A stretch of DNA of 39,327 nt from positions 1 to 39,327 of the IMG/VR virus record IMGVR_UViG_3300021440_000064; one strand, written 5' to 3'. Under the pieces are notes generated by a model. It was not told the DNA's origin. It was given only the letters and a program-made list of their open reading frames with translations, and ran no database searches. This stretch comes from a virus. This document shows positions 1 to 39,327 of this stretch, one piece after another. The translations under genes were made by a program, and so were the position numbers. Positions within the stretch are counted from its first letter, which is position 1, and the number at the start of each line of letters is the position of its first letter.

Positions 1-122
1 GGCATAACGTCCGCTTTCTTACCCATAATAACGCCGACATATAGAACGATACCGATCAAAATGATTCCAAGAAATGCTATTGCGACTATATACAAGTGCT
101 TCACTCGAATTGATTGATCCAT
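1..122 (-). CDS. 5' part of small membrane protein gene, cut by window edge
   Basis: The first 40 or so codons of the gene that is complete at 39081-39302 appear again here because of the terminal overlap. The copy encodes the same N-terminal transmembrane helix, then diverges in its last two codons (Met-Pro instead of Ile-Thr after Asp-Val) because of the mismatches at positions 2 and 3. It is not a second gene. Confidence 0.8.
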   Translation of the reverse strand, partial: MDQSIRVKHLYIVAIAFLGIILIGIVLYVGVIMGKKADVM

Positions 123-147
123 AGAATTTTATTGTATCACGGTTTCT
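1..147. repeat. Terminal direct overlap (left copy)
   Basis: Bases 1-147 match 39181-39327. They differ only at positions 2, 3 and 21; bases 22-147 are identical. The gene cut at the left edge is whole at the right end, so the overlap marks a circular molecule or circular assembly of about 39,180 bp rather than two separate genes. A true terminal repeat of the virion DNA is possible but less likely, because it would cut a gene. Confidence 0.9.
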
Positions 148-626
148 TTTGAAAGTTTACCCCAACACTTGCGCGAAGAATTCCACGGCTTTGTTCCACC
201 TTCCTGATAGATTTCAACGGCAACTTCAGTGTTCACCTTTGGATCTTTCAGTTTTTCCATTGGTACATCATGGACTGAATTTACCTGAAATAGTCCGCCG
301 TCATGGCTTTTGTTTCGGTTTTTGTTTTCAGCTTTCGGGTTGTGTCTACTCTCGCAAAAAGAAATGCGTGTCAAAAGAATCTTTTGTTCAGTGGTAAGCT
401 CGTATTTTGAAAGCTCGTTCCACACCAACTGAATATTTTCTGGTTTATATGATTTGTCGTAATTGGTAAATTGTTGAACTAGCGCTTTTCGTGTAAGCGT
501 TTCGATTCGTTCGGTTTCCTTTTGTTTCCTTGCATTCTCTCGATTCGCGACAAGTGTCGGATTCGTGAAGTAATAACCCGTTGTTAGTAAACAAATTATT
601 GCAATGATGATCTTGTGCTTTTTCAT
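129..626 (-). CDS. Membrane-anchored lysozyme-like / lytic transglycosylase
   Basis: The 165-aa product has an N-terminal membrane anchor (about residues 5-21, after MKKHK) and a C-terminal lysozyme-like domain. A glutamate follows a cysteine at residues 91-92 (FCESRHNP), there is a GLFQ motif near 111-114, and a W...CW pattern near 148-155. These fit SLT/lysozyme-fold muralytic enzymes, with Glu92 the likely acid and Cys91/Cys154 a possible disulfide. I chose the MKKHK start because it begins right before the anchor; an in-frame ATG six codons earlier is possible. The role may be cell-wall opening at lysis or entry. It lies six bases upstream of the small membrane protein gene that spans the join. 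Fold assignment is from motifs only. Confidence 0.65.
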   Translation of the reverse strand: MKKHKIIIAIICLLTTGYYFTNPTLVANRENARKQKETERIETLTRKALVQQFTNYDKSYKPENIQLVWNELSKYELTTEQKILLTRISFCESRHNPKAENKNRNKSHDGGLFQVNSVHDVPMEKLKDPKVNTEVAVEIYQEGGTKPWNSSRKCWGKLSKETVIQ

Positions 627-773
627 AATAGTGCGCTGTCTCATGCGCCGTAGCTTTCAATGCTTCAATAACTGAATTCTGTAGAATGTCACGTTCAACA
701 TTATAACATTGATAAACTGGAAAAGTGAAGCTTTTCATGTAATCAAACACATGTTTTTACCTGTCAAAAATAT

Positions 774-801
774 AAAAAAGCCTTTGTTATAAGGCTTTTT
801 T
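774..801 (-). terminator. Intrinsic terminator (bidirectional)
   Basis: An 11-bp inverted repeat (AAAAAAGCCTT / AAGGCTTTTTT) with a 6-base loop lies just past the stop of the gene at 809-1234. It has U-runs in both directions. Confidence 0.85.
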
Positions 802-808
802 AATGTAA

Positions 809-1234
809 CTATGAAATGATTATTCCGATGTTTGTAATTCCTGCGTATTGTGCAAGACATGAAACATAGATATTCTTTAGTGAATCAACATTTTCAAGCT
901 GTAGGTTTGCCTGAAATTGTGAAGGGAATGGTTGACCACCGAAAGTATTCATCAAATACTGTGTACCATAGATCATATGTGACCACATCATAGGTTGATT
1001 GTGTTGACCATTGAAGAATGAATCAATCGCAAGAACATCTTCACCATAGTTTACGATCTCGACTTTTGTCGGGTTGCGGAACTTTGCGCTTATTTCTTTG
1101 TCGATTTCTTCAGCTGTTTTTATAATACCAACATTTTGATATTGCATTAGCAAATAATTTTTTACTACTTCATAAAGGCAGTAGATACCGCTGTCGATTT
1201 TTAATTCTGATGCTTGTGGTGTGATGATTGCCAT
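809..1234 (-). CDS. Conserved-looking hypothetical protein, late region
   Basis: The product is a soluble 141-aa protein I do not recognise. It has no signal peptide or clear transmembrane helix and looks mixed alpha/beta, with an aromatic middle (MMWSHMIYGTQYLMNTFGGQ). It is a single-gene transcription unit: a leaderless-type promoter (TAAAAT 8 bases before ATG, extended by TGG) and a terminator immediately after the stop. Its place between the two lysis gene groups suggests a late function, perhaps a virion or host-interaction protein, but this is inference from position only. Confidence 0.75.
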   Translation of the reverse strand: MAIITPQASELKIDSGIYCLYEVVKNYLLMQYQNVGIIKTAEEIDKEISAKFRNPTKVEIVNYGEDVLAIDSFFNGQHNQPMMWSHMIYGTQYLMNTFGGQPFPSQFQANLQLENVDSLKNIYVSCLAQYAGITNIGIIIS

Positions 1235-1242
1235 ATGAAGCT

Positions 1243-1248
1243 ATTTTA
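1243..1248 (-). promoter_or_regulatory. Extended -10 (TGGTAAAAT), leaderless start for 809-1234
   Basis: TAAAAT is preceded by TGG and sits 8 bases before the ATG, so transcription should start at or next to the start codon. A terminator lies directly upstream. Confidence 0.6.
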
Positions 1249-1254
1249 CCATAT

Positions 1255-1282
1255 AAAAAAACCGACACAAGCCAGTTTTTTT
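1255..1282 (-). terminator. Intrinsic terminator
   Basis: On the minus strand an A-run, CTGG, a short loop, a partly G-U paired CGG and seven Us form a hairpin. The pairing is better in minus-strand RNA than in plus-strand RNA. It would end transcripts from the lysin/holin-like genes at 1334-2814. Confidence 0.6.
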
Positions 1283-1333
1283 ATACGCCCAGTATACCCG
1301 TAGTGATACATCATTCGCGAAGCAACCAGTACG

Positions 1334-1621
1334 CTACTTTTTGACCACGCTCATTATAAGTTTGAAAAACTTTCTACCTGAACCGAATGTCATTTGCGCT
1401 AGTGACAAGAATGCTGTGAATGCTTGAATCATTCCAACAACGTCGTTTTGTGCAACTTCAATGTTCTTTTGTTTCATAACCTGAATTATGATTGGAACAA
1501 AAGCCATAAGCATACCTTCAACGGTAGCACTGATCTGCGAACTGTCCGCACTTGATGCTAGTAATGGCGCAACGTTTCTAGTTGCCTTGATAACTTTTGG
1601 TTTTGGTTTGGTTTTTTCCAT
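1334..1621 (-). CDS. Small two-helix membrane protein, possible second holin
   Basis: The 95-aa product has a basic N-terminus, then two hydrophobic segments (about residues 30-46 and 60-78) joined by a short polar loop, and ends in a basic tail (GSGRKFFKLI...KK). This matches the general plan of small phage holin-like proteins that sit beside endolysins. The MEKTK start is preferred over an upstream in-frame ATG because it is preceded by a TGCTAAAAT extended -10 eight bases away. It lies downstream of the papain-M15 lysin and overlaps its stop region. The holin role is inferred from topology and position. Confidence 0.65.
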   Translation of the reverse strand: MEKTKPKPKVIKATRNVAPLLASSADSSQISATVEGMLMAFVPIIIQVMKQKNIEVAQNDVVGMIQAFTAFLSLAQMTFGSGRKFFKLIMSVVKK

Positions 1622-1629
1622 ACTCTTAT

Positions 1630-1635
1630 ATTTTA
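1630..1635 (-). promoter_or_regulatory. Extended -10 (TGCTAAAAT), leaderless start for 1334-1621
   Basis: TAAAAT with TGC in front lies 8 bases before the ATG. It overlaps the last codons of the upstream lysin gene, so this gene can be expressed alone as well as by read-through. Confidence 0.55.
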
Positions 1636-2814
1636 GCACATAGAATCGTTATGCAAAGAAGCTTTTGTTGTCGAAGCTGTCTTCACTGGATAACCCCAAA
1701 ATGTACCTTGTGGCTTTGAAGGATCAATATCAACGTGAACAAAGTTCGCAGTGAATGAAATCCCGATTCGTTTGAATCCAACTTGCAAACAAGCAGAAAC
1801 GATCTTGAAGATATCCGCACCAGTTGACGCTTGAATGTCTACTGCATAGCCCTTTGTATGCGCAGAATCCTTTACACCGCCAACCATTTCATTGCGTTCA
1901 GCACTTCTGAAGCCAGAATTGATCTTGAATGGTATTCCTGCAATGTCGCGAGCCTTGTCGAGCATATCGACTAGTTCTGGTTGCAAGTCCCCGATTGTTC
2001 CTGATTCTCCTGTCTTTTCGGTAGCTTTGAAGTGTTTCCACCCCGCACGTGCGATGTTGATCATGATGTTTGGAACGTCCGCGATTGCAATTGCATCGTA
2101 CAAATATTTTGCTGTAAATTCTGACCACAAGAATGAACCGTCGCCGTTATTTCCCCAGTCCTTTGACCATGAATTGCGATAGTAGAATTCAGTGTCGCCG
2201 TTTGCCTTGTCCTTATACCCGAACAATGCAACGTAGTGACCGCCGTTTGTATCACCTGCCTTGATTGTTTTGCTTGTGATAGTCCCGCACTTCATCGCAA
2301 TACAGATCACACCGTTTGAATGAATAGCTTGTTTCAAGCCGTCCTGTGTGATTTGCGCGAATGCGTAGCCACCGCCTTTGTACATACTAGCAACCTTTTT
2401 AGCTGTAGCCGATACTTTTATTTTTACATATTCAGCGTGTGGAAGATCCGTGTCATTTGGAACATCTGAATCAACTGCGCAACCAGTGTCCGAAGTGACG
2501 ATCTTTGCCACTACACGGGGCTGTGTGCCTTCTGTAGTGATACCGTCAATTGCCTTTGCTAGTGCGTACATGTAACGTGGTGAAAGCAAGGTTTTCTGTT
2601 TTGTTTCTTTGAAGTTCAAGTACATCAATTGAGTTGCGAAAGCATGTCCGACACATGCGCCGAGTGCCTTTTGATTCAAAACTGGAATCATTGAAATATC
2701 AGTTTTGTAACTTTTTGGAAGATCACTTTTGACTGCAAGAGTTGCAACGTCCGCAAGCTTGATGTCACGCTTGTCGGTATCGCTTTTAATAGCACCAGTG
2801 AAATATTTTTTCAT
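1633..2814 (-). CDS. Two-domain lysin: papain-like (C1) peptidase + M15 peptidase
   Basis: The 393-aa product joins two peptidases. Residues about 15-245 show a papain-like C1 fold: Gln48 and catalytic Cys54 in the QKALGACVGHAFA context, His193 in GGHYVALFGY, and Asn214 in RNSWSKDWG, the usual Cys-His-Asn order. Residues about 255-375 look like an M15-type zinc carboxypeptidase/endopeptidase: GFRS near 301, SAHTKGYAVD giving ligands His319 and Asp326, and VHVD giving His360. M15 domains cut peptidoglycan stem peptides and are common in phage endolysins; the papain domain may cut a protein layer or cross-bridge. There is no signal peptide, and it follows the holin by two bases. The pairing is unusual for an endolysin; a virion-associated lysin is an alternative. 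Confidence 0.85.
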   Translation of the reverse strand: MKKYFTGAIKSDTDKRDIKLADVATLAVKSDLPKSYKTDISMIPVLNQKALGACVGHAFATQLMYLNFKETKQKTLLSPRYMYALAKAIDGITTEGTQPRVVAKIVTSDTGCAVDSDVPNDTDLPHAEYVKIKVSATAKKVASMYKGGGYAFAQITQDGLKQAIHSNGVICIAMKCGTITSKTIKAGDTNGGHYVALFGYKDKANGDTEFYYRNSWSKDWGNNGDGSFLWSEFTAKYLYDAIAIADVPNIMINIARAGWKHFKATEKTGESGTIGDLQPELVDMLDKARDIAGIPFKINSGFRSAERNEMVGGVKDSAHTKGYAVDIQASTGADIFKIVSACLQVGFKRIGISFTANFVHVDIDPSKPQGTFWGYPVKTASTTKASLHNDSMC

Positions 2815-2816
2815 AA

Positions 2817-3266
2817 TTATTTATCGTCTTGAATATCCTTTAATGTGTTTAATAATTTTTTTGGTACGATGTACCCTGCCTTGCCCACGTTTTCGATGAT
2901 TGAAATTCCTTCAGTCACCGCGATGAACACTGCGATTGTGTCCGCGATAGGTAGTGCATGATTCATTGTAACTTCAAGCAGTGAACCTGTCACTATTAAC
3001 AACCCGTACATCACGGATTTAACCGCACTTTTGAATCCCTTGCGTGAAGTGATTTCTTTTCCTGCCATTTTAGTTGCGATGATTGCTGTTATAAAATCAA
3101 TAACGATAAGAAGTCCGATTGCAAGCAACATGATCTGTTCAACTCCACTGAATGAAACCTGAAGAATAATGAATCCGATTGAAGCAACGCATTTACCAAA
3201 AAACCCGCCAACTAGCGCATTGCATGTTTCTTTTGAGTATTGAAACAGATCTGTTGCTTTTTCCAT
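2817..3266 (-). CDS. Phage holin, toxin-secretion/Holin_4 family
   Basis: The 149-aa membrane protein has a hydrophobic helix at about residues 24-40, a second containing LLIVIDFITAIIATK, and two more after residue 80. Family hallmarks are visible: the acidic IDFITAI segment, a SRKG element near residue 75, and EGISIIENVGKAGYIVPKKLL near the C-terminus. Such holins open the inner membrane so that endolysin reaches the wall. It is the first gene of the lysis cassette, directly before the papain-M15 lysin, with its own leaderless promoter and a terminator upstream, which fits timed late expression. Confidence 0.88.
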   Translation of the reverse strand: MEKATDLFQYSKETCNALVGGFFGKCVASIGFIILQVSFSGVEQIMLLAIGLLIVIDFITAIIATKMAGKEITSRKGFKSAVKSVMYGLLIVTGSLLEVTMNHALPIADTIAVFIAVTEGISIIENVGKAGYIVPKKLLNTLKDIQDDK

Positions 3267-3272
3267 ATATTG

Positions 3273-3278
3273 ATTATA
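3273..3278 (-). promoter_or_regulatory. Extended -10 (TGTTATAAT), leaderless start for the holin
   Basis: TATAAT preceded by TGT lies exactly 6 bases before the holin ATG. A weak -35-like TTGTTT lies 16 bases further upstream. The tail-fibre terminator is immediately before it. Confidence 0.7.
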
Positions 3279-3301
3279 ACAAATTACTATTTATAAACAA
3301 C

Positions 3302-3344
3302 AAAAAAAACACGCTTTGGGATTTGACTCCCTGCGTGCTTTTTT
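3302..3344 (-). terminator. Intrinsic terminator after the tail-fibre gene
   Basis: The minus-strand stem GCACGC/GCGTGT, with an inner GGGA/TCCC pairing, is followed by eight Us. It separates the tail genes from the lysis cassette. Confidence 0.8.
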
Positions 3345-3407
3345 GCGCTCCCCTTTTCTTCCCTTTCGAGCCTCCATGTCGAGCAAGTACATTATGTACT
3401 ATTTGAT

Positions 3408-5537
3408 TTATTTTTGCAAGCGACGGTACTGCGCACCACTGAAAGGGTTTCCGTTTACATCGAGATAATCACCTGCAACAACTGCTTTGAATCCAACCTG
3501 TGTGTTTGTTCCAGTTGGTGTGAATTTTAGTTCACCGTCGAACTGGAATTCAAGTCCTGCAACTACTGGAATAGCTGAATACTGACTGTTCGGATCGTTT
3601 GTTGGTGTCGATAGATTTTCAGAATTATCAATGTTTAGATCTATTGTTGTTGATGATTTTGCAATTCCAACATAAACGCTGTTATCAGTTTTATAAGGAA
3701 GAAGTCCACTTTCACTGATATAGTATTTGTTGCCAGTAACAAGATTAGTGAACCCGTCAACAAGTCCTGAAACCTGAACAGAACCATATGTTCCGTTATT
3801 TATTAAAAGCTTGTTAAAACCTGCGAACTTTCTTCGCCCTGCATCAGTTGTGAAATCCGCAATTGATATAGTCGGCGATATGCTATAGGTTTTGAAGTAG
3901 TTTACTTTTAGTGTTGTTTGGAACCCTTGACTATGAATAAGTCCAAAAGCATTTTGACAACCCTTCCCGTTTTGTACTCCGCGTGTGTAACTACACACAC
4001 CGAATCCGTTTGATGAAGGGTATCTTGATAGAAACATATTCTTCGGGAAGTAGCTAGGTCGTAGTGGTGAAGGTAAGTAGTACCAACATGTGAAACCGTT
4101 TGCACCGTATTGCATAAGTGGGCAATTGAACAACTGTGATCCCCCGCCGTCTGTTGCTTGAACAGTGTTATATATTCTTTTTCCGTCTGTCATTAGAACA
4201 CCAGTATACGCAAAACTAGTAGGATCAATTCCCCAGTCTGCAAAAGTATTAACTCGCACCCATACTCCATTTGACTGACGTTTATATGTTCGTGGTTGAT
4301 CTTCACCATATCCACCCGATAAAGATTTTTGAACCATTATGAATGGTGTATTTTCAAGGAATGACACACTTGAAAAACGTGTCATGTCATAATCATACGA
4401 AGGGTTGTTTTGACCTAGATCAATTGTTTCAAGAGATCCGAAACTTCCAGTTACAGTGTCTAGTCTTTTGAATAAGACTGTGTTATTTGGATATGGCGAT
4501 CCTGTAGATCTTCGTGAACAGATTACACCTGCATACTTTCCGCCAATACAACCAATTGAAGCACCGATTCCGTGAAGCGCGCTTGCAAAATCACTATCGA
4601 TATCATGTGGCGTTCCGAGTGCATTTGTCCAAGTTCCGTTCGTTGTTGAAGTTCCTATTACTGTAGCCTTATAGTTTCCTGCATTATTTGTGTTTTGAAA
4701 AACAACATAATACTTTCCATTGATGAATTCTGAATCCATTGATTGTTCAAAACTGTTTTGGTTAGTCTTCACTTTCCATGTCACATCAGTCCAAGCTACA
4801 ACTTCAGAACTAACAACAAGACCGCCAGCACTTGCTTGTGCCATGCGATGATACATTTTACCGTCGGTAACTCCCATGTTTTTTGCATACGCAAAGAAGA
4901 ATCGTCCTGTTTCTTCATCACAACCCATTGTCCAGTTGCGGTTATTTTGATCCATTACTGCGATACCTGTTGAAACGCGTGCGCTCCATGAAGCAGTACT
5001 GTTCTGAACCTTTCTTGAATAGTGAATAACACCGTTTACTAAAAAGAAAACCCAGTCATACCCGAATAGTGTATAAATTCCTGATCGAGTGTTTGAACGA
5101 CCAGTCGGAAGTGTGTTTCCACCTGTTAATGTTGTAACGGTTTCACCAAGTGAGTTTCCTGAAAGTGTTTCATCTGTTACATATTCGGCAGTTCTGTTGA
5201 CTGCTACTGGCGAAAGTACGGGAATATCTTGACTGGCAAGTTCAGAAATGAAATCACCTGAAGTTGAAGAATTGTTATATACGATAGCACCACCTTCAAC
5301 GTCAATAGCCGATGAAAGTTTAACCTTCGCGACAACATTGTTGATATTAGAATCAGTAATCGAAGTAGCGCCACTAGGTACGGTGATATCAGCTATACGC
5401 AAGAATGTGAATCCTGCACCGATAGCTGTTTGAATAGCTACATCTGATAGTGCGCTTGCACCTGAACCTTGAATCAATTCAATTGTAGCAACGTTTGTTT
5501 TCAGTGTGTTTGGCACTGCTGTAGTATCAGCTTTCAC
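3408..5537 (-). CDS. Tail fibre / receptor-binding protein, C-terminal main part
   Basis: The open frame encodes 709 aa from a GTG, but the frame is really open back to about 5645. The extra codons (GGQAWKII...SGANRVDAI) read as natural protein continuing from the gene at 5534-5833, so this is most likely the bulk of one 808-aa tail protein broken by a one-base frameshift near 5636. The sequence is rich in Gly, Ser, Thr and Asn, with beta-repeat character and many aromatic Y/W/F residues, as in receptor-binding fibres and baseplate proteins. It ends with a compact segment (GFKAVVAGDYLDVNGNPF). The position after the tail hub and before the holin fits a host-recognition protein. Fibre identity is by position and composition. 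Confidence 0.7.
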   Translation of the reverse strand: MKADTTAVPNTLKTNVATIELIQGSGASALSDVAIQTAIGAGFTFLRIADITVPSGATSITDSNINNVVAKVKLSSAIDVEGGAIVYNNSSTSGDFISELASQDIPVLSPVAVNRTAEYVTDETLSGNSLGETVTTLTGGNTLPTGRSNTRSGIYTLFGYDWVFFLVNGVIHYSRKVQNSTASWSARVSTGIAVMDQNNRNWTMGCDEETGRFFFAYAKNMGVTDGKMYHRMAQASAGGLVVSSEVVAWTDVTWKVKTNQNSFEQSMDSEFINGKYYVVFQNTNNAGNYKATVIGTSTTNGTWTNALGTPHDIDSDFASALHGIGASIGCIGGKYAGVICSRRSTGSPYPNNTVLFKRLDTVTGSFGSLETIDLGQNNPSYDYDMTRFSSVSFLENTPFIMVQKSLSGGYGEDQPRTYKRQSNGVWVRVNTFADWGIDPTSFAYTGVLMTDGKRIYNTVQATDGGGSQLFNCPLMQYGANGFTCWYYLPSPLRPSYFPKNMFLSRYPSSNGFGVCSYTRGVQNGKGCQNAFGLIHSQGFQTTLKVNYFKTYSISPTISIADFTTDAGRRKFAGFNKLLINNGTYGSVQVSGLVDGFTNLVTGNKYYISESGLLPYKTDNSVYVGIAKSSTTIDLNIDNSENLSTPTNDPNSQYSAIPVVAGLEFQFDGELKFTPTGTNTQVGFKAVVAGDYLDVNGNPFSGAQYRRLQK

Positions 5538-5833
5538 AATGATCGCATCAACGCGATTAGCACCTGAAACGTTCGGCGCAATAGTCTTTGAATCAGTTGA
5601 AGGATTTTCTGCAATGATCTTCCATGCTTGCCCGCCTGTGCAAAGTCAAGAAGGACGTTTCCGCTCGTAATATCTACCGCCATTGAAGGCACGGTTTTTT
5701 GAACAACTGCGAATTTACGATTCCCGCTGTTGTCGGCGAAGTACCCTGATTGCAAAACAATATCTTGAAACCAAGATATTTCTTTGTCGGTATATTCCGC
5801 ATTTGGTGAATTGATGAATTGTGTTTTTAACAT
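5534..5833 (-). CDS. Tail fibre / baseplate protein, N-terminal fragment
   Basis: The fragment has 99 codons; the first 66 (MLKTQFINSP to VLLDFAQ) look like the N-terminal virion-attachment part of a tail protein. The rest (GKHGRSLQK...) is basic, unlike its surroundings, and ends at a TGA overlapping the GTG of the next frame, as expected for out-of-frame reading. Re-reading base 5636, or restoring one lost base there, joins it to the downstream frame to give an 808-aa protein. No X-XXY-YYZ slippery site is present at the junction, so a sequencing indel or a real mutation is more likely than programmed shifting. It begins directly at the stop of the tail-hub gene. Confidence 0.7.
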   Translation of the reverse strand: MLKTQFINSPNAEYTDKEISWFQDIVLQSGYFADNSGNRKFAVVQKTVPSMAVDITSGNVLLDFAQAGKHGRSLQKILQLIQRLLRRTFQVLIALMRSL

Positions 5834-5834
5834 A

Positions 5835-6872
5835 CTACAAGTGATTGTTTAGTGAATTGATTTGTTTTTCGTGACGTTTGATTATGTCCAACAAGTCTGT
5901 TTGTTTCTTGTTGACCCTGATCCTGATCGCTTTTTCGCTCCCCGCATAGTCGACTTGCTTTTCGAGAACTTGAAAGACTGTATCAACATCAATAATCCTA
6001 TTATATAATTTTATTCCCAAAATGTCACCAACGTCGAAATTGTCTTCGACACTAGGCGCAAGTGTGAATTCTGGTGAATATTCGCTTTCTGATAGTTCTG
6101 AAGCAAGTTGATCCGCAAGTGCCGAATTATCAAGCGCCCTGTAGCTCTTGTTTCGCTCGATACGACCATATTTGCCGATTAGTGCCGAATCATCAGTTGA
6201 AAGATTTGAAGACCCCACACGACCGTATGCGACCGTTGTGACGGCATCGCTCTTATCAGTAACCGAGAACGCCGACAAGTTCGACAATTGAATAATACGG
6301 GTGTCATAGCGCAATATCACGTCATTCGATAGGTTTTGACCAACTAGCGGGCGCACTGATAGTTCCTTCGTTTCATGATTGAACACGAATTGATTTGAAT
6401 TACCACTGACCATGTCATCAAGTATGCTGTAGATATCATCACCGTTTGTGGTACGGTTTACGTTTCCAGTACCCGCAAGATCACCAGTTCGAATCAAAGT
6501 ATCTTCAACCGAATTCGCTTTGTCGATCATCTGCTGTACGCAGTCATTCAATGTGCCGTTTAGTGTGCCGTTAAAATCAGAAACGCGCACCTTCAGTATT
6601 CCAAGAAGCCCGACAACTTTCACTTGAATAGTTTCAAGACCGATATCTACCTGTGAAATGAATCCATTGAATCGAACCTTGCTGTTTTCTGTAAACTCCA
6701 CGCGATTGAATGCACGCAAAGATTCCTGTGTGATTTTTAGATTATCCACACGCACAATAAAAGACATTGAACCGATTCCGTTCAACTCCTTTGTGTATGA
6801 CAAGGCTTCGAAATCAGTCAAAAAAAGCGATGTTATACCGATATTATTGTGATCACTGATTTTAATTATCAT
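5835..6872 (-). CDS. Tail hub / tail-associated protein (Gp37-like)
   Basis: The 345-aa product has a beta-rich N-terminal half (FEALSYTKELNGIGSMSFIV..., VRFNGFISQVDIG) typical of siphovirus tail-hub proteins of the ReqiPepy6 Gp37-like/Tal N-terminal type. The middle part is substrate-like, with a DIYSILDDMV segment, and the C-terminus is a short coiled-coil tail (DLLDIIKRHEKQINSLNNHL). It would form the ring below the distal tail protein that links tail tube and fibre. Its start overlaps the 3' end of the distal-tail gene by 11 bases, so the two are probably cotranscribed. Confidence 0.72.
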   Translation of the reverse strand: MIIKISDHNNIGITSLFLTDFEALSYTKELNGIGSMSFIVRVDNLKITQESLRAFNRVEFTENSKVRFNGFISQVDIGLETIQVKVVGLLGILKVRVSDFNGTLNGTLNDCVQQMIDKANSVEDTLIRTGDLAGTGNVNRTTNGDDIYSILDDMVSGNSNQFVFNHETKELSVRPLVGQNLSNDVILRYDTRIIQLSNLSAFSVTDKSDAVTTVAYGRVGSSNLSTDDSALIGKYGRIERNKSYRALDNSALADQLASELSESEYSPEFTLAPSVEDNFDVGDILGIKLYNRIIDVDTVFQVLEKQVDYAGSEKAIRIRVNKKQTDLLDIIKRHEKQINSLNNHL

Positions 6873-7812
6873 ATGTTTGTGAATACTGAACTTCGAATAC
6901 TGCTGTCGGCATTAGCAATGTTGAATAAGGGTTTTCATCTGAAGTATAAAGCAATTCATTGATTGCCACCGTTAGTGAAACGAATGAACTTCCTGAAGCG
7001 ATTGATCCTGATATATCAGCACCGCTTGAATTCTTGATTGTGCCGTTTATCCCGTCAATTTCGATGTAGTCGTTTTCGTCTGCAAGCGAAACGTTCAACT
7101 TCATGTATTGACCAGTCGTTAGGTTTTGAATTTTTGGATTATTGATCACCTGCTGTGCTTCACCATATAGGCGAATAATTGTTGGTGAATCAATCGTACT
7201 GGCTGTGTTGTCTACCGATAGAACGTTTGTATATACTCCACCCCAAGACAATGGCAAAAGTACTGGAAGGATTATTCCGCCCGATGTTTTATATCCGCGA
7301 GTACCTGAAGCGCTGTAATACACACCACCGTCATTTGAATAAACGTAAGGTGTCTTTGTCTTCAATGAAATGAAAAACGTCATTGTTGTTCGATCCTGCA
7401 CTGCTCGATCAAAAGAAATGTCACTTGTGATTTTTGCTTCAACAACTTTTTCAACGCCGTCATCATCAGTCCATTCGATTGTGACGTAGCCGTCGTTTGT
7501 TTCAGTTGGTTGCGCTGGCAATGAAAATACTCGTTGCATTTTAGCCTTCATCTGTTCAAGCTTCTGGTGTGTTTCTGCCGAGATCAATCCTTGAAGTGTG
7601 ATTGATAAACGTCCATAGTAACTGTAAAAATCCCATACACCAACTTGACCGTTGCGGGCGATTTCATTGTTCTTGATCGACTTTGTGAATGTCGGGTATT
7701 TCTGCAATGCGTAAAAATTCAACGGATCTACATAAGCGCCAGCCTGTGAACCTTCGTTGATTGTGATTGATTCACCGTTCTTGTTAGTGATTTTGAAGTC
7801 GTAGCCTATCAT
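6862..7812 (-). CDS. Distal tail protein (Dit-like)
   Basis: The 316-aa product starts MIGYDF; this start is chosen because TGATATAAT lies 7 bases upstream, although the frame stays open further up. Its N-terminal half is a beta-rich Dit-like domain (YYGRLSITLQGLISAETHQKLEQMKAKMQRVFSL, a common pattern in phage distal tail proteins), followed by a galectin-like C-terminal half. It would cap the tail tube and hold the hub. Position directly after the tape measure supports this. It is transcribed from its own promoter behind the tape-measure terminator. Confidence 0.75.
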   Translation of the reverse strand: MIGYDFKITNKNGESITINEGSQAGAYVDPLNFYALQKYPTFTKSIKNNEIARNGQVGVWDFYSYYGRLSITLQGLISAETHQKLEQMKAKMQRVFSLPAQPTETNDGYVTIEWTDDDGVEKVVEAKITSDISFDRAVQDRTTMTFFISLKTKTPYVYSNDGGVYYSASGTRGYKTSGGIILPVLLPLSWGGVYTNVLSVDNTASTIDSPTIIRLYGEAQQVINNPKIQNLTTGQYMKLNVSLADENDYIEIDGINGTIKNSSGADISGSIASGSSFVSLTVAINELLYTSDENPYSTLLMPTAVFEVQYSQTYDN

Positions 7813-7819
7813 ATTTGCT

Positions 7820-7825
7820 ATTATA
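7820..7825 (-). promoter_or_regulatory. Extended -10 (TGATATAAT), leaderless start for distal tail gene
   Basis: TATAAT with TGA in front lies 7 bases before the ATG. The tape-measure terminator occupies the bases just upstream, giving a terminator-promoter-ATG arrangement. Confidence 0.7.
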
Positions 7826-7836
7826 TCATTACGAAC

Positions 7837-7864
7837 AAAAAAAGCACACAAAACGTGTGCTTTT
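7837..7864 (-). terminator. Intrinsic terminator after tape measure
   Basis: The minus strand reads AAAAGCACAC, a short loop, GTGTGC, then seven Us, directly after the tape-measure stop codon. Confidence 0.88.
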
Positions 7865-7870
7865 AATGGT

Positions 7871-10396
7871 TTATATTGTGTCTAGTCGATACGCTAGTCG
7901 TTGCGCTACTTCATCATAATCAGTTGAACTTCCACCGTTCGCACTGATATTGATATTGTTGTTTTGCACACGTCCGCTTCTGATTCCTTCGAGCTGTGAC
8001 ACTAGGCTAGGCATGTTACGCACCATGCTTGCATTCAATACATATTCACCGCTGTGAACGTCACCACCTTGCGATCCTACGAATCCACCGTCGTGGAACT
8101 GTGGCTTTTTAGCACCTGCGGAAACGCTTCCAAGTTGTGATTGCAATGAAATAAGGTTTCGAAGTGAGTTCGCCATTTCGCCATACTTTGCAATTGCATT
8201 GTTCGCGAAGGCATCAACTGTCGCTTGTTGAATCTTTGATTGATCCTGCAAGAATGCTGTCATGTCCGCTTCATATTCCTTTTGCTTGTCGTACTTTGTT
8301 TTAATGATCAGAACTTCTTGAAGTGTTTGTTCAGTTAGTTTCAATAGCTTCGCTTTTCCTTCTTCTTCGATTCGTGTGAATTCGTCAAGGCTTGCGATTC
8401 GTTTCGTTTCTGCAAGTTGCTGTTCGAAAGTCTTTTGTGTTGCAAGCTGTTTATCAAGTCCGAGTGTTGCGGGATCAATCCCTGCATCTGCAAACTTCTT
8501 TTTTATTGCGTCAATGGTTTCTTGTGAACGCTTTTCATATCCTACGCGAGCATCAACGATCTTTTGATATTCCGCAAGTTGCTTCGTATCTTCCGCAGTT
8601 CGATCAGTCTTCTTGTTGATTTCGTCAATCTTCGATTGTGCATCAACTACCGTTTGTGCAAGCTTTTGATTTGTTTCGGCTGTTGTTGAAACAACTGTTT
8701 CACTGAATTTCTGAAGTGCATCAGTGAGATTTTTTCCGATTTCAGTCGTTGCCTTCTGTGCTTGCTGTTGAACGTCAAGCAACTTCCCTGCAAGTCCTTC
8801 AAACTTCTTTTTTGCCTCATCTGTTTGTCCACCAGTTGAAGCAATATTGTTTCCAAGATCTGATACTGCTTTGCTTGTTTTTGATATCTTATTGAACTGA
8901 TCGTCACTAACTGGCTCGAATCCAACACCATTAACCGCATCAATACTTTCCAAAATTGAAGAAGAAGCAGTACTGATACCTTGTCCCATTTTTTTGAATC
9001 TTTCACCAGTATATTCTGCTGTTGATTTTGTATAGGCGAAATCTGGGTGTGTAAATGTATCAATACTTTTAGCCAAATCTTTAAAACCTTCTTTGAAACG
9101 TCCATGGATTATATCTGACATTCCACTTCCAAAAAGTTTTACTGATTTAGTAACAGTTAAAAAACCATCAACAAGTGGTGAAACCGCTGTAGCAAGTAAA
9201 TTCAACAATGATTCTCCTATATTTTTTGAAAGCCTAACAATAAAAAGTCCAATCTTTATAAAAGATACAACTGAAGCAGTAACCTTATATATTGCTTCTG
9301 AAGTTTTGTTGAACGTTTCTGGCGAACCTGCGAATTGACCAAGTAGTCTTCCAAATTCTCCTTGAATAAGTCGAACTGATTGCGTAAGTGTTCCACCGAT
9401 ATTTGCTTGCAAGTTTTCAAAACGTGCTTGCAATATACGCTGTGTGTTAGCAAGTCCTTTCGATGTTCGATCAAAGTCGCCTGTTGCATCAGTAACTTGT
9501 TTAGTTATCAATGCTTGTGTTGCAAGTAAACGTTGATTATCAGTCAGTACGTTTGAGCCTACTTTGATACCCATGTTTAACAACTCTTGTTTCAACTTTG
9601 TTTCGTTGATCATGATGTTATATGCACGCAGTGGCTCTGACTGTCCTGCATATCCTGAACGAAGTGCATTCAATGCATCTTCTGGTTTTGTGTTGAAGAA
9701 CGATGCAAGATCCGAAGCAAGCTGTACTTGTTTTACTGAAAAGTTTGCAACTTCATCTGCTGAAAGACCTGCCGATTTTGCGAACAATGCGAATGAACTT
9801 GCACCATCAAGCGCCGCTCTTTTTGATAGACCTATCGCATACGCTCCATCTGCAAATTTGAATATTTCTTTCGCCGCATCACCAAAGATCACCGCAGTCT
9901 TTGACATTGATTCATTAAGATCACTTGAAGCTTGAACAGAAGACTTGAAAAACTCTAACACTGCACGTCCTGCTTTCTGCGCAAGATCATAAAGTGCCAA
10001 GTTGATAGCAACTGAAAACTTTTGGAAAATACTTTGCTTTTTCGAAGCTTTGTCCATTGAATCTTGATATTCTTCAATTGATATTTTCCCTTTCTGTAGA
10101 TTTTCAGTAAGCTTCTTTTGTTCACTGCTTAAACTACTAAAAGTTTTTAATGCTTTTTGTTGACCTGCAATAGAATCTAACCCTGCATTATAATCAGAAA
10201 GTGTGATCTTCCCTTGCATGAATTGCTTCGAAAGATCTTGCTGTTGCATTTTTAACTTTTCAAGCGAAGTGTCGGCTTTGTTCGCGCTCGTTGAAATAGT
10301 ATCAATCTGTGTGTTAGCAGATCGAATGTTGGTATTAAAACTACCGTCGAGCTTCGCGCCGATTTCGTAGATTAGTTGTGATACTGTGTTTTGCAT
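7871..10396 (-). CDS. Tail tape measure protein
   Basis: The 841-aa product is long and mostly alpha-helical. It has an N-terminal coiled coil (about residues 15-130), an Ala-rich TMP core with TGDFDRTSKGLANTQRILQARFENLQANIGG near 300-335, a hydrophobic segment near 375-410, more coiled coil near 570-720, and a C-terminal HDGGFVGSQGGDVHSGEYVLNASMV motif widely seen at the end of siphovirus tape measures. By the usual rule of about 1.5 angstrom per residue, the tail would be roughly 125 nm. It follows the gpG/gpGT genes and ends at a strong terminator. The identity is firm from length, helices, motif and place. Confidence 0.92.
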   Translation of the reverse strand: MQNTVSQLIYEIGAKLDGSFNTNIRSANTQIDTISTSANKADTSLEKLKMQQQDLSKQFMQGKITLSDYNAGLDSIAGQQKALKTFSSLSSEQKKLTENLQKGKISIEEYQDSMDKASKKQSIFQKFSVAINLALYDLAQKAGRAVLEFFKSSVQASSDLNESMSKTAVIFGDAAKEIFKFADGAYAIGLSKRAALDGASSFALFAKSAGLSADEVANFSVKQVQLASDLASFFNTKPEDALNALRSGYAGQSEPLRAYNIMINETKLKQELLNMGIKVGSNVLTDNQRLLATQALITKQVTDATGDFDRTSKGLANTQRILQARFENLQANIGGTLTQSVRLIQGEFGRLLGQFAGSPETFNKTSEAIYKVTASVVSFIKIGLFIVRLSKNIGESLLNLLATAVSPLVDGFLTVTKSVKLFGSGMSDIIHGRFKEGFKDLAKSIDTFTHPDFAYTKSTAEYTGERFKKMGQGISTASSSILESIDAVNGVGFEPVSDDQFNKISKTSKAVSDLGNNIASTGGQTDEAKKKFEGLAGKLLDVQQQAQKATTEIGKNLTDALQKFSETVVSTTAETNQKLAQTVVDAQSKIDEINKKTDRTAEDTKQLAEYQKIVDARVGYEKRSQETIDAIKKKFADAGIDPATLGLDKQLATQKTFEQQLAETKRIASLDEFTRIEEEGKAKLLKLTEQTLQEVLIIKTKYDKQKEYEADMTAFLQDQSKIQQATVDAFANNAIAKYGEMANSLRNLISLQSQLGSVSAGAKKPQFHDGGFVGSQGGDVHSGEYVLNASMVRNMPSLVSQLEGIRSGRVQNNNINISANGGSSTDYDEVAQRLAYRLDTI

Positions 10397-10404
10397 AGGC
10401 TATA

Positions 10405-10602
10405 TTATTTCTTGAAAAGGCTTCGGAAACTGTCGACAATATCCTTGTTTCTTGTCCTTTCATCTTTCATCATTGTATCATAAGTACCTTCTTTGTACTC
10501 GCCCGATTTCTCGAGAATGTACACCATTTCCCTACTATACTTGATGAATTTGTCGATACGCATTTCGCGAATGTCGTTGTATGGTACGCCGAACCTGCAC
10601 AT
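10405..10602 (-). CDS. Tail assembly chaperone, T part of gpGT (frameshift product)
   Basis: The 65 codons encode CRFGVPYNDIREMRIDKFIKYSREMVY..., resembling the T extension of siphovirus tail chaperones. The frame is open upstream to the A8 run at 10644-10651 and lies in the -1 frame relative to the gpG gene. A slip there gives a 203-aa gpGT fusion, complement(join(10644..11015,10405..10644)). The internal ATG has no ribosome-binding site and is probably not used. The T part recruits tail-tube subunits onto the tape measure during assembly. Confidence 0.75.
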   Translation of the reverse strand: MCRFGVPYNDIREMRIDKFIKYSREMVYILEKSGEYKEGTYDTMMKDERTRNKDIVDSFRSLFKK

Positions 10603-10628
10603 TTGTAAGATCGAGCGTTGAAGATCAA

Positions 10629-11015
10629 CTAATCCGCTTGCTGTTTTTTTTCGTCACCACCTTTTTGTTCTTTTTGCTGTAAATACCTGTTTGATTGAAA
10701 GTATCCCGCGATTGTCATGATGTCGTTTTGTGTAAGATTGTCCTGAAGAAATTCAATAGTTGTGTCGGGTTGATAGCGCTTGAATAGTACGAAACATATT
10801 GCAAGCATCTTTTCGAACACATAACGCAATTGAGCTGACCCGTCTTCACGAATCAGCTCTTCTTGCGCCTTCTCGACTTCTTCGTGAAGTTCCAGTATTT
10901 CTTCAGTCTCGCCCACTGATAGTTCAATAGGGATTTTGAATTCTTTCCACTTTCCGTCCACCATTACTTCAACCGTGTGATACGAATCAAGTCCTTTCAA
11001 CTTTAATCGTCCCAT
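10629..11015 (-). CDS. Tail assembly chaperone gpG-like
   Basis: The 128-aa product is acidic in the middle (VGETEEILELHEEVEKAQEELI) and helical, with the size and position of gpG-type chaperones, between tail tube and tape measure. Its last codons contain A AAA AAA (10650-10644) just before CAG CAA GCG GAT TAG, a recognised type of -1 slippery heptamer. Most ribosomes would make gpG; a fraction would shift into the T frame. This G/GT ratio controls tape measure folding in lambda-like tails. Confidence 0.85.
   Translation of the reverse strand: MGRLKLKGLDSYHTVEVMVDGKWKEFKIPIELSVGETEEILELHEEVEKAQEELIREDGSAQLRYVFEKMLAICFVLFKRYQPDTTIEFLQDNLTQNDIMTIAGYFQSNRYLQQKEQKGGDEKKQQAD
10644..10651 (-). 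other. -1 ribosomal frameshift site (A8 slippery run)
   Basis: Eight As on the minus strand provide A_AAA_AAA in the gpG frame, eight codons from the end of the protein counting the stop. The -1 frame runs without a stop into the T part. This is the classic arrangement in dsDNA tailed phages. Confidence 0.8.
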
Positions 11016-11046
11016 ATTGTTTTTAGTAATTAGTCGGGTAATAAGG

Positions 11047-11808
11047 CTAGATAGTTTGTTGGAAATCTTCGATTGAGATCACTTCACCTTCTAGTTCAAG
11101 GGGCATTTCTGCAACGTTGTCTTCAGTGTCACCCGCTACGTTGAATGTAGTTGGCGCAATGTTTACAACTCCCTTCATGTTCACAACGAATTGATCGTTG
11201 TTTTCGTTCACGTTAGTCAAACGCATGAATACACCTGACTTGATACCTGTTGCATTGAATGTAACAAGTTTTTTAGTCGCTGGCGTATAGTCGTAAGTAA
11301 CGGCTACAGTTTGCGCTGTAGTAGTACCAGTCAAGAAAACGATTGTCCACTTGCTTGCTACCTTCACTAGTTCGTAATCAGTACCCGCAACCATTGCTCC
11401 GTCAACTGATCCAACAACTGAAACGATAGTCGGCGCGTTGCCGTTAGCGTTCTGTCCGTTTAGCTCGATTGATGCGTTTAATGAAAAACCTGAAGCGATA
11501 GTTTGAAGGTGTCCTGATACAAGAGTACCTGCAACGTTTGAAGTAACGATTTGACCACCGTTCATCAATGCAAGGTTTGTACAGTTGATTTCGCAACTGT
11601 TTCCTTTGAGTGCGAAAACGTTTCCTTTCTTATACTTCTTGATATCTGGAACGTTGTCGAATGACAAGTTTACTGTTTCAGATTTTGATTCAAGAGACAA
11701 GTCGCGAAGCGCTCCGATGTCAACCCATGAAAGCCCGTCGTTGCTTAATTCGCATTTGAACGAACCTGCTCGAACTGCACTTTCATTTTGAATTTGTGTT
11801 TGTGCCAT
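11047..11808 (-). CDS. Major tail (tube) protein
   Basis: The 253-aa beta-rich product carries an N-terminal tube domain (FKCELSNDGLSWVDIGALRDLSLESKSETV... with later KGNSCEINCTNLALMNGG) and a C-terminal Ig-like or extra beta part (TNVNENNDQFVVNMKGVVNIAPTTFNVAGDTEDNVAEMPLELEGEVIS). The position directly before the gpG chaperone gene, and the size, fit a siphovirus tail-tube subunit. It stacks as hexameric rings around the tape measure. Upstream, TAAAAT lies only 3 bases from the ATG, so its transcription start is less clear than for its neighbours. Confidence 0.82.
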   Translation of the reverse strand: MAQTQIQNESAVRAGSFKCELSNDGLSWVDIGALRDLSLESKSETVNLSFDNVPDIKKYKKGNVFALKGNSCEINCTNLALMNGGQIVTSNVAGTLVSGHLQTIASGFSLNASIELNGQNANGNAPTIVSVVGSVDGAMVAGTDYELVKVASKWTIVFLTGTTTAQTVAVTYDYTPATKKLVTFNATGIKSGVFMRLTNVNENNDQFVVNMKGVVNIAPTTFNVAGDTEDNVAEMPLELEGEVISIEDFQQTI

Positions 11809-11833
11809 ATAATTTTACTGTAAGTAAATTAGC

Positions 11834-12019
11834 TTATAAAGCCTTGAAACGATAGTCTTTTTCGCGGGTTACTCGTTGAATGAATTCTTCAGTTACTTCC
11901 ACTATAGAACCTTTGTCATAATATGTTCCATAGATAAAAGCACCGATCATCACTTCAACGTTGAAAGGTGATGACATTTCTTTCTTTTTGGTTTTTTGAC
12001 CTGAAGATTTCTTTGCCAT
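11834..12019 (-). CDS. Small basic protein of head-tail region
   Basis: The 61-aa product has a Lys-rich N-terminus (MAKKSSGQKTKKKEM) followed by a short beta domain (FNVEVMIGAFIYGTYYDKGSIVEVTEEFIQRV). I do not recognise it. It has an excellent leaderless promoter (TGATATAAT, 6 bases from ATG), which argues that it is a real gene. It sits between the tail-completion and tail-tube genes, so a small tail or decoration component is plausible. Confidence 0.7.
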   Translation of the reverse strand: MAKKSSGQKTKKKEMSSPFNVEVMIGAFIYGTYYDKGSIVEVTEEFIQRVTREKDYRFKAL

Positions 12020-12025
12020 ATTCGT

Positions 12026-12031
12026 ATTATA
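12026..12031 (-). promoter_or_regulatory. Extended -10 (TGATATAAT), leaderless start for 11834-12019
   Basis: TATAAT preceded by TGA lies 6 bases before the ATG. It lies inside the 32-base gap after the upstream gene. Confidence 0.7.
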
Positions 12032-12051
12032 TCACCTTGATATTATATGCG

Positions 12052-12435
12052 CTATACCGTGATTTCTTTTTGAGACTTCACGCGAACAGTTACCGCAAAA
12101 AGGTAATACTTTGATAGTTCATCGAATGGCATTTCAGTGATCTGATCAACCGTTGTAGATACTGGATCGCCTACGCCCGCGAATACTTTGCTTTGGAATA
12201 GTGAAGCAACCTGATTCACTAGGTTGTTTGCATCATCATAAGTTCGAGCAACGCAAGTCAATTGGTAATATCCAACTGTCATGTTGTACACAACTGGCTT
12301 TCTGATCAAGTTGTAGATCACGAAAACGTCTGGATTCTTTGTGTCGGGTAATCTTTGAGGGTAAACGTTCGTATTACCTGCCACGGTTAGTGCGGGAATA
12401 TTCGCTTGAAGTTGTTGAAAAATAAATTCAGTCAT
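12052..12435 (-). CDS. Tail completion / tail terminator-like protein
   Basis: The 127-aa product has the size and alpha/beta pattern of phage tail terminator or DUF3168-type proteins: a helical start (FIFQQLQANIPAL), then VYPQRLPDTKNPDVFVIYNLI and a beta strand with YYQLTCVARTYDDANNLVNQVASLF. Such proteins form the ring that ends tail-tube growth and docks to the head connector. Order in the cluster (after the gp10-like gene, before the tail tube) supports it. It has its own leaderless promoter. Confidence 0.7.
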   Translation of the reverse strand: MTEFIFQQLQANIPALTVAGNTNVYPQRLPDTKNPDVFVIYNLIRKPVVYNMTVGYYQLTCVARTYDDANNLVNQVASLFQSKVFAGVGDPVSTTVDQITEMPFDELSKYYLFAVTVRVKSQKEITV

Positions 12436-12441
12436 AGATTG

Positions 12442-12447
12442 ATTATA
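12442..12447 (-). promoter_or_regulatory. Extended -10 (TGCTATAAT), leaderless start for 12052-12435
   Basis: TATAAT with TGC in front lies 6 bases before the ATG, in the 20-base gap between genes. Confidence 0.7.
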
Positions 12448-12455
12448 GCATTTTT

Positions 12456-12839
12456 TTAGATCTTGCCGAGATCACGAAGCCCTTCAAGAAGTATCTTCAA
12501 GTTTTCTGGCATAGCCTTTGCTACACCATTACGCATGAACGGGCGGGGTTGCATTCGTATTGTTCCGAATTCAACATGCACCGCATAATCTTTGTTTGCG
12601 ATTACTTGACCCGACAAAAAGCCAGTACGTTTTACGCGTATTGACTGGCGAAGTTGACCCGTTTTAATTGGTGGCTTTGGAAAATTGGTGAATTCTAGCA
12701 CAACGTCCTTTTGCGTGTTGAATAGAATCTTGTCCATGATCCCGTTAGAACTGCCAAGCTTCTTGTTGATAGTTTCAACAAGCTTTTGTTCGAGTTGCTC
12801 CGCTTTTGCGCCACTGATTTGCTTGCGTACTATTGGCAT
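12456..12839 (-). CDS. HK97 gp10-like head-tail component
   Basis: The 127-aa product carries the family pattern TNFPKPPIKTGQLRQSIRVK followed by GQVIANKDYAVHVEFGT and RPFMRNGV, a signature of HK97 gp10-like proteins (PF04883 type). These act at the head-tail junction or in tail completion. The order connector, closure protein, gp10-like, terminator is the normal one. The gene begins 5 bases after the upstream closure gene and is likely cotranscribed with it. Confidence 0.85.
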   Translation of the reverse strand: MPIVRKQISGAKAEQLEQKLVETINKKLGSSNGIMDKILFNTQKDVVLEFTNFPKPPIKTGQLRQSIRVKRTGFLSGQVIANKDYAVHVEFGTIRMQPRPFMRNGVAKAMPENLKILLEGLRDLGKI

Positions 12840-12844
12840 ATAGA

Positions 12845-13174
12845 TTATGCGTTGATTACTTCTTCGGCACTGACTTCAACATGATGCGCGATAGTCATAC
12901 CGTCGAACGGATCAACACTTTTAACTTGAAACCTTCTTCCGTCGACTTGTATTTCGTCCTGCAATAGGATATCAACACCAACTTCGAAAAAGAAAAGGTG
13001 GCTTCCGACTGTGGTTTTGTAAGTTCCCGCTACAACGCTTGATTGCGCTTGTTTTGCATACCGTGTCGGGTATGTTGCATTAGTCGCCCACGAATCAACA
13101 ACGCCACCTGAAGGCGTTCTAGTTTCCGTCTTGCGAAGAATCGTCGCTGTTTTGTTGAGTTTGTTTGTAAACAT
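12845..13174 (-). CDS. Head closure / head-tail joining protein
   Basis: The 109-aa beta-barrel type protein begins MFTNKLNKTATILRKTETRTPSGGVVDSW and contains LLQDEIQVDGRRFQVKSV, matching the SPP1 gp16/HK97 gp9-like head-tail joining family. It seals the connector after packaging. A small overlapping frame (13119-13232) covers its first 56 bases; the closure protein itself is clearly the main product. Confidence 0.8.
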   Translation of the reverse strand: MFTNKLNKTATILRKTETRTPSGGVVDSWATNATYPTRYAKQAQSSVVAGTYKTTVGSHLFFFEVGVDILLQDEIQVDGRRFQVKSVDPFDGMTIAHHVEVSAEEVINA

Positions 13175-13232
13175 ATGCGGGGTTTGTTGTTTTAGCCTTT
13201 GCTAGTTCGATTGAAAAAAGTTTGATACTCAT
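13119..13232 (-). CDS. Possible 37-aa small ORF overlapping the head-closure gene
   Basis: The frame starts with an ATG that overlaps the stop of the connector gene (TAATATG) and encodes MSIKLFSIELAKAKTTNP and on to a TAG inside the closure gene. It fills the 59-base gap between the two genes. It could be a real peptide, or just serve to carry ribosomes from the connector to the closure gene. There is no independent support. Confidence 0.3.
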   Translation of the reverse strand: MSIKLFSIELAKAKTTNPAYVYKQTQQNSDDSSQDGN

Positions 13233-13233
13233 A

Positions 13234-13854
13234 TTATCCAATTGTTACTGACTTATATTTCTGAAGCATGTCGACCGACTTGCCGAATTGCTTTTCGATA
13301 TCTGCGCCATTCTCCGACATGTAAGTGACTGAATACGCTCCGATAGTTTCTGACTGGATATCATCTGACTGGAATTTCTTTTCGATGTCGTTGATCACGT
13401 CGATCACCATTTTTTCGCAAGCGAATCGAACATCTGAAGGGATAGTATCATTCGCTGTTTTAATTCCCGAGTTGTCATATTCATACACATAGCGACCGCG
13501 TACGGCTTCGATTGTGACCCCTGCGAACGTTTCAACGAACGAACCACTGCGAAGCTTGATATATTGCGTCTCGTGGCGATTTAGGGGGTAAAAAACGGCT
13601 TCCTGACTGATATTCACGTCGTTCATTTTCAGTGAAGTGGTGTCCGTCTTTACGATGAAGTGTGGCAACATCAATGTGTTGTCCCTTTTGCTATCAAAGT
13701 ACATAACGTACGGAGCAACGTCGTTGCTTTCTGCCATTTTATAGCCGACAATACCGTCAATAAATAGGCTTGCGCTTTCGATAAGACGATCAATAACCGC
13801 AGCTGGTACGGCTGTTGTGTATAAAGTGGCAAGGCTTTGATAAGTTGTATACAT
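13234..13854 (-). CDS. Head-tail connector protein (gp6-like)
   Basis: The 206-aa product begins with a helical region (YQSLATLYTTAVPAAVIDRLIESASLFIDGIVGYKM), has a beta middle, and ends with helices (SDVRFACEKMVIDVINDIEKKF; IEKQFGKSVDMLQKYK). This helix-beta-helix plan is usual for adaptor proteins that bind below the portal. Position after the portal/capsid block and before the closure gene agrees. It has a leaderless promoter placed right after a terminator. Confidence 0.75.
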   Translation of the reverse strand: MYTTYQSLATLYTTAVPAAVIDRLIESASLFIDGIVGYKMAESNDVAPYVMYFDSKRDNTLMLPHFIVKTDTTSLKMNDVNISQEAVFYPLNRHETQYIKLRSGSFVETFAGVTIEAVRGRYVYEYDNSGIKTANDTIPSDVRFACEKMVIDVINDIEKKFQSDDIQSETIGAYSVTYMSENGADIEKQFGKSVDMLQKYKSVTIG

Positions 13855-13862
13855 ATGTCGTC

Positions 13863-13868
13863 ATTATA
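13863..13868 (-). promoter_or_regulatory. -10 TATAAT, leaderless start for connector gene
   Basis: TATAAT lies 8 bases before the ATG. The U-run of the preceding terminator ends 3 bases further upstream. Confidence 0.65.
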
Positions 13869-13871
13869 CAC

Positions 13872-13897
13872 AAAAAAACGTGCAACTGCACGCTTTC
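13872..13897 (-). terminator. Intrinsic terminator after 13908-14279
   Basis: The perfect 6-bp stem CGTGCA/TGCACG with a two-base loop is followed by seven Us on the minus strand, with a partial A-run on the 5' side. Confidence 0.85.
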
Positions 13898-13907
13898 TTG
13901 TTTGAAA

Positions 13908-14279
13908 CTATTTTGTTTCTGTTGGAACTTTTTTTTCGTCGTCACCTTCTTTGGTGTCGCCTTCAACTTTGTCGCCGTCCTTTGTTTCGTCGCCGTCTTC
14001 ATCAGTCTTTTGATCTGAATCGTCCTTTGTTTCGTCATCAGTTGGCTTGTTGCCTTTCTTCATAACGACGATGTTCATTTCGTTTTGAAGTCGTTCGTTG
14101 AAGCGGTTTTGCTTGCTGACTTTGTCGAATGATTCCTTGTCCTTGTACGCTTTTTCAAGTGCTTCAAGGCTAGGATACCATTTCGAGCATGTTACAAGTC
14201 CTTCAGTAACAATTGCAACGATTGCGAAACTCATTTCTTTTGTTCGAATAACGTCGCCCTTTTTGAATAGTTTGTTCAT
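13908..14279 (-). CDS. Head-region protein with long acidic tail
   Basis: The 123-aa product has an N-terminal half (about residues 1-75) that looks folded (FKKGDVIRTKEMSFAIVAIVTEGLVTCSKWYPSLEAL). The C-terminal 45 residues are nearly all Asp, Glu, Lys, Thr and Gly (DDETKDDSDQKTDEDGDETK...), a disordered, highly charged tail. I do not recognise the family. The position between capsid-associated protein and connector suggests a head-linked role. The repeated GA-rich codons explain the long antisense frames here. Confidence 0.7.
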   Translation of the reverse strand: MNKLFKKGDVIRTKEMSFAIVAIVTEGLVTCSKWYPSLEALEKAYKDKESFDKVSKQNRFNERLQNEMNIVVMKKGNKPTDDETKDDSDQKTDEDGDETKDGDKVEGDTKEGDDEKKVPTETK

Positions 14280-14327
14280 AATAATTTTGAATGCTATGTT
14301 GATAACATTTACATATTACAACAATTA

Positions 14328-15713
14328 CTAGTGAAGGTCTACTATTTCAAAGTTCGGGTTGTTGTCGATTTCGTCCTTTTGGAATTTAACTCCCAAGCCT
14401 GATTCGTAAAGATACTTTTTCACAATGTCGTGAATGGTAGTGTTATTATCAACTGTCAACCATTCTGCGCATATGTACAAGCCGTCCTTGTCTTCAAAAA
14501 TTGGCGCGTACTTGTTCGAATGTACAAGATCATGAATCCATTTTCCTGCATTCGATGTTCCACCACCGCCACCGCCCTGATAGTTTGGATTCAATAGTGA
14601 GTAGTTTAGATTTACTTGACCATAGTCACCCATTGGATCAACGTTTTGAATAGTCATGTACATTCCAACACATGAAGTGATTTGCATCACGTCGCTTTCA
14701 CGATATAGCAAAGAGTGTCCAAGTCCCATGCTTCCACCGTTTGCCATTTCAACTGATAGCGTAACGTCGGTATCATATCCGTTTCGATTCTGTTGTGAAA
14801 TAAAAGGAATGATTGAACTACCTGCGACAAGTGGATCAATATCAACATAATCAACGCGCATCATTGTATCTTCCTTCAACGCTGGCATTGTGTTGTTTTG
14901 CAAGTATAACGTGTGTTGTTCTTCGAAGTTCACGATCTTCAGTGTTTGCGATTGAATGAACTCTTGTTCGGTTAGTGCGGGGTTGTAGTCGTAAACAATT
15001 CTACCGATTCGCAAAGTCCAGTTTCCAAGATTTCCTGCTGTTCCAAGAAGTGAAATTGAATTGATTTCGTCGAGCTTGTCGGGCGCAATGTAATGCGTTT
15101 CTGTTCCTGCTGGCACTGTTCGTTGCCATGATGTAACGTTTCCGTTGATTTTACCGTTCACGATCATCTTTGCGCCTGAAACGTTATCAAGTACAAGCTG
15201 AATTACATGATTTGGCTCGTTTCCAACTGGAATGGCGCCAAGTGAAACGTTCATGAATTCTGTTGTATCACCGTTTCCATTCTTTGCCCAAAATACTGGC
15301 AAGTAATCTATTGGCGCGGGCGATGCGGTATTCAATGCGATGTTGTGATCCAAAAAGATACCAGTCAATACCTGATTCACGTTTCCACCATAATTATTTA
15401 GTTTTATTGAATAGATACTTCCATACTCTTTTGTTGAAACACTAGAAACATTTCCATTGGTGAAATCGAGCGCAACCGTTTCGCTTTGTGGTGAACCGTT
15501 AATATCTGCACCGTTGATAATAAGTTTTACTGGAGAATTAGGATCATAGTTTCCACTATTCTTGTATTCAAAGTGAACCTTCGTTGGAAAGTCCATGCTT
15601 GTATATGGACTAAAATCAATCGCGAAGTTTGATCCTGTGCTTATGTAGTAATAATCCTGCATGACAATGCGACGTGCTGTCATTGGATATGGTTTGTTTG
15701 GAATGGTATTCAT
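14328..15713 (-). CDS. Large capsid-adjacent protein, possible head decoration or fibre
   Basis: The 461-aa beta-rich protein has no recognised family. Residues about 20-380 contain repeated beta-sandwich-like segments with Asn/Gly turns (HFEYKNSGNYDPNSPVKLIING..., NHVIQLVLDNVSGAKMIVNG...), like lectin or decoration domains. A run of six glycines near residue 390 links a C-terminal domain of about 65 residues (GKWIHDLVHSNKYAPIFEDKDGLYICAEW...). It lies directly after the major capsid gene with its own leaderless promoter behind the capsid terminator. A capsid decoration or head fibre is my best guess; a neck or tail protein is possible. Confidence 0.75.
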   Translation of the reverse strand: MNTIPNKPYPMTARRIVMQDYYYISTGSNFAIDFSPYTSMDFPTKVHFEYKNSGNYDPNSPVKLIINGADINGSPQSETVALDFTNGNVSSVSTKEYGSIYSIKLNNYGGNVNQVLTGIFLDHNIALNTASPAPIDYLPVFWAKNGNGDTTEFMNVSLGAIPVGNEPNHVIQLVLDNVSGAKMIVNGKINGNVTSWQRTVPAGTETHYIAPDKLDEINSISLLGTAGNLGNWTLRIGRIVYDYNPALTEQEFIQSQTLKIVNFEEQHTLYLQNNTMPALKEDTMMRVDYVDIDPLVAGSSIIPFISQQNRNGYDTDVTLSVEMANGGSMGLGHSLLYRESDVMQITSCVGMYMTIQNVDPMGDYGQVNLNYSLLNPNYQGGGGGGTSNAGKWIHDLVHSNKYAPIFEDKDGLYICAEWLTVDNNTTIHDIVKKYLYESGLGVKFQKDEIDNNPNFEIVDLH

Positions 15714-15721
15714 ACCGTTTC

Positions 15722-15727
15722 ATTTTA
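15722..15727 (-). promoter_or_regulatory. Extended -10 (TGATAAAAT), leaderless start for 14328-15713
   Basis: TAAAAT preceded by TGA lies 8 bases before the ATG, immediately after the capsid terminator. Confidence 0.65.
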
Positions 15728-15737
15728 TCACACAAAC

Positions 15738-15763
15738 AAAAAACCCGCATTTCTGCGGGTTTC
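15738..15763 (-). terminator. Intrinsic terminator after major capsid gene
   Basis: The 8-bp perfect stem AACCCGCA/TGCGGGTT with a 4-base loop is followed by a U-run. Confidence 0.92.
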
Positions 15764-15780
15764 CTGTAAGGCTACAATGG

Positions 15781-17079
15781 TTATGGCATTGTAATATCTG
15801 TGATTGCTGTCGAGATAGTTCCTTGAACGAATGCACCAACTTCGTTAGTTTTAACATACGCACTCATACGCTGTGTAAGGCGTACGGCAACGATGTCGCG
15901 CTTGAAGTCGTCTTCGTTTTGTGTAGCAAGTGCGATACTAATTCCGCGACGAATTGGTGTGTGGAAACGGTTGAAGTCTCCCAAAACGAATTCATCTGCA
16001 TTAACTAGATCGTTCTCAACTACAACAACATTCTTGATTGACATACCGTCTGCGGTACTGAATGGTGGAAGAATGTATTGTCCGTTTGCATCTTTGGTAA
16101 GATCAAGCTTCGCTACATCTGTCGAATTCAATACGACAAAGTTTGGTGTGTACTGCTTTTTACTAGCCTTGCGAACTTGCAAGATAGCAACGCGAATAAC
16201 ATCAAAAATGTTAGGGTTTTGAACCTGTGCGTTCATTCCAACGGTAGTAGCGTTGAAAGTAGGCGCGATTGACAAGATACCTGCAATTTCGGTTGTACCG
16301 TTTCCTGAAATAAGGAGACGATCAATTTCGATTTCGAGATCACGTCGTAGCTCATTCTGTACGAATGAAGCAAGCTGTGGAAGGTCTTCCAAAACTTCGT
16401 TAGACATTTTTCCTGTCACACCGATTTTCTTAACAGTAGCACTGAATACACCGAATTCGTAATCCTTTTCTGGGATCAACGCAAGTTCCACTGTAGTTGC
16501 TGGCGCTCCTGTTTCGTTCAATACTTCAACCCATGAAACTGTCGCCGAAGTGGTAGTTTCCATTGGTGTAAGATTGATGATGCGTACTGGCTCTTTTGCA
16601 AGAGGTGTAACGCCTGCTTGACGATCTTCTTCTGGAAGTTCACCAGTCAAAGAGTTCAATTCTGAAAGAGTTTTGACGTGGAATTCATAACCCTTTTGTT
16701 CGGTTTTCAAAGATTTGATTTCCGCAACAACTTCTTCGGTTGCTACTGGCTCAAATTTTGTTTTCCCGTTCTTCCCTGAAATTTCTTTCATGAAAGGACT
16801 TGCAACTGCTCCTTGTTTTCCAAGTGCCTTTGCCATTTCCGCACCTGCACTTTGTCCAAGTGCTTTTACGAAAGCTTCTGAAGTGAATCCTGATTCTGCA
16901 ACCGCTTTGACTACAGTGTCACGAATACTTTTTGCAAGCTCTGAAGGAGATTCAACGTCAGTAAATTCTACCGCGTCATCTTTTGCAACGATCATGTTGC
17001 CTTCAGTATCTTTCAAGAAAGTACCTGTTTCATCACAAGCATACTTCACGCCTTCGTATAGTTTGAATAGATTTTTCAT
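15781..17079 (-). CDS. Major capsid protein, HK97 fold
   Basis: The 432-aa product has an N-terminal region of about 150 residues (charged and helical, with EQKGYEFHVKTLSELNS), then the HK97-fold shell domain. That domain carries features of phage major capsid proteins: EKDYEFGVFSATVKKIGVTGKMSNEVLEDLPQLASFVQNELRRDLEIEIDRLLISGNG, a spine helix and loops typical of this fold, and the C-terminal VLGDFNRFHTPIRRGISIAL...AVRLTQRMSAYVKTNEVGAFV. The long N-terminus is likely a built-in scaffold (delta domain) cut by the U35 protease gene just upstream. The gene stands alone between two terminators. Confidence 0.93.
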   Translation of the reverse strand: MKNLFKLYEGVKYACDETGTFLKDTEGNMIVAKDDAVEFTDVESPSELAKSIRDTVVKAVAESGFTSEAFVKALGQSAGAEMAKALGKQGAVASPFMKEISGKNGKTKFEPVATEEVVAEIKSLKTEQKGYEFHVKTLSELNSLTGELPEEDRQAGVTPLAKEPVRIINLTPMETTTSATVSWVEVLNETGAPATTVELALIPEKDYEFGVFSATVKKIGVTGKMSNEVLEDLPQLASFVQNELRRDLEIEIDRLLISGNGTTEIAGILSIAPTFNATTVGMNAQVQNPNIFDVIRVAILQVRKASKKQYTPNFVVLNSTDVAKLDLTKDANGQYILPPFSTADGMSIKNVVVVENDLVNADEFVLGDFNRFHTPIRRGISIALATQNEDDFKRDIVAVRLTQRMSAYVKTNEVGAFVQGTISTAITDITMP

Positions 17080-17088
17080 ACTATAAAA

Positions 17089-17094
17089 ATTGTA
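17089..17094 (-). promoter_or_regulatory. Possible -10 (TACAAT) for major capsid gene
   Basis: TACAAT lies 9 bases before the ATG. A second option is TTGACT near 17145 with TATTAA 16 bases on, giving a leader of about 25 bases. The 120-base space between terminator and gene makes this the least compact promoter region of the head module. Confidence 0.45.
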
Positions 17095-17200
17095 TTAAAA
17101 GTTTTTAATAAAGTTGTTGGAAGTCCAGTCAATCAGTTGCCCGATAGCATGGAGTGGTTTTGTATATCTTCCCCTTAATAGTCACAATATATCACAAAAG

Positions 17201-17232
17201 AAAAAACACTACAAGCGGGAAGCTGTAGTGTT
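17201..17232 (-). terminator. Intrinsic terminator after prohead protease
   Basis: The perfect 9-bp stem AACACTACA/TGTAGTGTT with a 10-base loop is followed by six Us. Confidence 0.92.
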
Positions 17233-17238
17233 CGATCT

Positions 17239-18000
17239 TTATTTCGACAACATTCGTATCGCTACCGATAGATTAGTCAAGTACTTTCGCTTTCTCTGTT
17301 CTTCTGGAGTAGGCTCGTGAATGACCTCTGTTGGAACAACTTCTGCTTCGCCCTTGTCGTTGTCGACAACTTCTGGCGCTTCTTCAGTTGGTGTTGTTGG
17401 TGTTTCAGCTTCTTCGGTTGCGGTTGGTTGTTCTTCGTCAAGTAATTCTTCAGAAAGTTCTTTCAAAAGAATAAGGTTTTCGCGAACGTCTTTTGTGATA
17501 GCTTCTTTGTCGAGCTTGATCACTTCTGAAACGTTGATACCTTTTGACTTCGCAAGTGCGAGCTGATTTGCGGGAATAGATACACAAGAAAGTTCGAGCA
17601 ATTCAGAATCGTATAGTACGAAAGTATTTTCAACCATGTCACCGCGCTGTGGAATGAATCCGATTGATACGGCGTTCATGAATCCGCCTTTGTAAAGATT
17701 GAAATATGTCTTTGCAAGTTCGTATTCGTTGACTGCGAACTGCGCACGTCCGATAAGCGCACGCTTTCCGTCAATGATTTCTTCCCATATGTCGGTAATT
17801 TTACCGATAGGGGCTTCATCATGTTTGTGTTGCGCGAGCAATACTGGATTGTTCATGAAATTCTTATAATTGACCGTTGCGATGTCAACCATTTCACCGT
17901 GGCGATCTGGCACTTCAATAGTCATCACAAAATCAATCGTGAAATTCTTTTCATTGACTGAATTTGCTTTCTGCTTTGCGAAAAATACTTTCTTGTTCAT
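17239..18000 (-). CDS. Prohead protease, U35 (HK97 gp4-like)
   Basis: The 253-aa product shows the herpes-assemblin-like protease signature: His60 in QHKHDEAPIG and Ser112 in MNAVSIGF, with PDRHGEMVD near residue 31. The catalytic domain ends near residue 170; the rest is an acidic, Pro/Glu/Thr-rich tail (ATEEAETPTTPTEEAPEVV...) ending in a basic stretch. It digests the scaffold/delta part of the capsid protein and itself during head maturation. Gene order portal, protease, capsid is standard. It has its own leaderless promoter. Confidence 0.92.
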   Translation of the reverse strand: MNKKVFFAKQKANSVNEKNFTIDFVMTIEVPDRHGEMVDIATVNYKNFMNNPVLLAQHKHDEAPIGKITDIWEEIIDGKRALIGRAQFAVNEYELAKTYFNLYKGGFMNAVSIGFIPQRGDMVENTFVLYDSELLELSCVSIPANQLALAKSKGINVSEVIKLDKEAITKDVRENLILLKELSEELLDEEQPTATEEAETPTTPTEEAPEVVDNDKGEAEVVPTEVIHEPTPEEQRKRKYLTNLSVAIRMLSK

Positions 18001-18007
18001 ACGTTTG

Positions 18008-18013
18008 ATTATA
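18008..18013 (-). promoter_or_regulatory. Extended -10 (TGTTATAAT), leaderless start for prohead protease
   Basis: TATAAT preceded by TGT lies 7 bases before the ATG, in the gap between portal and protease genes. Confidence 0.7.
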
Positions 18014-18036
18014 ACATTATATTTTTACAAGTACCA

Positions 18037-20178
18037 CTATTTCAAAGTAGGGGTAATCACGCAACGGCAGTTTATCGACTTTTCTGCGGGGTACATTTCA
18101 CCGTTTGGGAATGATGAACTTTTATCTACCACAACCCCGTCATTGATTTGGTGTTCTGGTCGAACTTTTGAATCTTTCGCCGATACCCACATCTTGCCAG
18201 TGACGACATCTGATTGATTGAATGATTGCTGAAGTCCGATATTTGAAACAACGGTCGCTTCAGTTTGTGCGATTGTAGTCGCTCGAACCTTGCTCATATC
18301 AAGGAATGTTTGCTTCAGTCTTTTGACCATTGCATCACGTCCTTTTCCTTCGTCGAGAGTTGTTTGAATAAGCTCTTGAATGGTTTTGTATGTAGTCTTG
18401 TTGATAGAATCCGCGAATAGTGAAGCGCGTGCTTCAAGCATTGCAATTGATTGCGCATCTAGGGTGTAGTTGTTCGCTTTTACATGAACCATTTTCACCG
18501 CTGTTGATCCGACATTACCTGATCGAAGCGCCATGTTTGGGAATACTGTCATTGCTGACTTTACTGAACGTTTTGTTTCGTCTTCAAGGTTGAAAACCAT
18601 TGATGCTGATATTGCTTGATCTTCTGTTAGTCCTTCGAGCTTTGAAACAACACGCTTGCCCTGATGAATAAAGAATGCTGACATTTCGTTCATCATTTCC
18701 TGTTCATTCTTGCGTTGCACTCGATGAACTTCGTTCACATACGCGCCCTTGATTACTGGATCAGTGAATAGATTTAATTCGTTGCGTGCCTTTGTCACTA
18801 CTTGCGTTTTTTTTTGATGATCTGCAATTACTGAATCAACGATTCCGTCGATTGCCTTTTCGTATGCTTGTAGTTTCTTGTAAAGATACATGCGCCCTTT
18901 GAATACGTTCTTGTCGATAGTCTTGCCAGTTGTTGCAAGTGGATCTGGTACAACCGTTGCTACTTGCTGAAGTGTTTGTGTTCCGATTGTGCGATAAAGA
19001 TTGTCACCACCTTCGATTGGATCATATCCCATTTTGGCGCGTACTTCGTTTACAGTGATGAAACGATCAACGCCCTTGTCGAGTTCTTCAAGCAACATCT
19101 TGCGGTCTTCAGTCACAAATGATTCATGTTTCAAGATTAGTACTTCGCTATAGTTTGGCGCAATGAATCGTTCTGTCAATCCTTCTGAAGCAAGCACCTG
19201 AAGTGGTTGAATTGTGAAGTTGATGAATTGCTTGTATCCCGCTTCTGCGTTTGCAAGATTCACGTCGTCGGTTGTGTACATTGATTTCGGGATACCCATT
19301 GCCATTGCAATGTCATCGCGTGAGAACTTCATGTTCTCGATCAACTGCATGTCTGTTGCGCTCAAAGTAAGCTGTTGATATTTATAATCATCTGCACCAC
19401 CCATGATCACGACACCGCCTGAAGCCTTGCTGTTCTTCACGCCAAGTTTTACTTTTTCCTTTGCTGTGTCTAGGTCTTCCTGTGAAGTGATTCCCTTGAT
19501 GAAAAGAAGTCCGTCTGGTCGTCCGCCATTTCCAAGTACTGAATTTTGGATATCCATTGAACGACGTTCCGCAGTAACACGGTTGATGATTGGTGTTAGT
19601 ACACCCGCCCCGCGCAATGCGTTTGTTGGATCTGGTTTCTTAATGTGAACCATGTCTTGCATTGTCAATTCTTCACCTTTTCCGTTGACGTAGTGAATGT
19701 ATGTGACAACTCCGTCCTTCACTTTCACTTCGACGGTATCTGGTCGAATGTTTATGATTCCCTTGATCTTGCCGTTATCGTCCTTGATAAGCTTCAAGAA
19801 TGTTTCACCCATAAGCACCATGTTCACACCCATGATGAAGAAGAATTCTGTTTTCGTTTGGTAAGTGTTTGGCTTGTAAAGAATATCAAGCGCTTCGTGC
19901 ATTTCAATTCGTTCAATTTCCCCCTTTGTGTTTAGTACCTTGAAAAGATCAAAATCAGTCGATGAAAAGACTGTTGCAATGCGGTTGGTAAGCGCGAAAA
20001 CGTATAGTGATTTTTTGTAAGCACTGATTGAAGCGATGTCCGATGAACTCTCGCCGTCGATCATTGAAAAAAGTTTATCGTCGAGAACGTCCAAGCTTGT
20101 ACCAACTGACCCTTGCGCGATCATGTCGAAATCTTTTACTTTCTCCCCAAGTAGGAATTTTACGAATTTGTTTAACAT
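18037..20178 (-). CDS. Portal protein fused to MuF-type head morphogenesis domain
   Basis: The 713-aa product begins as an HK97-type portal (MLNKFVKFLLGEKVKDF; FIMGVNMVLMGETFLKLI; FSRDDIAMAMGIPKSMYTTDDVNLANAE near residues 285-315). From about residue 590 it continues as a Mu gpF-like minor head domain with ATTIAQTEATVVSNIG, MWVSAKDSKVRPEHQINDGVVVD and a final INCRCVI cysteine motif. The portal forms the dodecameric packaging vertex; MuF domains are often internal head proteins. Fusion in one chain ties both to the vertex. Own leaderless promoter. Confidence 0.92.
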   Translation of the reverse strand: MLNKFVKFLLGEKVKDFDMIAQGSVGTSLDVLDDKLFSMIDGESSSDIASISAYKKSLYVFALTNRIATVFSSTDFDLFKVLNTKGEIERIEMHEALDILYKPNTYQTKTEFFFIMGVNMVLMGETFLKLIKDDNGKIKGIINIRPDTVEVKVKDGVVTYIHYVNGKGEELTMQDMVHIKKPDPTNALRGAGVLTPIINRVTAERRSMDIQNSVLGNGGRPDGLLFIKGITSQEDLDTAKEKVKLGVKNSKASGGVVIMGGADDYKYQQLTLSATDMQLIENMKFSRDDIAMAMGIPKSMYTTDDVNLANAEAGYKQFINFTIQPLQVLASEGLTERFIAPNYSEVLILKHESFVTEDRKMLLEELDKGVDRFITVNEVRAKMGYDPIEGGDNLYRTIGTQTLQQVATVVPDPLATTGKTIDKNVFKGRMYLYKKLQAYEKAIDGIVDSVIADHQKKTQVVTKARNELNLFTDPVIKGAYVNEVHRVQRKNEQEMMNEMSAFFIHQGKRVVSKLEGLTEDQAISASMVFNLEDETKRSVKSAMTVFPNMALRSGNVGSTAVKMVHVKANNYTLDAQSIAMLEARASLFADSINKTTYKTIQELIQTTLDEGKGRDAMVKRLKQTFLDMSKVRATTIAQTEATVVSNIGLQQSFNQSDVVTGKMWVSAKDSKVRPEHQINDGVVVDKSSSFPNGEMYPAEKSINCRCVITPTLK

Positions 20179-20187
20179 ATGTTTTGC

Positions 20188-20193
20188 ATTATA
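20188..20193 (-). promoter_or_regulatory. -10 TATAAT, near-leaderless start for portal gene
   Basis: TATAAT lies 9 bases before the ATG, in the 43-base gap after the large terminase gene. The predicted leader is 0 to 3 bases. Confidence 0.6.
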
Positions 20194-20221
20194 ACCCTTT
20201 TTGTATTACTTCACAATGAAA

Positions 20222-21718
20222 CTACGAGACAAGCAGTTTCCTGTTATTTCCGACTAGTCCGTCAATCACGTTCACACAACCGTCGCACGCATCGTCGTGT
20301 GGCTCTACGCCAAGCCCGATGATCTGTGTCAACAATTCTTCTGCACCCTGTTTAGGAAACAATACGATTCCGCTCTTGATATACGGCGCAACCATGTTCA
20401 AGCGGAACTTCTTATCCTGTGAACTGAATACGTTTACCGCATCAATACCGTTTTTCATGAATACCTGTGTTGCTACCCGTTGGAATTGGTTTCCTTCAAC
20501 GAAGAATCGAACGGGGTTTCGTAGCCGTGCCTTCAATAAGCGGGCATTGCTGACAATTCCGTGGAAGTCTAAGCGCTCATTGACGAAGTTTGCAAGAATC
20601 AGAATTCGTTCTTCGCCGTATTCGTTTTGAACCACCATTGCGGGGATCATAGCCGTACAGTCCGCCGTTTGTTTTTCTGAAATAGCCAAGTCGACACCAA
20701 CTCCCGAACGCAAGAACTTTTTCTGAAGCCATGATTCGTCATAGTACTGGATATCAGTTTCTTTGATGATCTGGTCTTCTTCATTCACGATCTTCAACAA
20801 GAACTCACGCGCCCAAATAACAAGCCCAAGCCCTGCACCTGAAAGCATGATTTCTTGTTTCTTCGCTTCGATTGATTCCCGTGTCGGGTACATTGCACGC
20901 CATGTGACATATCCGTTCGCATCAATAAGCGGGAAGCGTTTCACCTTCACGATATCCTTGCCGTTCTTTTCAAGGTTAGCAAGCAAGCAGTCTTTGTGAA
21001 CTAGGTTTCCGATGATGATCACGCGTGTCAATCCGAGTTCTTCTGGCTTCATACCTGCCAAAACTTCCGCGAAGAACCATTGGCGGGTTTTCTTGCGTTG
21101 CTCCTGTGACTTTGTTGAATCAGTGTTTTCGATATCGTCGCCGACAATAAGATCTGGCTTGTGATCCTTCATGTTGTCATCAGTAAACTTCATACCGCGG
21201 ATATTCTGCCCGCGTGAACGTGCAACAATGAAACCATCACAAAGATTCAACTGTTCTTCTGACCACTTGTGCGACATTTCAACCGATTTCTTTTTCACTA
21301 GAATCCCGAAGTCTTCTTGAAGCTCCTTACTCGATTCAATCATCTTTCGAATGTTCGCAAGGTTACGCTTTGCATCTGAATCAGTAGCCCCGATCATTAC
21401 CGCCAACTTGTGTCGCTTTGTTACGATAGCCCACAACACGAATGCTTCGACAATGGTCGACTTCGCACTACCACGGAAACCAAGAATCGCTATGAACTTC
21501 TGAAGTGATTCAAGGTCGTTGAAAAGTTCTTCATGGAACGAAGCCATTTGAAGCACGAACTTCCCGCGCAAGTAGATCTGGCAAAAAGCCGAAAAGCTAT
21601 CCATTGAAAAAGCCAAGCGGAAGTATTTCGCTGGTTGTGTTTCCTGCTTGCCGTCTTTGGTGATCATTATTCCACCGAATAGGCAAAGGTCGATTTCTTT
21701 TTCAGTGAGTACTTTCAT
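20222..21718 (-). CDS. Terminase large subunit
   Basis: The 498-aa product has a Walker A GFRGSAKST (about residues 80-88) and Walker B LIVGDDIE (190-197), followed by a coupling segment. Its RNase H-like nuclease half shows GVDLAIS around residue 345, FFVEGNQFQR and a terminal DDACDGCVNVIDGL. It pumps DNA into the head through the portal and cuts it. The gene follows the small subunit, separated by an unusual 147-base non-coding stretch with iteron-like repeats. Confidence 0.95.
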   Translation of the reverse strand: MKVLTEKEIDLCLFGGIMITKDGKQETQPAKYFRLAFSMDSFSAFCQIYLRGKFVLQMASFHEELFNDLESLQKFIAILGFRGSAKSTIVEAFVLWAIVTKRHKLAVMIGATDSDAKRNLANIRKMIESSKELQEDFGILVKKKSVEMSHKWSEEQLNLCDGFIVARSRGQNIRGMKFTDDNMKDHKPDLIVGDDIENTDSTKSQEQRKKTRQWFFAEVLAGMKPEELGLTRVIIIGNLVHKDCLLANLEKNGKDIVKVKRFPLIDANGYVTWRAMYPTRESIEAKKQEIMLSGAGLGLVIWAREFLLKIVNEEDQIIKETDIQYYDESWLQKKFLRSGVGVDLAISEKQTADCTAMIPAMVVQNEYGEERILILANFVNERLDFHGIVSNARLLKARLRNPVRFFVEGNQFQRVATQVFMKNGIDAVNVFSSQDKKFRLNMVAPYIKSGIVLFPKQGAEELLTQIIGLGVEPHDDACDGCVNVIDGLVGNNRKLLVS

Positions 21719-21734
21719 AGTTCGTTCGTGTGTT

Positions 21735-21830
21735 GCTAGTTATATATTATTACTTTTACTTTTACTTTTATATTACCTTTATTTTACTATTACCTTTACT
21801 GACATGTGTGACACATGTGAAGCACATGTG
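21735..21830. promoter_or_regulatory. Iteron + AT-trinucleotide module between the terminase genes
   Basis: Three CACATGTG-type sites (21801-21808, 21812-21819, 21823-21830) have centres exactly 11 bp apart. They are followed, on the minus strand, by about 60 bp of TAG/TAA/AAG trinucleotide tract ending at GCTAGT/ACTAGC. The same arrangement occurs inside the replication gene at 37758-37843. Candidates are a second replication origin, or a terminase (pac/cos-like) recognition region because it lies between the terminase genes. Confidence 0.6.
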
Positions 21831-21865
21831 TTTAATTACTCATAAAGTCTATAAAAATAAGGATT

Positions 21866-22471
21866 TTATGTTTCAAAAAAGTCCGAAATGATTTCTTTTT
21901 CTTCATCATTAGTTTCTGGTAAAAAATCAACATGTTCTTCGCTAGGAATGTAGTCATCTGGCGCTGAAACTGGTGTCGTAGCTTCGACATCAATCACGTT
22001 GGCATCAAGGTCGCCGACATATTCACCCTGCTTTTTATCAACGATAAAGTTCGCACCACCGTTGCGAATTTCTTCACGAATTTCAAGGATCTTCTTCAAT
22101 TTCTCGTCTTCTGATTCATCATCATCGAGCGAAAGATTGACCTGCTGTTTAGCTTTTCCAATAGCCTGTGTTAGTGCTAGTTCCATGAATGCGAATGCTT
22201 GCCGTGGTGATAGTGAATCATCAAGTGCATAATCGAACACGCGTTTTACTACCGCCTGAAGTTTTGACATTTCAATTGGTTGACCGTTTTCATCAAATTC
22301 AATATGCAAGCGTTGTGCTTCTTCAAGAAACCAACGTCGCATTTGTTTTGAGTTTGCAAGATTCTTCGGTCTTCCTTTTGGATTACCACATACACCGCTT
22401 TTGAACGGAATTAGGTTTGCAGTGTTATCAACCTTCTTTTTCCCTTCTCTGTTTTTGTCACTGTTTTTCAT
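21866..22471 (-). CDS. Terminase small subunit
   Basis: The 201-aa product starts with MKNSDKNREGKKKVDN; a frame open further upstream adds a hydrophobic extension that I consider untranslated. Near residues 25-38 it has the GVCGNPKGRPKNLANSK element common in phage small terminases or DUF5681-like proteins, then a helical DNA-binding/oligomerisation part (EEAQRLHIEF..., SPRQAFAFMELALTQAIGKAK), and an acidic C-terminus. It recognises the packaging site and regulates the large subunit. It is the first gene after the late promoter and leader terminator. Confidence 0.8.
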   Translation of the reverse strand: MKNSDKNREGKKKVDNTANLIPFKSGVCGNPKGRPKNLANSKQMRRWFLEEAQRLHIEFDENGQPIEMSKLQAVVKRVFDYALDDSLSPRQAFAFMELALTQAIGKAKQQVNLSLDDDESEDEKLKKILEIREEIRNGGANFIVDKKQGEYVGDLDANVIDVEATTPVSAPDDYIPSEEHVDFLPETNDEEKEIISDFFET

Positions 22472-22496
22472 ACTGTTATAGTTTATCATGAAAACG

Positions 22497-22530
22497 AAAA
22501 AAGCCACATAGCGTTAGCAATGTGACTTAA
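22497..22530 (-). terminator. Terminator at the end of the late leader
   Basis: The minus-strand stem GUCACAU/AUGUGGC (one G-U pair) has a 10-base loop containing CTAACGC and is followed by six Us. It lies between the late promoter and the small terminase gene. The loop is complementary to GCGTTAG earlier in the leader. Confidence 0.8.
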
Positions 22531-22602
22531 TTCTTCCCGATTCGTTCGACTGACTAACGCCATTCAATCTACTACGGGCATGTAATTCTTGCGAACTACA
22601 AC
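22497..22602 (-). ncRNA. Late leader RNA, about 105 nt, ending in a terminator
   Basis: A consensus promoter at 22609-22637 should start RNA near 22602, and an intrinsic terminator ends it near 22497, before any gene. No reading frame of note lies inside. The segment GCGTTAG (minus strand, 22560-22554) can pair with the terminator loop. This looks like a lambda 6S-RNA/tR'-type arrangement or an attenuator for the late genes; the function is inference. Confidence 0.5.
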
Positions 22603-22608
22603 TTTGTT

Positions 22609-22637
22609 AGTATATACCTGTGAAAGTTTTATGTCAA
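22609..22637 (-). promoter_or_regulatory. Late promoter, TTGACA-N17-TATACT
   Basis: TTGACA (22637-22632) and TATACT (22614-22609) are separated by 17 bases, the best sigma-70 promoter in the window. The -10 lies in GGTATATACTAA, which also occurs at the early promoter near 35975. It overlaps the end of the ClpP-like gene and points at the packaging genes. Confidence 0.85.
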
Positions 22638-23180
22638 CAAATTATCTGCGAACCCTTGCTTGATCAATTCTTCTGATCCGAGTATGTAGTGATTATCAGT
22701 CAACATCTTCTTTTTGATATCCTTCATTTTCGTGTATTTCTTGTACAAGCCTTCACACTTATTTCGCCAAAACTTGTCATATTCGAAGTTGTTTTCGCTC
22801 ATTTGCATATTGTGCGAATAAGCCCAATTACTGCCCGAATGTACCAAGTGTACCGCATATTCAGAAACATAGCGCTTTGACCCCGTTATGGCGATTAGAC
22901 TGCCCGCAGAACAAGCCATTGAAGTAACATAGGTTATCACTTCAATACCTTTCGCTTTCGCACGTTCTATTTGCGAAATTAGATCAAAACAGTAATTCAC
23001 ATACCCACCATATGACGATATGAATATTTCGATCTTCTTGGTTTGTAAAGATTCAACTTTCTTCACTTCTTCGATAAAAGGAAGTATGATTTCTTTTGGA
23101 AAATTCTCATCTACAGTATCGAATATGTAGAACTTTCCGTCCTGAAATGTGTTTTGTGAAACTCTTGATTTTTCAACCAT
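22629..23180 (-). CDS. ClpP/crotonase-fold serine protease-like protein
   Basis: The 183-aa product has a ClpP-like core: EIFISSYGGYVNYCFDLISQI near residues 51-71 resembles the INSPGG strand-loop-helix, TSMACSAGSLIA places Ser91 as nucleophile, and AVHLVHSGS gives His114. The last element, TDNHYILGSEELIKQGFADNLL, aligns with the ClpP C-terminal part, but the catalytic Asp position is shifted or replaced, so activity is uncertain. The phage already has a U35 prohead protease, so this one is more likely to act on host or early phage proteins. It is the last gene before the late promoter, which overlaps its stop. Confidence 0.8.
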   Translation of the reverse strand: MVEKSRVSQNTFQDGKFYIFDTVDENFPKEIILPFIEEVKKVESLQTKKIEIFISSYGGYVNYCFDLISQIERAKAKGIEVITYVTSMACSAGSLIAITGSKRYVSEYAVHLVHSGSNWAYSHNMQMSENNFEYDKFWRNKCEGLYKKYTKMKDIKKKMLTDNHYILGSEELIKQGFADNLLT

Positions 23181-23185
23181 AAAAA

Positions 23186-23713
23186 TTACTTTTTACCTGA
23201 TAAACGCTTTTGAATTTCGACATCTTCGAGCGTACTCATAATAGCCATAACTGCCCCGCGATCATCATCTGACTTCTTCGTTCTGGTTTCACCCTGATAT
23301 TCATAATCCCTGAATAGCCTGTGTTTGTAAGCGAACGCCGTCAACATTGAATCACTGATTCGCTTCTTTTCCTTTCGGTATAGCTTTGTAAGCGTATCAA
23401 TCGCGTTCATTGTTTCGATATACCGTTCGACTGTTGCCGTGAAGTAGATCTTTTTGTACTTGCGATTGATAAATAGATCCTGATTTTCGGCTGTTGTTCC
23501 GTACCGCATGATTATATGCGCGACGATAGTCATTTCATCTGATTTATACGAAACATCATATTCTTGAACCTTTTCCGTATCTTGCATTAGTTCATCGAAG
23601 TTCAAGTGATGTTTGAAGCATAGCTTCTTCAGGATATTGATTGCGTTTTCTTTTTCGCCATCAAATCCGCGCTTTGCAATAGCAACAATTTTCCCGACTA
23701 GTCTTTCGTCCAT
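23186..23713 (-). CDS. DUF2786-like protein
   Basis: The 175-aa product has an N-terminal segment (VGKIVAIAKRGFDGEKENAINILKKLCFKHHLNFDEL) resembling DUF2786 domains, which are found in phage and bacterial proteins of unknown function. The rest is helical and basic (KLYRKEKKRISDSMLTAFAYKHRLFRDY) and may bind nucleic acid. It overlaps the next upstream gene by 16 bases and is part of the early operon. Confidence 0.6.
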   Translation of the reverse strand: MDERLVGKIVAIAKRGFDGEKENAINILKKLCFKHHLNFDELMQDTEKVQEYDVSYKSDEMTIVAHIIMRYGTTAENQDLFINRKYKKIYFTATVERYIETMNAIDTLTKLYRKEKKRISDSMLTAFAYKHRLFRDYEYQGETRTKKSDDDRGAVMAIMSTLEDVEIQKRLSGKK

Positions 23714-24180
23714 AAGCCTGAAAAGTTTATGCTTGTATACTCCGATTCGAATCCTTCAAGTAGTGTGAATACTTTTTCCGCAACTGAAGCATCTTTGTAT
23801 TCGATTTCTTCGTACTCGAACACTGCACCTTCAGTGATTAGCGCCTTGATCCAGTAGATCACATCATCTTTGTTTACCTGATACGCATCAGTCGACATGA
23901 TAGCCTTGCCGTGATCGCATTCGCGAACATATGAATCTAGTTTTGAAATAACCTTTGTTGATTCGATAGCGCAGTCCATGAAGTCGAATCCGAATTCTTC
24001 ACAATACAAATACTTTGCATGTCCGTGACTTTTTGCGCAATAAATATAATAATATTCATCTGAAATAAGTCGGTAGATACGCCATGTAATAGGTTTTTGC
24101 GCCTTCTTTTCACGTTTGATCATTTTCCCAACGTCGGGAATATGGTCGAAATTGTCTTCTTCTCCGAATAAATTGACCAT
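23698..24180 (-). CDS. Hypothetical early protein
   Basis: The 160-aa product is acidic and aromatic (DEYYYIYCAKSHGHAKYLYCEEFGFDFMDC). I do not recognise it. There is no membrane segment. Its 3' end overlaps the DUF2786-like gene, showing tight operon packing. A helical C-terminal part (VAEKVFTLLEGFESEYTSI) follows an acidic loop. Confidence 0.65.
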   Translation of the reverse strand: MVNLFGEEDNFDHIPDVGKMIKREKKAQKPITWRIYRLISDEYYYIYCAKSHGHAKYLYCEEFGFDFMDCAIESTKVISKLDSYVRECDHGKAIMSTDAYQVNKDDVIYWIKALITEGAVFEYEEIEYKDASVAEKVFTLLEGFESEYTSINFSGLWTKD

Positions 24181-24181
24181 A

Positions 24182-24625
24182 TTATTTTTCGTATTCAGCC
24201 TTATAACGCCACAACGCCAGTCCGATTGCTTCGATTGCGACTAGTAACCCGAGCAATAGGAAGATCACGAACCCTTCTGTTGAAAATGGATTCTCGAAAA
24301 CAAGAATATTCACACCGTACAAAATAGATACGAGAATATAACAAAGTTTTGGAAAAATGAAGAACAACATTCGTGCTTTTTTTAGTAAAATTTGCCATGG
24401 TAAGTCATTATTGAATTTCACATCTTCTTCTTTTTCAAGAGTTGCACGCATTACCATTGCACTACCCTTCACGATTCTGAATGCAAAATCAGCCAGTATG
24501 TACTTATCAAGTAGCCTGATTTGAATCAATTGCGCACCCGATGTTTGCGAATAGCCGATTCTGATTGTGAATAATCGCCCTATAGTTTTTTGAAAGAACC
24601 CGACTTTGCTTTTAGTCATAGTCAT
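24182..24625 (-). CDS. Membrane protein, two C-terminal helices
   Basis: The 147-aa product has a basic soluble N-terminal half and two strong hydrophobic segments at about residues 88-107 and 117-138 (FVIFLLLGLLVAIEAIGLALW). It begins MTMTKS, with two near-equivalent ATGs, and overlaps the upstream gene by 14 bases. Proteins of this layout in early phage operons may alter the host envelope or act in exclusion; its role is unknown. Confidence 0.65.
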   Translation of the reverse strand: MTMTKSKVGFFQKTIGRLFTIRIGYSQTSGAQLIQIRLLDKYILADFAFRIVKGSAMVMRATLEKEEDVKFNNDLPWQILLKKARMLFFIFPKLCYILVSILYGVNILVFENPFSTEGFVIFLLLGLLVAIEAIGLALWRYKAEYEK

Positions 24626-25100
24626 TTTTATTATTATTCAGTGAAGCGACTGCTTTCCTGATTTCTTCTGATGATAATTGTTCTTGATACCGTTTATTTT
24701 TTGAATTGCGCAATTCCATAATGACATTCTTCATCTTGTGCAATTGCTCCTTCACTTCGGTATCGTTGCGCCTGTAGCCTTTCAAGCGGGCATATATACG
24801 CTTTTCAATGTCGAACCTTCCTGAAGCATGGAACTTGAAGAATAGCACGCCGTTTTCGAGTACATCGCAGTGATCAACAAGGAATGTCCACACTGCATCT
24901 TTGTAAGGCTCGATTGCGTTTCTTTTCAGTACGTTTTCAATAATAGGATTTGTTGCATCAACGATGTTGCCAGCGTAAACGTCCACAACCCTATCAAACG
25001 CCCTGATCAGCGCATCTTCTTTGGTTTCACCTGCGTGAAGGCTTTTCACTTCCTGAATATACGCCTTGCGAAGTTGGCTTTCATATCCAACGCCCGACAT
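24612..25100 (-). CDS. Hypothetical helical protein
   Basis: The 162-aa product is mostly helical and charged; it has no membrane segment. Patches such as EEIRKAVASLNNNKNDYD and KEQLHKMKNVIMELRNSKNKRYQEQL look like helix-loop regions. Not recognised. It lies three bases downstream of the superinfection-immunity-like gene and overlaps the following membrane-protein gene. Confidence 0.65.
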   Translation of the reverse strand: MSGVGYESQLRKAYIQEVKSLHAGETKEDALIRAFDRVVDVYAGNIVDATNPIIENVLKRNAIEPYKDAVWTFLVDHCDVLENGVLFFKFHASGRFDIEKRIYARLKGYRRNDTEVKEQLHKMKNVIMELRNSKNKRYQEQLSSEEIRKAVASLNNNKNDYD

Positions 25101-25103
25101 AGC

Positions 25104-25277
25104 CTATTTATCAGCCGAAACTGACATCATAAGTGCTATTACCCACGCGATGAATGTCCACCCAAGGAAAATGTTCAGAATCATTATTGCTGTTCTGTTC
25201 ACTTTCTTTTTGTGGAACGCGATGATTGTTGGCAAAAAATATAAACCGATTGCCATTAGTACATACGTTAAAATCAT
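25104..25277 (-). CDS. Superinfection immunity-like membrane peptide (Imm family)
   Basis: The 57-aa product has two hydrophobic segments with the family pattern seen in T4 Imm-type superinfection immunity proteins: YFLPTIIAFHKKKVN in the first half, then AIMILNIFLGWTFIAW, ending with VIALMMS. In T4, Imm blocks DNA entry from a second infecting phage. The frame begins with the ATG of an ATGA overlap with the NinG stop and ends three bases before the next gene, so it is translated within the operon. It is under 60 residues and easily missed by length cut-offs. Confidence 0.75.
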   Translation of the reverse strand: MILTYVLMAIGLYFLPTIIAFHKKKVNRTAIMILNIFLGWTFIAWVIALMMSVSADK

Positions 25278-25699
25278 AATTGTTTTTGTTGTAGAAATTC
25301 TGCTACCTTATTTTTATAGTATTGTATCTTTTCTTGATACCACAATGAATCGACTTTCATTGTTTCCTTTGATCGAACCTTGATTGCTTTGATTCGTTCT
25401 TCGCCTATCTTGTCGACAAGTGCGAATTCGAAGTCGCGCATCATTAGTTTTTGATCAATCCTTCCATTACACCCGTTGCATTGCGCGTGGCAATTGTCTT
25501 CATCGAAACGTGTCGCAAGTAGCGAACGTGACATGAAGTGACCGTTGTTGATTCCACGCATTCCGCTTTTCCAAAAGTGGCGCGCTCCGCAAATGATGCA
25601 ACTACAATACCCGTAGTGATCAGAATCGCGAAGGCGAATATATTCGGAAAAAACTTCATCAAGCTTTTCTTTTAATTTTTGTTGATCGCTTTTTGCCAT
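25274..25699 (-). CDS. ninG: NinG/Rap-like recombination endonuclease
   Basis: The 141-aa product matches lambda NinG/Rap in order and motifs: an N-terminal LKEKLDEVFSEYIRLRDSD, a zinc site CSCIICGARHF, then NNGHFMSRSLLATRFDEDNCHAQCNGCNGR. Rap is a structure-specific nuclease that cuts recombination intermediates. It belongs with the RecT, YqaJ and SSB genes upstream. The gene ends in TGA within ATGA at the start of the Imm-like gene. Confidence 0.88.
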   Translation of the reverse strand: MAKSDQQKLKEKLDEVFSEYIRLRDSDHYGYCSCIICGARHFWKSGMRGINNGHFMSRSLLATRFDEDNCHAQCNGCNGRIDQKLMMRDFEFALVDKIGEERIKAIKVRSKETMKVDSLWYQEKIQYYKNKVAEFLQQKQL

Positions 25700-25722
25700 A
25701 CGGGTATTACTTAAACATTATA

Positions 25723-25968
25723 CTACTTTTTGAAATAACTTTCATGTTCTGGATTGTCCATGATAGCCCTGAAGAATCCACGCTTCACAACACTTTGCAA
25801 GTTCTGAAGTTTTTCTTCAGTTAGTACGAAGTCGACGTGAAAGTCTGCTTTGTACTCCTTGCCTTTGAATGTTGTTGAAAAAATGATGTCGTATTCAATA
25901 GGGTTGTTTTGCTCGTCCAATTGAATATTTTCGAGACTATAACGGATTTTGATTCGTGGTTTTTTCAT
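25723..25968 (-). CDS. Hypothetical small protein with own promoter
   Basis: The 81-aa product is beta-rich (IKIRYSLENIQLDEQ..., YDIIFSTTFKGKEYKADFHVDFVL) with a helical end. Not recognised. An extended -10 TGGTATAAT lies 14 bases before the ATG, giving a short leader of about 6 bases. The upstream 57-aa membrane ORF overlaps its start by 32 bases. Confidence 0.6.
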   Translation of the reverse strand: MKKPRIKIRYSLENIQLDEQNNPIEYDIIFSTTFKGKEYKADFHVDFVLTEEKLQNLQSVVKRGFFRAIMDNPEHESYFKK

Positions 25969-26110
25969 ATGGTTTAGTACAGATTATACCAGCGTGGCGC
26001 ATTGCGATGCAACCTTTTGGCATTTTGATATCCTTTGTTTGATTGATAATAATCGCGAGCATTACCATGTACAGAAATAATGCGATCACGAACTTTGCAT
26101 TGTTATTCAT
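25937..26110 (-). CDS. Small single-helix membrane protein
   Basis: The 57-aa product has one hydrophobic segment (FVIALFLYMVMLAIIIN, about residues 7-23) and a basic C-terminal part. Its ATG overlaps the stop of the upstream gene by 8 bases and fills an otherwise empty 134-base gap, which supports translation. Not recognised. Confidence 0.5.
   Translation of the reverse strand: MNNNAKFVIALFLYMVMLAIIINQTKDIKMPKGCIAMRHAGIICTKPYEKTTNQNPL
25983..25988 (-). promoter_or_regulatory. Extended -10 (TGGTATAAT) within early operon
   Basis: TATAAT preceded by TGG lies 14 bases before the ATG of the gene at 25723-25968. It may boost NinG and the genes after it. Confidence 0.45.
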
Positions 26111-26324
26111 ATATAACGGGGATCTTAATTTCTTTTAATAATTCGACTAGTTTTGAAGATTCGCACAAGTGCCAAGCTTCGATTTTGTTGTTGCTGTTCC
26201 AACTATTCCGCAGTGTGTGCATACACCCACCCTGCGAATAGCCATAGTATACATGACCGATCTTTGGAACTGCTTCACAACCTGTCTTCACTAGAATGAC
26301 GATTGCATAGGGCGCGGGGATCAT
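26103..26324 (-). CDS. Hypothetical protein
   Basis: The 73-aa product starts MIPAPYAIVILVKTG and has several Cys, His and Trp residues, including HLCESSKLVELLKEIK near the end. Not recognised. The start overlaps the SNF2 helicase stop by 4 bases (ATGA), so it is translationally linked to the helicase. Confidence 0.55.
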   Translation of the reverse strand: MIPAPYAIVILVKTGCEAVPKIGHVYYGYSQGGCMHTLRNSWNSNNKIEAWHLCESSKLVELLKEIKIPVIYE

Positions 26325-27589
26325 ATGATTCGTTTGATTGCATTTCCTTTGATAATATTTACACGATCAACGGCTTCATCAATAGTTTCTTCGACTGAAA
26401 AATATTTAATGAAACACTTTTCTGTTTGACCTTTTCTGTGAACACGATCTTCGGCTTGCCAGTTTTTCCCAACGCTCCAGTTCTTGTCGATGATAAAGAT
26501 CAAGCTTGAATTCTGAAGATTTAACCCTTCAGCGCCAGCGTTTATGTTTGCCGTGAAGAATTGAACTTCTTTTCGTTTGAACTTTCCGTCACCGTCTTCC
26601 TGCTTCAGTGTCGAGAATGACAACCCGCGTTCTTTTAATCCCTTGTTGATGAATTCGATTGTTGCAATATATTCAGTGAATATGATTGCTTGCTGTTCCC
26701 CGACTTCTTCAATCATTTCAAGTAAGTATTCTGCCTTCATCATACTTGTTGCCTGTCGTAGTTTTACAACCTGCACCATGTCTTTGTTGCGAATTACTGA
26801 CCTGATTTCCTTTGGTGTCTTTTCACCAAGTTCGATGCACTTCTGAACGTAGTCCGCGAATGCTGTTGCATAGCGCCTTTTTTGTTCATCAGTCATTTCA
26901 ATTTTAACCGTTTTGACAATTTTTTCTGGTAGATCGAGTACTTCGCTTTTTTTCACAATATCAACATCTGAAAGTATTCTGCTTCGAAGTTCTTCAAGAT
27001 TCGCCGCACCTTTTGCAACCCATATCATACGGCGTGCGCGTGGAACATATTCAAGGTGTCCTTTGCAGAACTTTTTCTGGTATTCAGTTTTTCTTAATAC
27101 CTGCGTGATTTTTGCATTGACCGCAAGAAGTTGATTCCATAGATCAGCGGGGCGATTAGTAACTGGCGTACCAGTCAACAACGTCACAACCTGCATGTTT
27201 TTTGATATCTCTATTACCCCCGCGCTTCGTTGTGTGTCCCCTTTGATACAGTGTGATTCATCAACGATCATGCGTTTGTACGCTTCGCAAATAGGATCTT
27301 TGAACTTCTTCGCTAGATCGTACGATATGATCAACCACTTTTTACCTTGAACGATGTCTTTTCCTTTTTTAATGATCTGAATATCGTCCGCACTTTCACC
27401 CATTACTGAAACAAGTTCTTGAAGGTAATTGTTTTTTGTCTTTGTTGGACAAACGACAACCGCCCCGAATTCCTTGTGCATTGATATTGATGTCACGGAT
27501 TTACCCGTTCCCATTTCGTGCGCAAGAATCACTGAACGTTCACTGAACTGTTCAACTGCTCTTTTTTGGTGGCTCATTAGTTCGATCAT
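26321..27589 (-). CDS. SNF2-family DEAD-like helicase/ATPase
   Basis: The 422-aa product has the full set of SF2/SNF2 motifs: Walker A EMGTGKS (25-31), motif II DESH (110-113), TGTP (139-142), and C-terminal IIFTEY plus NAGAEGLNLQNSS and QAEDRVHRKGQ (motif VI). It is a double-strand DNA translocase of the size common in phages, likely helping replication or recombination with RecT/YqaJ/SSB. It overlaps its downstream neighbour in an ATGA. Confidence 0.92.
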   Translation of the reverse strand: MIELMSHQKRAVEQFSERSVILAHEMGTGKSVTSISMHKEFGAVVVCPTKTKNNYLQELVSVMGESADDIQIIKKGKDIVQGKKWLIISYDLAKKFKDPICEAYKRMIVDESHCIKGDTQRSAGVIEISKNMQVVTLLTGTPVTNRPADLWNQLLAVNAKITQVLRKTEYQKKFCKGHLEYVPRARRMIWVAKGAANLEELRSRILSDVDIVKKSEVLDLPEKIVKTVKIEMTDEQKRRYATAFADYVQKCIELGEKTPKEIRSVIRNKDMVQVVKLRQATSMMKAEYLLEMIEEVGEQQAIIFTEYIATIEFINKGLKERGLSFSTLKQEDGDGKFKRKEVQFFTANINAGAEGLNLQNSSLIFIIDKNWSVGKNWQAEDRVHRKGQTEKCFIKYFSVEETIDEAVDRVNIIKGNAIKRII

Positions 27590-28173
27590 ATCATTCCTTT
27601 GTTTTTATATTGTTGCATTAGCTCATTTGTTGCACGAACTGTGGCAACATCTCGACCGTACTTTTCGACTAACTCATTGAAGTGATCACTATTCGGGAAT
27701 ATGTACATTTGATTTGCACCTGTTCCGAATACCACTTCTTCAACATCGTTCAGCCATTCAGTGAATTGCTTCGTTGTTCTGAATGATGTCAATGAATTTA
27801 CCTGATCCGTTTGATGTCCTGTGTGATCGTATAGGACGAAACCAACTGCACGTTTTATGTCGTCGGTTGCATCTTCAAGCAATTCCTTTGGAATCTTTGC
27901 GTGCCAGTAGTCGTGTTTTTGTCGTGCATAGTATGGCACAACTGCACCCCTGAAAAAGAAATTCATCTTTTCTAGTGCCTTATTTACTATTTTGAAAGTA
28001 ATTTCCACCGTTCGATATTCGCCCGCTTCTTCGCCATTCAATTGATTGATGTGATTTTCTGCAAGGGTTATGAACTGATTTTCCGCAACCACCGTCATTT
28101 CATCGAATACTTGTTTCGGGTTTGAATCTCGATCAAGGTACTTCAACAATTTAACAGAATCTTTTGTAATCAT
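27586..28173 (-). CDS. Hypothetical protein
   Basis: The 195-aa product is mixed alpha/beta with an acidic character. Not recognised; there are no nuclease or polymerase motifs that I can see. It contains GFVLYDHTGHQTDQVNSL and ends in a basic tail. It overlaps the helicase start by 4 bases, so a partnership with the helicase is possible. Confidence 0.6.
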   Translation of the reverse strand: MITKDSVKLLKYLDRDSNPKQVFDEMTVVAENQFITLAENHINQLNGEEAGEYRTVEITFKIVNKALEKMNFFFRGAVVPYYARQKHDYWHAKIPKELLEDATDDIKRAVGFVLYDHTGHQTDQVNSLTSFRTTKQFTEWLNDVEEVVFGTGANQMYIFPNSDHFNELVEKYGRDVATVRATNELMQQYKNKGMI

Positions 28174-28176
28174 AGA

Positions 28177-28518
28177 TTATTTTGAACTAGCTTTCGCGGA
28201 ACGACCGCGGGGTTTTTTCTTTATCACTGGAACGTTTTTCAATTCTTCCTTCACAAGAAGTCCTTTGTACCAAGCATCTGCCTTTTCAAAATTATTTATA
28301 ACATCTCTTTGGAAGTGTCTCATGTCACTTCCATTTTGTAGTGATTCAAAAAAAGCAATACCGTGATACAAAATGAATTTTATTGTGTCGATATCGTTTC
28401 TTGAAAATCTTCCTTTTGGTGGTACTCCGTAAGCTTGAACTGTAGCAAGAAGATATTTCTTCCTATCCATGTGCTTTGTTTTGCGAAGTAATGTTTTTAA
28501 AAAGTTGATTTCAGTCAT
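28177..28518 (-). CDS. Hypothetical protein with basic tail
   Basis: The 113-aa product is basic and helical, with a Lys/Arg/Pro-rich C-terminus (KKKPRGRSAKASSK) likely to contact nucleic acid. Not recognised. It sits between SSB and the gene before the helicase, with 3-base gaps on both sides, so it belongs to the recombination operon. Confidence 0.55.
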   Translation of the reverse strand: MTEINFLKTLLRKTKHMDRKKYLLATVQAYGVPPKGRFSRNDIDTIKFILYHGIAFFESLQNGSDMRHFQRDVINNFEKADAWYKGLLVKEELKNVPVIKKKPRGRSAKASSK

Positions 28519-28521
28519 AGG

Positions 28522-28983
28522 CTAGAAGGGTATGTCCGCAGGATCAATATCTTCATCTGGATATTCAATGACATCGTAGCCTGATTGTTCCGACTGTGGT
28601 TTTGAATAGTCCTGACTGTAAGCACTTTCTTCTTGTGGCGCACTTTGGCGATCATTCTTTGAACCGACGAACTGGAATGAATCCATTACAACTTCAGTTC
28701 GATATCGCTTCTTGCCGTCTTCGCCGTCCCAACTGCGTGTTTTCATTCGCCCTTCGATGTAGATTGGTGAACCTTTACCGAACCACTTGTGAACGGTTTC
28801 AGCAGTTTTTCCATAGGCGACTACGTTGTGGAATTCTGATTCTTCTTGCTTTTGCCCGTCCTTATCCTTCCATACACGATTCGTTGCGATTGAAAAGTTT
28901 GCGACGTGCATTCCGCTAGGAAGTGCTTTCAATTCGATTACGTTTGTGATGTGACCTGCAACGGTTGCTTTGTTGATATTCAT
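28522..28983 (-). CDS. ssb: Single-stranded DNA-binding protein
   Basis: The 153-aa product has a typical bacterial/phage SSB OB-fold: MNINKATVAGHITNVIELKALPSGMHVANFSIATNRVWKDK, FHNVVAYGKTAETVHKWFGKGSPIYIEGRMKTRSW, VVMDSFQFV. A flexible Gln/Ser/Pro linker then leads to an acidic tip EDIDPADIPF that normally binds partner proteins. It coats single strands during replication and recombination; RecT and YqaJ are encoded upstream. Confidence 0.95.
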   Translation of the reverse strand: MNINKATVAGHITNVIELKALPSGMHVANFSIATNRVWKDKDGQKQEESEFHNVVAYGKTAETVHKWFGKGSPIYIEGRMKTRSWDGEDGKKRYRTEVVMDSFQFVGSKNDRQSAPQEESAYSQDYSKPQSEQSGYDVIEYPDEDIDPADIPF

Positions 28984-28986
28984 AGA

Positions 28987-29178
28987 TTAGTAAGTTTTTA
29001 CTGTTATGTTTTCCGATAATTTTACGACTGATTTTGGTTGGTTGATTTGTGGAACTTGCGTTCCGCGCAATAGCTTTGGTTTGATTCCATTGTTCTTGCA
29101 AAATTTTCTGCGATCTTTTCGATTCATCTTTTGAAGAAAGTCGATTGTAAGTTCGCGTGTTTTCTTGTTTTCGTCCAT
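28987..29178 (-). CDS. Small hypothetical protein in recombination operon
   Basis: The 63-aa product starts MDENKKTREL; I chose this over an upstream ATG that overlaps YqaJ more. It is basic (KMNRKDRRKFCKNNGIKPKLL) and may bind DNA or a partner. It lies between YqaJ and SSB, 4 and 3 bases away. Not recognised. Confidence 0.5.
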   Translation of the reverse strand: MDENKKTRELTIDFLQKMNRKDRRKFCKNNGIKPKLLRGTQVPQINQPKSVVKLSENITVKTY

Positions 29179-29182
29179 ATGA

Positions 29183-29896
29183 CTATAGTCCCATGAAGTA
29201 ATTTTCAAGCGCTTTTTGTTTTTCGTAAGTGTCCAAAATAGCGGGCATGATTTCTTCGATTATTTGTTCGACTTCTGATCTTGTAACTGTGATGATAAGG
29301 TAGTTGTTTTCTGGTATCGCGGGATCGTATACGAAGAAGTCTAGTTCTTCGGCTGTGTCGATCACAAGGAAGGCATCAACACATTGCCAGTAATAACCAG
29401 TATCAAGGCGTTTGATCTTATCAATCCCGTATTGATGTTGTTCACAATGGAACTCATACTTTTCAGTCAACGGGTTTTTGATAAACATTCCGAGTTCTTC
29501 AACATATGAAGCAAAGACTTTCGATGTAGGGTGTTTCATTTCAAGCACCTTTCTGATCAATGTTTTGTCTTTGTTGTATATGATACCGTCTGGTGAATAT
29601 CCGAACTGCGGAAGCTTTGTGTTTGAAACTCCACCGCAAGTGACGGCTTGTTCGCCTGTGACTTCGTTGTACTTGATCAATCCGCTTTCTTCCTGAACAG
29701 TTCCCCAAGTCATAGGGTTTGAATCATGATCAACTGCGACTTGTTTTTCAACGAATGCGAATATCTTTTCCCTGAATCCTGAACCGCGAACCTTTGGTGT
29801 GTATTCTTCGAACTTCGAACCTGTGATCAATGGATTGCGCCATTCTTCCCACTCGTTCGAACGCTGTTCGAATTGGTGAATAATTAGGTGATCCAT
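29183..29896 (-). CDS. YqaJ-family viral exonuclease
   Basis: The 237-aa product shows the YqaJ/lambda-exonuclease-like PD-(D/E)XK nuclease pattern: RSNEWEEWRNPLITGS at the N-terminus, TWGTVQEESGLIKYNEVTG, GYSPDGIIY (Asp in the active site) and VLEMKHPTSKVF (the E-x-K). It trims dsDNA ends to give 3' tails for RecT. Its stop lies four bases before the next gene, and RecT begins right upstream. Confidence 0.9.
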   Translation of the reverse strand: MDHLIIHQFEQRSNEWEEWRNPLITGSKFEEYTPKVRGSGFREKIFAFVEKQVAVDHDSNPMTWGTVQEESGLIKYNEVTGEQAVTCGGVSNTKLPQFGYSPDGIIYNKDKTLIRKVLEMKHPTSKVFASYVEELGMFIKNPLTEKYEFHCEQHQYGIDKIKRLDTGYYWQCVDAFLVIDTAEELDFFVYDPAIPENNYLIITVTRSEVEQIIEEIMPAILDTYEKQKALENYFMGL

Positions 29897-29897
29897 A

Positions 29898-30794
29898 CTA
29901 GGCTTTGATTTCTTCTGCGTTCACATCAATGACGGGTTGTGTGGTTGGTTGTGTTGGTGGTACTTCTGGCGCAACTGGATCTTTTGGCGCTTCTGGTGGT
30001 GTTGGATCTTTCGGTTTGTTGGCTTCTTCGAACTTCGCCTTCATTTCGTTTTTTGCTTCCTGAATTTTCTCATTGTGCATCAACTCTTTGCCGATCTTCC
30101 CGAAGAATTCGCGAAGTTCTTCACCGCTGTTTGTTGCCTTGATTCGTTCGATTGTGATTTGAACTAGATCTGGTTTAACGTCCTGAATCTTTTCAGTGAA
30201 GTTTTTTGTTTCAACAATTCGTGAACCTTCTTCTTCAACGTACATGTTCGCCATTTCTTCTGGACAAGCCTTTCGAAGCGCGTGCATTTCTGCAACCTTT
30301 GCGATCATTGTTCGTGGTTTCTTATCCCACATTGATTCAGTATATTTTCCGTCCCAAGTTTTGCCCGCCTGATAGTATTCATCGAAGTAAACTTCAGCGA
30401 TATACTCCCCGACTGTTCCACTTGATAGCTGTCTTTTGATTGTCATTGAACATGATTCAATCTTTTCGCCATTCATTTTATATGAAGGCTCTGAAACGTA
30501 GCATACACCTGAACGCATTCCGATCTTGCGAGCGTAACCGATTGAAGTCATAAGTGAATATGAATGAACCTTCCCACGATATAGCACTGCATAAATATCC
30601 TTTTGCATGAAGTTTTGTAAGTTGAACCCTGTCATATAGGCTTCAACAATAGCTTGCTTCATTAGTTCTTCCGAGAAATCTTTGAACACTGATTTCAAAA
30701 GTGATGCTTTGACTTCTGGTGTTGCGATTTCGCGCAAGCCTTCAGTGATAGCGTTTGAAGAATTACTTCTTTGTAAAACGGGTTTGTTTTCCAT
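29898..30794 (-). CDS. recT: RecT/Bet-type single-strand annealing protein
   Basis: The 298-aa product has the annealing-protein core: SEELMKQAIVEAYMTGFNLQNFMQKDIYAVLYRGK, SYSLMTSIGYARKIGMRSG, and the hallmark MWDKKPRTMIAKVAEMHALRKACPEEMANMY. After about residue 230 it has a Pro/Glu/Ala-rich low-complexity tail (PKDPTPPEAPKDPVAPEVPPTQ...). With the YqaJ exonuclease one base downstream it forms a Red-like annealing system. Its start overlaps the HTH gene by 32 bases. Confidence 0.9.
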   Translation of the reverse strand: MENKPVLQRSNSSNAITEGLREIATPEVKASLLKSVFKDFSEELMKQAIVEAYMTGFNLQNFMQKDIYAVLYRGKVHSYSLMTSIGYARKIGMRSGVCYVSEPSYKMNGEKIESCSMTIKRQLSSGTVGEYIAEVYFDEYYQAGKTWDGKYTESMWDKKPRTMIAKVAEMHALRKACPEEMANMYVEEEGSRIVETKNFTEKIQDVKPDLVQITIERIKATNSGEELREFFGKIGKELMHNEKIQEAKNEMKAKFEEANKPKDPTPPEAPKDPVAPEVPPTQPTTQPVIDVNAEEIKA

Positions 30795-30999
30795 ACATGT
30801 GAATAAATTTTAATAGTTCAGCACCCGATACGATGTAGCGTGGTTTTTTTTCCCCGCCGACATTTGTTGCTTCAAGGCGACCTTCTCGAATATAACGAAG
30901 TATCATTTGCTTTTGTGCGTTGAAACTTTCACCGCCGAATGCGACTAGGTTTTCTTTTGCAATGTCATTAACACTGTAGTGTTTGCTGGCTATGATCAT
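30763..30999 (-). CDS. Small helix-turn-helix / excisionase-like protein
   Basis: The 78-aa product looks like a winged-helix MerR/excisionase-type DNA-binding domain: SVNDIAKENLV, QMILRYIREGRLEATNVGGEKKPRYIVSGAELLKFI. As there is no integrase, it is more likely a transcription regulator than an excisionase. It is the first gene behind the 31039-31066 promoter and overlaps RecT. Confidence 0.7.
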   Translation of the reverse strand: MIIASKHYSVNDIAKENLVAFGGESFNAQKQMILRYIREGRLEATNVGGEKKPRYIVSGAELLKFIHMYGKQTRFTKK

Positions 31000-31038
31000 A
31001 ATTTTTTAATAATAAATTGATAATGTTTCGACATATGT

Positions 31039-31066
31039 ATACTATACTATATTTTCAAAAAGTAAA
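31039..31066 (-). promoter_or_regulatory. Early promoter for the recombination operon
   Basis: TTTACT (31066-31061), a 16-base spacer and TAGTAT, with several overlapping TATAGT alternatives. It carries the same 26-base upstream element as the promoter at 35975-36002 and lies in the end of the gene at 31042-31386. Confidence 0.6.
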
Positions 31067-31386
31067 GTGTAAAGAATATCTATACAAGATGGCTTCTGTT
31101 CGTCAAGACTCTTGTTGATCTTCCATTTGAAGTTGATTACAGTCCCACATAGTTGATCATTGAAGTGAACATGATCATCTTTTATGTAGCACATGAACAT
31201 TGTTTTGTTTGAATCAATTCCCCTGAATGTATAGGCTACTAGTTCGGTTACTTGTTCAAGCCTGATTTGATTGTTCACCTGATCACCTTTGATATTCCTG
31301 TATAGGTTAGTAATTGCATCGACCTTTGAAACGAATATTTTCGCTTCAGAACTGATTGCATTATCGTTTTGAATAGATTTGTTCAT
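31042..31386 (-). CDS. Hypothetical early protein
   Basis: The 114-aa product is alpha/beta with no membrane helix. Not recognised. Its last ten codons overlap the early promoter repeat, and its start overlaps the previous gene by 26 bases. It is the last gene before the recombination operon. Confidence 0.6.
   Translation of the reverse strand: MNKSIQNDNAISSEAKIFVSKVDAITNLYRNIKGDQVNNQIRLEQVTELVAYTFRGIDSNKTMFMCYIKDDHVHFNDQLCGTVINFKWKINKSLDEQKPSCIDILYTLLFENIV
31052..31077. repeat. 26-bp direct repeat, early promoter element, copy 1
   Basis: The 26 bases (minus strand ATTCTTTACACTTTAC then TTTTTGAAAA) match 35988-36013 exactly. The copy doubles as the 3' end of a coding sequence (DILYTLLFEN) and as the -35 region of a promoter. 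Confidence 0.85.
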
Positions 31387-31744
31387 GTAGTTTGCAAAGT
31401 TTCTTAATATCAGTTGGTAATTTGTTGAAGTTCTTTATTCCATACGCCTTCATTCGAAATGGTAGTGAATACGATTCGATTGCTTCGGGGTACATGAATG
31501 AAGCATCACTTGCACGGGCGCACCCCTTGTGCGATAGCCACACATGGAATGATTCGCCGTTAAACTCGTAACTGACAAGCATTGGCTTGTTGTAGATTAC
31601 TTCAGCAAGATACATTTTGACGATTGCCATGCGAATACCGAATTCGCGCTTTTGATTTCCTGCTAGTGATGTTTCACGATTCTTGATGATTCGTTCTGAA
31701 AGCTGTTTTCGATATTCAGCTTTTGTGATTTTGTTTGTTTTCAT
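31361..31744 (-). CDS. Hypothetical protein
   Basis: The 127-aa product begins MKTNKITKAEYRKQL; the frame stays open upstream, but the ATG in an ATGA overlap with the membrane protein gene is the likely start. It is basic, with a compact centre (YNKPMLVSYEFNGESFHVWLSHKGCARASDASF). Not recognised. Confidence 0.55.
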   Translation of the reverse strand: MKTNKITKAEYRKQLSERIIKNRETSLAGNQKREFGIRMAIVKMYLAEVIYNKPMLVSYEFNGESFHVWLSHKGCARASDASFMYPEAIESYSLPFRMKAYGIKNFNKLPTDIKKLCKLHEQIYSKR

Positions 31745-32052
31745 GGATTGATTCTTAAAATTCTTTTTAATAAAACGACCTGATTTATCTTTTCGCCTGT
31801 CTTTTCTTCGTGCTTCCAACATAGATATCCGCCAAGTGTCATGAAGAACTGCCATAGCATGATAGGAATCTGGAAGTACATTCCCCAACTTAAAAACATG
31901 ATTAGCGAAACAATGTCACGACCCCACCCGATCAAATAAACTTTGATATCTTTTTTTGATAGGAACAGTTGAACCATTGTGTTTGCTATAATGATGAATA
32001 AAACGTATACCGTGTTTACTGAAATGAAGTTCAGTATTTCTTTTGATTGCAT
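31741..32052 (-). CDS. Membrane protein with two or three helices
   Basis: The 103-aa product has hydrophobic segments near residues 12-30 and 46-80 (VSLIMFLSWGMYFQIPIMLWQFFMTLGGYLCW). The aromatic helix recalls PnuC-type transporters, but the protein is too short for that family, so I leave it unnamed. It has its own TATAAT six bases before the ATG and ends in an ATGA overlap. Confidence 0.6.
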   Translation of the reverse strand: MQSKEILNFISVNTVYVLFIIIANTMVQLFLSKKDIKVYLIGWGRDIVSLIMFLSWGMYFQIPIMLWQFFMTLGGYLCWKHEEKTGEKINQVVLLKRILRINP

Positions 32053-32058
32053 GTGGTG

Positions 32059-32064
32059 ATTATA
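32059..32064 (-). promoter_or_regulatory. -10 TATAAT, leaderless start for 31741-32052
   Basis: TATAAT lies 6 bases before the ATG, without a TGn extension. It overlaps the stop of the AP2 protein gene. Confidence 0.55.
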
Positions 32065-32602
32065 TTATTTCGTTTTGATAAGCATGTTCACCGTAAAATT
32101 CTTTTGATTTTTCATTATACCAAAGTGCGGCTTCTTTTTCCGTTGCGAATGTTTTTGTGTGTACATTCCCTTCGTACTGAATTTCTGCACGCCATGGCTT
32201 TATTGGTTGGTAGAACCCATTTCCATTTTTTTTGCGTGACATTCTTCTTTGACAAGAAACTCCTTTGTATAGCGATGTTGGCGTTAAACCACCATTTCCG
32301 ACCGATCTTTTCCTATTGGTGTGTAGGGTAGTCGGTATATTGATAATTTTTAGATTACTTTTTTGAAGATTTAAATTGTTTTTGTCTATGTAAAGTACTT
32401 CTTTTTTGAAATGCTCACCTTTTTCGTTTTTTGTAGTGAGTAAGAATCTCCACATTTCGATGTAAACAGTTTTACCGTTTTGTTTTGGTAGCCTTGTTAT
32501 AACTCCACCTATTGCGGGATACCAACTAAAACGATTCAAAAAGTCAAAATCTTCATCATCGACTATAGCAAACTTTCCTTGTGTCAATTGTATTTGTTTC
32601 AT
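32060..32602 (-). CDS. AP2-domain protein with degenerate HNH part
   Basis: The 180-aa product resembles phage HNH-AP2 homing endonucleases. The N-terminal half has the scaffold (YIEMWRFLLTT; LYIDKNNLNLQKSNLKI), but the residues that should be His and Asn are Trp51, Tyr71 and Gln80, so nuclease activity is probably lost. The C-terminal half (GVSCQRRMSRKKNG... PWRAEIQYEGNVHTKTFATEKEAALWYNEKSKEFYGEHA) is a good AP2-type DNA-binding domain. It may be a decayed mobile gene or now a regulator. Confidence 0.75.
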   Translation of the reverse strand: MKQIQLTQGKFAIVDDEDFDFLNRFSWYPAIGGVITRLPKQNGKTVYIEMWRFLLTTKNEKGEHFKKEVLYIDKNNLNLQKSNLKIINIPTTLHTNRKRSVGNGGLTPTSLYKGVSCQRRMSRKKNGNGFYQPIKPWRAEIQYEGNVHTKTFATEKEAALWYNEKSKEFYGEHAYQNEII

Positions 32603-32604
32603 GA

Positions 32605-33069
32605 TTATCTTTCAATTAGTTCAATTTCGAACGTGTCCTGAATTTTCATCACAACACTTCCGAATGCGGGCGATTTTCCCTTTTTCCCTAGTCCGCTCTC
32701 GAAGTTTATGCGACCATTAGGAACAAAGAACTTGCCCCCCCCCGCGATACTATGGAATCTTTTTGTTGTAATAAATTCGATAGGAAAAAGAATGTAGATT
32801 TCATTTTTCGCTATCTGGTACGTTTGCCACGCCTTCAAAAGGAAGTCATGCTTCATTGTGAATGGTGGGTTGATCCATATGCGCCCGTACTGTGTCCAGT
32901 CTTTTGAAAGCCCGTCGGTTTCGATAGTATCAAAGTTTAATACTCCGAATTCTTCCGCTTTCTCTTTTGTTGTGGCTGGATCATAGTCGAACTTTCCGAA
33001 CTTTTCAACGAACGCTTTCGGCGTGTAATACTCGTTATCTTTTGTGAATTGTACTTGTGATTTTGCCAT
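32605..33069 (-). CDS. Phage Dam-type DNA N6-adenine methyltransferase
   Basis: The 154-aa product matches small phage DNMTs of the Dam (PF05869-like) type: FDYDPAT near residues 27-33, the catalytic INPPF near 66-70, FPIEFITTKRFHSI, and the FVPNGRINFESG segment. It likely methylates adenine in phage DNA to evade restriction, or methylates host sites. It lies between the AP2 gene and small unknown genes in the early operon. Confidence 0.88.
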   Translation of the reverse strand: MAKSQVQFTKDNEYYTPKAFVEKFGKFDYDPATTKEKAEEFGVLNFDTIETDGLSKDWTQYGRIWINPPFTMKHDFLLKAWQTYQIAKNEIYILFPIEFITTKRFHSIAGGGKFFVPNGRINFESGLGKKGKSPAFGSVVMKIQDTFEIELIER

Positions 33070-33072
33070 ATA

Positions 33073-33432
33073 CTATCCTTGTTCATAAGTTGCTTTTATA
33101 ACATTGAATTCATCATCGACAAGGAATTCATAGCGCATATAGTTCCCTTCTGGATTACATTCCGAGTGGTTATATTCTGCGCCCCAAACTATAATCATGC
33201 ACCCACTTGCGAGAAGCTCGCAGTCGTCTTTTTGGATTTCAAAGAATATACCTGTTTCGCTAGAATTATGATCCAAGAATGCACGCATTAGCTTGATTGA
33301 TTCTTTTTGACCGTCGGTTTTGTCTTCAGTTTCTTCAAGAAGATCAATCGAAGTATCAAGGCAAACTTCTTCTTCCCAAAGTTCGAGCCAGTCGACATAT
33401 TTGTCTATTGTCCACATTGATTTTGTCCACAT
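33073..33432 (-). CDS. Hypothetical acidic protein
   Basis: The 119-aa product is strongly acidic (LEETEDKTDGQKESIK, VWGAEYNHSECNPEGNYMRYEFLVDDEF). There are two possible starts, MWTKSM and MWTIDK. Not recognised. The charge could mimic DNA, but this is only speculation. Confidence 0.5.
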   Translation of the reverse strand: MWTKSMWTIDKYVDWLELWEEEVCLDTSIDLLEETEDKTDGQKESIKLMRAFLDHNSSETGIFFEIQKDDCELLASGCMIIVWGAEYNHSECNPEGNYMRYEFLVDDEFNVIKATYEQG

Positions 33433-33435
33433 AAA

Positions 33436-33714
33436 TTATTCGTTAGTTACTGTTGAACCACAACAAGGACACTGGCGCATTTTCAAGGCTTTCAAGTAAT
33501 TCTTGATATTGATTGCCGTTGCTTCTGCATCACTATTCTTTTGAAGTTTTTTTGGTTTACCGTTCACCGTGACGACTAGTGAACCAGTGGTGTGATACCA
33601 GTCGAAGAAAACATTTCCGTATTCTTCGTTTGATAATCTGAATTGATACTCGTTCATGACTTTCACGTCTAGCCCGTAGCCTTCGCGGAACATTTGCATT
33701 GTTTCTTTGTGCAT
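33436..33714 (-). CDS. Hypothetical protein with C-terminal zinc knuckle
   Basis: The 92-aa product is alpha/beta with a C-terminal CPCCGS sequence in MRQCPCCGSTVTNE, a single Cys-pair that could bind metal with a partner or as a dimer. Not recognised. It sits four bases from its neighbours in the early operon. Confidence 0.5.
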   Translation of the reverse strand: MHKETMQMFREGYGLDVKVMNEYQFRLSNEEYGNVFFDWYHTTGSLVVTVNGKPKKLQKNSDAEATAINIKNYLKALKMRQCPCCGSTVTNE

Positions 33715-33717
33715 ATT

Positions 33718-34008
33718 TTATTCTTTTGCTTCAGTTCGCAAGAAGTGAACCTTTTCAATATTATCCGAAATAATAGTCAACCCGACCAAGCTGTCGCTTT
33801 CTATTTCATTGATTCCCGATGCTTCGATCGCATCGCCGACATTCATACCGCTACGCAACCCGTCTAGTATCTTTTGTTTTATTTCTTGCGGGATTGCATC
33901 AATTTTGGCGCGTAGTTCCGCTTGAAAGTCGCGAAGCTTTTTCCCACAACTAGGGCATTTATATAGATCAGTTGCGTGAAAGTGTTTGCACATTTCTTTC
34001 TTGCTCAT
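33718..34008 (-). CDS. Zinc-ribbon protein
   Basis: The 96-aa product has CKHFH (Cys7) and YKCPSCGKKL (Cys18, Cys21) near the start, a likely zinc ribbon. A helical middle (DFQAELRAKIDAIPQEIKQKILDGLRSGMN) and GDAIEASG follow. Function unknown. It starts 3 bases after the coiled-coil gene. Confidence 0.6.
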   Translation of the reverse strand: MSKKEMCKHFHATDLYKCPSCGKKLRDFQAELRAKIDAIPQEIKQKILDGLRSGMNVGDAIEASGINEIESDSLVGLTIISDNIEKVHFLRTEAKE

Positions 34009-34010
34009 AC

Positions 34011-35045
34011 CTAACAGTTTTTATTGATAAATTTTTGAACGTCCGACAACATTTCTTCGACTTGTTTTTGAACCTTTGAACCGTATTCGGTTGATAGCTT
34101 CATGTAAACGATTGAATCAATCGCACCTTTTAGATCTCCACTGTTTGCAAACTCCTTCAGCTTTTCAACGTCGGGCGCTTGTTCTAGTTTCAAAAGTCTT
34201 TCAGCTTCTTCCTTGTCCGCTTCCGCTTTCTTGCGAGCTTCTTCCGCGATTCGTTCTTGTTCAAGGCGATCTTTTTCGCGCTGTTCATTTTCGATTCGTT
34301 CGCGTTCGATACGTTCTGCTTCAGCTTTTTTGCGTAAGTCTTCCGCTTCAGTTTCCGCCTTGATTCGAGCTTCTTCAGCAACGCGAGCCTTTTCACGTTC
34401 ATCAGCAAGTTCTTTTTGGCGTTCCTTTTCGGCTTCAGCTTCCTTCTTCTTGCGTTCTTCAGCTTCAGCTTTTTCCTGCTCGATTCTTTTTTCTTCGGCG
34501 ATTCGCTCTTGCTCGATTCGATCAGCTTCTTCACGTTCACGCTTTTCAAATAGTTCTTTTGAATCCCTGAAAAGTTTCTGGAACAATTCTTCTGGCATTT
34601 CTGCTAGGTTGTAGAACTGCGGATCAACTCCGTATTGTTGAAGTGAAATTGAACGTTCAGCAACAACCGCTTTGATTCGCTCGATTTCTTTATTTTCTGC
34701 GAATTTTTCTTGTTGCATCAAGTGTTCTTCGAGCGGAACAACTAGGTACTTGACCATGTTTAGCAGTCCGTCGATAAAACGTCCTTGACGTAGTACACCC
34801 GCTTTCATGTCCTTGTGAACCTTTTCTGAATTAGTTCGAACGTTTTTCAGAATCAATCTGATTTCGCGCGCGCGTTTCATGCTTTGCTTTTCTGAAACGT
34901 CGTTGATCTTGATTGATTTTGCTTCGTTCTCAATCAGTGATATTTCTTGAAGAAACGATTGAAAGTGATCATACATTTTCATTGCTTCTGTTTTTTCGAT
35001 CCCTGATTCTTGAATAATAACTTCAAGGTTTTTATTTTCCGTCAT
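34011..35045 (-). CDS. Long coiled-coil protein
   Basis: The 344-aa product has a globular N-terminal half of about 150 residues (RLILKNVRTNSEKVHKDMKAGVLRQGRFIDGLLNMVKYLVVPLEEHL), which resembles conserved phage proteins found near RecT/recombination genes. About 130 residues of almost pure Glu/Lys/Arg/Ala coiled coil with repeated E-R-I-E-Q-E-R units follow. A short C-terminal domain ends the chain. The pattern suggests an elongated dimer, perhaps a scaffold for recombination or replication proteins. The repetitive codons produce long false frames on both strands. Confidence 0.75.
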   Translation of the reverse strand: MTENKNLEVIIQESGIEKTEAMKMYDHFQSFLQEISLIENEAKSIKINDVSEKQSMKRAREIRLILKNVRTNSEKVHKDMKAGVLRQGRFIDGLLNMVKYLVVPLEEHLMQQEKFAENKEIERIKAVVAERSISLQQYGVDPQFYNLAEMPEELFQKLFRDSKELFEKREREEADRIEQERIAEEKRIEQEKAEAEERKKKEAEAEKERQKELADEREKARVAEEARIKAETEAEDLRKKAEAERIERERIENEQREKDRLEQERIAEEARKKAEADKEEAERLLKLEQAPDVEKLKEFANSGDLKGAIDSIVYMKLSTEYGSKVQKQVEEMLSDVQKFINKNC

Positions 35046-35403
35046 AATTTGTTAGTGTCTCAATTTCTTTATGCGCGATTTCGATTCGCTTTGAATAACA
35101 TTTGTCTAGTGATTCGTGCTTCATTGCATCTGAACTTCTTGATTCTACAATGCGAACAAGCTCCCTATCATTGCAGAATGTATCGACTTTGATTTCTTCT
35201 GGTGTGTGTGTTACTGCGAACACAAAACTTGTGAAATGATACGCAAGTAGTGCAGTTACAATTCCAACGATTACGACTAGCACCGACAATTTTATTATGC
35301 GCTTTGTCCTTCTTCTTTTTGAAATGTTTCTGTGTGGTCTTGATATCACACCTTGAATAAATAAACTCGATCTACTTTCCTGATATCTTTCGTGCTTGCT
35401 CAT
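35032..35403 (-). CDS. Small membrane protein with periplasmic part
   Basis: The 123-aa product has a basic N-terminal tail (KRRRTKRIIKL), a transmembrane helix (LSVLVVIVGIVTALLAYHF) and an outside domain with two Cys that could form a disulfide. I chose MSKHER over an upstream MNLSRY. It overlaps the coiled-coil gene start by 14 bases. Function unknown. Confidence 0.6.
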   Translation of the reverse strand: MSKHERYQESRSSLFIQGVISRPHRNISKRRRTKRIIKLSVLVVIVGIVTALLAYHFTSFVFAVTHTPEEIKVDTFCNDRELVRIVESRSSDAMKHESLDKCYSKRIEIAHKEIETLTNYDGK

Positions 35404-35671
35404 AGAATATCTTGATAAATTCATCGACTACCGATTCATCGTTTCCGCCGATGTGCCATTCGTATTCGCCGACATGCGAATCGAATGAATAATAATCGTA
35501 CACCGTACAGATCTTCCCCGAAGGAAGGATCATGCACCATTCGACATTCGTTTTGTCGTTGGTGTCGTATTCTGGCGTTCCTAAAATCTCCACTAGCTTT
35601 TTGTAGGTAGCATGAAACGAGCCTTTTCGGCTTGTTCCTGATGCTTCCGTGAATGGTACACGCTTGATCAT
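35372..35671 (-). CDS. Hypothetical protein
   Basis: The 99-aa product looks mixed alpha/beta, with a TYKKLVEILGTPEYDTNDKTNVEW opening and YSFDSHVGEYEWHIGG near the end. Not recognised; no signal or membrane segment. It lies one base from the next gene up. Confidence 0.55.
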   Translation of the reverse strand: MIKRVPFTEASGTSRKGSFHATYKKLVEILGTPEYDTNDKTNVEWCMILPSGKICTVYDYYSFDSHVGEYEWHIGGNDESVVDEFIKIFYEQARKISGK

Positions 35672-35672
35672 A

Positions 35673-35918
35673 TTAGTCCATTGCGCACCATGTGTGCATT
35701 TTCATACCGACTGAATCAAACATTCGAACCAAGTCCCACATGTTTGTATCTTCATTTATTTCACCATTTGCGACACTGTTTTCGTAAAGTTTCTTTGCCA
35801 TTTTGTAGCTTCGAATATTTCTGTTGTGTGCGCGTGGCTCATTATTCGGATCTGTTAGATCGTGAATGACTATGCTTTTTGCTTCGTCACTGAATCTGAT
35901 TGAAAATTTGTTATTCAT
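35673..35918 (-). CDS. Hypothetical protein, first gene of early unit
   Basis: The 81-aa product begins MNNKFSIRFSDEAKSIVIHDLTDPNNEPRAHN, beta then helical. Not recognised. It is the first gene after the 35975-36002 promoter, with a leader of about 50 bases, so it should be expressed early. Confidence 0.6.
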   Translation of the reverse strand: MNNKFSIRFSDEAKSIVIHDLTDPNNEPRAHNRNIRSYKMAKKLYENSVANGEINEDTNMWDLVRMFDSVGMKMHTWCAMD

Positions 35919-35974
35919 ACCTTGAAAGATTGCTAGTAGTAAAGTTGTGAAGTCGGGTTACTTTCACATAAATT

Positions 35975-36002
35975 AGTATATACCCGTTTTTCAAAAAGTA
36001 AA
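35975..36002 (-). promoter_or_regulatory. Early promoter, TTTACT-N16-TATACT
   Basis: TTTACT (36002-35997) and TATACT (35980-35975) are 16 bases apart. It shares GGTATATACTAA with the late promoter and the 26-base upstream element with the promoter at 31039-31066. Confidence 0.7.
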
Positions 36003-36013
36003 GTGTAAAGAAT
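35988..36013. repeat. 26-bp direct repeat, early promoter element, copy 2
   Basis: This is identical to 31052-31077. Here it is non-coding and covers the -35 and the region just upstream of it. Confidence 0.85.
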
Positions 36014-36020
36014 CTATAAC

Positions 36021-36029
36021 TGTGGATAA
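36021..36029. promoter_or_regulatory. Consensus DnaA box
   Basis: TTATCCACA on the minus strand is a perfect DnaA box. It lies next to the early promoter and the 26-bp repeat in the longest non-coding gap of the window. It may allow host DnaA to control transcription or replication. Another perfect match lies inside a tail gene near 6744, so chance cannot be excluded. Confidence 0.5.
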
Positions 36030-36036
36030 CTCAAAA

Positions 36037-36066
36037 CAAAAAAGCACCAGTGATGATGCTCTTTTG
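36037..36066 (-). terminator. Intrinsic terminator after replication operon
   Basis: The minus-strand stem AGCATCA/TGGTGCT (one G-U pair) with a 4-base loop is followed by six Us. Confidence 0.8.
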
Positions 36067-36128
36067 CCGTAACCCGTTATTACTACCCTTTGCAAGGCTT
36101 CCACTATAATATCATTTTTTATGAAGTA

Positions 36129-36314
36129 TTACAATGAACCGAACTTTTTGATATAACATTTTTTGCAGAATAGTGGCATTTGTTTTTGTTCCTTCGGTTG
36201 ATCTTCTTCAATCCTGCCGTATGCGTGGCTTTCACATAGCCCGCACTTGCACTTCGCGCAGATTTCCGTTTCATGTTTCAATATTTTCTTCTGGCATTCG
36301 TTGCAATTAGTCAT
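36129..36314 (-). CDS. Small zinc-ribbon protein
   Basis: The 61-aa product has three Cys pairs: CNEC near residue 4, CAKCKC near 18-23, and CKKC near 50-53. It would bind two zinc ions, as in LIM/RING-like small adaptors. Last gene of the replication operon. Function unknown; a small transcription or protein-interaction factor is possible. Confidence 0.65.
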   Translation of the reverse strand: MTNCNECQKKILKHETEICAKCKCGLCESHAYGRIEEDQPKEQKQMPLFCKKCYIKKFGSL

Positions 36315-36320
36315 ATGCGT

Positions 36321-36818
36321 TTATTCGGTTGTTGGTACTAGCTCGAATAGTTGAAGATCTCCTTTTGGAAACCGCATGATTCCACATCGTGAAAATCCTG
36401 CCTTATATAAAACGTTCCACATTGGAACATTGCTTCGAAGTGTTTCAGTGTACAAATACATTCCGCACTTCTTTGCATTCTGTGCGATCCTTTTCATGAC
36501 ATACGTTGCGATACCATTCCCGCGGAATTCTTTTTCGATTTCAAAGTCCTGAATCTGAAAACATTTTTCACGCCCGAATGAATCATCGTTGTAAAGAATA
36601 AAAGATCCTATGTCCCCGTCATAGTCTACCTTTGAAAACTCGACATATACCATGTTCACATCTTCCTTCCGAACCATGATTTGAAAACGTAGCCCCTTTA
36701 TTCCTTCAACTAGGCTTCTTGCTTTCTTGATATTACTGAACGCCTTCGCATCATTTTTATCGAAATTAGAATCTTCTGGTTGATGAATAAAACTTATAGT
36801 TATTTTTGATTCTCTCAT
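36321..36818 (-). CDS. GNAT-family acetyltransferase
   Basis: The 165-aa product has GNAT motifs: QIQDFEIEKEFRGNGIATYVMKRIAQNAKK (acetyl-CoA binding R-G-N-G-I-A) and VPMWNVLYKAGF near the end. It transfers an acetyl group to an unknown target, perhaps a host protein, DNA base precursor or toxin. It is the third gene of the replication operon, 2 bases from its neighbour. Confidence 0.85.
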   Translation of the reverse strand: MRESKITISFIHQPEDSNFDKNDAKAFSNIKKARSLVEGIKGLRFQIMVRKEDVNMVYVEFSKVDYDGDIGSFILYNDDSFGREKCFQIQDFEIEKEFRGNGIATYVMKRIAQNAKKCGMYLYTETLRSNVPMWNVLYKAGFSRCGIMRFPKGDLQLFELVPTTE

Positions 36819-36820
36819 AA

Positions 36821-37249
36821 TTAGTTTAATAGATTTTTACCTGCACGATCCGCAAGTGTTGCTTGTAATGATTGAAGTTGATCGTTTTTAACTCGCCCAA
36901 TAAGGCTTTGCTTTTTTTCTTTTTCAAGTCGTTGCACGGCTTCGTGTTGCAATACGCTGTATTCGTCGAATTCTTCAACTACCTTGTGATTGTCGGGATA
37001 TTCAACACGTTCTGATTCCACCTTTTCACCAGTCGCAGAAAGCGTTGTGATGTATGCAGTGGTTTTCTTATACGGCGCGATTGCAAGGAACTTCGCCCCT
37101 TCGTAGAATCCGCCATTGATTTGAACTGTTGATCCTTTTTCCTTCGCGTATATCACCTTTTGAAGCTGTTCGTTTTTGATTATGAATGATTCGTTTTCCC
37201 CGTAGCCATACTTTACCTTGAAGAAAAAGTTTGATTGTAGATTGACCAT
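36821..37249 (-). CDS. Hypothetical protein of replication operon
   Basis: The 142-aa product has a beta-rich N-terminal half (FKVKYGYGENESFIIKNEQLQKVIYAKEKGSTVQINGGFYEG) and a helical C-terminal half. Not recognised. It lies 4 bases after the initiator gene, so a replication-linked role, such as helicase loading, is possible but unproven. Confidence 0.6.
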   Translation of the reverse strand: MVNLQSNFFFKVKYGYGENESFIIKNEQLQKVIYAKEKGSTVQINGGFYEGAKFLAIAPYKKTTAYITTLSATGEKVESERVEYPDNHKVVEEFDEYSVLQHEAVQRLEKEKKQSLIGRVKNDQLQSLQATLADRAGKNLLN

Positions 37250-37253
37250 ATAG

Positions 37254-38213
37254 CTACATGATTATTTTGCTTTTGTTATTCGACAACTGCGCTTTTTTAA
37301 CCTGTGCTATCCAACGAACAATTTTCCTTTGCAATTCATTCGGCGTGTACGCAGTCGGTATGTAGTGAAGCTTTTCTGAATTCACGTCGATGTTATTCGT
37401 GTACGGTAGCATTTCAACAATTTGCATTATGCTTTCGAACCCGTGTTCTTCGATAAGGCTTGCAACTGCCTTTCTTTGCGTAGTGTTCGCGTAGTAGCGC
37501 TTGTTGATAGGATCAACGGCTTCAAACGCCTTGATTACCGCCCCGATCTGGTTGTTCAGTGTCATTGTGCCACTATCTACGGTTTCGGGCTGTATTGGCG
37601 ATTCTGTGGCTTCTGGAGCGATGTTTGAAGTGTCTTTCGATTCACTTTTCGCCTTCTTTGCCTTTTTCTTCGCTTTTGGCTCGTTGATGTCTTCTGAAAC
37701 GGCTATTTCTGGCTTTTCTGGTGGTTTAGTTTCCTGCGCCTGATCTTTTCCTTGTTCGCTAGTATTATTATTATTTACGTTATATTTACTATTACTTTTT
37801 ATATTACTATTACGCAGTGTGTCGCACATGCGTTGCACATGTGCAATGTATTCTTGAATGTCTTCTGGTAATAGTTCAATAATTTCATTAGGAAGCATTT
37901 GAATTTCACGCTTGATAAACTTCCATGTGTCACCACCTTTCGAAGGTTTTACATATGAATTTTCGGTAATGATGATGTAGCCTAGAACGATAGTGATCAA
38001 CTTCTTTTCCTGAAGCTCTTGAAATGCTTCATTGATTTCTTCGGTCGTCATTAACGTATAGGCGCGGATCATTTGCATGTTCTTTTTTAGAACTGGCAAT
38101 GTGTCACGGTCGGGGCTTGTAAGAATGTGGAAGTACAAAAATCTTGATTCGCGATTTAATTCGGATATAACTTCGTCCTTCCAAAAGTCGGTTTTGATAA
38201 GTGCTGTTTTCAT
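37254..38213 (-). CDS. Replication initiator / replisome organizer
   Basis: The 319-aa product has an N-terminal winged-helix part (KTDFWKDEVISELNRESRFLYFHILTSPDRDTLPVLKKNM..., TTEEINEAFQELQEKKLITI) typical of phage replisome organizers. A low-complexity linker (about 130-220, Asn- then Pro/Lys/Glu-rich) follows, then a C-terminal domain (KAFEAVDPINKRYYANTTQRKAVASLIEEHG ... TAYTPNELQRKIVRW). The Asn-rich linker is encoded by an origin-like tract with three CACATGTG-type sites, recalling lambda O. No helicase, primase or polymerase gene was seen, so host replication proteins are probably recruited. Confidence 0.75.
   Translation of the reverse strand: MKTALIKTDFWKDEVISELNRESRFLYFHILTSPDRDTLPVLKKNMQMIRAYTLMTTEEINEAFQELQEKKLITIVLGYIIITENSYVKPSKGGDTWKFIKREIQMLPNEIIELLPEDIQEYIAHVQRMCDTLRNSNIKSNSKYNVNNNNTSEQGKDQAQETKPPEKPEIAVSEDINEPKAKKKAKKAKSESKDTSNIAPEATESPIQPETVDSGTMTLNNQIGAVIKAFEAVDPINKRYYANTTQRKAVASLIEEHGFESIMQIVEMLPYTNNIDVNSEKLHYIPTAYTPNELQRKIVRWIAQVKKAQLSNNKSKIIM
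37758..37846. promoter_or_regulatory. Candidate replication origin inside the initiator gene
   Basis: Sites centred 11 bp apart: GCAGTGTG (37814-37821), CACATGCG (37825-37832) and CACATGTG (37836-37843), the last within a 14-bp perfect palindrome TTGCACATGTGCAA. On the minus strand they are followed by a 50-bp AT tract of TAA/TAG trinucleotides ending in ACTAGC. This resembles an iteron array plus unwinding element. Confidence 0.65.
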
Positions 38214-38228
38214 GTTTTAACGGGTAGG

Positions 38229-38288
38229 TTTTGAACATAATGCACGTTGTGGGAATTGTCGTAACCACTTCATGCACTATGTTCAAAA
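38229..38288. repeat. Inverted repeat in the initiator leader
   Basis: Arms 38229-38244 and 38273-38288 (TTTTGAACATAATGCA and its complement) match at 15 of 16 positions, with 28 bases between. It lies between the promoter and the initiator ATG. It may be an operator, or an RNA hairpin in the leader. Confidence 0.7.
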
Positions 38289-38324
38289 GACAATTTTTGT
38301 TTGCGATTCGACAACCGCGAAATT

Positions 38325-38354
38325 AGTATCGCACATGTGTGACCACTTGTGCAA
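38325..38354 (-). promoter_or_regulatory. Initiator promoter with CACATGTG operators
   Basis: TTGCAC, an 18-base spacer and GATACT form a plausible promoter. CACATGTG (38332-38339) lies in the spacer, and a CACTTG/CAAGTG palindrome overlaps the -35. The sites match the iterons in the initiator gene, suggesting autoregulation. Confidence 0.5.
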
Positions 38355-38360
38355 GTGTAC

Positions 38361-38399
38361 AAAAAAAGAAGGCTCGCGAAACGATGTTCGAAAGCCTTC
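38361..38399 (-). terminator. Intrinsic terminator after the 48-aa gene
   Basis: The minus-strand stem GAAGGCT/AGCCTTC, with an internal CGAA/TTCG pairing, is followed by seven Us. Confidence 0.85.
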
Positions 38400-38417
38400 A
38401 GTGTGTGATTAAAAAAA

Positions 38418-38564
38418 TCAAATTCTTGTTTTTTTATTATGTTTTTTATTACAGTTTTGACAACAACGTTTAATCGTTGTTTTCCGATTTTTGCCTTTGC
38501 GGGCAGTGGTGGTGTGTGATGTTTTGCGCGAACACCAACGGCAGAATACTTTGAAGATACCCAT
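38418..38564 (-). CDS. Small basic zinc-ribbon protein
   Basis: The 48-aa product has CRWC at residues 8-11 and CCQNC at 34-38, enough for one tetra-Cys zinc site. Between them it is Lys/Arg/Thr-rich, and the tail KKHNKKTRI is basic. It is flanked by the HNH gene (23 bases) and a terminator, and fills the gap well. It probably binds DNA or RNA; too short for the usual ORF cut-off. Confidence 0.6.
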   Translation of the reverse strand: MGIFKVFCRWCSRKTSHTTTARKGKNRKTTIKRCCQNCNKKHNKKTRI

Positions 38565-38587
38565 GATTTGAAAAATTAAAAAGTGAT

Positions 38588-39007
38588 TTAACGATTTACG
38601 ATTTCAAGCATTGAATTGTGATATACCGAAAGCCAGTAGTTGAACATGTGAACCCAAGTTCCATGTTTTGTGTCGTTTACTGAACAAAGGTTGTTTTCCT
38701 TTCTGTAGCGTTCAGCTTGTGCCTTCATGCTTTCTGCATGACCTTGCACCAGTTTTTCTGGTAGCATTGGTACTCTTGCAAAGTACATGTGATGTAAGTG
38801 CATAAGTTCGCGAACGAACTTTTCATCTGGTTTCATCATCAAGTGATTTGTTTTACACCTGAAGGAACGAATGACTTTCGCCGAAACGTCAAGCGTTTGG
38901 TGAATCAAGTCATGCTCGTATTGTGTTACAAGCAGAATGTTTTCTTGAAAGTTCATTCCCCCGATTGAAACGGGAACAATGTGATGACCGAACTGTTGTT
39001 GTGCCAT
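38588..39007 (-). CDS. HNH endonuclease-like protein
   Basis: The 139-aa product has the HNH core FGHHIVPVSIGGMNFQENILLVTQYEHDLIHQ, with the His pair near residues 8-9, the central Asn, and a terminal His. The rest is helical. HNH proteins are commonly packaging-linked nucleases or free-standing homing endonucleases. This one is far from the terminase genes, so a homing or host-DNA role is possible. Confidence 0.75.
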   Translation of the reverse strand: MAQQQFGHHIVPVSIGGMNFQENILLVTQYEHDLIHQTLDVSAKVIRSFRCKTNHLMMKPDEKFVRELMHLHHMYFARVPMLPEKLVQGHAESMKAQAERYRKENNLCSVNDTKHGTWVHMFNYWLSVYHNSMLEIVNR

Positions 39008-39047
39008 GACTGTAAAATTTTGATTGTGAAAAGGACTATTCCAAGTA

Positions 39048-39053
39048 CATTAT
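39048..39053 (-). promoter_or_regulatory. Possible -10 TATAAT for HNH gene
   Basis: TATAAT lies 40 bases before the HNH ATG, just after a terminator. No clear -35 or TGn is seen, so support is modest. Confidence 0.4.
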
Positions 39054-39062
39054 AGAACTATA

Positions 39063-39092
39063 GAAAACAAAATGCACGGATTAGCGTGCATT
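39063..39092 (-). terminator. Terminator-like hairpin after small membrane protein
   Basis: The 8-bp stem AATGCACG/CGTGCATT with a 6-base loop is followed by TTGTTTTC. The hairpin overlaps the last codons and stop of the membrane-protein gene. Confidence 0.65.
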
Positions 39093-39302
39093 GATTATAC
39101 TTTCACAATATTCAAGTTTTTCTGGTTGCGTTTTCATTTGAAGATTCACACATCGCTTGTATAGCATGACCTGCGCATCAGTTATAACGTCCGCTTTCTT
39201 CCCCATAATAACGCCGACATATAGAACGATACCGATCAAAATGATTCCAAGAAATGCTATTGCGACTATATACAAGTGCTTCACTCGAATTGATTGATCC
39301 AT
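39081..39302 (-). CDS. Small membrane protein (complete copy)
   Basis: The 73-aa product has one N-terminal transmembrane helix (HLYIVAIAFLGIILIGIVLYVGVIMG) and a short soluble tail with two Cys. It would lie six bases after the lysozyme-like gene once the ends are joined, so it may take part in lysis (for example spanin-like or anti-holin). That role is guesswork. Confidence 0.7.
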   Translation of the reverse strand: MDQSIRVKHLYIVAIAFLGIILIGIVLYVGVIMGKKADVITDAQVMLYKRCVNLQMKTQPEKLEYCESIINAR

Positions 39303-39327
39303 AGAATTTTATTGTATCACGGTTTCT
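39181..39327. repeat. Terminal direct overlap (right copy)
   Basis: This is the right-hand copy of bases 1-147, with three single-base differences near its outer edge. It covers the 5' part of a small membrane-protein gene and the final codons of the lysozyme-like gene, both complete only when the ends are joined. Confidence 0.9.

Follow-up and report, generated by a model that had tools for sequence, protein, structure and literature searches.

The best-described case of two replication origins served by a single initiator is that of Bacillus phage SPP1, whose oriL and oriR have been studied experimentally: one origin lies within the initiator gene, the other is intergenic and sits in the late region, and the replisome organizer gp38 binds both (PMC6316719, PMC3485210). 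In the model proposed for SPP1, gp38 bound at oriR stalls the replication fork, and a junction resolvase, an exonuclease, an annealing protein and a single-strand DNA-binding protein (SSB) then convert replication to the sigma mode (PMC3485210). Other phages, whose initiators are DnaD-like or O-like, encode iterons and an AT tract in the linker part of the initiator gene. The uncultured virus of bacteria described here (IMGVR_UViG_3300021440_000064) shares that intragenic arrangement, and it also carries a second module between its terminase genes.

The window, by which we mean the whole 39,327-nucleotide stretch analysed, holds a complete phage genome of about 39.2 kb (39.18 kb); an overlap of 144 bp (99% identity) between its two ends indicates an assembled circle that carries no virion ends. 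All called genes lie on the minus strand; those for portal, head and tail are found below 20.2 kb, and the recombination and early genes beyond 25 kb. Searches for relatives returned no DNA match to the window among the 50,697 phage records of INPHARED, no match to the initiator in INPHARED, and no close relative of TerL among viral and genome contigs. The features on which the argument turns are these:

20222..21718, minus strand: gene for TerL, the large terminase subunit (phrog_38, E 3e-66), the downstream flank of the gap module
21735..21740, minus strand: closing ACTAGC of the gap module, within ACTAGC(N)AACA
21741..21799, minus strand: AT tract of the gap module, 59 nt of GTAA/TAA/TAG units, gene strand free of C
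21801..21830, minus strand: 8-bp palindromes of the gap module at 11-bp pitch (oriR-like), CACATGTG at 21823-21830, CACATGTG at 21812-21819 and CACATGTC at 21801-21808
21866..22507, minus strand: gene for a DUF5681 protein in the small-terminase position (PF18932, E 2.6e-11), the upstream flank of the gap module
25274..25699, minus strand: NinG/Rap-like junction endonuclease (phrog_5034, E 5e-26), a candidate fork-processing partner
28522..28983, minus strand: SSB (phrog_44, E 1e-47)
29183..29896, minus strand: YqaJ-type exonuclease (PF09588, E 1e-13)
29898..30794, minus strand: RecT-type annealing protein (PF03837, E 2e-12; phrog_2449, E 3e-18)
37254..38213, minus strand: gene for a DnaD-like replication initiator of 319 aa (phrog_1701, E 6e-7), the presumed binder of both modules
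37758..37763, minus strand: closing ACTAGC of the intragenic module, within ACTAGC(N)AACA
37764..37811, minus strand: AT tract of the intragenic module, 48 nt, encoding a disordered Asn/Ser linker
37814..37843, minus strand: sites of the intragenic module at 11-bp pitch (oriL-like), CACATGTG at 37836-37843, CGCATGTG at 37825-37832 and the half-site CACACTGC at 37814-37821
38332..38351, no strand assigned: possible additional site for the initiator, upstream of its gene, CACATGTG at 38332 and CACTTGTG at 38344, 12 bp apart

From its gene position, the DUF5681 protein is probably the small terminase subunit TerS. The terS-terL gap (21719-21865, 147 bp) is non-coding, as an earlier note on this DNA had said: no gene is called within it and an in-frame TAA immediately precedes the TerL start, so an Asn/Ser-rich protein linker cannot explain why the gap resembles a part of the initiator gene. 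Read along the minus (gene) strand from 21830 to 21735, the gap module runs CACATGTG-CTT-CACATGTG-TCA-CACATGTC-A, then the 59-nt C-free tract, then ACTAGC; along the initiator-gene strand from 37843 to 37758, the intragenic module runs CACATGTG-CAA-CGCATGTG-CGA-CACACTGC-GT, followed by a 48-nt tract containing a single C and by ACTAGC. The earlier note had held that the gap repeats the layout of the intragenic module, and this stands in outline, including the tract of TAA/TAG-type triplets on the same strand as the sites, while several details needed revision. Three sites 11 bp apart are present in the gap, but the third intragenic site matches at 4 of 8 positions, so that the intragenic module has two good sites. 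ACTAGC does close both modules, but it occurs 19 times genome-wide and is not diagnostic by itself; the extended form ACTAGC(N)AACA occurs in the two modules only. The reported 10-bp difference in the distance from ACTAGC to the first site appears if the half-site is counted (60 bp in the gap, 50 bp in the initiator gene) and disappears if the first good site is used instead (60 versus 61 bp).

The similarity of the two modules is far beyond chance. Their local alignment scores 48.5, against a mean of 20.3 (sd 3.0, maximum 33) for 1000 dinucleotide shuffles, an excess of more than 9 standard deviations, and module alignments elsewhere in the genome never exceed about 27. When the whole initiator gene was compared with every 200-bp window of the genome, there was a single outlier, 21728-21927, with a score of 32 over a background of 11.8 (sd 2.0); the next independent place scored 21. 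The exact site CACATGTG occurs four times in the genome where 0.69 are expected, a count reached in 0 of 100 shuffles, and three of the four lie inside the modules. A letter-free scan for three phased palindromes had the terS-terL gap as its sole match in the window, and gave none in 5 shuffles. The two tracts are also the genome's two least stable 50-bp windows (37763-37812 over the intragenic tract is the least stable, 21741-21790 in the gap the second) and its two GTAA-densest places. The gap module is a real second copy of the module in the initiator gene, and the architecture, duplication, orientation and instability of the modules are properties of the DNA itself.

Two SPP1-like phages, 049ML001 and 000TH010, served as a positive control, standing in for SPP1 itself. 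In both, the replisome-organizer gene carries repeats with an 11-bp pitch and, after them, an AT tract; the same scan found one strong second copy in each (scores of 47 and 43 against a mean of 11, sd 2). These second copies, at about 4.6-4.7 kb and 5.2-5.3 kb, lie after the portal and minor head genes, in or beside a late intergenic stretch and on the initiator-gene strand, and in each genome the tract of the second copy is the least stable window; their position agrees with the published position of SPP1 oriR. The window resembles these phages in several respects. It has repeats and an AT-rich, unwinding-type element inside the initiator gene (37758-37843 within 37254-38213) and a second such module, on the same strand, in a non-coding part of the late region (21735-21830 in the terS-terL gap). 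The pitch is again 11 bp, and the second copy lies downstream in the direction of transcription, by about 14 kb in the controls and about 16 kb in the window. Like SPP1, the window encodes candidates, by family matches, for all four partners of recombination-dependent replication: a junction nuclease (NinG/Rap), an exonuclease (YqaJ), a RecT-type protein and an SSB.

There are differences as well. The sites of the window are palindromes of the CACATGTG type, whereas those of SPP1 are direct repeats of the GACAG/GACAC type, and the second copy is found between terS and terL, not behind the portal and minor head genes. This location is the main departure from SPP1, and on its account we have kept a packaging role under consideration. 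Profiles did not identify the initiator as a gp38: it and SPP1-type gp38 both match phrog_1701, but in different parts, and a profile-profile comparison built on thin alignments showed no similarity between them. Among the window proteins scanned, none was recognised as a phage helicase or a helicase loader. Taking likenesses and differences together, we favour reading the two modules as an SPP1-type oriL/oriR pair of initiator-binding origins, with a probability of roughly two in three; binding and origin activity are argued from the sequence and from the SPP1 analogy. The suggestion of the earlier note that the gap holds a second origin is thus well supported as an assignment to the SPP1-type class, given the published oriL and oriR and the same pair in both control phages under the same scan, with origin activity itself being inferred.

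Relatives point both ways on this reading. A profile scan found one informative relative, G010 (IMGVR_UViG_3300031965_000093, 36 kb, 127-bp end overlap), whose initiator N-domain is 42-44% identical to that of the window and which has no TerL match. At the same place in its initiator gene, G010 carries four CTC[AT]AGAG (CTCWAGAG) palindromes at 11-bp pitch followed by a same-strand AT tract, and no window of the G010 genome is less stable than this tract. The architecture is kept and the recognition letters are changed, as would be expected if site and DNA-binding domain co-evolve. No second module copy was found in the G010 genome, nor were there phased palindromes at its terminase genes, so the search among relatives recovered the intragenic module and not the copy in the gap; at this distance in the N-domain, and with no TerL match, the missing copy cannot refute a function for the one in the window. 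The more distant initiators L004 and L026 have different repeats in the linker-coding part. Among phages or contigs with related or similar initiators, scanning initiator against genome gave no second copy in PM1, 268TH008, FP_Lagaffe, SE-1, G001 or G010, so the paired layout is not universal, which counts against the reading, and in this the window is unlike most of the intragenic-origin phages examined (PM1, 268TH008, G001, G010).

A separate detector, which looked for three 8-mers spaced at 11-bp pitch with an AT tract behind them, was run over 21 sequences and matched at that pitch only the gap of the window, the intragenic module of G010, the second copy of 000TH010 and one site in L018; it is specific but insensitive, as it missed both modules of 049ML001 and the intragenic module of the window, which bears the half-site. 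The L018 site (3267-3180, minus strand) consists of three AAGTCCTGAGT-type iterons at 11-bp pitch with an AT tract, just before a primase-like gene, and is another candidate origin. A search of viral contigs for the iteron pattern gave one match, a contig of 355,874 bp. Relatives found through the SSB have a few scattered genes in common with the window and no terminase matches, and among relatives found through the portal the iteron detector gave no further module.

How might such a pair work? The initiator is predicted to consist of a winged-helix N-domain, a linker and a helical C-domain, from a structure model and weak winged-helix matches; the full-length model is poor (mean pLDDT 55), so the N-domain alone was used, with modest confidence. 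We propose that the N-domain occupies the phased palindromes as an oligomer, along a single helix face, and that the bound initiator would melt the adjacent AT tract and recruit the host helicase. The intragenic module would fire theta replication. The same initiator, which we infer from the shared sites to bind both modules, would also occupy the gap copy, and this could act as a late origin, as a roadblock to the fork, or both. A fork stalled there might be processed by the junction nuclease, exonuclease, RecT and SSB of the phage into recombination-dependent (sigma) replication, which would yield concatemers for packaging by terminase. In the composition of the genome, GC skew at four-fold sites shows no break at either module. 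Third-position T/A skew does differ within 26573-37761 from the rest (log-likelihood gain of 19 versus a null maximum of 7.5), and we rejected it as evidence for an origin or terminus: its edge at 37761 coincides with the intragenic module, and the partner edge at 26573 misses the gap module.

The position of the gap module invites other explanations. The earlier note had suggested a link between initiator binding and packaging, and one could imagine that the initiator stalls the fork between terS and terL so that the break that starts a concatemer is made at the packaging locus, handing terminase its first substrate; we found nothing beyond position that specifically supports such coupling, and we think it unlikely. 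We are equally doubtful that the gap module is a pac site, at which a ring of small terminase binds the 11-bp-phased repeats, with terminase or initiator using both modules. In headful phages the small terminase binds phased repeats that lie within or close to its own gene, a habit that fits a module placed exactly between the terminase genes. Yet if this were a pac site, a paralogous copy inside the initiator gene would be hard to account for, as would the phased palindromes of G010, which lie in the initiator gene and not at its terminase genes; moreover, the AT tract, an unwinding element needless for pac, was copied along with the sites. A third role, no likelier, is transcriptional control, in which the initiator or another regulator represses or activates terL from palindromic operators. 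The palindromes do lie in the gap just upstream of terL, and the extra CACATGTG/CACTTGTG pair at 38332-38351 could be another operator, but the best intragenic copy lies mid-gene within coding sequence, an unexpected place for an operator, and the long AT tract is conserved along with the sites. The modules could have a regulatory side effect and still be an SPP1-type pair of origins.

It is less probable still that the gap copy arose by a recent duplication and has no function, or that its AT-rich likeness is due to chance. In favour, G010 does without a second copy, but the two modules have diverged at many positions and yet retain sites, pitch, strand bias and tract, the sites of the gap copy are better than those of the intragenic copy, and chance is excluded by the shuffles. 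The reading that we regard as least credible is that the phage uses a host DnaA-type unwinding unit in two places. The origin of B. subtilis, oriC, contains DnaA boxes, DnaA-trios and a DnaD recognition element, and DnaA, starting at the boxes, loads along the trio strand in the 3'->5' direction (PMC6669920, PMC10201434). In the window, as at oriC, double-strand binding sites adjoin a triplet-rich AT tract and there is a DnaD-related protein, and the tract, rich in TAA/TAG with a complement rich in TACT/TTAC, resembles both the DnaA-trio and the DnaD recognition element. However, the sites themselves are different, the polarity of the tract relative to them is reversed (in the window the sites lie 5' of the tract on the TAA/TAG strand), and neither module has a DnaA box within 1 kb, even when one mismatch is allowed. 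We therefore rejected the DnaA system on reversed polarity and missing boxes.

Some other features of the genome deserve mention. The CACATGTG/CACTTGTG pair upstream of the initiator gene has no AT tract of the module type and is possibly autoregulatory. The sequence directly before the initiator start codon (38214-38310, minus strand) could form a long hairpin with arms TTTTGAACATAGTGCATG / CGTGCATTATGTTCAAAA (-28 kcal/mol, z -5.6), a possible control element for initiator expression. A 40-nt element occurs twice at 85% identity (31043-31082 and 35979-36018), about 45-60 bp upstream of the minus-strand gene starts at 30999 and 35918, and looks like a shared promoter or operator. Many start codons in the window have a TATAAT-like box 10-15 bp upstream and no Shine-Dalgarno motif, and TGA stops are rare (5 of 61), which suggests leaderless transcripts and an unusual host.

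The two-origin layout has so far been known in detail just from SPP1 and its close relatives, and our literature search found no other phage beyond SPP1 in which one initiator-bound origin lies within the initiator gene and another among late genes. That such a pair turns up in an uncultured phage whose sites differ, whose initiator is not detectably gp38 and which has no DNA match in those 50,697 records suggests that this layout is a recurring solution. Comparing an initiator gene with the rest of its own genome offers a simple computational test of how frequent this layout is, and the pair bears on how phages switch from copying circles to making concatemers.

Follow-up and report, generated by a model that had tools for sequence, protein, structure and literature searches.

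Two related elements, one in the initiator gene and one between terS and terL, as candidate paired replication origins of a siphophage

Genes and features of the window

We analyzed all 39,327 bases of IMG/VR record IMGVR_UViG_3300021440_000064, and this whole stretch is referred to here as the window. The ends of the record repeat each other directly (positions 4 to 147 and 39184 to 39327; 143 of 144 nt identical, with one mismatch). Therefore, the genome is most likely complete and circularly assembled, with a length of about 39.2 kb. Portal, major head protein, tape measure, and TerL genes were recognized, and the phage is a siphophage. It also looks virulent, because no integrase was recognized among the genes of the window. 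The minus strand holds nearly all recognized genes. An SNF2-type helicase is also among them, and no phage DnaB, DnaC, or loader gene was recognized in the window. The features that matter for the analysis are as follows:

20222 to 21718, minus strand: terL, terminase large subunit (phrog_38, E 3e-66)
21735 to 21799, minus strand: AT tract of element E1, which ranks second in instability among the 50-bp stretches of the genome, with seven GTAA boxes at spacings of 6, 6, 11, 11, 6, and 6; ends in ACTAGC, like that of E2
21801 to 21830, no strand: array of E1, with three CACATGTG sites at 21801, 21812, and 21823 (1, 0, and 0 mismatches) at an exact 11-bp spacing, in the noncoding terS-terL gap
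21866 to 22507, minus strand: probable terS (DUF5681), a role assigned from the match to PF18932 (E 2.6e-11) and from its position adjoining terL
25274 to 25699, minus strand: NinG, of the Rap-type junction endonuclease family (PF05766, E 9e-16)
28522 to 30794, minus strand: recombination module, with SSB (28522 to 28983), YqaJ exonuclease (29183 to 29896), and RecT (29898 to 30794)
37254 to 38213, minus strand: rep, encoding a 319-amino-acid DnaD-like or replisome-organizer-type initiator with an Asn-rich linker (phrog_1701, phrog_1408, and phrog_3171)
37757 to 37813, minus strand: AT tract of element E2, which ranks first in instability among the 50-bp stretches of the genome, with five GTAA boxes at spacings of 6, 12, 6, and 11
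37814 to 37846, no strand: array of E2, with sites at 37836 (CACATGTG), 37825 (CACATGCG), and 37814 (degenerate) at an 11-bp spacing
38328 to 38361, no strand: element E3, with CACATGTG at 38332 and CACTTGTG at 38344, 12 bp apart, upstream of rep; no AT tract adjoins it

Some other properties of the genome were recorded in their own right. The gene at 1633 to 2814 (minus strand) encodes a papain-like C1 peptidase fused to an M15 peptidase, which is an unusual endolysin-like pairing. A near-identical 33-nt repeat (94%, E 4e-8) is found at 31052 to 31084, at the end of gene 31042-31386, and at 35988 to 36018, in an intergenic region; these are possibly shared terminator hairpins. The start codon is preceded by T (TATG) at 48 of 59 predicted starts, compared to 25% of all ATG on the same strand, and only 2 of the 59 have a Shine-Dalgarno-like core. 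Seven TATAAT boxes end 6 to 9 nt before a start, and an eighth ends at 14 nt. Together, these properties suggest that leaderless transcripts are widespread in this phage and its host.

Two elements of the same architecture

A preliminary description had placed an origin-like array inside the Asn-rich linker of a replication initiator, and both the location and the nature of the gene were borne out. The profile matches of Rep are to a DnaD-like helicase loader (phrog_1701, E 6e-7) and to replication initiation proteins (phrog_1408 and phrog_3171). Its predicted structure, whole or as the N-terminal domain, had a pLDDT of 45 to 50, which is too low for a structure search. The array had been described as three sites 11 bp apart. 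This is correct for CACATGTG at 37836 and CACATGCG at 37825, but the third site at 37814 (CAGTGTGT) has 4 mismatches to CACATGTG in 8 positions, and only its half-site CACA, on the minus strand, keeps the 11-bp register. The site at 37836 does sit within a 14-bp perfect palindrome, TTGCACATGTGCAA (37833 to 37846), as had been noted, and this is one of only two such palindromes in the window. A tract of roughly 55 bp, which encodes the Asn-rich linker (SNIKSNSKYNVNNNN), adjoins the sites. It had been reported as 50 bp of TAA/TAG trinucleotides, but GTAA boxes 6 or 11 to 12 nt apart describe it better.

A second element, E1 (21735 to 21830), has a cleaner array; it lies 16 kb away and had been missed. 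It is contained in the 147-bp noncoding gap between terS and terL, so the 11-bp spacing of E2 is retained in a second element of the same genome. The genome contains four exact copies of CACATGTG, compared to an expected 0.69; two are in E1, and E2 and E3 (the latter just upstream of rep) have one each. Three-site arrays with a total of 5 mismatches or fewer were absent from all 60 simulated genomes. Allowing up to 6 mismatches gave a single array (at 6) across the 60, whereas arrays with totals of 1 and of 5 are both present in the real genome. These best two arrays are E1 and E2, and the AT tract is on the same side of each. We also considered E3 as a third 11-bp array and rejected it, because its spacing is 12 bp and the AT tract is absent. 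E3 is probably an operator or an extra binding site. Between the E3 sites and the start of rep is an inverted repeat (38229 to 38288; 24 nt, 83% complementary, 12-nt loop; TTTTGAACATAATGCAC...) that could be an attenuator or operator.

The alignment of E1 and E2 extends over ~100 nt, from the array across the AT tract to the terminal ACTAGC, and has about 73% identity and a score of 92.5. Scores did not exceed 72 in 1000 dinucleotide shuffles, and the next unrelated genome window scored 57.5. Relative to the genes, both elements have the same orientation, array first and tract second, and the word TAATAGTAA is found in the two tracts only and on the minus strand only. When rep was compared to its own genome by blastn, nucleotides 371 to 461, in the linker, matched 21731 to 21830 in the same orientation (E 6e-5). 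The only stronger matches of a gene to elsewhere in the window were the terminal repeat and the 33-nt repeat. For AT-rich DNA, such an E value is modest, and so the pairing leans on the shuffles and on a recoding control. For the latter, synonymous versions of E2 that follow the codon usage of the phage were compared to E1. None of 20,000 recodings matched E1 as well as E2 does (36 did for the array part and none for the tract part). When the synonymous recodings were AT-matched, the whole element reached this similarity to E1 in 0 of 5000, and the tract did so once in 5000. Therefore, E2 has been shaped at the DNA level, beyond its protein code.

These controls bear on whether E2 might be an artifact of chance or coding, in which Asn codons produce the AT-rich tract and the palindrome is coincidental. 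An Asn-rich linker does force AT-rich codons, and a 14-bp palindrome arose in 118 of the 20,000 synonymous recodings. However, the noncoding E1 shares the E2 architecture, which no recoding matched, and the simulated genomes had no array with 5 or fewer mismatches. We consider this explanation to be extremely improbable. There is good support for E2 being an origin-like element within rep, and more than the preliminary description could claim, because there is an independent noncoding copy with the same architecture.

Duplex instability, GTAA boxes, and candidate binding proteins

We calculated duplex instability from nearest-neighbor energies. With windows of 40 bp or of 50 bp, the two lowest stabilities in the genome fall in the E2 and E1 tracts, which had been chosen via their arrays and not by instability. 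These tracts are also the genome's two densest clusters of GTAA boxes on one strand; the next cluster has three. Shuffled tracts reached the observed clustering in 0 and 1 of 20,000 trials. The E1 tract has a period of 6 (0.63 match), not 3 (0.37). Because E1 is noncoding, the trinucleotide appearance of E2 is partly a product of codons. GC skew along the genome gave no clear origin signal.

The trinucleotides had been likened to the DnaA-trio element of bacterial origins. There is a resemblance to the basal unwinding element of oriC with DnaA-trios, in that short words are repeated on one strand beside binding sites, but the comparison did not hold up. Trios in H. pylori have 5'-CTA-3' running outward from the DnaA box, and unwinding was abolished when this polarity was flipped (PMC8235120). 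Here it is 5'-TAG/TAA-3' that reads away from the array, so the polarity is reversed, and the periods are 6 and 11 to 12 instead of 3 (PMC8235120). No trios of the correct polarity (3'-GAT-5') next to DnaA boxes were found at E2. The same description was right that the adjacent sites are not DnaA boxes, because there are none beside E2. Genome-wide, DnaA boxes are at chance frequency (47, with 49.5 expected), and we rejected DnaA as the protein that binds the arrays. One perfect DnaA-box word, TTATCCACA, is at 36021 to 36029 (minus strand) in the 210-bp intergenic region 35919-36128. More tentatively, the GTAA boxes might be a single-strand code that the initiator reads in order to open and hold one strand. 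If so, they would be a DnaA-independent counterpart of the DnaA-trio, in a paired-origin phage with an initiator that has no significant BLAST similarity to gp38.

The arrays could instead be transcriptional operators for a phage regulator, or for Rep acting only as a repressor, controlling for example the terL promoter at E1 and rep at E3. E1 is just upstream of terL, E3 is in the rep 5' region where it adjoins a terminator-like hairpin, and palindromes spaced by 11 bp are typical of cooperative repressors. However, E2 is far inside a coding region; the element has no promoter match, and no gene starts nearby. At E1, neither array nor tract was matched in a promoter scan, which fits sigma-70-type promoters only. 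Operators would also leave unexplained the extreme instability of both tracts, their matching GTAA boxes, and their shared sequence. Therefore, we regard a purely transcriptional role as unlikely.

Because E1 is located between terS and terL, the elements might be packaging (pac or cos) sites bound by the small terminase. In many phages, terS proteins bind repeats close to the genes that encode them, and E1 adjoins terS. Relatives were sought to see whether the elements are conserved. Searches of viral contigs by Rep, TerL, or portal, and of genome contigs by Rep, gave no useful close relatives; two candidates (L002, with Rep at 24%, and L014) were too distant. Distant TerL relatives were found at 80 loci, with about 34% identity in those examined, and the upstream gaps of 18 such loci had no array. 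In those with intact terS-terL junctions, terS directly abuts terL, so there is neither a gap nor an array. A packaging site also fails to account for a second copy inside rep, which has no packaging role, and in SPP1, pac is an element distinct from the ori sites (PMC6316719). We consider packaging to be a very unlikely function. The sequence of this array is not widespread, because the exact pattern CACATGTGNNNCACATGTG gave only five matches in 2.9 million viral contigs, none of them (0/5) beside a comparable AT tract. A general search for palindrome arrays across 1.6 Mb of DNA turned up none as good as E1.

Candidate paired origins and comparison with known systems

Our favored explanation, based on these sequence comparisons, is that E1 and E2 are probably paired replication origins. 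Rep would bind both and melt the AT tract, theta replication would start at the rep copy, and the terS-terL copy would serve as a second origin or a fork barrier. The likelihoods that we attach to this explanation and to its rivals are not exclusive of one another.

It had been suggested that the initiator itself binds the E2 sites, and this is plausible. We envisage that Rep would bind as a cooperative oligomer to the palindromic CACATGTG sites, which are one helical turn (11 bp) apart and on one helix face. The bound oligomer might destabilize the adjoining AT tract, possibly gripping one strand via the GTAA boxes, and at E2, Rep would then recruit or load the host helicase. Being inside rep, E2 would be the early, oriL-like theta origin. 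E1 would be an oriR-like second origin and/or protein-bound fork barrier, where it might promote a switch to recombination-dependent concatemer synthesis, as proposed for SPP1. The phage exonuclease, RecT, and SSB could carry out this concatemer replication. E3, which is upstream of rep and has no AT tract, would be a probable autoregulatory site.

Alternatively, E1 only or E2 only might be an origin, with the other copy being a decoy, a titration or partition-like site, or a remnant duplicated by recombination. The degenerate third site of E2 could be read in this way, and SPP1 oriR has itself been discussed mainly as a fork barrier (PMC3485210). However, even at about 73% identity, both copies have kept the array, tract, GTAA boxes, and orientation, and the constraint on E2 exceeds that of the protein it encodes. 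Therefore, both copies seem to be under selection. A single origin is a real possibility that overlaps with paired origins, although we think it rather improbable.

We examined whether such a pair could be recovered blind, by self-BLAST of each initiator gene against its own genome. In the SPP1-like phage 049ML003, linker nucleotides 373 to 441 matched intergenic positions 4617 to 4687 in the same orientation (E 9e-15). Ray17, an SPP1-like Bacillus phage, also had a linker-to-intergenic self-match in the same orientation (E 2e-11). Ray17 positions 40675 to 40777, near the right end, appear to hold a second SPP1-type origin copy that is apparently unannotated. Seven further phages, whose initiators are of the gp38, lambda O, or DnaD type, had no comparable linker-to-intergenic match; the best match among them, in Fpv11 (E 2e-4), connected a coding stretch that is not in the linker with a second coding region. 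Within this work, the paired layout was otherwise met only in SPP1-like Bacillus phages. Applied to every phage genome, this self-comparison test could reveal more paired origins.

The preliminary description had pointed to lambda O as a parallel. The lambda origin has iterated binding sites and an AT-rich tract inside the gene O linker, as E2 does in rep, and so the likeness is fair as far as location goes. However, lambda has a single origin, with iterons of about 18 bp, whereas there are two elements here. No second copy was found by self-comparison in the lambdoid phage Huey, and we rejected a lambda O-type single origin because the homologous E1 exists. P1 provides another origin within an initiator gene. 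Its lytic oriL is in repL, where an essential AT-rich region is sensitive to synonymous changes (PMC9948254). However, its initiator is unrelated, and neither a second copy nor a palindrome array is described there.

SPP1 is a closer model. Its oriL is located in gene 38, and oriR, 12 to 13 kb away, occupies a late-region gap; each consists of repeats and an AT-rich DUE, and gp38 (G38P) binds both (PMC6316719, PMC3485210). Replication begins at oriL, and gp38 on oriR has been proposed to stall the fork, leading to recombination-dependent concatemer synthesis (PMC3485210). There are differences. The sites here are palindromic CACATGTG at 11 bp instead of GACAC-type direct repeats, the second copy is between terS and terL instead of after the head gene, and the window has no recognized phage DnaB or loader gene. 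BLAST similarity between Rep and gp38 is not significant (E 3.4), and both match phrog_1701 but in largely different parts. Therefore, the parallel is one of layout, not of sequence. In both phages, one element is in the Asn-rich linker of the initiator (nucleotides 371 to 461 here and 373 to 441 in 049ML003), and a similar one is in a late-region intergenic gap, in the same orientation and 12 to 16 kb away. Read in the direction of the genes, the repeats of both copies precede the AT-rich DNA, and genes for an exonuclease, a single-stranded DNA-annealing protein, and SSB are nearby (PMC6316719).

Natural copies in coding and noncoding DNA would allow the base-level needs of the spacing and the GTAA boxes to be tested free of protein constraint. 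To our knowledge, the SPP1 origin pair, with one origin in the initiator gene and the other in the late region, is the main described case. A second case, in an unrelated-looking phage and with different sites, suggests that this might be a recurring layout for the switch from circle to concatemer replication.
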